A stretch of DNA of 64,000 bases from Aptenodytes patagonicus (taxonomy: Eukaryota > Chordata > Aves > Sphenisciformes > Spheniscidae): the NCBI RefSeq assembly GCF_965638725.1, contig NC_134959.1, forward strand, positions 11,164,417 to 11,228,416, read 5' to 3'. A program made the translations under genes and the position numbers. Position 1 is the first letter of the stretch. Every line of letters begins with the position of its first letter. The notes beneath the pieces are model-generated. The model was not told the origin of the DNA. It worked only from the letters and a program-made list of their open reading frames with translations, and made no database searches. This document shows, piece by piece, positions 1-64,000 of the stretch.

Positions 1-626
1 CACCTCACCCCACCCCCCTCCACTCCCACCCCCACCCCCCCCAAAAAAAACAAAAACAAGGAAAAAAACCCCTTCCAGAATGCACCTGTGGTCAAGGACT
101 TCTATTTGATATTGGGTATTAGGTCACAAATTTAAACCAAAGGTATAACGTTTTTCCTCAGTAAAGTCACTGTGCTTCAGCAGATGTTTTACTTGCTCAA
201 CTGTTTGTTTTGTCTTGTCTGTAAAGTTATTTCAGGAAAGGTACTTAGGAAAAAAAAACCAAAACCAAATGAGAGCAGATAACAGAAGAAAAAAGGCAAT
301 TTCTAGCAGATTTCTTCAAAGTGGGCAAAAGACTAGCCCATCTTCCTTTCACCTCTACAAAAATGCGTGCATGTTGCTGAAGCTGTAGCTCAAAGCACTA
401 CTGCACTGTCAAGCCTCTGACAGTATTCAGCGATTAATTTCTTTCTGCATTGCTGCTTTTACCTGTACTGAGCAAAAATACATGAAACAAGATGAAATGT
501 CAGTGCACACTCTAGGCTGTCAAGTATGACAGACTGAAACTACAGAATGGTATATGCCAGTGACAGGTTAATGTGGGTGACTCATTTTTAAAGAAAAAAA
601 AGTAAATGTCACTTTTTTTTGGGCAG
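1..626 (+). other. GARRE1: GARRE1 intron (partial, window edge)
   Basis: This is non-coding intron leading into the penultimate GARRE1 exon. It opens with about 45 bases of C-rich low-complexity sequence (1-45). It ends in a T-rich tract and GGGCAG acceptor at 621-626. I see no other gene in it. Confidence 0.7.
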
Positions 627-705
627 AAAACACAGTAGTGGTGAACAGGAACCTAGTACGCTACCATCACCACCTCTTCTTTCTGCAGCAGATGACCGTA
701 ATCAG
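627..705 (+). CDS. GARRE1: GARRE1 penultimate coding exon
   Basis: The 79-nt exon is flanked by acceptor GGGCAG and donor GTAAGC. It contributes 26 full codons reading KHSSGEQEPSTLPSPPLLSA and onwards to DDRNQ, matching the RKHSSGEQ...PPLL segment of GARRE1. Confidence 0.9.
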
Positions 706-1498
706 GTAAGCTGAAAATGGCTTTGCTTAGTAATTTTTCCTGTTTGCATTTTGGGGTGGTTTACACTAGGAAAACAACTAGAATAGCATCTCTATCTCCA
801 GATTGCTCACCTCAGCTAAAACCCAAACCATGTGCACTCAAGTAGTACTAGATGCTTTTATCAAAGTTACCAAGTTTAAATATTAAAATTGGAAATCACT
901 TATCTTTTTCCCTTGTAGCAGAAAGAGCGGGGCTACTATGTGTCAAGCAAATGTGCTTAAGTAAATAAAAAGGTTTTTCAATAGGCAGGTATTTTAAGCA
1001 TTGAGAGTGCTATATAGATGCATCAATTCTGCTGTCAAACATAAATTAATCTTCTGAAACTGTCTTAAGGAGGGGATAAGGTGATGTGTTAAGTATTGTC
1101 TCAAAAAAGAAGAGTTTTGGTATTAAAACATCTCCCCCCCCCCCCCAACCCAAACAATTTTGTTTTCTCAGGATAATAAAACCAAAACCTGGCCTCCAAA
1201 GGCACCCTGGCAGCACACGTCGTCTGTCACGAACACGCTACCCAGTCAGAGTACATCTTTGTATCCTATGAGCAGCCCTGTCAGCCAGTGGAGTGACACG
1301 ATGCAGATCCTCCAGTCGCCCATGTGGGCAGCAGCCAACGACTGTGCTCCAGCAGCAGGAATTTCCTCTAACTTTGCCTACGCGCAGCAGCAGCAGCAAT
1401 CACAACAACAGGCCTCCCAGCACAAACAGATGAATAAGGGCTTTAAATCTTTTCCAGTAAAGCACGAACGCAGACCATCTTACCTGCATCAGTACTAA
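627..1498 (+). CDS. GARRE1: GARRE1 (KIAA0355), C-terminal two coding exons; 5' part outside window
   Basis: Granule Associated Rac and RHOG Effector 1 is a large cytoplasmic protein described as a RAC1/RHOG effector linked to P-body and CCR4-NOT components. Coding exons seen are 627-705 (entered in phase, one base completing a split codon) and 1172-1498 (stop TAA 1496-1498). They encode about 134 C-terminal residues. Diagnostic segments against the recalled human C-terminus are KHSSGEQ, TLPSPPLL, DNKTKTWPPKAPWQH, QWSDTMQILQSP, KGFKSFP and a final ERRPSYLHQY. The bird protein has a Gln-rich stretch (QQQQQSQQQ) where I recall the human one being Pro-rich. It runs tail-to-tail with SS18L2. In human I recall LSM14A and GARRE1 as a tandem same-strand pair; here they are on opposite strands. 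Confidence 0.93.
1134..1146 (+). repeat. C13 homopolymer just upstream of the GARRE1 last-exon acceptor
   Basis: Thirteen consecutive C residues lie about 25 bases before the TTTTCTCAG acceptor ending at 1171, within the polypyrimidine region. Length may vary between individuals or be a sequencing soft spot. Confidence 0.85.
1172..1498 (+). CDS. GARRE1: GARRE1 last coding exon
   Basis: Acceptor TTTTCTCAG is followed in frame by DNKTKTWPPKAPWQH. The frame is open for 108 codons to TAA at 1496-1498. The ATG-initiated frame beginning at 1160 is only this exon read back into the intron. Confidence 0.93.
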   Translation, partial: DNKTKTWPPKAPWQHTSSVTNTLPSQSTSLYPMSSPVSQWSDTMQILQSPMWAAANDCAPAAGISSNFAYAQQQQQSQQQASQHKQMNKGFKSFPVKHERRPSYLHQY

Positions 1499-2847
1499 TT
1501 GCTTTTCATATTGGAAAATGCAGCACAGGGCCAAACATAAATTACATATATTTTGTTTCACAACTGTGTATTGGCTATATCCTGTTTATCTCATTAAATA
1601 TGGAATTAAGGGCGTTTGGGTGAGATATACAAACTCTTGAACTCTGATTTACAGTGCTGAGCAAATATGGCCAATATGTTTGTTTGTACATGAAACAGCC
1701 CAAAACTGTGATGTAGAAATGCTTTTAAAAATGTGTATATTGCCTTTACTTTCAAAACCTTTTTTTTAAAAGAACTGCTGAAGGACTACCATACAAGAAA
1801 CACTGTATTTTATAGCTATTTTTCATATAGATTTATAGTTAAACATCTTACTGAAACACATTGAATATGTTGAAGCAAATATATAGCGGTCACTTTGCTC
1901 AACACTGTTTGTGTTTAAGTTTATAATGGGCAAGCTGTAAAGCCTTTGTATTCTTCAGAAATGGCCTGTGGGCGACTTTTTTTAAATGAAGTGCAACAGC
2001 AGCTTTTCGTGTGCCACACAAGCGAGTTCATCGTGGAACTGTTGCAGAAACAGTTGCGAAACCGAGTTTTGTGGGAGTTTCCTCACTCTAAGTCAAGATC
2101 AGCAGAACCACTCAACCTTGTGTCACAAATGTTATCTGAGCTGCTTAAAGTAGATGGCATCTGTGTGGATAATATGACACTGGTTTTCAAATAAATACAC
2201 CCTTTCTTACCGCTTCATTTGGCCAAAGGCATTATCCACACAGTGCTCCTTAAGTGTGTGAAAGTATAGCCTAAAAGACTACTTGCATATATTTAAAGTC
2301 TTATTTCAGATGCTACAGTTGACTAAAAATTGTGAGCTGGCTCAGAAGATACTAAACTGAAACGTGGGGTAGCAGTTAGTTAAAAGAACATTATTTTTTT
2401 TAAAAGGATAAAGTAATTATTTGCAGTCAATATGTGCCATTAAGTGAACCTGTGGAATTAGGAATCATCTTCCAACCAAAGTGGATCCGGGAGAGTGACT
2501 GGTGCTTAAAAACTGAAGAACAATGGTAAATATATGTATAGCTATCCCACTGTATATTAATTGAGATTACAGAAGATTCTTTATATAGTTAGAGCTTATT
2601 TAAATTTTCATATTTCATCTTTGAAAGAGTCTAAAAACCACAATATTTTCTGGTATAAGAGTTTTGACAGTATTAATCTTATTTTTGTATTTTTCTTAAG
2701 TCATATCATTCTAATATGTTAACTACTAGTAAAATGGGTTATTAGTTCTAACTACATAATTTTTCAATGAAGATAAAGCACATTTGTTGTTTTTGTTTTT
2801 ACAAACTAAGTACATCTATATCTAAAGATACCAAAAAATAAATACAT

Positions 2848-2864
2848 TATATATATATATATAA
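2848..2864. repeat. (AT)n microsatellite in GARRE1 3'UTR
   Basis: A short uninterrupted AT dinucleotide run sits between two AATAAA hexamers. Confidence 0.8.
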
Positions 2865-3520
2865 ATAAAAAGTATACACAACACTAAAACTATTAAACAC
2901 TTGGGTATTTAAAACCCATCCACCTTTTCTGTTTGTATGGTGATGGGCTATATTTGCAGGCCCAGATTGTTACCTTTTGTGCTGTTTGAGGATGCCAATG
3001 TTGCCTGTATTTATGATATTGTCACCATGTTTTCTGAAACTTCATACTTACCATGTTTACAAAGATTTGTTTGCTGTACATAGACTTTTTACAGTAATGT
3101 CCTTTGCACAATCAGTGTGGCTTCTGTCTGTAAATTGTTAATGGTCTGTACTACTATAATTTTGAAAACCCTCTGCTGAAAATGTTAGTGGTTATTTAAC
3201 TTGATGAATGGTTTTGAGTTTCCTAAATCCTGTCATTTAGATCTAATATTAAATCCTAAATTTGGTTGTACTTGCTGGTTATTCATACTAAGACCAAAAT
3301 GGAAGTTAATGAAAACACTTAATTTTGAACTTTTTCTAACAAGTGCCAAAATTATTGCTATAGTTTTTGCAGTTTATTTGTAATTACAAATGCTGGCAAG
3401 TTTCTGGACCTACAGAAGTGAATTGCGAAAAGAAACGACGTTTGTCTGCATTTTGACCACGTAGGTGCTACTCTGTCCTTTGCTTCCGATTGTTCTGAAC
3501 ACTGGTAACTTTAAGAATTG

Positions 3521-3575
3521 TTGCACTTGGCAAACGAGTCTTGCCATTAAACTTCACTTACACTGCCAAGTGCAA
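3521..3575 (+). other. 12-bp perfect inverted repeat (stem-loop) in GARRE1 3'UTR
   Basis: TTGCACTTGGCA at 3521-3532 is exactly reverse-complementary to TGCCAAGTGCAA at 3564-3575, with a 31-base spacer. In RNA this would form a stable 12-bp hairpin. The function is unknown. The stem looks short for a microRNA precursor. Confidence 0.7.
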
Positions 3576-3715
3576 GGGTTTGGTGCTTAGTTAACTTACC
3601 CTTATTGCAGTGCTTCTTGTGAATAGCTAATGCTTCTGAACTGGAACTGTACATTTTGTATTTAAAGCTTCTGTAAAAGTAAACTATTTGCTTTATTAAA
3701 GATATACATTTAATA

Positions 3716-4986
3716 GGTCATACCTGTTTAAAATATGCACCTTGCTGAAAATGAGCAGCACCTTAAACTGTAACTTTGGTTTGTAAACAAAGATCTTATT
3801 TCATTAACACGGGATTATTTAACAGTTTGAAAATTGTCAACTGCCTACTTCCTGACTCATCATATAAAAACAAACTTTATGCACTGTACAATCTCAAGCA
3901 GCTTTAACGCTACTTTTTCAAGTAGATTGCACTGAAGAACAGGATACAGAAAATGCCTTAGCAGTGTCTTGGAACTAGTAGTGCAGATGAACGTTGCCAA
4001 AACCGAGTTACTTGAATTTTTAGCAATCAGAGTAAATAATTTTGATGGTAGTGAGCAAAATGTAAATTCCCCTCCCTCCCCCAAACTACTCTCAAGGCTG
4101 TTAGTTTAGCTTATGTTAATCGTGCCACTGAAATGTAGTATCCAAGGTGTGCAAGTAAGCTGTGCTCTTTCTGGATAAGAGCATACAGCTGACCATAAAT
4201 GCTGACAGATACCCAGGAAGCGTATGAATCCATTTTGATGATGCAAGAATTTACTTGTTTACAGTCTGCAGTACAGAGCATTTCAAGCAAAAAGGAAAAG
4301 GCTTGATACAACTAGGGCAAGCATACAGCCTTCTCTCACTGAGTGTATAGGCTTGATTTCTCCCTTGCACTTAACTGCTCCAAGTTATGCAACAGTCCCA
4401 TCTTTCCTAGAAAAGTTAACATTTGTTTCACTAAATCGCTGAGCTGTTCCTTTGTTAACATGTTACATTAATCCAGAATATACTATAATTTACAAAGAAC
4501 ATCTTCAGTTTATTAAGCACAACTTCCATGATACAAGTCTACTGCTTATATATATGGCAACATATGACCAATTTTGTCATGCTGGAGGTAGAAAGAAGTT
4601 ACCTGGCTAAACGCTTACCCTATTGTTATACAACCTTAGTCATGAAACAGTCTCTACTTCAATCAGACTGCAAGACTTCTCTCTCCAAAGGCATCTCTGG
4701 TAGTGCTGTCCTGACAACCAGGCTATTTTCAGAAGTATAGTACATGGAGTTTTTCAGAGGGGAAAAAGGGAGAGTGATAATTATCACCCTTAAGTTCTGC
4801 TTACAGTAATGGGGGGGAAAGCTAGCCTAATATTGCATCAAAAACTACGTTCGTGTTTTTAACATAAAAGTATGGATGACTCCTTTTTACCTGCCTTTCA
4901 AGACCACAGCTTCTCAGCTCTCAAAGTGGGACTCTTAAGTATTTCTACAGATAAAAGCATCACTGCTTGTGTCCAGGTACGCGCAG
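3716..4986 (-). other. Convergent intergenic / SS18L2 3'UTR region
   Basis: This lies between the converging GARRE1 and SS18L2 genes. A minus-strand AATAAA (TTTATT on plus, 4509-4514) is a plausible SS18L2 poly(A) signal about 475 bases after its stop. Another at 3692-3697 would overlap the GARRE1 3'UTR. No further genes are seen. Confidence 0.45.
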
Positions 4987-5074
4987 TCAGTCTACAGTCT
5001 TCTGTGTGCTGGGTGGCGTTGCATCAGCAATTGTGGCTAAATAAATGAGGTTTCTATGCAGGATATGCTGGTAC
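4987..5074 (-). CDS. SS18L2: SS18L2 exon 3 (terminal coding exon)
   Basis: Minus-strand acceptor AG lies at 5076-5075. The first base completes a split Gln codon. The exon encodes YQHILHRNLIYLATIADA plus a short divergent tail ending KTVD, then TGA. Confidence 0.94.
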
Positions 5075-6230
5075 CTATGAGAGGAAGAAACATAGTATCT
5101 GGGAAATGTGTTCTTTTCTAGCAAACCATCCACACTTCAATAGTAGCTTTTGGAATCTGACCAATATTTTCTGTTGTGGAAAGAAGTAGCAAACTATAAA
5201 AATAACAAAATCAGGGCAAACACCTCCATATCCCGTTCTTGTTCTAAAGCCCGGTATACTGCACTGAACTGCACTTTGTCACCAAGTATGCGCTACTAAC
5301 CCACTTTGATAGTAAACATGCACATTAAGAGCTTTGTATGAGCAATACTGAAAAGATGCAGAACTGCAAGAGGGCAGCTCAGGGGCAGGAGATGACAAAG
5401 CTCCACCATTGGGCTGCTCTGAACATAGAGCCAGCCGTGCCCAGGCTCGGCAACCGCTGTCAACCCGTCTGTCGTCCCGGTCCTCTGCAAGCTTAAGAGC
5501 TGAACTGCTGTGGAGCCACGAGCTGACCACCCTCACCCTTCTGTAAATACCACTCAGTGCTTTACACACGCTGGGGGGGGGGGGGAGGAAAAGCCCGCCC
5601 AGGAGAGCTGGTTCTCATATTGACACAGAACAAAACCTTGACAAAAAGGCGCAGGCATCAGATTTATTCTATACGGTGGCATTTTTGCTTTACAGATCTG
5701 CGAGAGCAATTTTTGGGAAGCCTCCTAAGAAGAACAACCGCATTTACTTCTTAACTACTCCGGAGCGGGGAAGCTCCGGAGAGCAGGAACCGCGCTTCGC
5801 TCTCGTTAGGAGTTTGGGGACGTTGAAGCCCCCGGGCTTCCGGGTTGCCCGGAGCAGACAGCGCGAGGCCCCGGCGCCCGCGCCCGCGGGGACTCACTTA
5901 CTGCACGCAGTCGGTGGCCCGGCCCTTGCTCTGGTACTCCACGATGCACCGGATCAGCTGGTCGTTCTCCTCCAGCAACTAGGGCACAGGAGCGCGCCGT
6001 CACCGCCCGCCTCGCGCCCGCCGCGAGCCGCTACCGCCCCCCGCCGAGGCCGAGGCCGAGGCCGAGGCCGCGCCCGCGCCGGGCAGGGCCGGCTCTACCT
6101 CAGCCCAGCCGCGAGGGCCCGTACCGCCGCCGCCGCGGCGGCCCCTCACGCCCGCGCTCACCCGCTGCAGCGTCTCCTGGTTCACCTCCGCCTTCCCGCG
6201 CAGCCGCTCCGGCACGAAGGCCACCGACAT
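4987..6230 (-). CDS. SS18L2: SS18L2, SS18-like protein 2 (complete, three exons)
   Basis: This is a small nuclear protein consisting essentially of the SNH/SSXT domain found at the N-terminus of SS18 and SS18L1, the BAF (SWI/SNF) co-activator subunits. SS18L2 lacks their long QPGY-rich activation region. Minus-strand coding exons are 6230-6162 (23 codons), 5978-5902 and 5074-4987 (stop TGA at 4989-4987). Together they make 234 nt and 77 residues, which is the length I recall for human SS18L2. Diagnostic sequence is MSVAFVPERLRGKAEVNQET, then LLEENDQLIRCIVEYQSKG, then YQHILHRNLIYLATIADA. MSVAFVP and RGKAEVNQET favour SS18L2 over SS18 and SS18L1. All introns are GT-AG and phases join cleanly. 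The presence of introns argues against a retrocopy. It lies downstream of LSM14A in the same orientation. Confidence 0.95.
5573..5585. repeat. G13 homopolymer in SS18L2 intron 2
   Basis: Thirteen consecutive G residues on the plus strand (C13 on the transcribed sense strand) lie inside the 827-base intron 5901-5075. Confidence 0.85.
5902..5978 (-). CDS. SS18L2: SS18L2 exon 2
   Basis: Acceptor CCCTAG is followed by TTGCTGGAGGAG. The exon encodes LLEENDQLIRCIVEYQSKG and onwards to TDCVQ, and ends at donor GTAAGTGAG. This is the core helix of the SNH domain. Confidence 0.95.
6043..6072. repeat. (CCGAGG)n hexanucleotide tandem in SS18L2 intron 1
   Basis: About four to five copies of the CCGAGG unit sit inside a very short (183 nt) first intron. 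The run is GC-only except for one A per unit. Confidence 0.8.
6162..6230 (-). CDS. SS18L2: SS18L2 exon 1 with start codon
   Basis: ATG at 6230-6228 opens 23 codons ending LQR, then donor GTGAGC. The start is fixed by the conserved MSVAF N-terminus shared by the SS18 family. Confidence 0.95.
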
Positions 6231-6684
6231 GCCGCCGCCGCCGCCCCGCGCAGGACCTGACGGGAACCGGCGGCCCCGCCCTCCGCGGGCTCCCATTGGC
6301 TCCCAGGGACCGCTCGCGCACGCCCCACCCCCGTGAACGGCCGCGGCGGCCGCCGCGCGGCCCGGCACGTCCGCGGCGGGGGCGCGCGGCGAGGGGAGGC
6401 GGGGCCCCAGCCGGGCGCCCGCCGGCACAGGCAGGGGGGCGGCGCCCCGCCCCGCGCAGCCGTCAAGGCCTCTGCCGCCGGAACGAGGGTCCCCCCGCCG
6501 CTCCCCCCTTTCGGCTGCCGCTCGTGTGTAGGATGCCGTCACTCCCCCCCGAAAACACCGCCCCGGAGTACGACAGAACCTCCCCCTCCCCGCCCCAGCC
6601 CACGGGCACCCGGGGAACAGCCAACCTCTTCTTCGGCCGGGTCCCAGCCGAGAGACCACTAACCCTCCTGCCAGCACAGAAACG

Positions 6685-8566
6685 ACCTCCAAACGACTGA
6701 TTTTTATTGAACGGTTTATTATTCTGGTTTAAAATAAAAAAAAGAGAAACGCTCACTCTCGTGGAAGGTATGCCACGCTGCTGCTTCCTGGGCACTGAGC
6801 ACCCCACCTCATCACCCACCGACCGGGGGAAAGACTGGAATTCATACCCTCACAGCACGTATCATCGGTATTTACAATTCATCGTGTTTAAATAAGCCTG
6901 GGACACCTTATACAGTATACATAGTTATTGCAACAGTACAGCACTTGCCTCTGTGGTCAAAGACCTCAATGGTTGTTCAGAATCATGATTCGCGGATCCC
7001 AAAAGGCATTGTTGTTAACATGCAAAAAACATTACTAAACAATATTATCTAACTTCTACGGTTGCCAAATACTTGACCTTAATAAGGAAACCAATTACAA
7101 AATACTTCCTTGTAGTGCTATACAAAAGTTATAAAATTAAGATTCTATCAACCACTTTTAAATACTCCAATTTTCCAACAGTGCAGTTTTCCACATCTTT
7201 ATCACCACTGAGCATTTTGAAGCTGAAGTAAAAAAAACAACAAAAATCAGCAAATTAGATCAAAATGTTTTAATCTTTGGATCCCTTTATTCCTGCGGCC
7301 TTCATATACATATACCGACACAAATGACCAGTTTTCTATTTCAGCATATCAAAAAGTTGTAACTAGTCATTCAGAATTGGCAAAAAGTCCATACTATGTC
7401 ATTTGTGAATTCACGGTCTTAGAACCAGAGTCTCAACGTCTCCAAGCTACGGTCTATCAAAATGCAAACAACTTCAAACACTAAGAATTCTTTAAATTGC
7501 TTATGCCTACAGGTATTACAACAAAGTTAACATTTCAAGGATTGACAAATGGAGACATACTTTTGTCCCAGGCATTCCAGGAGAATCACTAACTCCTGTG
7601 CCTGGTCATTATTAAAAAAAGTTAGTATTTATCACTAAGTAAAATTAATTGCAGATTTTGACATACGAAAATTTCTTTTCTCCTTATTTGAAAATATCTC
7701 CTTAATTTGGTCAAATCCTGTGATATGCCAGAAACTACAAAATCAAATTCTTGCAAGAGAAGTGAAGAGTGTATCCAGTTTCGTGTCATGGAAGAACATT
7801 TTCAAATCTTCATTATAGTCCAAATATAAAAATCAAACATTTAAGCCTGAAAAGCTGCTAAAGAAAAAACCCAACTAATTCAGTGTTCTTCAGCATATCA
7901 ACTTTTGCAGTAACACAGTATGTGTGCCGACTTAAAAATGTTTATTCGTTAAAAAATTAGTCGCTTTTTATACAGCTATACAAAGTTTGCAATGTTTCTT
8001 TGGCAATGGGATATAATGGAATTTTACAACTATATAAAAAGTTTCCTTTGCCTAAGAAACAGTATTTACTGTGTGTACATATTTGACTGACAAAGCAAGT
8101 TTTCTACTGTCCAGCACCCTAGTTGATAAAAGTACAACTATCTCAAAAGGGATATTACAGGATTTCCAAAAAACAACCTTCAGTGGATCAAAACACTCAC
8201 AGTATCGACGGCCTTCTGCATACAGTTGTCCTTACAACTTGAAGCAATTATCAAATACAGTTTAGTAATAAGAAAAATCCTTTCAGTGATGAAAAAATAC
8301 TTAAACTCCATCGACGTACTGCTTTATAATTAACTATACATAAGAAATTACTTATCCTTCTGTCTCAAATATATTTAATGCTCACTGTTTTCAAAGATGG
8401 CCATTTTTCAAAAGTAACTGCATTACACCCCTTTGAAATTAAATAGTAAAATCCCAGTGCTGGTGACAAGTATACAGCAAACTAACTTCATTCTTTGCAG
8501 AGACTGAAACTAATTCTCTGGATCGAGAAGATCTAGACGTTCACCCGGTTTCAGCTTTCTTGTAGA
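6685..8566 (-). other. LSM14A: LSM14A 3'UTR
   Basis: This is AT-rich minus-strand 3'UTR of roughly 1.9 kb. Two AATAAA signals (TTTATT on plus at 6715-6720 and 6703-6708) are followed by a GT-rich downstream element, putting cleavage near 6680-6700. That is only about 450 bases before the SS18L2 start codon. I see no other gene within it; the 64-codon frame at 8071-8265 is chance. Confidence 0.7.
6703..6720 (-). terminator. LSM14A: LSM14A poly(A) signals (paired AATAAA)
   Basis: Two AATAAA hexamers on the minus strand at 6720-6715 and 6708-6703 precede a GT-rich stretch (GTCGTTTGGAGGTCG). Confidence 0.65.
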
Positions 8567-8590
8567 CTATGCAGCAACTTTGTTGTCTTT
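8567..8590 (-). CDS. LSM14A: LSM14A exon 10 (terminal micro-coding exon)
   Basis: Acceptor CTCTAG is followed by KDNKVAA and TAG at 8569-8567. Human LSM14A has alternative C-termini, and I recall one ending in a KDNKVAA-like tail. I did not find the KTTAFGP alternative between 8590 and 10510. Confidence 0.82.
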   Translation of the reverse strand, partial: KDNKVAA

Positions 8591-11500
8591 CTAGAGGGAA
8601 CAACAGTAGAATGTTAAAATTCATTTTGCAAAACAAAAATCACAAATTAATCTGGGCAACAGCACTGGGAGAAGGTGCACTGTCACGGCTACCTCCCACC
8701 TTCTGCAATCGGAAAGGAGACCCCTCTGTGTGATCAGGTTAGCATCCGGTCAAAACACCCTCAGTCTGGCACCCGCTGAAGCAGCTCGTCATGTTGACTA
8801 GACGTCTGGCACAAATCCTTGGTCTTTACACCACCTCCCACTTATCTGGAAGGCTGTGAAATTCTTTCATTCAGAAATTCCAATCTTTGCTCTTCAATCC
8901 CTCATTTCAATTCATGCTCAGCTACCAAAAATTTCTTTAAATCACAGGACTAATTGTTGCAAACTGATGAAGGAATAACTGAGGGACAGTCAAATCTTCT
9001 GTGATGAAAAAAGGCTCCCCCCCCCCTTTTTTTTTAAATTAAAAATATTTAAATCTTCAAACAGAAAACAAAGACTCTGTGTTGCAAAACTCTTAACTGC
9101 TCATGCAGTAAACTACCAGAAGTTCTGTCCCGCTCAAAATTGTAAAAGCCTACATTTAATTGCACCAATCTGGTTCATTATAGGTGTTACTGATTCTAAA
9201 CAGTATGCCAGTATTATTTCTGTTCCTTAACAAGCTACCGTTCGAACTGAATATGCACGCTTAATGCCAAGAAAAATGGCTTGCGCTGAAATTATGAAAA
9301 GATTTTGGTTTTGCAAGCAACTGAACTCTGCTGATTTACATAATCTGTATGATCAATGAGCTTTCATAAAGAGGAGAATTTACATTGTTTCCCAGAAAAA
9401 GGAAGTGCACCTAAGATACCACTAGGACAGATACATCACTTTACTAGCTGGGGCTGACAACTAACTTTGTCCTTCCTCTGAACAGCTGGTAGGAAGAAGA
9501 GTTAAGATCTTCAACAGGAAACAGAGAAATGGATGTCTTAATAGTGTTGCAAAAGCAACAAATTGCGTAACTATGCTGTAAAGGAAGAGTCTGCTTTTTA
9601 GCCATCATAGCTCTTGCAGACCAAATTACTATTTCTATGCTTACATGATTATGAAAGCATTTTTGTACATCAGGGTACTTCAGTCAGCAGACTTACACGG
9701 TGCCTTGTGCGTAACACTTAAAGGAACTTTAAGCTTCATTCGTATTTAACTAAAGTAATAGTACTTATTTTAATCTTTTTAAAAACACTTTCTCTACGGG
9801 ATGGACAGAGATCATCTCTTTTGAAGCTTTTATGCCCTATCTCCCACAGTTCCTTTTTACTGAATGACTGGTTGAAAAAAGTCAATCCTGCCTTAGATTT
9901 CCCAACAGCTATTGGATGTAATTATGTAAAGTTATAGTTAAAAAAAAAAAAGTGTATAACAGGACCTTACAGAACTCAAATATTTTATTATCTTCTTTTT
10001 TGCAAAGGGTCATCGCTACACTTCAGTAACTTCAATTACTCTATTTTAGGGGTTCTATAGGATCTTAGAAGTCTATAGGCTTTGCACCAACTCATTCACA
10101 AAGAATTCAAAAAAGTTTGTTGCACACTAGAAGCAAGTTAAATCACACCCTCTCAATCTTTACATTTTACAATATTGCTTAGAAAAATGCTTGCAATTCA
10201 TATTTCTAACACTTGTATTAAATCTGCCAAAAACTTTCACTCCCCCGCCCCCCCAATTCCAGCAACAGAACAAATATTTAGGGCATGTGAAGAAAGGCAG
10301 CTTTTAGTTTTGGTTGCTGTTGATAGTAAAATGATGCTATGTAACTAAAATTTCAGCATTAATGGACTTTCAATTGAGTAGCTCAGAGTACCCGCCAAAT
10401 ACTATTCAAGAAATTCTAGTTCAAAAATCAAACCTAAAAGCAGGAGTTGTTTTACCACTAGTTTCCAAGAACAGTGGACCAGGTCATAGTAAGATTAAAT
10501 GTATTTTACCCTATATTCAAAGTCAGCAAACTCCCTGCCTCCACGACCTCCTCTGAATCCACCACGAAATCCTCGGGGGGCAGGGAAGCCACCTCTTCCA
10601 CCTCCTCGTCCTCTTCCACCTCGGAAGCCAATCGCCCCTCTGCCTCTGTACCCTCCACGGCCGCGATTGGGACGCAGTGGTATTCCAAAGGTCTCAGCAT
10701 TTAGTCTTCTTTCCTCAGCCCAGGTGGGTCGCCGTTCTCTGGCACACAAAAGGAACAAGGATTGTTCTAAAACACACTTCAGAAGGAAGATTGCCTGGCT
10801 TAGTTAGAATTGCCAAAAAGCCCATGAAATGAAAAATGATATATTAATCACACTGTAAATCGCCACATTATCCCTTCTGCAAGAATCTAGGTGTCTGCCA
10901 CAATTCATTTAACTCAACGAAAAGGGTTATGTTACAGTATCATTAATTACATATTAATAATGCTGTAAGAGTTTCCCATATAGAAGGACACAATCTGTAT
11001 CCTCTGCACACAGCATCATATAATAAAATAAGTAAATAAAAGCTGTCTGCAATTTAAAACAAGAAATAAAGAGTTTGCAGTTACAGATGCTAAGTTATTT
11101 TATCTAGTTGTCAGTACAACAGAACAATCGCCACTCGCCCCCACCCAGTAATTCAAAAGAGGTCAGCAATCCACATCGTCTTGTCTATAAAAAGGCACCA
11201 GCATAAGCTTTAATTTTCCAGAAATGCTATCTTCCCATTCAAACAACACTACTGGCCAAGACGGTTATGTAATCTACTTAGAAACCATTACCAAAGCACA
11301 GTCATAATTGGTTTAACTAAAGTGGTAACTTAGTAGCAAAACAAATTAAAAAAACACACTTTAGTAAATCTGGAAAGGAGATTCTAGAATATGTACACTA
11401 AGTTCTAGAAGCACGGTTCTAAAACAACATTTAAAAATGTCCTCCTATTAATGTATTGCACTTGCCCACAAAGAAATTTTGTGCTTCATATTCCTGTTTT

Positions 11501-14500
11501 ATTTTTGCCCACTGCATGTGGGAATAAGCTTTTCTCACTTTCAATTCAGAGTTGATTGTAGTAAGTAGTGCTGACACTACCTTATGACATAAACATGCAT
11601 TAAGCAGACTAACAAGCTTCCCCTTGCAGGCCATACCTATTGTCATCACAGGAGATGTTATCAAAGAAGGATTTGGTTTTGTCATAGTAGCAGTTGGGTC
11701 CAAGTGGATCTTCCTCATCCGCATTCCCTTCGCTATTTTGGGTATCAACACCTGAGTCACCTTTGTCTTCTCCATTTACAGGCTTCTCTGGTTTCTCAAG
11801 TTTATCTTCTGGAAAATAAAAGTAAACAGAAGCCTTCCAGACCATCATACTAAACAAAACAGCACTGTGAACTTATTCCCAGACAAACACAAACTATACT
11901 GAATGCTCAAAAATACAAAACCCCCTCCAAAATTTGATGTGGAAGTCAAATAATTTGACACATCAATTAGGATGTTTTGCTGCTGCTGTCTGGAGGTTTG
12001 ATATCCTCTATATTCTCTGTGGGTTTAAAAAAAAAAAAAAAACAAAACCCTGTGGTAGAATGGATCCGATAGCTATCTACTTTCTAACCTCCTAGCTACC
12101 TCCTTTCCAGACTTAAAAGCCTCACTCAGTCATTCCTCATAAAAGCCATTCGATGTTTTTGCTCATCCCTGTTGCCCTTCTCCTTTGTCTTCTGGCTTTG
12201 CTGTTATCTCCTTTGAGACACAGGGCCAGCATTCAAGATATCATGCCATGGACTGACTTTATGATGTGTTTCTTTCCTAATGATGCCTGAAGTTCAACTT
12301 ACTGTTTTGACTGGTGCTGAAAAAGAAGCTGATGGTTCAGCAGAACTAGCTATTATGATCTTAAAGTCTCATTCCTAAATGCTTAAATCTCATGATGCTG
12401 TGCATAAAATTCAGATAACCAGCTCAACCTTTCCACAATGCACACACAAAAATTACCACTTTGTCTCATAAAATATTTCTATAGCTCTTTATGGTTAGCT
12501 TTCCCTTTCCTTGTTATTATTCTGAAAAAATTAGTATCAACAGCAAACTCAACTCATTTAAAAATGATCCAGAAAAAGAGGCAAGCACCAGAGAACAAAT
12601 CCTATGGGACTCAACTGGTGGTTTTTTCTACACTGAAATCTGACCATTTATTCCTACCTTTTGTTTCCCAGCTTTTAGCCAGTCATTTACTGAAATAGGG
12701 AACTCCCTATTTTAACCTGTAACAATTTTGTCCAAAAATAGTAGCAGCAGTATAATGAACAAGTGGCTGGTCACAAGAGAATGAGGTAATTAAAACAGAA
12801 GCCTGGTAGAAAACAAAACAAAAGTGCTGGCAGTATGGATTCAAACTACTCCTGTGTTTCTTTGGAAAAGGGTAAAAGCAAAGAAATGCTAGAAACTTTC
12901 TTAAACTGCAACACTCCTGCATCCTCCAGCAAAGTTGTGATCCCAAACTCACGTTTTTGTGATTGCTTTTGGTCTATTAATAATTGAAAACATACAATAC
13001 AGGTTTTCTTTTATTGCATCTTTTCCAGAACTCAGAAGTAAACTCACACTATTGGGACTTCCGCTCAAGTAATCCGCATTTTTAGCCAACAGACTTGTTA
13101 GAACATGATGTATGATATTTGCTAGTTAAAATTCCTTCAAAACTCAAATATTGACCCAAGTATATAATTAAATAGATGATCCCAGTTTACTTGTTCATTG
13201 ATTATTATTTTTTTTTTAATGACTACAAACAAGACTTAGTAGGATATGCCTTTTAGAAGTTGTTCTCCAAGGTAGGATTAAAACAGCAAGACAGTTTTTC
13301 CATGCTCAAATCTAAAGCAAAAATTGGTTTACCTTTTAGTTTAAGTTTATTATGAAATTCTCTATCAATTTCCTCCTTGTTGAATTGTGCATTTGCACTT
13401 TCAAAGTCAAAGTCCTTCTCAAACTTCATTGGACCATCCCTCCTAATACCAAATCTTCCTCGGCCCCCTCTGTGACCTCCACGGCCTCTCCGTGCTGAAG
13501 GTCCACCTGGAACTGAAAAGAGGGAAATTCTGTTTGGCTTTGTTTTGTGGATTGTTTTTTCTTTGAGGGTGGTGGGGGTGGTTGGTTTTTTGGGAGGGTT
13601 TGTTTTGTTTTTTAATTCCTGGGGTAACAGATTGGGACTTCATGCATCCTCTTCCTGCACTTCTGTTGTTAAAAGTCCTGTCGGAACAGCTTGTAATTTG
13701 TAAATTCACTTACAATAATTACGGCAGTGACACAGAAAGCATACTACTACTAAATGACTTTCTAGAAGTCATTAAAAGCTTTCAGAAGAAGAGTTAAAAT
13801 GCTAGTGGCTTTTCAGCCAAGTATTTTTGTAGAAAGGTAACAGGTTTTATTTCATGCTATTGTGTTTATAAATCCATGAATACTGCTTGGTTTTACATTT
13901 TTTTTTCAAATTGCTTAATATAGAGCAACCAGAAGAGATTTTTCTCTTCACTGTTGACTTTTTGTGCTTGCATTATTCTGACCCAGTGCAAAGTTATTGT
14001 TACCCACTAGAAACAATTACATGAAAGTAAATTCTTTATTACTGTAATCTGAACTGCAAGATTTCTGGATGCTAGAAACAAAGTCCTAGCACTTCGCAAA
14101 CTAGAGACAATGCTGTATTTTAGCAGACTTAAAAAACTTAATGAAGTCTGAAAACATTGATAGCTATTTCTCAAAACAAGATTTACCAATTTGTCGTTTG
14201 TTTTCATTTCTGAGTTCATTTTCTGATCTTGAAACCTTGTGTGCTTCAGCTAAAGTTGGAAATAAAAAAATGATTTGTTTATCCAATTAGGTATTTTTGA
14301 TCATACTTTTGTATATAGTTATATAGTTCAGATTTCAAAAAAATCCAAACCTATAAAAGTAAACCACAAGTTTAACTCATAAAAGAAAAAAAAAAAGTAG
14401 AATATATGCTTGACTTTAAAAAGAAATATAGATAATCCAGGTCTCTGCTGGCCAGCTGTCTACAGCAGGAAGATTCCTACACGTTACCCTTAGAAAGAGC

Positions 14501-17500
14501 ACTTCGTATGTGTATGGAAGAAAACAAACCATATGAAAATTATCCAAAGCTACCTCGTCTGTGCTCTTGATTCTCTAACGATTTTTGGCTAGCAGACACC
14601 AAAGGTCTGGCTGGTACAGGACTCCTCCTCCCAACTGGTGCTGGAGTAGGCAAGTGGGCTGAAGCTGTTTGCACTGCTTGTTCCATGGTGGGGCTCCTTC
14701 TCAAATGATCTATCTGAGGGCTTGAACGACCTGGGAAAAAGACAAAACAAAACCAAAACCCAAAGAGTTATTTCTCATCTACAAATCTAAGTTACTGGTC
14801 TCAACCAATCTAGACTGACAGGTTTATCCGCCTTACCAGTCAAGACAGCTGTGTCCAAAGAAGAAATAAATATTTCTGCACCCTCAGATCCACTAATCCA
14901 GAATGAAGGATATTTAGCAATTCCCCTTCCCCCAGTCTAAAAGAAAAAAATGGGTAGGACAATTAATCCCTACCAACCCATCTATGATGTGCATTTAGCT
15001 GTGGAATGAAGTTTTTTTATTGATTGGAGGTAAAAATACTCTTTCTGCCTCCCTGGAAAGCCAAGTGGAAAGTGACTGCTCCCAAAGGCAGAGATACAGT
15101 TATGATACTGAAATTTCATTTCATCTAGCGATTCTGTTGTATGATCACCACAAAATAAATGAACAGTGATGGCTAGTGCCAGGCATAATGCAGATGAAGG
15201 AGCTATGACAGCTTCTCCACAAAGTGCTGTTCATACAATTCAATTTGCAGCACGAGTGACTGGAGCCAGAAGCATGTTTAGAATGGAGACATTTGTTCTG
15301 GCCAGACAAGTTTATGATTCCATATAGGTAAATCTACTAAGAAATTAGAATAAGAGTCAGGTCCCAGTAACTAAAAGAAAAGAATAACGTCGTATCCCAT
15401 AAAAAAAGCTAAACTAAAGAAGGAGGAAAAAAAAAAATCCCACAACCCACAAAAAAAACCCCAAACCAACCACATCACACTTACAAATCTACAAAGGCGA
15501 CAAATATTTTTAAAAGCAAACACACACAGAAAAATCTTGTTGGTGCCCCACAGGAAATTTTGTGACAGAATGTATGTTCATCTGGAGCATATGTCATACA
15601 TTAAGTCCAAGAATCATACAGGTTTTAATTTCACCTACAGAAAACCAAGCTACTCTTTCAACAGAGAAACAGTAAATGCTCAGCATATTTTTTTCCCCCT
15701 TTCAATTAATGCAACAAAGTAGAACCTATTTTCGGTAATCCACTCAACTAATCTAGAAAGCAGTCCCAACTGGTATACAAATCTCAACTACAATTTAGGA
15801 AAAAACCTGTTTGCTTAAGTAAAGTGTTTTGTCTTTTAACATAACTGCATAAACTTAAAAATAGCATTAGGAATGTATCCTGGCACACACTTTTACTTGC
15901 AGCAATGAAGAGTGGAAGAGCAGGAAATAACGTCTTTTGGATTTTGAGGAGCAATCTTAACACATTTGCATGAAAAGTGAGGGTGAAAGTGCTCAACATT
16001 TAGTTTCTTTTTTCTTTGCCACTCAAAAAGCATCAAGAATTTCCTTTTTGCTTCTACTTTCTTTTTCCAGTATTACACAAACTGCCCATACAGTTTCCAT
16101 TACTATTAAGCTGACTTAACTGTCATGTCACTATCTTTACAGGCAATCAGGTCTGCTGTTAATATTATTTATGTAAATATACATTAACAAAAAAATACCG
16201 CTAGGAGTGAAGATTTAAAAATCGTAGGCTGAAGGACTTCACAATTCAATCAGCATGAACTATCTTGAGTTTTGTCATGGTACCAATAAAACCAAGTATT
16301 GTATTTCCATATGCTATTTGCTAACATTAATCAACTGAAATAAGTCCTACTCCTCAATAAAGATGTTTTAAGGATAACAACAAATGCGTTGCTAACAGTT
16401 ACCTATGCAGCATGCTAAGATGTAGGAAAATACATTTAAAGAGCAAGTACAAAGCCTCTCAGTGCTTTCTGGTTTTAATACCAAGTGTTTTCATGACAGA
16501 ATTCAGCTGTCTGGTTAGCATTTCTGGCAACCACCTAAATCATGGGGGCACAATTGGTCAAAAAAGATGAAAGAGTTATTCAAAAAGATTTACCTTGAGA
16601 CATCTGTGTTTTTAGTGATCTTGCATCTGTTGTAAATGCAGAACCAACTGCAGTGCTTTGGGACATGCTAGCACTGGCTGAAGAGTCTGTTCCAAAAGAT
16701 GTTAAAGAACCTCCTGCTTTGAAAGAAATAGTACAGTTGTAAAACCTGGTTTAGACTTCTTTCTGTGGTTTTTTTTTTTTTTAATTAGCACTAAATGATT
16801 AGTGAAGCCATATTAGGCAGTTATTATAGAATACACATAAGTCTGCCCTTCCCATACACTTTAAGTTTAATGTAATGTATGTATTTATAGTAAGTTGGTA
16901 AGACTATAATATCTTGATGCTTTTTCTCTAATAAAAAAATAAATAAGAGAGCACTGCTAACTTTAGTATCACAAGTATTAACATAGCATAGTCATGACAG
17001 CATCTTACAGAGTAACAAGCAAATGTTATTAGTATATATTTCCACTTAACATCTTTTAAACAAAAATATAACTGTCACATCTTACTAATTGATATCAAAT
17101 TATGACCAATTCTACAGCCTCCCTTTCACATGGCTAACGTATTCACTACCAGGAGTAACATGGTCACCGTAACAGTTACCAGAATGTAAGTTCCTATGTG
17201 AAAAACTAAAAGGTGAAATAAAAAACTTTGAGGAATGAAAGTTGGTTGGTGAGTCTCAGAAGGCATCTGCAGTATAAAGGAGCAACTAATCCATGCAGCT
17301 CAAATACTTCAAAAGCATGTACTTCATTCCGAGCTAACAGCTCATGAATAGCTGGAGGACTGTGCTGGCACATGGACTGCTGAATAATCCAAACCCTTGG
17401 TTAAGGCACACACCACCTGGTCAACTTGGGATACCAGATGTCCACAGCACACCTACGGGGCTTTTGTGGAGGAGCTGCCTCTACCACTTATGAAATATAA

Positions 17501-20500
17501 TGAATACACAATTAATGTAATGAATATATATGAAAAAGAATGAATTCATGAATACAGGAACCTTTCCCCACTTGTCCCTCTGAGATAGGTTGTTTAGTTC
17601 TCAGTCATAATTGCTTTGCTTTGAGCTGCAAAGGCTATGAAAAACTGTCTACTTGTGAGCTAAACTGTGGCACTGATGCAGATTGAAGACTTTGGATCTG
17701 CCCTTAGGATAAGACGTTGATGGAATTATAAGCACTGACTACTGTCTATGCACACACATGCAACTTCACTTATACGAAAACACCAAATAATAAAAATGAA
17801 CATACCAACTCCAACAGCGCCAAACTGCTGCCCCACCAGCGGGCTTGGACTAAACTGACTGTATGCAGGCATTCTGCCAAAAGGACCATAAGACCCCACA
17901 GACTGGAATGAAGATGTAGTCGAAGATCCTAGTGAAGACTAAAGACAAAACATACTTGCAGAAATTCATGTTTACACAAAAAGTAGGAAATAGTTCTGCA
18001 AGGCAAGAAATGCAGAAACTGTTTGTTAAATTTACCCAAGCACCACCACTGTGGCTAATACATATACAAGACCTTAACATTCATAAAGTTGCTTCTTTTA
18101 ATATCAAGAATTTAACTGCTTTAACACAGAAGCAAAGACCGCACAAAAATAATGAATTACACACATTACTCTGCATGAAAACTCTAAACAGGCAACAGTT
18201 AGCAGAAAACATTTTCACAAGTATGTATACAGTTTAGAAAGTACTTTTACCCTTCCAATATCACAAACTTGCGAAAACAGTACCATAAAATTTTGCAATC
18301 TTTTCCCTGGAACCTCAGATACTGGACTCTTGTCAAACACGTGTATAAGCTTTTGTTGGCTTTGTTGGAAAAAGTAATTATCTTTTCCTCTGAAGTTTCA
18401 AAAAAAACAAATGAACAATGGAAGACCCAAACATACTAGAGGAGAGTGGGGTTATTACTATTATTGGGGTTAGCAGTAATGCAATTTCACAGCTCTCAAC
18501 TACCACTGACAGAAGGAGTTGCACCAAATTTAGCAAAAGACGTTAGAGGATTGCAAGAGTACTTTGTAAGGAAGCATCAAGAATTTTATCTTACGGAATA
18601 GTTAAACATTAGAAACAAACACTCACATGGAATTATCAAGTTCCATTTGAACCAAGAACTTCCATCTTGCTCTCAGGGATGATTTTAAGACACCCCACAA
18701 GCACAATCCACAAGCCAACAAATTTCAGACATTAAAAATAACTATCTCCGTCAATCCATTTACTATGAAATAACAGATTAATTAACCCTGAAAGCTTCAA
18801 GTTGTAAGGTGCTTTCCCTTCAGCAACCAAGTATTCCCTTTTCAAATAACTGCCCTTTACTAGGAAGTCTTTTTAAAAAACCACATAGCTAGAGGAAACA
18901 CTTTAAAAGTCAGTCAGCAAAAAAAGCTGAACATTAAAATCCAAAGAAAACAAAACAAACAAACCACTAATGATTTAGAGGGGTTTCAGCATCTACTCTA
19001 TTTGACTTATACCAAGCCTGATCTTTCCAAGAAGTCTTGCATACGTGTCCTCCTAAGCCAAGTACTTTCAAAAAAAGGCATCAAGGTCTACCAAAAGTCG
19101 TTAGTTGTTTTTGAAAAACTGGCAGCTTTAGTATCCAGTGCATTGTGCTAGAGTTAGATTTCAACCTTGATTTTCACAGTAAAGACATGACTCAAAAGAG
19201 GAAAACCTTTCCAGAGTTCTTTACATTGGGTTGTGAACTTTACAGCAAACAACATTTTAATTTTTAAACACTCAGCTAGAGAGCACTTAAAGCTACCAGG
19301 TTTTATGTCCAGCAACAAACATCTAAAAATATATTTTGACTTACCTGAACAATAGCAGGGTCCTGTGGCAAAGAACACTGAGGTTTTGGTGGCTCACAGA
19401 CAGTTAGGTCTTTAATGTCACTGCCACGGAATATAATATACTCAAAGACTTCATCACGAGGTGGTATAGGTCTATCAGTTGGTCTATCCTCTGTACCAAA
19501 GGAGCGAACTGCAAAATTTAGAAGAGAGAAAAAAATAAAAACATCCCACATTCAACAAAAAGGTTTCAAATATACTGCAGAGACCAACAGCTTTACATAA
19601 AAAGAGTAAAATTTCGTTGAGCAAAAAACCTTATTAAATAGGCAGCATATTCTTTGCCATTATCAACTGGTCAGACATAAACATGTAATTTGATCTTACA
19701 AGCTTCAGTTAAAAATCAAGCAGAAAGACAACTCTTCTATTCCTTACTGAGAATGAATTACATCACTTATGAATTACTATCACTTATGCTATCACTCACA
19801 TGTTGAGTATTTCAACTGTTTTGTGAGGATAAGGGGAAGCAGCAAAGCAGTTTTTTGCTAAGTTAACACTTTCTAGACATTATAGCAACAGGAACACCAA
19901 CAAAGGCTGGTCAGTCAGTCCTGTGAATCAAGGAGTACATGAGTTTACATACTTCATATTCTGCACTTGCAAATCAGGAAAAAATATGTTAATACTACTA
20001 GAAACTAGAATATTAAAAATTACTGAAAGCAAAGTATTTCTCAATACGTTCAAGGTCTGAATCAAGATTTAAATAAAAATTAGGAATTCTGTAGTATATA
20101 TATACACAATTTTCACTAAGCAATTTTCTTCTTGCTGGTGTAAGGTTCATATGATCTCTGCCAAATTAAGTAAACTCACTGGGCATAACTATCTTACTAA
20201 GTAGGCCTGCATAGTGTGCAACATACCAAGACATTAAATTTATTTGTATGTACTTAGCTGAATTAGAACAGTTTTCAGATTGCATAGCGATGAAGCTTAT
20301 CATGCTTTTCCCTTTGCACTACATATAATCACTACCACTGTATATGGATAGCATCCCTTTACTTTCACTACCCTCTCAAAGACTTTTCCTCACCTTAAGA
20401 CTGCCAACCCTAGGTGAATATAGTGAAACAAACAAACAAAAAAAATCTGAAGAATAGATATGTCTCCAAGAGCTAGTTTTGTAAGCAAAAACTAAACAAT

Positions 20501-23500
20501 GAATTGAAACCAGAGGAGGAAAAAAAAAATCATGACAATCACATTCTACTGAACATGAACTTGCAGCAGCTTTAACAATCCCTCATGACTGTCTTTGCTC
20601 TAGCCTTTTAAGAAGTTTTTGTTTGCTTTGTAAGGTACTACAGGTTATGCTGAGAAAACATCTATATTTTGCTTTAATTTACCAGAATTAGTTTTCCCTC
20701 CATTTCCAGATGCATCAACAATTTGGAGACATCATTAGGCACTTATTTGCAGCCACAAAACCATTAGTCAAGAAAAGCAGAGTTTCCTGTAGAGCTGTAT
20801 AAAATGATACTGAGTCATTTCTCAGGCTGCACCAACCATCTTCCATCACTGTTGCTTCTTCTAGTACTGCATAAACAGAGCTTATCAGTCAAGTATTACA
20901 AATCTTTGAGAAGCATAATGCAGGGGTAAAGAAATCAGCTCCACACTACAATGAAAAATAACATTAAGTGGTTACAATTATTTTGTTCATACTTGTATCA
21001 TCTACCAAGCTGAATTTAACCAACTTTTCTATTTCTGTGCATCTGAAAGTCTGCTCTGAATGGTACTATAAAATGTAAGCGCTGTAAAAAGGCATATACT
21101 GTTAAGTGAATTTCAATCTTTGTTATAAGATAAATCTGTCTTCTCTTCTTCCTCTACAGAAAAAGATACCTGAAGTTGAAGAATTTGCAGAAATTAACTC
21201 AAAGTTAATACACAATAGCTTAACAACATTATCAACTGGTCACGTGCATTACTGTAGTTCATTCTGTGGCTTTTTATTCATCAGGCTTTTCTATTTCACT
21301 GTCTTGACCAAGGATCCACCTTCACTTTCTGGCCATCCTATACTCTATTTATTAGATAACTAACAAATTAACTTCGCCCTTCATTCCATCATTTGACCTG
21401 TTGTCTTGGTAAGTAAAACCAAAGTTGATTTTGTATTGGTTCTCTCTATCCCACACTGAAATGGTTGCTCTAGTAGCCATTTTTTCTACAGAGGTGCACA
21501 AAAATGGCCAGAGTGTGGTAAGTAAGTTACTGAAGTATTTTACTTTCTAGCTAAAGTGAAGGAACTATCATAAAACTACAAAAACATGAAAAGGAAGTAT
21601 TTTTCAATACCAAATATTAGAATTCATCTTTAAGAGATTCAGCTGTCTATGCAGCTAGATCAAGACATTGATAAGGTCGTCAATGGTTTTGCAATAAAAC
21701 ACATCAAGAGTTGCTACTAAGAGTTTGGGTTTTTTTTCTCTACCTCTCCCCTGCTCCAAACCAAACTGGTTTTAGTGCAACATCCAATGAAGGCTAGCTC
21801 TGCTGGAGGGGGGTAAGCAAACTCCTCTGATTTGGGGTTCAACCTTCCCCTCTCACCCCAAAGCAACAAAAATAACCATCCTCAAGTCTAATTTCCTTCT
21901 AAAGCAAGGAACCAGAACTAAGAAATGGCGATCTAAGAAAGCAGTTTAGGATAAGGGCTACTCAACATTTTGCAGTGTCTATCCCAACTAGGTCCTTCAG
22001 ATAGTAGTATAACATAAAGAGTTGAATGCTACTGTTAATATTTTGCAAAGGGATAGCTATCTTTACAGTTTCTTCTTTCCTAGCTTGGATTAGGATTTAA
22101 CATAATCTGAGCTCATTAAAATAAAAAGTCTAATATTAAAGATGGCCAGTACAATAGGATTTTTGAAAGAAATAGCTTTTACCATAGTTTTGCATAATCA
22201 GAAATACTAAGTTGCCAGAGTGTCAAAAACACAAGGTATTGGAGTGGCAGCAGTCTTAGAGCTCTATCCAGCTCTGTCTCTTGGGGTATTTCCTCAGACT
22301 ACATCCTTCCTCCAGAACAAGGTGCAGTGGTTCATATATAGGAAAATACTGAAGAGTGAGAGGAAATGAAAATAAGCACGTGAAAGATAATGTAATCTTA
22401 CAACACTTACCAGGACTATGGTAAATCCATTTAATCTTACCTTGTCAATTTAAGTTGGTTTTTTTGGTTGGGTTTTTTGGGTTTTTTTTGTTTGTTTGTT
22501 TGTTTGTTTTGGGGTTTTTTTTAGAGGAGCTAAACTGGCTTAGGGACTTGCAAACAAAAAGGCAACCATCACATGTTAAAAGCAAACTTTTTTTTGGTCA
22601 GTGTAAATACACACAATTAAGTAGCTAGCTAGAAAGAAACTAATGCTGTTGAGCCTTACAGGATTCATGTATGTGACTTTATGCCCAAGTAGTTCCACCA
22701 ATTTCATATTAAAGTGCTGTGAGCAAATTTTTGTACAGATTTTGACTGACTTCAGTGTTACTACTATACTATATTTTAATGTATATTACTATATTATACT
22801 ACTATAGTATCCAAGGAAAACATTGCAACTTTCCCTATCAGTTAACAGAAATGATTACCTGTGGATTAACACAGAAAAATACTGTGTTAATCAGAAGCCA
22901 AGCTATATATTCTACTAGCAAGAGAGGACTCTGTTCCCATATAATGTGAATTATTGGAAACATGTAATTCAGTCTCTGTACACAGCACTGACACAATCTT
23001 ATCAGCCTTACTTCACATGTAGCATACATACACAAAAACCAGTCTTTCCCCACCCTTAAGGCACCCATGAGAAGGATGACAACTAAAATGAGACCACCAC
23101 TACCAGAACAAGTCATTTCAATTGCCATCTCACTTCAAAACACCCCAACCCTTTCCCTGTAAACATGCTTAGATGCCTGCACACCCCGTTACAGGAAAAG
23201 TATTAATGTGAAGGAGCCAGCTTTTGGCGGGCTTATACCTTCAGAACAATAATTCAGGTCTGCATTCCCTTACTCGTAGGGGTGGTGAGTTAACAGGGAG
23301 ATAGATATGAGGGAAGTAGCCAGGAGTGGGCTTTGACAAGAGGAATTTTTCTGCTGTGACACACTATGCACAGGGTTGGTTTGGCACACACACCCTAAAC
23401 CTCAAGACATGGAGAGAACATGTCATTTAACTGACTAAAAAAGTAACTTCATAAAAACTTGATAAAAAATTAACCCTTCCCTTTCCTGCTCCTACCTCTG

Positions 23501-26500
23501 ACCTATAAGAAATGCTCAAGTCTTCACAACAATTTAGCTTTCTTCTGTCTACGTTTCTGAGTCTTTCACCCAATTAATATTATGTAAAAGTCTAAAAGAA
23601 AGGGAAGTTTTCTCTTTCATGTGTCATTAGACTACGGAAAACACTATCACAGATGGTTGAAAATGCCAGAAGTTTAACTACTTCTTAAATTACTGAAAGC
23701 TACTTCATTAGTATCTATTAATTATAATGGTTCCAAATGCAACTCTAAATAGTCCAACAGCTGGTAAGTGAAAACTGATGCATTATACCAGAGAGACAGT
23801 ATGTAATTTTCTGTTTCTTATACTCACATGCCTAAGGATTCTCTACTGTTGGTAGGGAACAAAGCCTTTTCTGACCCAATATGGTTGTTCTTGCACAGCT
23901 TATCTACATTAAAAATCTCTCTCTCTAAATTGGTGCCTTGAAATAGAAAGACATTATGTATTACTAGCATGAAAGATCAAATCTAGTTTTTAATGCCACA
24001 ACATGTAAGATCAAGCACAATCCGTCATGATTATTCTATAACTGCCCCAGGTAGGGCAGCAATCACTTCAGAGCAAGAAAATTTTACTCCTAACTGTGGC
24101 TTGCAAACACTCGATTCTTAAATTGGTTGGACTTAATGATGTTTAAAAAATTAAGTATGAATTAGAAGTATGAACTAGAAGGACATTCCAAGTTAATTTA
24201 ACTTGAAACTTGAGAATAAGAGCGGGTGTTTTTTTGTTCCAAATACTAGCTCTGAAAAGCTGGCAATCCAAAGAAAACATATGCACCAATAATACATAAA
24301 AACCTTAAGTACTTGTATAGCTTGCTTAATATTTGGAATCTGACATAGATGGGAGTTTTCCCTGTTATTTAAATAACAAGACCCTTTAACACTTTGTGAA
24401 AGGATGCATCGCTTTCCTTTATCAGACTCCAGCTTAGGATAAAAATGTTATGCTCAATATTTAAACAGTTGCTATCTTCCTCTAACTCATGAGACAGAGG
24501 CCACAACTTTTGCTAGTGAAAGGATCACAGCTTTGTAAATAAAATGCTGATTAGAGAACTATAGGAGATTGCCCCTCAGTAACTGAAGACTACAATCAGT
24601 ACCCTGTTAGCAACCCAAAAACCTTGTTTCTGTCTAAAACCCCAGAAGATTTAAGATAAATGAAGGCATTACACATGTACAACTTCATGAGATTAATCTC
24701 AGACTTCAGTTCAGTCCACAGAAGTCCTACTGTTAGGCAAATCTGTAGTTACTCAAGAACAGATTCTACCTCTACTTTTGCACTTTATGTCACAAACAAT
24801 TTCAGTGATTTCAGTTAGGAAATGAATAATCATAAGCCACCCTGCACTCAACCCAGGTAACAGTCACATGAAGCCAGCTACATAGCAGAGCAACTGAAAG
24901 CATGGAGTCATCTTTTGGGGCTTTTTTTTTTTTTCTCTTTCTGGCAGAAAAGTTGACATTTGTGGTAAAGATCCATGGTAAACAGTTCTGGTTTGACTTC
25001 TGGACTCACCACAGGAAGAAGAGATAACTATTACCCGATCAACATATTTACAGCTACGGACTGTTCAGAAGGAAGATCTGCTTCTTTCACACACATACCC
25101 AGCCATAATTAACCACGCTTGTCACCTTACATATATGCTATCATACCACATTCACATGACCTAAGCCTTCATTTATTCAGAAACTTGAATACTCTAGAGT
25201 TGAGCATTTTGTTGATGAGCAGAGTGAACTGTTTTACGGTCTAATATGGTTGTTATCAGCTTCCAGATTAATCTCAAGATTTTTGGTTCCAGGTGGCCTA
25301 GAAATACTGGTTTATTCTCTTCTGAATCATGACATTATAATACAAAACACACATTCTTCAGCTAACTCAGCCAAGTTTTATTAAAGCAAATTTAATGGTT
25401 TAGATTTACATTTCTGATGAGAGCTATGGGGAAGAGAGTAGATTAGATTTGTAACTGTAGTTTGATCTATCTTAAATACGTACACTTTGGCAGATATGCC
25501 ATAACATGACTTAACCACTCTTGAGAAGTCATGCAAAATTGGCTTGGTCAGCACTAAATCTGTCTAATTTAGGGCAAGACTATCACAAGCTCTTCAAGGA
25601 TGGGATTCTTCTAAGTGCTTTTGTACACACCTTAACAATCACAGCATGCAACTGGAATTTCTAAACATTTATTTTTAAATCACAGTGCTCATCTTTTTCT
25701 CACATAAACAAATACTAGCTGTCCTTTTTAAACAGATAATGCAATTCCAGCAAGGCAATTTAACCTAAAGACAACTTTAGAAATAAGCAAAAATCACATC
25801 ATGAAAGCTAAATGCCCTATAAATGAACTATGCAAGCCTGGGACCAAACCTACTGTAAGGTGCCTGAAAGCATACATATACGAATTTACAAAACAAAGCA
25901 AAGCTATCTATTTCTTAACCAATAATTGCCGGGGGGGCGGGGGGGGAGGGGGGAGAAGAGGGCCTTAAAGTGACAAGGCACACAAACAAGAATTACCACG
26001 AAGGCCAACGCGAGATGAAAGCAAATAAACTGCTACACGGTATCAACTCCACAGGCCAACTATTATACACACCAACTATGTAAAACGTAACAGATTGTCA
26101 TTATGCTAGAATGCTAAGCCTATCATATCAAACAGGAAGTGAGGTTCGGAATACTCTCAGTCCCAAATATTTAATTTACACAAGGAGCAATTTCCCCCCC
26201 TTACCTAATGGCTGGATAAACTCTCTGCTTTTATAGATGCATTTAGATTATTTAGAAAAACTTTACAGTAGAGTCAAGAAGTAAAATACCATTGAGTTTT
26301 GCAGAATCTATTATAAAGAAGTTATTAAAAATTCTGACTTAATGTTATACCTTAATATTACACATTCACTGCCATGGTTAGTATACTTGTGTTGAGAGTG
26401 CATTATCATGCACAAGAAACAGTGAAGTCCTTTGGATGCCCTGTTTCAAAGGTCCTCTTTTTTACTCCCCAGTCTCTGACTCTCTTCTCAGTAAACATCT

Positions 26501-27519
26501 CTTCCTAACTTTCTTATACATAAACACACATGTATTCTCTGGCCAATACATTCTCATGCCAGTGTCCGTACCCAATTTCGATTTATACAGTGCCATACAG
26601 TTTACCTCCGAAATGAAGACCTCACGATCAGCCTTCTTTGTCGATAACCTCGCACTCACAGGATCCCCTTTAGACCCGAGTTGTCTCCTACCCCAGGATG
26701 CCTAAGAGTTCAGTCGTACGCAGCCCTGTGCCCTGTAGGTCTGGAATTCTTACGATGCAAAGAAATCCTCTTTCCAGCCTCCCCCTCCTACTCCCTTTTA
26801 CGCACTAACTCTGGACCACTTCCACCGCTAAGGGCTTCATACTTTTACTCTACTCAGGACTCCTTTGAGCAGCCCCTAACTAGGTAGGGTTTCTAGCTCC
26901 TTTTCGCGACGGTCCTCCGCCGCCGCTGAGCTTTCCATACCCCACCCCGAAGCCGGGAGAGCAGCCTGCGCGGCGGGAGCAGGGGCCTCCGCAGCGCTGT
27001 CGCGCCGCCGCTCTCCCAACCCCTTGCTCACTTCCACCTCCGCCGTGAAGCGTCGCGGGTCACCACGGCCCCGCCGCAGACGCTCCGTCGGGGAGGACGG
27101 CGGGAGGACGCGCCTCCGGCCGAAACTACGCGGGCTCTTACCAAAGCTCCGCCAAGCCCCCCCGCAGCTGCTGCTGGGCCCTCGTAGGCTGTAGGCCTCC
27201 CCCTCGCACTCCGGGCCTCCTCAGCACCACAACGCCACGGACGACTCTGCCGCGGTTTCAGGTGCTTGCTCGATCTCCGACGGGCCCCCAACGGTCCCTA
27301 CGCCGCCGCAGGCACGACGGTCCCGTTCCCCTCCCGCCCCTTCCCCGAGGCGTTGCTGGGCCGCCAGGGCCCAGTCCAATACTCCGCGAAGTCCTTACCC
27401 TTGGCCAGCGCCACAGTGGAATTTTCGGTGTCGATGGTGTACAAGATCCCTTCATAGCGGATCTCGGCCTTGGAGATAAGGCTGATCTTGCTCCCGATGT
27501 AGGGCGTCCCCCCGCTCAT
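8567..27519 (-). CDS. LSM14A: LSM14A, RAP55 / P-body mRNP assembly protein (complete, ten exons)
   Basis: This cytoplasmic Sm-like protein of P-bodies and stress granules binds 4E-T, DDX6 and EDC4 and represses and stores mRNA. Coding exons (minus): 27519-27399, 19508-19345, 17938-17806, 16716-16594, 14730-14554, 14249-14187, 13512-13333, 11808-11637, 10738-10510 and 8590-8567. They total 1386 nt, or 461 residues, close to the recalled human 463. Domain order: N-terminal LSm (about 1-80), Ser/Pro-rich linker with [19 protein letters not shown] patch (268-280), DFDF box (DFDF 294-297), FFD box (FFD 368-370), TFG box (TFG 394-396), and a C-terminal RGG domain ending FADFEYRKDNKVAA. The N-terminus [20 protein letters not shown] distinguishes it from LSM14B. 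All phases join. It lies head-to-head with TAF4-like about 5.5 kb away. Confidence 0.96.
8591..10509 (-). other. LSM14A: LSM14A intron 9
   Basis: This is a non-coding intron with homopolymer runs near 9018-9034 and a C-rich patch near 10243-10255. No gene or clear mobile element is recognised. Confidence 0.6.
10510..10738 (-). CDS. LSM14A: LSM14A exon 9 (TFG box and RGG domain)
   Basis: The exon encodes [18 protein letters not shown] (TFG box), then about 50 residues of Arg-Gly-rich repeat ending [10 protein letters not shown], then donor GTAAAA. The RGG region directs RNA binding and is a known arginine-methylation target in the family. Confidence 0.96.
10739..11636 (-). other. LSM14A: LSM14A intron 8
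   Basis: Non-coding AT-rich intron; no repeat or gene recognised. Confidence 0.6.
11637..11808 (-). CDS. LSM14A: LSM14A exon 8 (acidic linker and FFD box)
   Basis: The exon encodes [20 protein letters not shown], an acidic Ser/Asn stretch, then [16 protein letters not shown]. The FFD box and the TFG box of the next exon together contact DDX6/EDC4 in the family. Confidence 0.96.
11809..13332 (-). other. LSM14A: LSM14A intron 7
   Basis: This intron contains a poly(A)-type run of about 17 A near 12030-12046 and a T run near 13207-13219. The 86-codon plus frame at 12438-12698 and the minus frame at 12707-12952 have no recognisable content. Confidence 0.6.
13333..13512 (-). CDS. LSM14A: LSM14A exon 7 (RGG patch and DFDF box)
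   Basis: The exon encodes [20 protein letters not shown] followed by [20 protein letters not shown] and FHNKLKLK. Both splice junctions split codons (V and E) that rejoin correctly with the neighbours. Confidence 0.96.
13513..14186 (-). other. LSM14A: LSM14A intron 6
   Basis: Non-coding. A GT-rich low-complexity stretch (about 13533-13615) lies just upstream of exon 7 in the minus-strand sense. No gene is seen. Confidence 0.55.
14187..14249 (-). CDS. LSM14A: LSM14A exon 6
   Basis: This short 63-nt exon encodes [20 protein letters not shown] between split Ala and Val codons. It corresponds to the human [20 protein letters not shown] segment. Confidence 0.93.
14250..14553 (-). other. LSM14A: LSM14A intron 5
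   Basis: About 300 bases of AT-rich intron; nothing recognised. Confidence 0.6.
14554..14730 (-). CDS. LSM14A: LSM14A exon 5 (Ser/Pro-rich linker)
   Basis: The exon encodes [20 protein letters not shown] and continues through [20 protein letters not shown] to ENQEHRR. Acceptor is TTCCCAG, donor GTAGCT. This is the region phosphorylated in the family; [13 protein letters not shown] is a strongly conserved LSM14A marker. Confidence 0.96.
14731..16593 (-). other. LSM14A: LSM14A intron 4
   Basis: AT-rich intron with A-rich low complexity near 15420-15480. No gene or certain repeat is seen. Confidence 0.6.
16594..16716 (-). CDS. LSM14A: LSM14A exon 4
   Basis: The exon encodes [20 protein letters not shown] and continues through [19 protein letters not shown]. 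The acceptor is a tandem AAGCAG, so a one-residue shorter isoform is possible (see findings). Confidence 0.95.
16717..17805 (-). other. LSM14A: LSM14A intron 3
   Basis: AT-rich, with a somewhat GC-richer patch near 17320-17480 that I could not assign to a repeat family. No gene is seen. Confidence 0.55.
17806..17938 (-). CDS. LSM14A: LSM14A exon 3
   Basis: Acceptor TTTAG, then [20 protein letters not shown], then [20 protein letters not shown] and VGV; donor GTATG. It matches the region just after the LSm domain in LSM14A. Confidence 0.96.
17939..19344 (-). other. LSM14A: LSM14A intron 2
   Basis: AT-rich intron; no gene or clear mobile element recognised. Confidence 0.6.
19345..19508 (-). 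CDS. LSM14A: LSM14A exon 2 (second half of LSm domain)
   Basis: The exon encodes [20 protein letters not shown] then [20 protein letters not shown] and QDPAIVQ, with donor GTAAGTC. This is the Sm2 part of the LSm fold that binds 4E-T in the family. Confidence 0.97.
22455..22522. repeat. T/G-rich low complexity with (TTTG)n core
   Basis: About six TTTG units at 22487-22510 are flanked by GGTTTTTT-type runs. Confidence 0.85.
25931..25954 (+). other. G-quadruplex-prone G tract
   Basis: Runs of 7, 8 and 6 G separated by single C and A bases on the plus strand, followed by GAGAAGAGGG, give enough G blocks for a G-quadruplex. On the LSM14A transcript this would be C-rich. Confidence 0.7.
27399..27519 (-). 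CDS. LSM14A: LSM14A exon 1 with start codon
   Basis: ATG at 27519-27517 opens [20 protein letters not shown] and continues [19 protein letters not shown] to donor GTAAGG at 27398. The start matches the family N-terminus. The one-base overhang joins exon 2 as Val41. Confidence 0.97.
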
Positions 27520-27815
27520 GGTGCTCGCTCCTCGGTCAGGGACACCCCCCCCCTCCTCCCCTGCCGAGCGCTCCTGAAGCCGGGCACAAGCAACTAAACA
27601 AGCCCGGCTCAGAGTCGTAGTAGGCGCTCTACTCCTCCCGCTTCGAGCCCGACCTTCCGCCGATCCCCCACCGACAGCTCTCCCTGCGCAGACTCCCTCA
27701 GCACACCCCGCACCGAAACCACCCTGAAGCTCCCAACATGGCCGCCGCCTTCATCTTCCCTCAGAGCCGCCCCCCCTCGCTCCAGCTGCGAAATGGATGC
27801 CGGGAGTGGAGGTGA

Positions 27816-27825
27816 TCTCGCGAGA
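27816..27825. promoter_or_regulatory. LSM14A: TCTCGCGAGA palindrome (BANP-type core-promoter element)
   Basis: An exact 10-bp palindrome lies about 300 bases upstream of the LSM14A start codon. This motif is known to drive CpG-island housekeeping promoters through BANP when unmethylated. The motif is seen directly; its role is inferred. Confidence 0.7.
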
Positions 27826-28150
27826 ATTGGCGGCCGGGGGCGGGGCGGAGGCCGCTGAGGGGAGGGGGCGGCCATTTGGCCTGCCCGGGAATTTAATTTA
27901 GCGGCCTTGAAGCCACGAGAGCTCTACCGCGTTCCTGCTTCGCGTGTGGAGCGTGGCTTCCCCGGCAGCGGTGTGGCTCGCACGACAGGTTGGGCACGGC
28001 TGTGACTCGTCGCGCTTTCCCTCCCCGCCCTACGGGTGGTGTGCGTGGCCGGAGCGGTGCTGGGTCGGGGCTCCGCGGCGCCTGCGGCTCCCCCTAGCCG
28101 GGTTCCCACCCAGCGTGCCGGGAGTTTGAGCTCGCCGCTTGGAAACCCCA

Positions 28151-31100
28151 CCCTTGCCGCAGCCTGTGAACACCGGGAGATGTGAAAGTCGGTTTGGCGA
28201 TTTGGGGTTTTCAGGTTTTTTTGAGAGAGGCCCAAGCCACCTATCATTGAATGCTAAATTCTTGTGATCCTTAATAAGTAATTACAGAACCCAGTCACGC
28301 GGGGAACTGCAAAAGTTTAGATGATGGGAACCATTTAGTTTGTATTTCAAGGGGGATTCCGTTTTACTCAGTTGGCAGTGTTGAGATAGTCAGATCTTGC
28401 CAAGCAACACTAAGCAATGCAACTGTTGATGAAATCTTGACTGAAGTGTGGATGGAATTAATCCTGAAAAAAGTACCCTTTTAGTACAAGTAAACACACA
28501 AAAAAAATTTTGAGATTGCACTTACCTTGTACACCTTAAGTAAAAATCACAAATGAGGCTTCCTGTTGGAGGCTTTGCCTGTTAAAACATGATACTGCCT
28601 CAGGCCCCCCTTTTTATATTTGCAGCCTAGAAAATTACATGCAACAAAACCTAACTTCTGGAAAGGGTACTTAATAGCTTTTGTTGCAGCAACTGACACT
28701 AATACGTTGCAAAGATTCAGCAAGTATTTTGTTCAGAATAGGGCTTTGAAACACGATAGCAAGCCAGATTTTTCTGGAAGGGCCTGCATGTTTCTAAATA
28801 GGAGCAATACTAGACTTTGGAAACTTTATGCCCAAGTTCAGCTGAGTGCCCAGGGAGCTTTACTGTGATATGCTCCTAGCATGTCCTGGACTACTTGAAA
28901 GATTTTGGAACAAAGTTCTGCAGTTAGTGACTGGATATACACAGCCATATCAAGTCCATGAAGGAAGAAAGGGTGTATCAGGGAGGCCTGTGATACTGAT
29001 ATAAGAGCACAGAGAAGGGGAAGAAGAATACCTTGAAATATAACCACTTGCCCCAAAGAGCCATGTGGCTTTGCTTCTAGCCAACATCTTCCTAAGTTTT
29101 CCCTCATCTGCCTCTCTCAAAACTGTAGTTGAAGACTCCCATTTATAGAATTAGGGTTTCAAGATTGTGTGATGGAACAGGAAATAGAAATGGACATTTC
29201 TTTGAACTTGGGACGCAGTAGATGAGCGTTTCAGGAGAGAATTCAAGCGGAAAATGGCCAGTTTACTTTTAAGTTTCTGGAAGAGAGAAGTTGGCCAGAA
29301 TGAATAAAAGAAAAGGAAAAAAAAAAAGTGAAGAATAGGAAAGTATCCCCTTGAAAAACTTTTTAAGGGTTAAATCGGAACCTTCTTGATGTCAAATTTT
29401 CCCAACCCTCTCCATCAAGTCCTGTCTAGATGAGCACAGACAAGTATTTACAATTACAATTAACTTCAAAACAAAAGCTCCTAAATTTCTATAAGCCATA
29501 TATAAAAAAGAAATTCCATTGTAACTGAAATACATGAAACTAAATTTAGACATATTTCTAGAGCAGCTGTTGGTAACTCTAGCCATCTTTGTGCTCTCCA
29601 ATTTGTGGAATTTATAATTTCTAATTCATACTTAAAATCAGCAGTTGAAAGAGTATTTTTATAGCATAAAGCAAATTTCAATTATATATGTAGAGTTCTG
29701 TAAATTCATTTTAAGAAGTTATCTCAAAATCTTATCTAAACCTGGTATCATCTTAATGTTAAACTTAGAATAGTTAAATTGTATATTTGAATGCACTGAA
29801 AGTGTGTATTTGAAGAAACCCATGTCACATACTAGAAAGATAGCATTCCTTTCTAAGTGCTTTCACTTCTTTAGATGACGAAAAGATACTTGTCTATCTG
29901 AACTGTTATTAATCCCTGCAGTTTAACATGGCAGTGGTACTTCTATTATGTAGTGACTTATTAATGAAAAACTTAGGCTGGAAACGGGGCACAGGGTTTA
30001 ACAGTGTTGATAACTGAACAGCAACTTAACAAGTTTTGTGGTGGATTTTCTTTCACAGGCAATTTTAAAACCATGGTTGGAAGTTAACTTTCCTAATAGA
30101 CATTCTCTATTTCAAACACAAAATATTTCAGGAAAGATTGTATTTTAAGAGATCAGATGAGATGATCACAGTGGTCTCTTCAATTTTTTTATTCTATAAA
30201 ATAGAATAAATTGGAAAAAAACCTAAAAAATGAAAGAGCAACAAATATGTTCAGAAATGTTTTCTATGATGAAAAGTGTAAACATCAGAAAAAGATTTTT
30301 ATAATAAAAGAACGAATACAAAAGTTCACAGAGATTCTGTACTTTACTAAAAGTCTCATTCCCTATGTCAAAGCGCAAGCTCAAAGCCAGCTTCATCAAC
30401 AACTTTATATACATTCTTATGTATGTCATCACTTCTTGACTTGAAAGGAGTCCATTGTGAATCAGTATACATCATGTTTTATTAAATAAAATATTCTATT
30501 ATACTTCCTTATTCTGTGTGTTTATATATATAAAATGGCTCAAATAAGAAGAGGTGAGTGGGAAGAAATATGAATTAATGTTTTACAGATTACCCACCCA
30601 CGAGTGTACTTTAAAACTGTAATTAAAAGTAGGTAATCTTTTAAGTTTTGAAACCTGTCTTATAAATCATGACTTGCCATTTTCTCCTTCCGGTGGGAAG
30701 ATTACTTTTTCTCTTCTAAAGTTACAGAGCAATAAAGTTCTCCTCCCAGGTGGTTTTTATGGAGACACCCAGTTTAATGCCATAGTGTTAGAAAAATGTG
30801 TACTAAAACTTTTTTCATAGTCAGGAGTGGTTGCAGAATCATATGTCTAACTTTCTATTCTCTTATAAAAACTGTGGAGATAGTGGTATGCAAATGAAGT
30901 CCAGGATCAGGGCAAATAAGTGAAGGAAGCATGGAATCTTCTCTAATAAAATTAATAAAATGTGGGACTCTTAACAAAGTAATATTGGATAGATTCTGGT
31001 ATTTTTCCAACCCAAATGAATATTCTTTATTTTTGTGCAATAGCAAATTGAGTAATAGCCTACCATGTTTTAATTAAATTTCCAGGTAGAAACATTTGTT

Positions 31101-32690
31101 AAAAGTCCAAATTTAATTCAGCTGTAGCATTCCATAAAAGCAATACTCATTTGCTAAGCAAATTTTTGATGTATAGATCTCCTGTGTACACTTAATACTG
31201 TTTCTCATAAGCACTACTGTGCTTTCACATTCACTCACTGCAGTCTCCAGTTTATACACCCTGACCACGCCTTTGGGCCTTCAATACTTTTACTGGCCAA
31301 TTTATTTAAGAGATATGCACTGGTTTAATTTCAGGAGACATTTAAACTTATCCTAACTAAACTGGGGCAACCTATTTTTAATGCATTTTAAAAGTGGTTT
31401 ATTTTGATTCATCATAAACCTGCTCCTAAGGGTATAAACAGACAATCAGGAAAAACTACCCTGAATAAAAACATAACCTACATTGAGAGGAAACGGATGG
31501 TAACAAACCAGTTATTAGCAGTTTAGTGTTGTGACTCAAGCAAGTCATACAATGTGTGACTTAACAGATTGAGTGTGGGAATGGAGAAAAGTTGTGTGCA
31601 CGCCTGCACTGTGAGCCCTTCACTTGTTTCCATCAGTGCATTGTGCAATTGAAGGTGGTTTATTCACTGATGCACCTTTTTTAATTTTGTGGAAAATCCT
31701 GAAAATCACAAAATGAAGAACGAGTCACCATTTCAGGCCACAGAGCAGCAGCTCAAATACATCCAAATTTGCAGACATCCATGCTATTGCGGGCCGGCAG
31801 AGACAGACAATGGAATCCAAGCTGCTTTCTGCCGGCAACCTCACAAAGCCATGGTGGTTATCACTTGCATGCAAGAACAGATGCAATGAACTGTGGGCGA
31901 TGGTTCTTCACGGGAGAAAATATTTATTTTCAAGGTCCCACCAAAGAAACCGCCCTGTCATTAGTCAAAGAAATGATGGGTTATGACCACCGTTTTTCTC
32001 TTAAATGGTATTTCTGAATCCATGAGGCAAACGTTGATGGGAAAAGGGCCTACAGAAGTGCAATGGCAAAATGTTAGTAACAAAATACCTCAAGTTTCCT
32101 GTGGGGATGCTGAGGGAACACAGTATCCCAGAACAGCTGCTGTGATGATGTCAAGAATCTTATTTTTGGTTTACAAGTCTTCTGTTAACAGTGTCCACAT
32201 TAGGAAATTGTATTACTGCAACCATTCTCATCTAGGTAGAGCAGTAGCTTTGGACATAAACGTCTAAAACTCTGAAGCAGACACAGCAGCACAAATGTGA
32301 GTGCACGTACTCTGCGTGCATCTTAGGATTTCAAACAGCTTCAACAATACTTGAAGTTCTCTCCTTTGAAGGAGTTCGTGTGTAAGGCAGCTGAGCCACT
32401 ACAGCTGACTGCACGCATGCTTTCAGTTCTCCAAGCGTGAAGAAAATTGTGCTGCCTGCAACTATCCTCACAGGGTACGAAGTGAAGGCAAAGAGCACAA
32501 TTACGGCAGCTTCACTACCAAAAGATAACATGATTGCATGACACTTCAATTTCCAATGTGCAAGCTCACAATCCTCCGTACCAGGGCCGCAGGCCTTCAT
32601 GCCCCAAACCTCCCTGCCAGAAGCCCCTACAGACACAATCAATGGCAGCCTCTTACACAACCCCCCCTGCATCGCTAAGGCACCTGCCTG
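28151..32690. other. Intergenic region between LSM14A and TAF4-like promoters
   Basis: About 4.5 kb of AT-rich sequence lies between two divergent CpG-island promoters. A possible old CR1-type tail lies near 30145-30215. A 9-bp inverted repeat GCCGGCAGA / TCTGCCGGC lies near 31793-31839. No supported gene is seen; frames such as 31983-32267 have no family features. Confidence 0.55.
30145..30215 (+). mobile_element. Possible degraded CR1/L2-type LINE 3' end
   Basis: The segment AGATGAGATGATCACAGTGG followed by TCTCTTCAA and ATTCTATAAAATAGAATAA resembles the GATGATC...CCTTCCAA...ATTCTATG end of CR1 elements, but it is diverged. Low confidence. Confidence 0.3.
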
Positions 32691-32982
32691 GACACACTGC
32701 CGCTCCTCGGCTTCTCGAGGCGGCCGGGGAGCAGCCTACCGCCCCCTCACGAACGCCCCCGGCCCTCTCCCTCACGTAGCCGTCCCTCGCCCAGACCGGT
32801 CAGGCCGCCGGGCTATTCCCGGACCCTGCCGGCCAGAGTCCGCAGGAGCGCTACAGAGCTCACCGGGCCTCTAAGGACGTGGAGGAGACGGCCACAGCCC
32901 GGGACCAGCGAGGACGCCACAACACCCGCCAGCGGCGCGCTCTGCCCCCGCCCCCCCGGCGGGGGAGGAGGAAGCCGGCCCC

Positions 32983-32999
32983 TCCCAGAATGCCTCGCG
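32983..32999 (+). promoter_or_regulatory. ZNF143-like site (CCCAGAATGC..CGCG)
   Basis: TCCCAGAATGCCTCGCG resembles the ZNF143/SBS element, which usually lies near transcription starts of CpG-island genes. It is about 60-75 bases before the TAF4-like ATG, so a short 5'UTR is plausible. Confidence 0.5.
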
Positions 33000-33052
33000 C
33001 GCGGCAGAGGCTGGCGCGCCTGCGCGCTGCGCGGCCGGCTCCCAGCTCAGCG

Positions 33053-33064
33053 CAAGATGGCGGC
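33053..33064 (+). promoter_or_regulatory. TISU / YY1 element containing the TAF4-like start codon
   Basis: CAAGATGGCGGC matches exactly the TISU consensus SAASATGGCGGC, which combines a YY1 site with a start codon for very short 5'UTRs. Its ATG is 33057-33059, the conserved MAAG start. Confidence 0.7.
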
Positions 33065-34227
33065 GGGTGCCTCGGACCCCCTGGAAGAGATGCTGCTCTT
33101 CTCCGAGGAGGTGGACGAGAAGGCGGTCAGCGACCTGGTGGGCTCCTTGGAATCGCAGCTGGCGGGCGGCCGGGGCTCCGCCGAGGCGCCCCAGCTCAGG
33201 ACCTCCGCCCCGTCCCAGCAGCAGCAGCCGCAGCAGCAGCACCACCAGGGGAGCCTAGCGGGGGGCAGCAGCCCCGTCCGGCAGCAGCAAGGGCATCCCG
33301 CGCCTCCTCCCGCTCCTGCGGCAGAGGAGGCGGCGGGCTGTCCCGGAGCCGCGGAGAGCCGAGCCCCTGCCCAGGGGCCGCTCCCCTCCCCGTCCCCCCC
33401 GGCGGCGGCAGCGGCGGCGGCGGCAGCGGCGGCGGCGGCAGGGAGGGGAGTGAGTGTAAACAGTAGTAGTGTGCAGCAATCACATGGAGCGGCTCTCCTC
33501 AGCAGCGGCGGCAGCAGCCCCGGCGCACCCGCCGCCCCTGCCCCGCCGCAGCCCGCTGCCCCCCCGCTCGCCGGCGCCCCTGCCCAGCCTGTCAACAACC
33601 ATGTGGCTGCCGGCGCCGCTACCGGGGACGCAGGGAGCCCCAGCCCCGGCGGCAGCCCGCCCGCCGCCGACGGCGCACGGCCGCAGCGCGCCGAGGCCGC
33701 GGGGGGGAGCGGGACCCCGGCGGGGGGCGGCGGGCCGGCTGTAGCGGCGGAGGGCGCCGCCGGCGCGACCGCGCCGCTCCCCGGCGAGGCGGCGCCCAAC
33801 GGGGAGGGCGCCGGGGGCCGGCCGGCAGCAGTCCCACCAGTCAGCAGCCACGGCAGAGCCGACGCCGCCACAGCACAGACCAAGCCCGCGCACGGCCCGC
33901 TCCCCGCAGTAAACGCACTCAGTAACTCCGCCAGCCCCGCGCCCGCCGCTGCCGGCGCGGCCGCCCCGCCGGGACAGGGCTCGGTCGCCAACTGCGCCCC
34001 ACTGGTCCCCGCTGCCGCGGCCCCCGGCGCCGCGCCCAAGCCGGCGGTCAGCGCCGCGGGCGTCGCCAAGGCGGGCGCTGCCCTCCCCGTCGCCCCCCCG
34101 GCCCCCCAGGCCCTGTCGCCCAGGCCGGCGCTGGGCGCAGCCCCCAGGATCGTGGCCCCCCAGCTGATCGTGAGGCCGCCTCAGCAGACCACCATCCAGC
34201 TGCCCCCCGGCTTCACTATCCCGCCCG
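33057..34227 (+). CDS. TAF4-like exon 1 with start codon
   Basis: The exon has 390 codons plus one base, opening [20 protein letters not shown]. The start is fixed by family similarity and the TISU context. It ends in [12 protein letters not shown] and donor GTAAGTGG at 34228. The downstream reading of this frame to 34439 is intron. Confidence 0.9.
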
Positions 34228-37200
34228 GTAAGTGGAAACGCAGTGGTCGCGGGCTCGCCGCTCTTGCTAACCCTTTTTTCTTGGCTGAGGTTTTTTCTTC
34301 CCAAAGTTGTCGTCTTCCAGCTGCTCGACGTGCTGGAAACAAAAGAAGAGCCACCTGTCTGAGGGCGACGTCTGACAAACAGGCTGCCGTTAATGAGGAT
34401 GTAATTGGTACGGGACGGGCGGTTGCTAATGCAAAGTAATAATGACTGTTGGTTGATGAGTTACTTGTTTTGTCTTAGGGAGAGAGCGGCAGTCACGGTA
34501 AGTTATTTTGTAATGGTGTAGTGAGCAGTTGTGCGCGAGATAAAAAGCTGGGCTGTTAGAATAATTTTATATATGTTTTGAAGGACTATATTTTCTGCTT
34601 TACTCTTGATAGTTTTGAAAAGTTTTCCTTCTTCAAAGAGTGTCTTTTGCCGAGAATCAGGTGGTAAATACAGGCTAATTTGTGTGATTTAATCTAAAAT
34701 GTTTCATTTTGGACATGAGGAAAAATTTCTTTACTGAAAGAGTGGTTAAACATTGGAACAGGCTGCCCAGGGAAGTGGTTGAGTCCCCATCCCTGGAAGT
34801 ATTTAAAAGACGTGTAGGTGAGGCGCTTAGGGACATGGTTTAGTGGGTGGTGGTGTTGGGTCGACAGTTGGACTCGATGATCTTAGAGGTCTTTTCCAAC
34901 CTCAATGATTCTATGATTCTATGATTTCAGTAAGTGTGATGGTGTCATTCTCTGTCGCATCTGGGCAGTCTACATCTCCGGATTTTATTTCTAACTCTGA
35001 AGTAACTGTTGTGTCCTGTCTATTCTCCTTTTCTTAACTTTCATTACTAAAAATTTAAGTTCAGCAAGGTTGCTAACTAACCAAAACAACATCCCTTCGT
35101 CCTAGTGATTCCTACTCTAACTGTATATTGTTTCACCTGAAATTTTGAAGGGTTCTGTGGTCCTCTACTTAGATTTTCATGTTGCAAAGAGTTGGTAACT
35201 TTGTGCCTTCTTGATTTAGGAGATGATTTAACATTTGAATTAATTTTTTATTTTTTGCTATTAATATCAATAGCATGATAATATGTGGAGCTATTGATGT
35301 AGTCTGAAGTAACTTACTTCTTCCACTGTGTTTCTTAAAATATTTGATATTTATTAGCTAAGCGGAGCAAAAATGTGATGGTATAGAAGCTTGCTTCTAA
35401 GTGGACTTCTAGCAGTTGTGTCTTTGGCCATAGTTTATGAAACTCCTGCTCCAAATTCTAATGCTCCAACCAAATAAAGCTCAGTGATTCCATCAAGACC
35501 TAACTAACTTAAAGCAGATAAGAGGTTGCTATTCAGGCTGTATTAGTGCCTTTAGCCTTTGATTTCGTGTTGTTAATCTGTTTGATAATTAATATACACA
35601 TATGATAATGTGCCTCATAACTGCATACAGTTTCTGAAGTTTATTATGTCAATACTTTGTTCTGCTACTTAATTTTCAAACAGAAGAGGAAAACAGAGCT
35701 CTTAAAAGCAATCTGGTCCAAGGTTTAGAAAATGTTATGGAAATAATACTGTGGAAAGTTACAATTTTATTTTATTACAAGATAGTTTGAAATCCATTAA
35801 ATTTGCATAAACATGAAGATAGTATGTTCTAAGATGAAGGTATTCAGAAAATACAATGTTATTTTTGAGTTTTTATTCTTTAAATTAGTGGATCATTTAT
35901 AATTAATTTTGAAACTCCCATATTGTAAACTTCTGTCTAAAGCAGAAATTTAGAATCAGTTTTTGAGAATAGGTTATTTAAGCATATAATACTCATAAGT
36001 TGTGTATTTCATCTTTATGTGGCTGACAGTAAGGAGAAATTAATCTCATAATTTAGCCAGATTCTAATTTGTACGTACTGTTCAGTAAAAGAAATTTAAA
36101 GTCCTCCAAACTGAATTAAAACATAACATTAGTATGTGAACATTTATGCATCTATAGTGGTAATTAAGTCTGCAACTTTTATTGAAACTGTGTGGCATGT
36201 GTTGCAATTAATTTGTCCATTCCATTCAATTTTTTTATTCAGAATGAGTTTTAGAAAATTGGAAGATAAATTAAGAAAACACCTGTGAATCAGTATAATG
36301 CCAATAGAGCGTGTATTTTTTTAATGCATGGTAGGCATTATCCTATGAGGATTTTTATATAAGGTTCACAGTATAATAAGAGAAATGATACCTGTTTGGC
36401 CAGTTGGCAATGTACTAATTTTTTTGTGTCCAGATGGTTTAGGAATGGCATATATCAAGTACATCACCTGCTTACAGAATTTTCTACAAATACAAACCCT
36501 GAGGTTTGGTGCTTGAAGGACTAGTGAGCGTAAAATGCTATCTTTTTAAAGAATTTTTATGGTTTGGGTTTCTTCTTTTTTCCAACTCTTGTTTTAAAGA
36601 TTACTCTCTGGGCTTTGAAAGACAGTTAGGATCATGTCTTTTAGATGTGGTCCTTCCTGTAGCTCTCTATGCCTTTTGCCTTAAAGCTTGATTTCCACAA
36701 GTCTTTAGTTTGTGTGGCAGAAATTTGCCTTCTCTTTGTGCTTTTAGCAGTGACGGTTGGCTGGGAGCACCTAAGACTATGTGAGGGCTTTTATTGGTGC
36801 TGCAGTTCACTCACTGTTTATCCCAGGATTGGGATTTGTATTTCTATGTCAGACACTGAAAGAAAGACTTTCCTGGTATAAGGTACTTTTGAAATTTGTT
36901 ACTTGCTTGATACAATACTGTTCAAATTTCTTTATCCTCATGATATGTTGCAAACTATGTCCATTTACTGAAGTGGTTTTTTTTCTGGGAAGCCAATAAT
37001 TAGAAGTGGATGTAAGCTTTTACCTTCTTTATTTTCCCTTGAAAAGTTAAAAAATATATATGAAGCAATTTGCACATAGGGATAAGTTGCAGAAACGACG
37101 TCTACTGACTTTATCAATAGAATAAAAGTTGACTTCCTAGATCCTTATTTTTTGGTTTTCCAGTAGTTACAGGCAAGATGTTTTTCTGTCTACAGACCCA

Positions 37201-40200
37201 TAGTATCCTATGTGTATCCTATCTAGGTTAAATTATTGAAATGTATTCTGGAACTAACTTGGAAATTCTTGTAAAATAATCTGGCTGGGGAACCGCTTCT
37301 TAATTCTGAGAAAATTAGAGGACGCACATCACATGCTTTGCAGTGATCTTGAATAAGTGTGAAGCTCCAGATGATCCAGGGACCAACTTAACTGTTGTCT
37401 TCCCTTTTCTATCTCGCTGATTGTGGAAAACTTAGGCCAGTTACACTTAGGGCAAAATTTGATGGTACTGGCTGTGTTGTGTAGAAGGCCTCTATTTGTG
37501 AAAATGCGCTACTAGAAAACAATCTGAAAGTATTATCATTTACTTCCAAAAAGTGTTAGGAAACACTTGCCAAGTATTCTGTTAATTTGAAAACAATTCC
37601 TTTGGTGTTTTCCTAAAATATCTGCACTTGTATCATTTTGTGCTGAGGAGTAGTTGTATTGGTTCTCAGGGTATGATGATATTTTTTCTTGATGTCTAAA
37701 CTACAGGTAGTGCCTCCCAGTACAGTGATGGTGGGTGCCAAATAAATCCATGTGTTAATGCTCAACAATTAAGTAAATCTCAAATATTGTATACTCAGAA
37801 ATGTGTCTGGCCTAACGTTTGCATGTATACATCCCCTAAAGCTGTTGTTTTAGTAAAGCCCTCATGTCATTGTCCCTGGTATGTTCATACTGAATTCTGT
37901 TCTCAGCTACTGGATTGTCGTTATAGTTTACTTTTAACGAATACTTCTTTCTAATTTTATTCTGCTGACCCTGGCTAGACTGCTGAAAGTCACTGTACAC
38001 CTGTACACTCAAGTGGCCATTTTTTTCATCACTTATCCATAAACTGCAGTTATTTGAATTCCAAACTGAATTGGGTATTAGTTTTTGTCTGCTAGTAGGG
38101 GCTCCTTTTCTTCTTTGAAATAAAATCTCATGTTACACCAGAATTAAAAAAAAGATACAGTATAAAGAAAAATGTACAGTGCTATGCCTTAATTTTATTC
38201 TGTATTCTGTAGTTAGATAGTTCTTTATATATAATTCTTCATATTATTCTTTATTCTATAGTTATTGTTACTTTCTTCTTATTAGGTATGGTCTTGGTGC
38301 GCACGGATGCTGGACAGCTTGTAATGGTGCCTCAGCAGGCTCTAGCACAGGCTCAAATGCAGGCTCAAGTACAAACGCAGGGACAAGGTCCTACCAGCAT
38401 TTCACCTAGACTTTCAGTGCCCACAGCTGGCCCTGTTTTTCGCCTATCAACAACTCAGGTATGTTTGGCTTGATTTCACTTTACTTTTGTGCATTATGTT
38501 TTAGCTTTAGCTAAACATTATTAACTCATATGTTTTTGCGAATGTGCTTTCCTCCCCTTTTTTGTTGTGAAAACAGGAAATACTTATTCAAATGCAGTTT
38601 ATTTTCTGAGGCCTAGGAATTTTTTTTGTATTTCAGAAAAAATCTACTTTATAGAGTCTCTCAAGACCTTGTTCAGACTGTGAGATCATTGGAGGCTAGG
38701 AGGCTCACTTAGCCAGAACTTAGTTTGGATTGTATGCCACTGGTTCAGTAAGCGCCCCTTGTTCCTCTGAATCAGAAGCATTGTGATATCCCCGCATGCT
38801 GAATGGATGCACAGGATAGCTAGATTTCACTAGAAATTAGAAAAGGAAAAGCCAAGCACATTCAATACAAGGATTTGCAATAATTAACTTTTCTAATATA
38901 CGTTATTCAAAAGAAAGGTTTGATTCCTTTGATTCACCGCTGGGTGTGATCTGTCTATACTTAAAGTTTTGTCTGTGTTATGACTACATTTCCTTTTTTA
39001 TATGGATTGACAGGATAGTGTGCTTTCCTACCCCAAACTCTTCAGTGGAGTGTGTTTATTTCAACTCAGAACTGATTTATTTTCAAGGGTGAAGGTGTAT
39101 TGTTTTTTAAATTCCTTGGTAGGCTGTTATTGGTTTAAAATTTTGTAGGGAGGCTGTTTAGCTTCTGGCCGTTTGGGGCTAGAGCTGAACTATCTTACTA
39201 AAATGTAGAGGCAAACAGCTTTGGATGTTAGTACAGGGCAGCTGTGCCATAATAATAATAGTTTAAGGTAGTTTTGCCTAAGGTCTTTGTTTGCAGAAGT
39301 GATAAGTAATTACGAGTGGAAGTAGATGAAGAGGATGTCTTTATAATTTTTTAACTAATCGTTGTATAGGTTGCTTGAAATAACTTAAACATGTATTTCC
39401 CGATGTTTAACATTTGATTACTGTCGCATTATATGCTTTGTGCATTACACCATATTTATAGTCTAAAAAATTATTAAGTTTAATTCAAAACTGAAAACAA
39501 CGATAAACTTTTCAGAAGAGAAGGAAGCCAGAATAAAATCGGAGCCTTGAAAATAAATTACTAACATGAGGCAATCTAAAACACAGGGTAGCCAACTAGA
39601 ATGTAAGTTTTAGAAATGACTGTCACTAGGAAGTTTGTAGCTCAATGGAATGTATCTCAGGAAAGACATAAATAAAAGCCTGGAAACACTTGAAGAACTT
39701 AATGCTTTCAGAAAAAGAGCTAAGTGTAGTATTGGATGGAATTCGTAAAAGAACTCTTCGCAGAGAAGGCAGCCATTTAATGTTTAAATTTGTGATATCT
39801 GGAAGGATGAGAAGACTTGTAGAAGCCTTCAAAGATAAATGTGTTTCAGGAAAAATAAGCACAGAGATAAGCTTGTGTTAATTTCAAGATTTTTTTGACT
39901 AGTTTGATGACAACAAAAATCCAGACAAGTTCTTCAGTTTGTATGTCTGTCTTTGGTTGTTTGGGTCTTTCTTTGTAAATAAATAGTCAGTTCTTTAGCA
40001 GCGACTACAAGGATATATACAAGGGACTATATAGCACACATTCTAGCAATGGATCCTGAGACAAGTGCATAGCATAAATGGAAAACAGAAATTGTGGGGT
40101 GGGACTGTACCAAGAATATGATCTCAGTCTGTTAGAATGAGTTTGTTTTAGCTGTTTCTGTTTCATACTGTTAGTTTTCATGTAACTTTAACTGCTGTGG

Positions 40201-43200
40201 CCAGCATACAGAATTAAAATTCAGAGTGGCAACATTGATAGCGAATTAAATAATAACAAATTGTCTGTAGTTCGAAAATGTTTGAGGAATCCACCTTTAT
40301 TGTACATAGAATCTTAGGAAGCATACAAAAATGTAGACCAACTGCTTGGCTGTGTGTGTTCAGTCTTTATTAAAAGACTGGAGTTTGGATCCCAAAGTCA
40401 ACCTTAAGATGTGTGCATAGCAAATGTTGGGAGTTGATCATGTTGGCCTCAGGCAGCTGTTCTTTAGTTATATGAAGCAGTTAAGGTTGCAGAAAGAGTA
40501 TAATCTGACTTGCTGGATTTATATAAAAATAAACCTGTGAGGATACTGCATGTTCATGTGTTTGTAGAGGTACCTAAAATCTGAAGGAGTTCAGGTATTA
40601 GAAAGATGTAATTGTTTTTGTGCAGTTCTGCCCAGATAAATACCCCACCGCATTATAGATATTCCTTTACACTTGTTAGTGCTAATAAGCTGGTTGAGAA
40701 TAGAGGAAACCAGCAAGGCCTTATGAATGATAAACGTCTTACAGGATGCAAAAGTTTGATTATTTTAGTGTGGCAGGATTAGAATCATGGTATTGTAGCT
40801 TGTCAGGATTCATCTCCTTTGATGGATCTTTGAAGTAGCTGCCCAAACTGTACTGCATCACTTCTTTATTTGTTGTAATTAACAAGGATAAGAAATAATT
40901 AATATTGTCCTTGGGAAATGTACATTGAACTTCCATGACTCTGCATGTGGTCTGCAGACTCTTCTTTTATTTTTACAGTGCTTATGTTTTAGATATGTTT
41001 GACCTTAGAATGTTCTTTAAAAATGATGGTTGACAGCCTTTTAAAACCAGATTGTAAAGGTTTAGAATTCTGAAGGTTCATCATATCAGAACTAGATACT
41101 AGACTTCTGTTTCATTAGGTGGATGGTTTATAGCCAGAGACTGTTCATCGGTTTTCTGGGGGAAATGTCCAATGACAAATATTATGCTAAGGTTTCAGAA
41201 GTGTCAGTTATTTGTTTGAGTAGCCATTATGATTAATCAAGAAAAAGGATCAAGTTCTAAAATACAGGAAATTGTGTGTACTGAAAAATAATTTTTTCAG
41301 TGAGTTTATAATTAAACTTTTTCCTTTCAGAATCAAATTCTGATGTGTCAGAAAGCTAAATTCTGTCAATTAAAATTTTCAGTAGAAATTTAAAATGTGT
41401 GGAAAATAGTGTCTTATGTTTTTATGTCTTTAAAGTATAATATTCAAGAGTCCTAGCCTCCACTGTGACTGAAACACAGAAAAATTGTGTGTGCCATTAG
41501 CTCAAGACAGACAGAATATAAACATTAATTGCTTGAGTCCTGTGAAATATTTTGCCAGATTGATGAACATTGCAGGCTATGTGGTTTTAACCTCTAGAAC
41601 ATCATACCTCTCTCTCCAATATGTTAGTGGAATGATTGTTATTTTACTGTGCAGAGCTCATTAAATTTACTACTATGTTTTTATTAAATTATTTTAAGAT
41701 AGCTTTATTTGGATTAAAATGCAAGATGCTTTAAATATGTAGAATTTAGTGATGTACTTCAGTCACTGAGTTTGTGTTTTACTCTACTTTTACCGATGTA
41801 GAAAGTCTATGCAGGTGGAAATTTGCAGTCTACCATAAGCATTCTAGGAGATAGTATCCTACTACGAAGAATGTATGATCTGTCTCAGAAAAGCCGTAGC
41901 TTTCATGGTTCATAGGTATTATGGTTGCTTTTCTTCAGATTGTCCTAATTTTTAGCCAGTGTCAAGTGTGACAAGTTACTCAGCTAAGTGATTGTTTTAA
42001 TTGTTATAGTTAATTTGTATATACACTTTAAATAATTATTGTGTTAAGGAAGTGTGTTATGAGCTATGTAGTTAGATGTAAAACACAGGTTATTAAATAA
42101 CGCACCAAAGAAATTGCAAAAGCTGGCAGTAACTCTTGGCAAGTCATTAAGAAGTGTTGAGAGTGATAACTTGAGAATATAAAATGAATTATGAATTACC
42201 TTTTTAAAAATTACAAGAAAAATAATCTGAAAAATTACCAAAGTGTTCATCTAAATTTGAAAGCTCTTTGAATCTCTCCTCTCGACAGCTAAGTAATTTC
42301 TTCTTCACTGTCAAAAAAGGACAGGGGAAAATAAGGAAATGTTTTAAATATTCTTAAATGAGATTGACTTGATCGGTACATACAGCACTATCCAGATTCT
42401 AAACTGCTTCTGCAGTCCAGTAGTATAACAAGATTTTCTTCCCATATCCCAGGGCCATCATTTGATACATCTTCTCCCAGTTATTTGGGAGGAAAACGAA
42501 ATCAGGTTTCCCATGAAAATTCCTCTAGCTTCAGTAGATGGGCTTAGATCCAGGACAGCATGTGAGGAAGGAGCCACCTTTCTCTAGGAACAGTGGAAGC
42601 TGCTGAAATAGAGAAAGTGTAGTCTGTTTTCCCTTAGGATTTAGTATATGGGCTTAGGATAATGCTTTCCTTGAAGACAGTGGCTTTATCCTTACATGTT
42701 GCATTGCTGAAGGTTCAGAAGTCAAATTATTTACCTTTGTAGGGAACTGATACAGCCATCCCTCTTCCCTTCCCAACTTAAAAAAAAAAAAAAATTGATT
42801 GCAGTGCCAAACACAAAAGTTCAGAAGGATTAAGATACATAACTTCCTGTTCATCCTACATTAATCTCTTCTGTACATGTGCAGTGTGTTACAGTCTTTG
42901 CATGATAAATGCACACAGATAAAAGTTTCAGCTAGGCAATCAAGGCACACAATTGATGTTGCACAGCAAACAAATCTGATGTTTCTTACATTTTGAGTGC
43001 TTGGCTTTGCTATTTAAGTTATTGTTTGACTTCTATTGTTTGTAATACCTTTGTCTCATTTTTTGCAGCTTTTAGGAGTAGAGGATGTAAGCAAATGTAG
43101 TACAGTTTTGGGGACGATGTTGCGTTGGATTCTTGGAAGAAGATAGGCAAATCCATTTTGAAAGGAAGGCTTGGGTTCTTTTTTTGACTCTTAGGTGGGG

Positions 43201-46200
43201 TGATCTTTGATTAGATGTTTACTTCTGCTCCTCTCAATTGCTGCTGTGTAAAATATGAATAAAATCTGTTTATTTTCAATTCATAGTGGAATTCTGGAAA
43301 ACTGGCTAATCAGGATAAGCAAGTACCTTGTAGGAAGGGTCTCAATTCTGATCAGTTTAATGCCAAGCTCAAAGGCTCTGGAGCATGGGAATGTGTCCCA
43401 AAAGGATGTACAGTGTCTGAAGCATGGAGTTGGAAGTAGTGAAATGGATTCAGTCAGAAGAATCAGAATGTGAAAGTAGCAGAATAGTACAGAGAAAGCA
43501 GTAATTGAGAGAAGTACCTGTAATAGGATGATGTACTTGATACTTTAATGATCTTTTACATTTACAGTCTTTCTGGTTTCTTTAAAATGTTCAAGAAAAG
43601 CATGAGTAGGTACAATTGTACCATAAAATAGTTTTACTTTAGGTTCAGTTATAAGATTGTAGAGGACTGTAATGGGGGGATATTAACTACAGCTAACTAC
43701 ATTTTATTTTTTCTTTTTAGGGAAAAAATACTGCAAAATATTCAGGTATATAAAAATAAAACATTTTTGAGATTGTGAATATAAATTCATCTTCTTGATG
43801 CAGCTACCAGAGGCGCTTGACTTTTTTAAATTGGTATCCTATGTTTTACATGGAAGTTACTCAGTCCTACGGAAGATTATAATAATCTTTTGATGTGTTA
43901 AGAAGTGTAATTTTGTTGTACTGTGAATACATTTTCAGTGATAACATGCTTGTTTCAAAAAACATATTTAGTGAAATAATACAGATTTGGATGTTTAAAG
44001 CAAACATTGGTTTGAGTTAACTGTGCATAATTTTAATTGAACAATTTTCTCTTTCTTCATTATTTTAGTTTCCTTTAAGTTTTTGATTGACGTGAATTTT
44101 AGCTGAATATTAAAAAGTGATTAATGTTGCCAAAATTTTATCTGCTGTAGGATCTTAGTTAAGGTACAGGACTTTTAGGAAACAAGCTTTAATTTGATGG
44201 AACTTTGGTTGATTTTAGAAAAATTTTGTCCTGGATTCTTGTATTACAAGCCGGTCAAATAAGCGTGGGTTTGCTTGCATTGCTATATTCTTCAGAGATA
44301 ATAAGTAAATTCAGAAGTCTTTTAAAACTGATTATTTAGATTGCATTGAATTTTTGCCTCCATATCTTGTTTTGAAGCTTGAACTTGGAAATTATGAAAA
44401 ATAGGCAGGTGCTGCCATCTAGTTTTTCTTTGGTGAGTTTCTTTTGTTTATCTACATTTTTCATTTGTACAGTTTATGGCTTTTCATGCTTTTGACGCAG
44501 ATTTTGTTTGCTGGTTTCAGTATCTTAGTACCCAGTTGGGTTTACATTCATAACCAAAAATGAAAAAATAAGTTACTTATTTTAAATTATTTTTAATTAA
44601 AATTATTTTATGTTACAAAGTTAAAGTGTTGCTGTACACCAAGAATATAAAGTGACTATCATACAGGAAAGACCAATGTTAGCCTGGCCGATAATATTTT
44701 ATTACGGAGTATCTGTTATCAGAACTTAGGAATAAGGTGAAATAGCGTATGTTGGAATTTTCATGAGACTGCTGCTGAAAATGGATTTGGTCTTAGAGTT
44801 TACTAATGTTTTTGTTTCAAGTTTGATTCAAAATGTGTTTTCCAGTATTAAGCTGCTTTGTATATTTTTAGCTATCAGAAAAGGTAGTGTAAAGTTATGT
44901 GTGAATTTTGATGGTTTAGTCCAAATATTTAGGCACATAAGTGGGCAACTTAACAATTCTTCTTCTACAAATATGATTATCAATCACTTGAGTTTTCTTT
45001 TCATTGCATAAATAGTCCATTCAATATGTATCGATGTATTTTTAAGAAAATTACAATTCTTTTCTAGCTTTGTTTTTTCTTGCTTTAGGCATTTTTCTAA
45101 CTTCTACTCTTCAGAATTTCAAGGTCATGATATAAACTTCACTGATTTGTTTTCTGTGTTTTGACATTCACTTTCTGCTAAGTTTTACCATCCTTTTTTA
45201 AAATGAAAAAAAAAAAAATCTTTTGAACTTGTGAAAAGTGCTGAATCACCTGCTCTGGAAGTGGCTATATTTTTGCTATGAATTATGGTTGATGCAGACA
45301 ACAGCAGCTTAGTCTTTGCCATCACATGTGATGTTGAGAGCAGTTTTAAACTTGGCTGACGTTTCACAAGCTGTTCTTGCTAAAACGGAGCCTTTCAAAT
45401 CTGAGATAGTTCTGATAATATGCTATGCCTGTGTTTTCAGCAGTGTTTGTATTTTTATGTCATATTTTAGTTTTGGTATTTATTTTCTTGTTTGAGCTCT
45501 TTTTTTTTTTTTTCTTTTTTACTGTTTTTCCACACCCTTTTTGCTTTTCTGATAAATGCTTATTTTACTTTTTGCAGAAATTTTAAGCAAATCGATAAAT
45601 CTTTGTTTTTGCCTGAGGTGCATGACCACTATTATCAAATAAGCTATTCTGTACTATTTCTTTTGTATAGACAGTTTTGGGGCTTCTTCTGCAATATTGT
45701 GCAGAAGACATTTGTGTTAGCAGGGCAGGTAGGTTGAAAGGCCAGAGAAAGTAAAAAACGTATGGTCTCGGCTATGATTTAACCACAAAACCATTTTCCT
45801 TCCTTTCCTTCATGGTAAGTGAATCTTTTCTGTATAAACAGATAATAAGTTTTTACTACTTACAAATTCTACTGTTTACATTTTCATAGCATTAACATAT
45901 CTTTTAAAACTTCTTAGAAAACACTCAAACATTATTAAGGCCGTAAAATTAAACGTGCAAAGATCAGAAAATGCTATAAAGAAGGTTCCTGAGCAATCTA
46001 ATAGTGGCTCCCATGTGCATATGCATTATGCTGCATGACCACATACTACTGTTATTTTTAATTTCTACAGTGTGTAGGCTGGACAGTCTTAATGAAGAAT
46101 TATGTAATTTTTTTTTTCTCCACTGTTTAGTGTGTTGCTTCGGGCTTCTTTGCTGCATATTATCTAAGCCCCCCCTCTGAAGTGGGAATTAATAACCAAG

Positions 46201-49200
46201 CAGGTTTTTTTGTGAAGCTTATCCCTATAACAACTTTCTCAACAATGCAGTTAAGGGGATTATTAGCCTCTTTTTATAAGTAGAAAACAGAGTCTAATTG
46301 TCTCTATTTTAAATAATAAAATAAAAATACTGGTTAATTTTTTGTGTTCAGTTTGACTTCATTGTCTTCAGTTGCAGCCGTGACCACTCCTGGTCACAAA
46401 CCCCACGTTTCAAGTTGTCCGTTCATAAATATATGGCATAAGAGTATTGATTACAATAGATTATCTATATTTGCATGCAGTACAAGCACTGAGCAATTGA
46501 GGCAGGGGTAGAATCTAATTGTAGGGCCAAAATTCAGCTGCTTTTTATCCACCAGATTCTTTGGATGAATCCTAGTGATTATAGATGGACTAGCCACTTC
46601 ACCAGGGAATGAGAAAGTACTTTGATAGTGGATTATATAGGTACTTGCTTACACCAACAGGATGCTGAGACTTCAGAGGTAGGGGTTTTGGACTTAGAAC
46701 CCCTGGTTTCTGAAGGTTTTCTTTGGCGGCCCCAAGCTCCTCTGCCTATCTAGTCTAATTGCTCCCAGTCCTGTGTCTTCGTCCCCTGTTGTTGTTCTAG
46801 TTCGTGAACCCAAAAGGGATGTCACAAATAGGAGGAACACAGCAGCGTCTCCCTGCTTTGGGTTCTGATGCTTGAATCCAGCGATGCTGTGGTGTCCCAG
46901 AACTGTGGTGGCAATTAAGGTTCTGCCTCTGTTGGCTGACTTGTTAGAGATTCTGCCTCCAGTCATTTTCTGCAATTGTGTGCAAATGTTGAGTTTTTAA
47001 AGGGTTAATACTTTGGCTCAATTTGGCTGTATTTTTACCAGAGTGAAAAAATGAAAATACCTTAATAGTAGGTAGTTACCAGCCATGCCTATAAGAAAGG
47101 TTGTATAAATTAGTTACTCTAAAATGAGCTACCAGATTTGACCTTTAGCCTATGCTTCTGCCAGTGTCTGCAATCCCACCTTAGTTTTCTCTTTGTTAAA
47201 CGCTGTCTTTTTTTGTTTGAGGCATTGGGGCATCTTAGCATGGCCTATTTTGTTTGTAAGAAGTCTTCTGGATTAATGATTAAAAATAAAATTGAGTTTT
47301 ATTTCAGATTTTGCAAATTTAAATCTAAACTTAAAGGTCATATTCTGCTAAAATTGAGTTTTGGATAGTACCTAGCGAAGCCATGTATTGGAAGACACAG
47401 AAAGAGGTGTCATGATGTGTATTGCGATAAACTTGCCCCTGCTTTTCTGTTAATGTTTGTTCAAATGCTATTGGCGTATTTTCTTTCTTCCTTTTGTGAT
47501 TGATAGTGGCCACGTTTATTGACAGGACTGATCATGAAGTGATACATGCAACATACTTGTCAAAAGTAAGCTCTCTTGCTTTGTAGTGCAGAGACTGTTG
47601 CTGGTACCCGGAGTGTTCATCAGTAGGTGGTACTATAGTACAAAATAAAAGTATACCACAAACCTGTTTCCAAGGGTTTACATACATTGGTGTACTAACC
47701 TGTGGCAGTTTAAATTGTCTTGGTTTTATAAAGCTGCGAGTACACAATGCAATCCCTAAAATTGGTGTAGTCCTGCCTTGGCAGTGACAAATAATCCCTG
47801 GATATTTTGGCGTATTTTCTCCATATTCAAGTGGCCTGCTTTTTTCAAATGCAGCCTTGTATATTCCTTCGAATACAGAGGCAGCAGCTTGTTTGTGCAC
47901 AGCAGGTACAATGCGATTCACTCCTGTTCACGCCTCAAGCTTTGCCTCTCTATTTATGTGTCTAGAGCTCTGGGGAGAAGGTCTACACAGGAAAGTTAAG
48001 ATGTAGTTATTTAGGGAGTGGATTTACAGGACACAGAGTAATTCCACACTGACTTCTTCCGTGAACAATTATAATGTGCACTGACTGCCTTTGTGGAAGT
48101 GACTTACTGCACCCTGAACTGGAGTCACTTGCATTATCTGCATGATATGTGCAGGCAGAATGAACCTGGGGACATCCCCCCTCCAAGCTGGCCAGACATG
48201 AGCCAGATCTGTTTTGAAATCCTTATTTCCACAGTAGCACTGTGGTGTGCTCCACTTAAAATTTCTAGCCTCTCTGTGTGGACAGAGCCAGCTCAAGTCT
48301 GTATACAAAAGGCAATCTTAAGCATTCCCAAGTGTCCCCATGGAGATTGGTAGGGGATTATATACTGTATTCATTCATGTTGTAGTTTCCTGCCTGTTAA
48401 TGTCTGAGTACAGGGGAAAAGCCTCTTAAACATTACTTTCATTTATTTAGGAAATAGAAAAATATGTGTCTAATCAAAAATAATACAGTTACATTTGAAA
48501 ATATATTCCTTTCTAAGTCTCTCTTGGTAATTTTGGAATTTAATAGCATCATACCAAACCTTAGCAGTTTTTCTTTAAAGAACATAATAAGTTCTTTTAG
48601 ATTGTTCCAGTAGGAGCTTGACACATTGGGTTATAATTTTTTTAAATACTGTTTAAATTTTTTGTTTTCTTTTTGATGGATTTCTCATGAGATCTGTTTA
48701 CAGCTTTCCTTTCATAGAAAACACAGCTATTTGTTTCTAAATAGTTTTCACCAGTTCTTCTTGAAGTATTTGTGTTGGGAGTCCTTATAGTCTCTTCTGG
48801 CAACTTGTAGCTGTCATTTGAAGATCATTTCCACGATATTTAAGAATTTCTCTAGGCTAGTTCCTTGTTATGTTTCTCATCCACTCATTTCATACTTACC
48901 TTTTTAACATTTAGGAGGTTTGGAACCACATTAGTAAACTGCTACATTACTTTGTTTGCAGTTCTTTGGTAGTAAGGCTTTTTCTTCATATCCAACACAT
49001 TAATAGATTTTACTGCCATTTTGTATCAAAGGCTTTTGTAACTATTGATTTTTAAAACTGAAGGTGAATTTAGTCGTCATGTTGCAGAGTTTGCTCTTGT
49101 GGTCTGGCACGGTGGAATACTATGTGTGGCATGTATTGCATACTTAGTTGGATAATATGCTGTTACGATACTGAAATTTTATATTTTAATTATATGCGGT

Positions 49201-52200
49201 TTTGTTTTCAAGTATGTTCCTGTGATGAATTGTGGGCATTTATTAGCTAAGAAAAATTCTCTAGCTAGCAGTCTGAGCTATGTATTTCTGGATTTCTGGC
49301 TGCAGATCTTTCTTGGAACTGAGTAGCTGCCAGAAATTTGCCTGGCTATCTGCTTGCTTTGTAAATCCTCACCTCTGGAAGCACTTACTGACAAGAAGGG
49401 GGCATATAACACAAGCATGCTGTATTTTTAGGTTGGAAACGCTGATTATAAGCAAATGAACAAGATAACACAGTATTTATGTTTTTAAATACAAACATTC
49501 ATCAGGTAAATAAAGTTTCTTTCAAGCAGTATTTTAAGGAAATCGAAGCAAGTGATCTTCTTTACAGTGAAGAAAAGAGGTATGGTATTTAAGAACAGAA
49601 AAAGCTTATATGGTCCTTCTTCCAAAAAGCCAGACAATTCTACCTGTTCACGATGATGCTGTTTATTGCCTCTAGGCTGTCTCAGTATGGAAGACATCCC
49701 TAGTCAAGATTTTAAAAATCTTGAAAGCTATCCAAACAAAAAAAAGGGTTTTGTTCAGATGTCAGGTAGATTTTTTTTTTCTTCTTTCCTTTTTTTCCCC
49801 AAGTACAGAAGATTGATATCCAGTAGATGATGTTGCTGGACTGATTGGTAAGGAATGCTTGGGGCGTTGAATGCCTGCCTGGGCCTCTGTTCCTTCTGGA
49901 GATCTCTTAAGTATATTGGATGTTCTTTGAAGAAGTATTTTATGTAGGTTTAATAGTGTAAGAATCTAAAATAAGACATTCTTTATAAAAATACTAATTA
50001 TAGAGACATATAACTTAAAATGTAAATCAAGAAAAACTAGTTTTATCTTGTGAGAAACAATATTGTCCATGATTTAGTACTCCAGCCGCTTAGAAAATTT
50101 GTCTTTTCTAAGTATGTGTTTGAATGCAAATCTTAATAAATGGAAGTTATGAGAGACCAGTGGGGCCTCCATTTTTAATAATGAGTAGTTCTCTTTTTGT
50201 CATAATTGCCATATTGTGTGATATATATCTTCCATAATGGTATTTACATTCCTATAGAATTAAATAACAACTTTCCTGGAGTCATTTTTTATTCCCAATT
50301 CTTGTCCTTTTATATGATGGTAAGAGATTTCAATCTCTCTCTCCCAATTAAAGTAAATTACAAAAACAATTAATATGTTTGCTGCATGAGGCAAATTTAC
50401 TGAATTGTAGAGTATGCCACTGAGTGAAAGGCTGTAAGCCAGTCATTTTCCTTTGTCTGCACTTAACATTCCAGTTGCTGTCTGGTTACAGAGTGTGCGT
50501 TCTATGACAAAGATTCTCAAAATGCTTAGACTTCATTTCTATGCAAGTTAGTTTCTATATAATTTAATCTGAAATTATCTTGAAAATATTTTTCTGTTCT
50601 CTGAATTTTCTCTCCATATTAATTTTCTTCAAGAAAAAGCGCTAGAAAAGGCCAGTAAATACCAAAATGACCAATATGTGTTACTGGCAATTACAAACTC
50701 AAATATTGATGAGTACTGACATGTAAATACTACAACTGAACTAATACAGCAATGTAACATCAATTTTTTGCAGGTCACATCCTATTTTTTCTAATCTTCT
50801 CCACATATCTGTATGAGAAACAGCTTTTAGGAGAAATATTACAAACATATCATTGAACATAAAGCTAATTCTTGCATTATTTGTGAATATATATTTAAGA
50901 ACATGTTACTGTTTTTGGCTTTTTGCAGCGTTAATAATTATTATTCATGTAATCGCTATTATTAAAAACTCCTGGAGATCAAGTTACTAAGGAGGAAAAA
51001 AAATAAAATGGTTATTTTTCCTTTATTAGCAACCAACTTCTGTAGCCACATCTACTGTCCGCCTAGGACTTCCAGTGCAAGCCAAAGTTGTTCAATCAAC
51101 TGCTACACCTGTCAGTGCTACGTCTGCTGCAACTCTGCCAGGAGGCTCTATTCTTTCACATACCACAGTAAGTAGTAAGAATATAAAAAGCAAAAGATGG
51201 GTGAAGAAAAGAATGTTTGTAATTACATTTTTTCGAAAGTGAATTTTAATGTTCATATGTTTGCTTTTATCGCAAACATAATCCCAGAAATTAATAATGA
51301 ATGTACAGTCAGACTGTGTTATGCAGGTGCTGAGTGATAGCCTAGATCTTATTTTCTGCTGTTTCCTAGATGATAAAAAAAATGGGGGTAGCATAGATTC
51401 AGTTTTGAGCTTTTTTTGAAGAAAAAACTTAAACCAGCTGGACTCACGAATACTGTGTCAGTGGTGGACATGCTGTACTACGTTTGTCCCCCGTCAAGAG
51501 CTGTGGTGTCTGCTGTGTGCCGCAGGATCCACAGCATCACCTGTGGCATCGCAGTGCAGGTGATTGTGTCAGCTTGTTCTGCATCTGTGCCCAAGACAGA
51601 GCAAAGTTCTGCAGTCAGGCTGGACTGGGGGGTCCTGATAGCTTCTGCTCATCATGTTATGCTGCCTGGCTGAGCTCTCTAGCTTCTGCAGTCCCATTTG
51701 GTGTGTCTGAGACTTTTTGGCACTTGAAAGGGTGGCATGTAGGGTCAGATAAAGTATGAGAGCTGAACTGGATGGTGTGTGTGTGTGGTGCTCTGTGCAG
51801 CCTGATAAGCTTTCCAGCCTTCTAAGGTTGAGGAGCATGCAGCACAGCCTTTGTGTGTGGCCCAGCTAGGTCCAGAACAGCTTTGCTAGGGCTTTGCACT
51901 GGTGCAAAAGCACATATGCTGCTGCTGGGTTCAGATTAGGTTGGGAAGCTGTGTTAGTGCATTTGTATCATTTGGATCTGAGCTGTCACTGTAACTGTGG
52001 TATAGATAACTGTAAACCTGATGACATGACCACAGATCATTGGGAATTGACTTGTTTATTTTAAGGGCCAAATTTACAGAAAGTTGAGTTATAGAAGTAA
52101 CGGTGATCTTAAAGGGCTGGATAATAGCAACTCATTTTTTAGTGGTACATTTATTTTTGTAATAAAAAGAACTTTAAAGGAGGACTTTCACTGTTCACTA

Positions 52201-55200
52201 AAGGGTGACAAAATTAGGGTTATAATAAGTAAGTAAAGTCAATGGTTTTATTTTGCCAGTAAGTGTGTATTTGAAAGGAAACAAGTTTTTCTTGTCAGGC
52301 TTTCAAGAACTTGGTGGTTGAGTAAAAGAACTAAAAGAAGATAATTACCTGTTTTTTCAATATAAAATATTGATAGGTATCAGTAGCTACAACGAGTGCT
52401 CAAAATTTATTCAAGACAACAGTAGCAACTGGAACATCAGCTTCTCAACAACCTGCAGTAATTACTGGTGGACAAACTCAAGCTTCAGCACAAAACCAGG
52501 GTCAGCCTCGGCTGCCGCTTCCACCTCATACAACAGCACAAGTACCAGCACAGCCCCAGGTCATACCAAGCTCTCCTGTACCTGGAACCACAGTTGTATC
52601 ACAGGTAAGTTTTTTAAAATACTAGATACTTGGTTTTCTTAGTACTTCATGAACTTCTAAGGTCTATTCAGAAGCAGAAAGAACTCTTTCTTCATGCAAG
52701 CACACTTCCCGTGACGAAGCAAATACTTTACAAACAAGAAACCCTTCCCCTCATTTCAACTAAATGGGATACAAATTCTGAGAGGGAGGAAGAACACTTG
52801 TGGTCAGCTTTCTCCATCCTGCCATGTATGTGTCAGTAGTGAAAGAGCTATTCTGTTTCTCCAGACAGAGCAATCAGGCCTTCAGTCTATGGACTTCATT
52901 ATTATCGTGTTGCTGGGCCTCAAAACTGTGGTTACACTGAAGTGTAAAATTTCTGTTTCTCGGAGTAACTACAACATATAAAAATAATGGCTTGAAAAAA
53001 TTAGAGCATCTGTTTTCCTACTGATGAAGAAAAGATTAGATATGATGATGTTTGAAGACTATTTCTAATTTGACATTACTGCTGTAGCTGCATTGTACAA
53101 AAACATACTGAATCAATAATTTAACAAATTAAGATAGCTTGGGGAACATTGTACATTGTGTATTGGGCATCTCAAAGGAGAATGCATCTCCAACAAATTG
53201 TTGTGTTACTTCTTATTTTTAAGGTTATTTCTATCAAAACAGACTGTAAAATATTAAATATATTTCACTGATTTTTTTTGTTAGTATTCGTGAGGTATGA
53301 TGTTCAGTTACATAAAGAAGTGAAGAAAATGTCAGGTAACTAGCAGCACTAGTAAAATAGCTGCAGATGTATTTCAAATGTGTCCTGCCTGAATTGGAAT
53401 AATTTCATCATTTTCCCTCTTTATAGGGATCAGAGCATGCATTGATCCTGATTGGAAAATAGATTGTATCTGCTACTTGTTTTCTTTGACTTTTGCAGGA
53501 AATGCAAGAGAATGTGAAAAAATGCAAAAACTTTTTAGCTACCCTTATAAAACTTGCTTCTCATAATTCACCGTCTCCGGAAACGTCCCGTAATGTGAAA
53601 GCTCTGGTTCAGGATTTGTTGGTAAATAGTTATCTTTCATTTTGTCAGTTGTCTATTAAGCTTGTTATTTACGTATGCTGAAAACTATTGTTTTGATCCT
53701 AACAATTTTTTTGCTGTAATGAAAGTGAAAGGAGTTGGGCTACATCAAAATGCAAATATTCTGTACGTTACATATCTTCAAAAATCTGTTAAAGGTAGGC
53801 TTTGTCTTAGTTTCTGAAAGGGGAAATGCAACAAAGTATTTCATATGCATTCATCAGAAACACTATTGTTTTGATGGATAATATTTTGGTCATTTATTTA
53901 GAAAAATAGAGTAAAATACAGGATTTTTTCCTTGACGATTCATTGTTTCTTTTCCACCAAACCATGGTCTTTTCTGAAACAGTAAGAAGCTATTAAATGT
54001 TTTAACCACAGAGTGAATGTAGATATATGCCTCCACAACATGGTTTAGAGTTTCTAGGACTGAAGGAAAAGTATTTTGCTAAGCTGCTGAGTCCAAGCAG
54101 TTCTGCAGACAGATGCCCCTGCATGGAGCCTTAACTGCAAGTGGATTTCAAGAGGCAAAGTTGTGTTTCAGCTAGATGAGTCCTTGGGCCCAGAAAAAGT
54201 CTGACTTACTGTAGTCTCCAGTGCAACATATGTTTCAATGAATTGTATAAACGCGTTGCAGACAGATGTTACTGTGGAGCTGGACAAATGGTCAAGCTTC
54301 TTAAATTAAATATAGTCTATGAAGAACTTGGATTTAAAAGTAGTTGATATGTTTCTTCGAATTCATTGACAGAGAAACCTTTGTATTTTAGACAAGCCTA
54401 AGACTTTTTCCAAGTATGAGCCATTCAACAATTACATTCAGTGGTTCCAGTAAAATCTTGTTTTAACTTTTGAATACTAAGAAAGATTAACTAAGTAAAG
54501 GTAACAACTTATAATATTTTAAACAAAGTGAGACACATATATAATAAATATATTTATTAAAAGTTGTTTTGGTTTGTTTGTTTTTGTTCTTGTTCTGTAT
54601 CAGTCCAGGAAAGCTAATGAATGTTTTTATTACAACCTGAGATTGTAACTAATGATACTTTAGAAGTATTATAAAATACATCTGGGTTATAGAGTTCTCC
54701 TGTATTAACTACTAAATAAACTACTGAATATGTATTTCATATATTTGTAAGTGTATATTTTGTGAGTATATACACATATATATACATACACACATTTATA
54801 TAGGTGAAAATTTTATATATATATACACTTATGTATACTCTATATATGCATATGCTTTACATATATAGTTTTATATATATGTATACACATTCTGCTAAGT
54901 TAAATTGAGCTTTCAAAATTGGTTTTGGAATTAAGTAAAGATATTTTCTTATTACAAGGACTGACAAATTTTATAATAGTTTGTAAGGTTACTTCAACAA
55001 CCTGGTTTTTTATTCATATTTTTAAAAGGAAGTCACTATGTAAATGTTAGCATAGGAATCCCAAAATACCATTGGAATCCCAAAAAAGACTTGAGTGTTT
55101 GTGGGATCTCGTTGTGTCTTCAATTGTGCATCCCCAAGGGAACTCCCTGAATTCTGAGTGGCATGTTACGTATATAAATTAGCTCTTGACAGAAGGATTT

Positions 55201-57616
55201 TATAGATACAGAGGAGTTGAGGGACTTCAGCTTTGAAAGTTCTTCTTGATATGGTTAGCCTATTTAGCTAGAGATATATACATATGGATATATGTATATA
55301 TACATATATTTTTCCAATATATGGAAAAAAAACCCAACCAAACAACTGAACTTGAGGAGTTGATGCTTTTTTTTTTCTTTCCCCTGAAGGATGCAAAGAT
55401 TGATCCAGAAGAATTTACAGGCCGCCTTCAATCGGAACTCAAATCATCTCCTCAGCCATATCTTGTACCTTTCCTTAAGGTAAAGTGAATATTGTTCAGA
55501 TAAATTTATTTCAATGCAAATATCAATACATTAAGTTTTAGAATATGCTTTTTAAATGGAATCAGCTTCACCTGTCTAGAGCAGGACTACTCAATTTTTA
55601 CTTTGTGCTGCCAATTTCTGCCGAAATCTTCTTGGCTGGAAGTCACGTGCAGGCTCCATCTCTGTCAGGCCAGCCAGGTGCTGCTTACTGCTTTCGTGGC
55701 TGGGAGCTGTGGCTGTGTTCTGCAGCTGACTGCTCCCTGACGGGTTGAGAGAATGGTAAGAAATAGCGATTTCCTACGGGAGGGAGACCTTATGTGTTTG
55801 GGGCCTTGGTTTAGGTTTAAGAAAAATTTATTTGTCATCCAGAGCTGATCTGGAATTTACTGCTTGAGTAGCCCTGATCTAGAACGTTGTAGTAATTAGA
55901 TTTATATAAAAAAGCAGTTACTCCCTCATTTGGAAATCATCTATTATGTATTCTGTAGTGATCCTTTACTGTTATAATGCATACACTTTTCTGTGGTAGT
56001 AGCTCATTTTTTATGAAGTACAGCATTCACATTTGGAAGAGTTACAAGTTATTTCTATTGAATGCTTCAAGTAATTTAATAAGCTCTTCCCATATTGTTT
56101 TTGTAATCTACATTTGAGTCATTGATAACTTTCAGTGCATGTGTAACGGTGATTATGAAAAACTAAACTGGATAATGCTGTTGAAATAATTGATTAGCTG
56201 ATCCTGCTTGTAATCTGGAACTAATCTATAATAGAAGTTCTAATGTGATACCAAATGGATTTATTGTTGGGTCCTAAGTTAGTATACGTGGGGGTAAATT
56301 TATCTTTTAATTGGTTCTTGTACATTAGCTACAATAGCTTCCATATGCAAGATGATGTACAAACATACAAACCGTGTTTAATTATGCCCCAACAAAACCA
56401 CAACTATAGTTTTAAGTGTTTTTCTTCTAGTCCAAAACTTCTCAGTTTAGGGCAGATTTCCTCTCTTTCTTCTCTCCCTTCAACTTTTCTTCAGAACTCT
56501 CTCCCTCTGCTTCTCTTTTTTCAAGTTATCATTAACCCTTATTTGTGTTTTTTCCTGCTCTTACACTGCAGTCACTTCTAACATCGTGATAAGTTTTAAC
56601 TTGTTTCCCTTCTTTGAAGTCCTTTCTTGGCAACAGGCATTAAGTTTTTAAATAAATATTAGAAGTTTAGAAAGAACTGTAGCTTGGGCTAAACACTTGC
56701 ACTGTACAGCCGCCTCGGGGGAGCACTTCAAAAGAACACTACTACCACTTAGAAAGTAAAAAGTTTATTCGTGAAGGTACAGTATAGCCTTTTAGAACTA
56801 TATTTTTTGGTTGAACTGGTCTGAACATGAAGCATACAATAGTACACTTTTCTAGTCCAGTCAGAATATATTAGATCAGTAATAATACAGTAAACAGCTA
56901 TTGCTGTAGGGCATCAACAGTTAAATCGTCTTGTTCTAGGTACTGGAGGCATGTCAGGAGAAGTAAATTGGTGCAGCTTACTTCTTCTAGTATGCAATGG
57001 GAATAGAGTTGTTCCTGTGGTTCTGCCTTTTCTGTTTCCATTTTTTGCCCTTCCAAAGACCTAAGCTACAAGTTCTAGGTAGTCTTGAGGAGGGGAGTGT
57101 TAGATTTTACTGCTACTGTGGAATTAGGGCACATCAAAATCTACGGGGTTGCTAAATCTAAATTGAAAGCTTATTAAAAATGTAAACTGAACTTTCCCTC
57201 TTACAAAATATGTTCAGTCTTACTTTTTTGATGAATAGGCAGATAATAAAATTGGAAAGAAAGCTGCATTCTTTTAATTATGTTTACAGCAAATCTCAAA
57301 ATATTTTTTTTGTCAACCTGCTAAATTTGATATTTCATAAACTTTCTTCTCTTTTTAGAAAAGTCTACCTGCATTGAGACAATCTTTACTGAATAGTCAA
57401 CATTCAGTTTTGCAAGGACAGCCGTCTCAGCAGTCACTTCAACAAACCAAGCTATCACAAGTTATACCTCAATCTGCCTCTGGAAGCATTTCCTCTGTTG
57501 TCACAACGCAGACAATAGGAATAAGGCAACCAAACAACATTTGCACAGTCTCTGTATCAAATACAGTGCAGCCTCCTCAGGTTAAGGTGGTACAGTCAAA
57601 TCAGAGTTCTCAACTG
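33057..57616 (+). CDS. TAF4-family TFIID subunit (TAF4-like, probable third paralogue), first seven coding exons; 3' part beyond window
   Basis: TAF4 proteins are TFIID subunits: the C-terminal histone fold pairs with TAF12, and the TAFH domain binds activators. Coding exons: 33057-34227, 38286-38458, 51030-51167, 52377-52604, 53499-53621, 55390-55479 and 57359-57616, giving 727 residues so far with all phases joining. Features: N-terminal helix [19 protein letters not shown] (about 19-37), Ala13 tract (116-128), Pro/Ala/Gly-rich region to about 370, QLPPGF/IPPGMVLVR box (about 378-396), Gln-rich [16 protein letters not shown], and TAFH domain (about 574-649: [38 protein letters not shown]). 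By eye it is about equally similar to recalled TAF4 and TAF4B, and its linker exons match neither. No FRDxDDINDV histone-fold exon was found before 64000. Orthodox TAF4 remains the alternative. Confidence 0.88.
33402..33440 (+). repeat. GCG/GCA codon repeat encoding Ala13
   Basis: Thirteen consecutive Ala codons (pattern GCG/GCA) give residues 116-128 of TAF4-like. It is a candidate length polymorphism. Confidence 0.9.
34228..38285 (+). other. TAF4-like intron 1
   Basis: About 4.1 kb; contains the CR1 copy at 34713-34926. The rest is AT-rich with no supported gene. Confidence 0.65.
34713..34926 (+). mobile_element. CR1 LINE, 5'-truncated 3' end
   Basis: The segment begins ATGAGGAAAAATTTCTTTAC, runs through GGAACAGGCTGCCCAGGGAA, GAGTCCCCATCCCTGGA and GATGATCTTAGAGGTCTTTT, and ends in tandem TGATTCTA units (34915-34926). 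This is the hallmark 3' end of chicken-repeat-1 elements; only the last 210 bases or so are present. Good preservation suggests a fairly young bird subfamily. Confidence 0.95.
38286..38458 (+). CDS. TAF4-like exon 2 (Gln-rich)
   Basis: Acceptor TTATTAG is followed by [20 protein letters not shown] then a Gln-rich run, ending LSTTQ and donor GTATGT. It parallels the TAF4 segment PGMVLVRSENGQLLMIPQQA. Confidence 0.93.
38459..51029 (+). other. TAF4-like intron 2 (12.6 kb)
   Basis: This is the longest intron in the window. It is mostly AT-rich. GC-richer unassigned patches near 46500-46980 and 47540-48360 may be old repeats. An imperfect direct repeat (AGTAGATGGGCTTAG / AGTATATGGGCTTAG) lies near 42533 and 42646. 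I see no supported exon, RNA gene or CR1 copy. Confidence 0.55.
51030..51167 (+). CDS. TAF4-like exon 3
   Basis: Acceptor TTATTAG and donor GTAAGT bracket 46 in-phase codons reading [20 protein letters not shown] then a Ser/Thr/Ala-rich stretch to SHTT. I find no close counterpart in recalled TAF4 or TAF4B; it is accepted on splice signals, phase and composition. Confidence 0.8.
51168..52376 (+). other. TAF4-like intron 3
   Basis: Contains a distinctly GC-richer block at about 51430-51960 that looks inserted (see findings). No gene is seen. Confidence 0.55.
52377..52604 (+). CDS. TAF4-like exon 4
   Basis: 76 in-phase codons from [20 protein letters not shown] to [12 protein letters not shown] lie between acceptor TTGATAG and donor GTAAGT. 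It is Gln/Thr/Pro-rich, the style of TAF4 activator-binding linkers, but unlike TAF4 or TAF4B in detail. Confidence 0.83.
52605..53498 (+). other. TAF4-like intron 4
   Basis: About 0.9 kb, AT-rich, no feature recognised. Confidence 0.6.
53499..53621 (+). CDS. TAF4-like exon 5 (TAFH domain, first part)
   Basis: Acceptor TTTTGCAG, then [20 protein letters not shown] and a variable loop, ending [20 protein letters not shown] is nearly invariant in the family. Confidence 0.96.
54746..54890. repeat. TA/CA-rich low-complexity (imperfect microsatellite)
   Basis: Interspersed TATATA and CACATA runs over about 145 bases, several self-complementary. Confidence 0.8.
55274..55322. repeat. TA-rich palindromic stretch
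   Basis: ATATATACATATGG followed by ATATATGTATATATAC is strongly self-complementary, about 70 bases before exon 6. Confidence 0.7.
55390..55479 (+). CDS. TAF4-like exon 6 (TAFH domain, second part)
   Basis: Thirty codons [20 protein letters not shown] plus [10 protein letters not shown], donor [18 protein letters not shown] is the family signature; DAKI agrees with TAF4B and PYLVP with TAF4. Confidence 0.96.
55480..57358 (+). other. TAF4-like intron 6
   Basis: Contains the hAT MITE at 55582-55876. The rest is AT-rich without a supported gene. Confidence 0.6.
55582..55876. mobile_element. Non-autonomous hAT (Charlie-like) MITE with target-site duplication
   Basis: The left end CAGGACTACTCAA and the reverse complement of the right end CAGGGCTACTCAA match at 12 of 13 positions. 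The flanking 8-mers are GTCTAGAG and ATCTAGAA, sharing the TCTAGA core typical of hAT/Charlie insertions. The 295-bp body has no transposase frame, so it is a MITE-like element. Confidence 0.8.
57359..57616 (+). CDS. TAF4-like exon 7
   Basis: Acceptor CTTTTTAG opens with KSLPALRQ, the end of the TAFH domain, then 78 Gln/Ser/Val-rich residues ending [10 protein letters not shown], donor GTAGGT. Later exons lie to the right of the window. Confidence 0.94.
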
Positions 57617-58962
57617 GTAGGTACTGTACTATAGAAGAGAATTGCTTAAGAAACTGAATAGCAGTTGTCAATGTTATTTTTATTGCAGCTTGTTTGGGAA
57701 AATACTTTTTTGTTTGTTTGTATCATATTCTGTGATATATAGTAGTACCTCATTTTATGGCATTTCACATGTATGTTCAACCATTAGTTTAGATAACATT
57801 ATTAACATAGCTTAAATTTAAGAAAGTACGCTCTTGGCCTTTTCGTCTGGAATACAGTGATTGTTATCTGAGCACAGTGGAATTTGAGTTAATTACAAAT
57901 GTAGAACAGAAAGCTTTTCAAGACTTACAGGCAAAAGTATAATTTTTAATGTGTCATTAGGTATGCTGCTTTGCTTAGATTAGTCTGCATTAAAATTGAC
58001 TCTTATCTCATTTTAAACTCTTCTACACAGTTATAAAATCTTGTAGAAGAATAGCTGTACTGTACCAGCATGTTTTGTTTAGAAATAGTGCCATACTTTG
58101 TTATTTACTGAAATATATCATTGTTGTGCATATTGGAGTATTATGTGCTTAGACTCATTAATTTCAAAGGCACTGTCAATAAGGCAACTATGCAGCCACT
58201 TACTGAGTGTGGTGAATTTATCCTGCTCTTACATAGGATCTTGCATGTGTACTTACAGTTGTAATTAAAATATGTTTAGGATTTTTACAAGGCCTTGAGT
58301 TTATACAGGCATTATCATCCTTCAGGCAAAGATGTAAGAGTTTCTTTGTCTGTGATTTCTGTGTATGTATGAGTAAACTACTTGACTTAGGTTTCAAAAT
58401 CAAATTAACAAGTTCCAGAAAGTGTGTAAAGTTGGTAAAAAATTATATTATCAAGATTCAGAAATTTACATGATAATGTAAAACCTTACAGTGATCTATG
58501 CTTGAGTTTATAGGCTCTATAAAGCATATAAATAATTTGTACGGTGTGTGGAGAGAGAATATTTCTTTTGCTTTAATTTAAAAGTAGCAGTGCACAATCT
58601 GAAAATGTCCGAGCCATCTGAGCCATGTCTTTTGAACCTTACAAATACTTTCTAGCAGTTAAATTACTAACTTTAAAATGAAATTAATATAATTTTACCA
58701 TCCTTTAGCGAGCATAGTTTTAATGTGTGAGAACATCTTAGGTGCTAAGACTTCTGACTCTGGCTTTTTTAATACACACGAGACATTTGGATAGTTTGCA
58801 CCTGAACTCAGCTGCTTTCTGTTCAGCCACTTGCATTGTTTCTTTTTCTAAGATGGGTTGTTCCCACCCCTTCTGGACTGTTGTATTAATTAGAAAAGTG
58901 TTCCTCAGACTTTTTGTGACTTCTTTTTGATTCATCCATGTTTTATAAGACTGAATTGACGA

Positions 58963-59244
58963 TAGCTTTGGTTCTTCAAGGTGGGGGAGCAGGAACTAGT
59001 TGTAATTACAGGCAGTAGGTGTAAAAATTACTCCCTGACCTGGGGAAAGCAAACTTCTGACAGCAGCTGACAGGTTCCTTACAAATATAAATGTTCATGG
59101 CCAGTAAGTCTAGCCCTACTTCATGCCACAATCTTAGGACTAACCTACTGCCAAGTAACATAGCTTTTTCCAATGTTTTGCAACCCACTTGAAACACTCC
59201 TGAGCCTACTAGGCAGGTTGCACCCCACCTTTTGAGAAACACTG
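58963..59244. mobile_element. Probable second hAT (MER5/Charlie-like) element
   Basis: The right end reads CCACCTTTTGAGAAACACTG, whose reverse complement CAGTGTTTCTCAAAAGGTGG is a classic Charlie-type terminus. The left end TAGCTTTGGTTCTTCAAGG then TGGGG aligns with it with small gaps. No clear 8-bp duplication was found, so the left boundary is uncertain. Confidence 0.55.
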
Positions 59245-62200
59245 ATGTAAAACAAAAGGTGTCAGTAAGTCCACAGGAATTCTTAACTCTTATGATTATA
59301 GTTCTTGTGGAATATTTTCTGAATGGGCTAAAGCCAAATTTATGGGAGAGACACCTTCTGTGTCTCTCTCACGTCAGTGCATACTCAAAGCAAGCAATTG
59401 TGATGTTAACCTGAGTAGAGATTAACAATGTAAAGAGTTGCTCTGTCATCTTATTCAACATACCTATGCAATATGAGGGAGCTGAAAACTGCTAAAATAA
59501 TATATTGTGGAGATTGATCTGATGGGCAAAAGAAGTTGTTTTTTCTGTCTGTAAGGAGGTCATAGGTCTAGGACTGAATTTTCATCTTACTGGGTAAATG
59601 AAATGACCACTACATTTTCAAAAGGTAGCAAACTGTGCAGAGCAAAACTATGCTTAATACTGTTCCTTTTCTAGAAAATATTTAGGGAGAAGTGAATACA
59701 TTAAAAATTATAATTTATTGGCTTTATTGCAAAACCGGCTTTCTGTATTTGCTTTCAATTTATCAGTAATTAGTTAATAGAACCAAACATTACGTTAACC
59801 AAGCACTTCTTTATGGCCCTCACATTAGTTCTATACAAACAGAAGCAGCATCAGACAGTAAGAGTTACTGCATAAAAAAAAATCATATGTACCACAACAA
59901 CCATCAACTCAGGTGCCAAGCAGACAACCTAGCAGCATCTCCCTATCACACTAGTAATTGTTCGTCAGTATTGGCTTTTTTGTGGTGACAATGGTCATAC
60001 TCTTCACACTTGTTAGTGCTCCCCGAAAACGGAGCACAGCAAAGAGCTGCTGGCCATCTTGCCTGGGACTTGTCCGGAAGAGGAAGATTACAGCTGGCTT
60101 GCCTGAGGGTGGCCAGCACTGATGGAGGAAACTGGCTGAGCTCCAGATTTTCCAAGCCTGAAGCTCACTGGAGAGAGTTCCAGCTGGCTTTGCAAACTGT
60201 CCAGCTGCAGAGGGCAAGCCTGTTTTGGAATATAGATCCTTTCATGCCAGCCAGTTTACAGTAGTCTAGTTTCTCTTACAATGTGGAGAATCCTTTAGGT
60301 GTGCCTTTCTTTTGACTTTTCTGTTTTACAAAGGGGTCAGATGTGGTGATAGTTCTTCCATTTATATTGAGGTATCTTGCAACATGGGAATTCTGTGTAC
60401 GCTGTTCAGCTTGCAATGTAGATTGCACAAAGGAGACTTCAGCATTAAAATGTATAGTGTTAGTGGAGATGAAAGAGGAGACTATTTTATTCATTTGTTT
60501 TGTAAAGTATTGGAATCATGTTCCCAAACTATGAAAAAGCTACGGTCTGAAGAGCTAGATAGTGCTGTTAGTACTGGTAACTACTTCTAGCTAGGGAAAA
60601 GGGGAATAATCTTAGGCTAATATTTTATTGATGAGACACTAATGAGATAAGCCAGCAATCAATTTTTTTAATTGTTCTAAGCGCAATGTTCAAAGTTTGT
60701 CTAAGTTGTCATTCTTAGGGGGCAGGAGCTTTATATAGCCTTATATATGCAGACATTACCTGTCTTGTTCTGGGTGTTGCAGCAGATAAAATTTCTATGA
60801 ATAAGAGAGACGTTCTTTATTAAATGTGTTGAAGTTGTAAGTAGGTTGATGAGTAATGGAGATTGAATAGCACTTTATATATTGTGTTGACACTGCATTG
60901 TAAGGAGAAAGTACTCCTGGAGGTTGAAGCCAATTATTAAATTTAAATGATAAAGAAACAGTAAGAAATTCAAAGTGATCCATCTTAATTAAAACAAATT
61001 TAATTATATGCAGAGCAATATAAAGATTTGTGCAGGTCTAGGATTAGGAAAGATGTATAGAAATACATCCGGACCCTTGTTGCTGCAGTAAATTGTGCAC
61101 AGTGTCCAGAGGGGAGATTTCGCCATCTTCTAAGTTACATTAGAATAGTATTTGCTAAAAGATTTACTAACACTTTTCCAGGGCTCCCAAAAGGTGAGAT
61201 GGAGTAATAAGAAGACACAACAGCAGAATAAGCATTATGTTATATGGGGATGTCCTGCTTTGCTTTTTCATTCTCAACTGAAGCTTTTTCTGGCATCAGT
61301 TTTCTGTTGTTGAATGATCGTAATTTGTGCACATTTTAGTGACTCACAGGAAATAATTTTCTTTTCTGTGTGCAAGGCAGCTTAGAAATGGAAGAGTAAA
61401 AGATGGCTATTTGGATAAAAGGAGGGGTTTCTATTAATGAACTACTAAAGATGTGGTCGCTGACTTGGAATTTGGTGTACAATAAAATTTAAATAAAAAT
61501 GGTTGTTGAGCAGTAGACGTCTGGGATCCATTAACAGGAACAAAGCCTATACTTGACAAATTGTATGCCTATTTGAAATACAGGCTAGTAGTTTTCAGAA
61601 TTGTTATCGTGGGCTTTACTTTCAGAATTTTGTGGGCTGTACCTTAATATAAGGAGGATATTGGCAATGAATGCTGTTTGGAAACTAGTAACAAAAGATG
61701 GCAATTAAAGGACAAACTTGCAAGCAAAGACTAAAAGAAAAGCTTAAAAGAATTAAACACACGTAACGTGGTCAAACGTTGACTAAAGCGGAGCATGAAA
61801 ACATTTACAAATATTTTAAGGGTTTAAACAAAGTATATAGATGAATTATTTAGAGCGGTCTAAGAGAGTATAAATATGAATAATGGGATATAATTAAGCA
61901 AAGTAGCGTTTAAGCAAAATATAAGGCAAAATATCCTTACAGTAAGACAGTTTATTAGATGGTAGATGAGGCTTCCAAAGGCAGTGATGAAAAAGCCATC
62001 ATTGAAAAAATTCAAAATTAGACCAGGTGAAATACTGTAGGAAGAATTGTATAATAAATTGGGGAGCAGGTGGGACAAGTGATCCAGTGGCTTTTGGTTT
62101 TATTTTTCTTCATTGCTGCTTTGAAAAGATATACCTAATGGAACAATATTGTTGTCATATTAACATTAAAAATTATGTGCTGAGCTTTAAAAAAGCCCGT

Positions 62201-62365
62201 TTTTTTTTTTTTTTTATTTGGGAGGAAAAATAATTGCTTATGCAAATTTTGAGGCACTGTTGAAAAATTGTAACTGTTACTATTACCGTGTGGTAAACAA
62301 TGGTAAATATGAATTCTAGGCCCATAAAAGCATGAACATTGTACGTTAATGCTGCCAGATTACAT

Positions 62366-62499
62366 GATAGCTGAGGTTTGATATGACATTTATCTTCAGG
62401 ATTGAGTAGACTGATAAATCACAAGTGGCATAGCCACAAGTGAGTTAGCAAGCGTTTACTCATGAGTGAAGATAAATGTCATATCAGACCATAGCCATT
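62366..62499. repeat. 134-bp palindromic hairpin (inverted repeat with 20-bp perfect arms)
   Basis: Arms 62366-62398 and 62467-62499 match at 28 of 33 positions, including a perfect 20-bp block TGATATGACATTTATCTTCA. The spacer is 68 bases with some further weak pairing (GAGTAGAC / GTTTACTC). Confidence 0.8.
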
Positions 62500-64000
62500 C
62501 TGAATTTTGTACATTTACAAGTGGCTTGTTTCTTCCTTCCACAATACTTTTTTTAACTTAATTGAGAGAAAAAATGCTTGGTAAGGGATATATTTTCCAA
62601 ATTTATTTTCCATTCTTTGCAGAAGCTTCTATTTCCTATGCTTTTGTTTTTATTGCTGTATTTGATATGCTTAAGCTTTTGGATCAGATGCTTTTGTTGC
62701 AAAGTGTGATTTATGTAAATAGAGTCAGGCTGATTTTGCAGCCCTTGTCAAGTAAGGGGAAGCATATTGTTGGGACCCCATGCATCTGCATTGGTAAAGG
62801 AGCATCTAGATTGTTGAGACTTGCAAAATCCTTGTCCTCAAAGACTTTAGCAGTGAGTTCTAATCTAATTGTCCTAAAGGAGTTTTCCTTTCAATGGTTT
62901 GTAGCTAGTAGCTTTCATTTTTACTTAGTATCTCCTGTTTAGGTAAGAGAAAGAGAACAGAAGTTATCAGTCTTTCTGCTTTTATACATTTTATGTGCTT
63001 TGGCTGAATTCTTTCTCAGTCTGTATTTGTTGGTCATTTGTGTTGTTAATTATTGGTCTGTGTTCACATCTGTAATCTTTGTCCTGCAATAACATATACA
63101 GTAGAAGATTCACACCTGTCGTGGTATGGTCATCACCTTTTGGCTTGAGATAAGGACCAGAGAGCACTATTACTTTATTCTCATATAGTTATTGAATCTA
63201 AGCTTTTTGAAGAAGGGCCTTAAGAAAAATGAGTATTTCAGCTGTCACCACTTTGTTATTCTGGTTATCAGTAGTGTGGCTGGTAAATGTCCTTTTTTCA
63301 TCTTCATAAAGTCTGCTTGTTTTGTGGAAGCACCTTTGTACAAACATCCCTTTTTACAGATGTGAAAATGAAGTGAACTTTAGAAATGGACAGAGTAGTA
63401 GTCTGAAGCATTCGGGAAGTGAGAGAAGGAACTTGTCTGGGGGAGCAGACAGATGGTGAATCAAAGTGAGCGTGACTAGTGGAGTGGAAAGATGATGGTT
63501 AAGGGGAGAAGCGGGAAGATGAAATAAAAAAGGGAGAATACTTTCTGTTGTGAGAAATGTGTCTTATTTTGCAGAAAAATGTTATTTTATAGAAAAAATT
63601 TAGGTAACTTTTCACATGTTACACTTGGAGAAGCAATGCCATGACTTTCTGCTTCAGTGTGTTCCTTGAAGAGCTCCAAAGCGCAGCAGCCTTAAAAGAT
63701 GATTCTTCAACTTTTGACTGATAGATTGAAGAGGAATAAGCTGGTATATGACAGTACTTGCTGTCTCGGCACTGTCTTGATCATAATTTTGTTTAGTAAT
63801 TTTGTTATTTTCCAAACTCATTATCAAATCCAGGCAATGGCTAAATCACATTAAATCCTTTTTATTTTCTGTGCCTTTGTTGTTACTGCTCTGCTGTTGT
63901 GCTTGCTGTTTTCAGTGGTGGAAATAATGAAAATGGCTTCCCTTCTTTTTAGTGGAGATGGAATGATGAATAGTTTCTGTAAACTTTGAAGACTTTTATA

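Follow-up and report, generated by a model that had tools for sequence, protein, structure and literature searches.

A third TAF4-family gene, probably an early vertebrate duplicate, in Aptenodytes patagonicus

Beside TAF4 and TAF4B, the genome of Aptenodytes patagonicus carries what seems securely to be a third gene of the TAF4 family. The stretch of DNA analysed here (the window; 64,000 nucleotides, C11:11164417-11228416 of a searched genome of 1.35 Gb in 618 contigs) holds, with good confidence, the 5′ part of this complete gene, a duplicate of early vertebrate age whose product is likely a TAF12-paired substitute for TAF4 in TFIID. TAF4 is a core component of the transcription-initiation machinery. 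Descriptions of TFIID mostly come from mammals, which have TAF4 and also TAF4B, a variant subunit rich in germ cells. The gene found at 33057-57616 of the window, together with its downstream exons, is called TAF4x in this report. An initial annotation of the window had proposed it as a third paralogue, and this is borne out by the separate TAF4 and TAF4B genes of the same genome, on C14 and C2, respectively.

The TAF4x model comprises 15 exons, seven in the window and the remainder up to ~117 kb beyond its end (Table 1). The seven exons predicted within 33057-57616 were all found, with compatible phases, AG/GT borders, and 727 residues in sum. The coordinates given there stop at the seventh exon, at 57616, which is not the end of the gene; eight further exons belong to the model. 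Thirteen exons were joined from contiguous sequence and two from profile-search loci, giving 3177 bases, or 1058 codons with an intact frame and a single terminal stop. GT follows all 13 exons from contiguous sequence and AG precedes all except exon 1, which begins with the ATG start; for exons 14 and 15 the splice borders were inspected visually. The encoded protein is made up of a TAF4-type start, a TAFH domain, and a histone-fold/C-terminal region. For comparison with the CpG island at the first exon, a stretch at 40-42 kb has a CpG obs/exp of 0.16 and a GC of 0.34.

Table 1. Features of TAF4x and its neighbours in window coordinates; exons 8-15 are in window-equivalent positions.
Feature	Position	Strand	Evidence or remark
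SS18L2-type neighbour	5005..6230	-	start MSVAFVPERLRGKAEVNQET at 6171-6230; SSXT matches 5898-5987, 5005-5085
LSM14A-type neighbour, Sm domain first half	27394..27504	-	rest 19390-19509; FDF domain in 13253-13639
CpG island over presumed promoter and exon 1	32300..34300	+	CpG obs/exp 0.84, GC 0.72
Exon 1 coding part: TAF4-type start, long Ala/Pro/Gly-rich stretch	33057..34227	+	start and end match human TAF4 PDB chains
Exon 2	38286..38458	+	splice sites; 53% identity to C14 TAF4 exon, 45% to C2 TAF4B exon
Exon 3, Ser/Thr/Pro-rich linker	51030..51167	+	phase 0-0, splice sites
Exon 4, Gln/Thr/Pro-rich linker	52377..52604	+	splice sites
Exon 5, TAFH first part	53499..53621	+	Pfam TAFH 1.1e-11; 71% identity to TAF4 exon, 73% to TAF4B exon
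Exon 6, TAFH second part (DAKIDPEEF...PYLVPFLK)	55390..55479	+	Pfam TAFH 3.6e-12; 73% identity to TAF4 exon, 80% to TAF4B exon
Exon 7, KSLPALRQ end of TAFH region and linker	57359..57616	+	splice sites, phase
Exon 8	67270-67375	+	beyond window
Exon 9	71761-71875	+	beyond window
Exon 10	79159-79328	+	beyond window
Exon 11	98586-98716	+	beyond window
Exon 12	100712-100837	+	beyond window
Exon 13	110792-110848	+	beyond window
Exon 14	136710-136832	+	beyond window
Exon 15	180631-180798	+	beyond window

Exon 8 is the least certain of the model; its placement relies on phase and splice sites, on composition, and on a similarity score that is weak. A first scan for an exon between exons 7 and 9 returned only junk. 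A scan constrained by phase and donor returned 45 candidates, and 67270-67375 had the highest S/T/P/Q/V/A share; a longer version (end 67426) has a higher similarity score, and joining exon 7 straight to exon 9 through a donor 4 bases further on likewise keeps the frame open. The frame continues from exon 14 into exon 15 with no intervening exon, and a small additional exon may lie between them. Comparison of linker exons 3 and 4 with TAF4 and TAF4B gave no clear counterpart.

RALLK and the stop codon close the last exon; one AATAAA overlaps the stop and a second starts 135 bases past it. A run of 21 A (L043:1785-1805) starts 12 bases past an AATAAA downstream of the stop; it resembles a copied poly-A tail and sits behind a last exon that has a normal splice acceptor. 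At the other end of the gene, TAF4x has a single long first exon, whereas exon 1 of the local TAF4 seems split at about C14:4285.2-4288.6 kb, where the start motif and the PPG end are ~3.3 kb apart and in different frames. An Rfam search of the window gave 0 matches at gathering scores. Repeats at 34700-34900 (intron 1) and at window-equivalent ~94722-95295 (a later intron), which we take to be CR1 3′ ends, also match one place in the TAF4B locus.

The TAF4-family N-terminus and TAFH domain named by the initial annotation are both present. Exons 5 and 6 each carry a TAFH match above the Pfam threshold, and the start region resembles the human TAF4 start (i-E 5.1e-4, PDB search). A downstream histone-fold region, whose absence had been named as a ground for rejecting the gene, is found in five exon matches on C11 to PF05236, the TAF4 C-terminal/histone-fold family. 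These matches span 79.2 to 180.8 kb in window coordinates and cover model positions 1-63, 56-102, 99-142, 158-196, and 223-262 of 262, leaving 143-157 and 197-222 unmatched exon-wise. The whole genome has at least 15 PF05236 matches, with C14, C2, and C11 carrying five each. Because the matches to TAFH and to PF05236 exceed the cut-off and follow the exon order, the similarity is beyond chance. In PDB searches, the joined conserved parts of TAF4x aligned to human TAF4 as four segments running from the start through to the final residue (E 2.7e-167), the TAFH domain matched 2p6v at 1.7e-31, and the TAF4 histone-fold chain 1h3o was matched at 2e-19.

Selection on the coding sequence was assessed in five exon blocks of 189 codons. 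TAF4x agrees with TAF4 at 131/189 residues and 15/49 fourfold sites, and with TAF4B at 129 residues and 19/49 fourfold sites; between TAF4 and TAF4B the agreement is 130 residues and 18/48 fourfold sites. Silent-site identity across the three pairs is thus 31-39%, near chance. Since the protein is conserved against near-chance silent sites, selection has presumably acted on TAF4x through most of its history, and we infer from the five blocks that its constraint is of about the same degree as that of TAF4 and TAF4B.

The product of TAF4x would most likely pair with TAF12 through its histone fold and would take the place of TAF4 in core TFIID, yielding a TFIID variant. PMC12871804 counts TAF4 among the five TAFs of which core TFIID has two copies each, so that mixed TAF4/TAF4x complexes would be possible. 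Given that the TAFH domain, histone fold, and C-terminal domain are kept, replacement of one or both TAF4 copies by TAF4x is the plain expectation. In mice, Taf4b is suggested, in PMC9984434, to replace lost Taf4 and keep TFIID whole, which makes exchange of paralogues within TFIID plausible. The substitute could offer activators and co-regulators a different TAFH surface and a Gln/Ala-rich region. Its role would probably be confined to a restricted set of cells, as is that of TAF4B in the germ line. PMC7010400 describes mouse Taf4b as enriched in germ cells, and Drosophila nht and Arabidopsis TAF4b, which are the fly and plant alternatives to TAF4, as tied to and serving germ cells, with an origin stated to be independent of the vertebrate alternative TAF4 genes. 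It is on this published description that they are set beside TAF4x, for which a restricted, perhaps gonadal, role could reasonably be guessed by analogy.

TAF4x could instead be a real, old duplicate that no longer serves TFIID, being in early decay or acting as a free transcriptional regulator. The linkers have indeed diverged freely, but all 15 exons are open, the conserved C-terminal region is intact to its final residue, the protein is conserved where silent sites are near chance, and a CpG island covers the start; we therefore regard loss of the TFIID role as unlikely.

The neighbourhood of TAF4x bears on its age. SS18-type and LSM14-type genes, proposed earlier as neighbours, both lie inside the window. 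Their exact names, SS18L2 and LSM14A, like SS18L1, LSM14B, PSMA7, KCTD1, KCTD15, CHST8, and CHST9 elsewhere, are presumed, with family matches as their basis. On this naming, the gene order is SS18L2-LSM14A-TAF4x-KCTD15-CHST8 on C11, SS18L1-PSMA7-LSM14B-TAF4 on C14, and SS18-TAF4B-KCTD1-CHST9 on C2. The SSXT matches listed for the genome (6/6) fall at C11:11.170, C14:4.241, and C2:51.538 Mb, and a TAF4-family gene lies close to each of these places. The five LSM14 matches listed comprise two beside TAF4x, two beside the C14 TAF4, and one on C10, and the 14 Sulfotransfer_2 matches listed include C11:11.431 Mb past TAF4x and C2:51.169 Mb past TAF4B. A KCTD1-type exon adjoins the TAF4B region at C2:51.394 Mb, 43 kb past the gene. 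Its best other match (11 listed) is a KCTD15-type exon at C11:11365046-11365192, 88% identical and 20 kb past the TAF4x stop. The BTB_2 family search gave no match at C11:11.365 among 44 listed and so missed KCTD15, which means that the other family searches may also miss genes. No LSM14 match at the C2 locus, and no KCTD or CHST match at the C14 locus, is among those listed.

When the loci are turned alike, their common strand order is SS18(-), LSM14(-), TAF4(+), KCTD(-), CHST(-). In this order and orientation SS18 is repeated at three loci, and LSM14, KCTD1/15, and CHST8/9 at two each. The initial annotation had expected TAF4 by LSM14B and TAF4B by PSMA8. The former is supported by the LSM14B- and PSMA7-type genes beside TAF4, where three exons of the proteasome search lie. 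For the latter, none of the 20 proteasome matches listed falls near TAF4B (C2:51.17-51.54 Mb) or TAF4x, although the search works exon by exon and may overlook genes; PSMA8 is presumably the neighbour of TAF4B in mammals.

Ohnologues that date from the early vertebrate duplications would be expected to have matching neighbourhoods of this kind. The match suggests that TAF4x is a duplicate retained from those genome duplications beside TAF4 and TAF4B, its origin dating to early vertebrates. In humans, LSM14A and KCTD15 presumably adjoin with no TAF4 gene between them, and loss in the human lineage would be the simple reading. A recent or lineage-specific copy, whether tandem, segmental, or a retrocopy, is very improbable. 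The 21-A run behind the last exon is of a kind seen in retrocopies, but TAF4x has fifteen exons with introns, which in the conserved part sit at the intron places of TAF4. In addition, it is 27% diverged from the local TAF4, against 2.5% between local and human TAF4, and has four neighbour families in common with the TAF4 locus, the TAF4B locus, or both. We read TAF4x as neither a recent nor a processed copy.

Comparison with the two known paralogues sets TAF4x apart from both. The TAFH domain had been described as about three quarters identical to each; the likeness to both holds, and the identity is somewhat lower, at 60/90 residues for the local TAF4 and 63/90 for the local TAF4B. Over 322 aligned residues, TAF4x is identical to the local TAF4 at 235 (73.0%) and to the local TAF4B at 217 (67.4%), which makes it neither. 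Against human TAF4 (7edx chain and others), the C14 gene matches 89/90 residues of the TAFH block and 187/194 of the histone-fold block, and TAF4x matches 60/90 and 144/194. In an unrooted tree, human and local TAF4 form one pair and human and local TAF4B another, each with support of 100/100, and TAF4x falls in neither; the human TAF4 row was taken from PDB output, and that of human TAF4B is a presumed sequence. With a fly TAF4 row, likewise a presumed sequence, as the root, TAF4x lies outside TAF4 and TAF4B with support (77.1/72) too weak for a conclusion. A PDB profile search for a fungal or insect TAF4 outgroup returned human TAF4 chains and four weak matches (E 0.31 to 1.6). By grouping with human TAF4 and by position beside LSM14B, PSMA7, and SS18L1, it is the C14 gene and not TAF4x that is the TAF4 orthologue; by grouping with human TAF4B (the presumed row) and position beside SS18 and KCTD1, the C2 gene and not TAF4x is that of TAF4B. 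That TAF4x is merely the TAF4 or TAF4B of this species at an unusual place, as the same domain order and the similar TAFH identity to both might suggest, is held refuted, and its probability is close to nil, given orthologues elsewhere with their own neighbours, the unrooted tree, and identity to human TAF4 of 314/322 (97.5%) for the local TAF4 against 233/322 for TAF4x.

TAF4x nevertheless has features of each paralogue. Like TAF4 (TAF130/135), it has the N-terminal start motif, TAFH, histone fold, and a C-terminal domain extending to the last Leu-Lys, and the order SS18-type, LSM14-type, TAF4 is common to both loci; it differs in its divergence in the conserved parts and in its linker exons. 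With TAF4B (TAF105) it has in common KI.PEEF and FLKKS in TAFH, the final RALLK of the local TAF4B, and KCTD- and CHST-type neighbours. The initial annotation was correct in calling DAKI and FLKKS TAF4B-like, but the TAF4B of this genome has EAKI. Unlike TAF4B, TAF4x has a TAF4-type N-terminal start; three short strings of this motif were absent from 70 kb of the TAF4B locus, a stretch with TAF4B exon 1 at its edge. The TAFH domain is also common to the ETO/MTG family (RUNX1T1, CBFA2T2, CBFA2T3), in which it is called NHR1, and the best PDB match of TAF4x to that family is 2.4e-9. At the other TAFH-bearing loci of the genome, which we take to be ETO/MTG genes, no PF05236 match is among those listed.

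A full-text literature search that included portions of PMC12871804, PMC7010400, PMC9690401, and PMC9984434, and did not cover the main review, found no report of a third vertebrate TAF4. The strings ‘Taf4l’ and ‘Taf4c’ in the relevant part of PMC9984434 are the mouse labels Taf4-lox and Taf4-CBC, and the term ‘TFIID subunit 4-like’ occurs in a honey-bee paper (PMC10138211). Genome databases may well already annotate TAF4x as TAF4-like. A third vertebrate TAF4 may be named in the 2019 review by Antonova and colleagues.

We lean slightly towards the broader view of a third type of TFIID, with its own TAF4 subunit, in birds and possibly also in reptiles, amphibians, and some fish. The gene for this subunit would have arisen in the vertebrate genome duplications and, in mammals, disappeared from the interval between LSM14A and KCTD15. 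If so, mammalian TFIID would be a reduced form, and mammals would manage without TAF4x. If TAF4x has been kept since the vertebrate duplications, some non-mammals would have an extra means to vary the core promoter machinery. The LSM14A-KCTD15 interval offers a clear locus for tracing the gain and loss of TAF4x, and comparing the gene with TAF4 and TAF4B is a natural way to study how those two divide their tasks.
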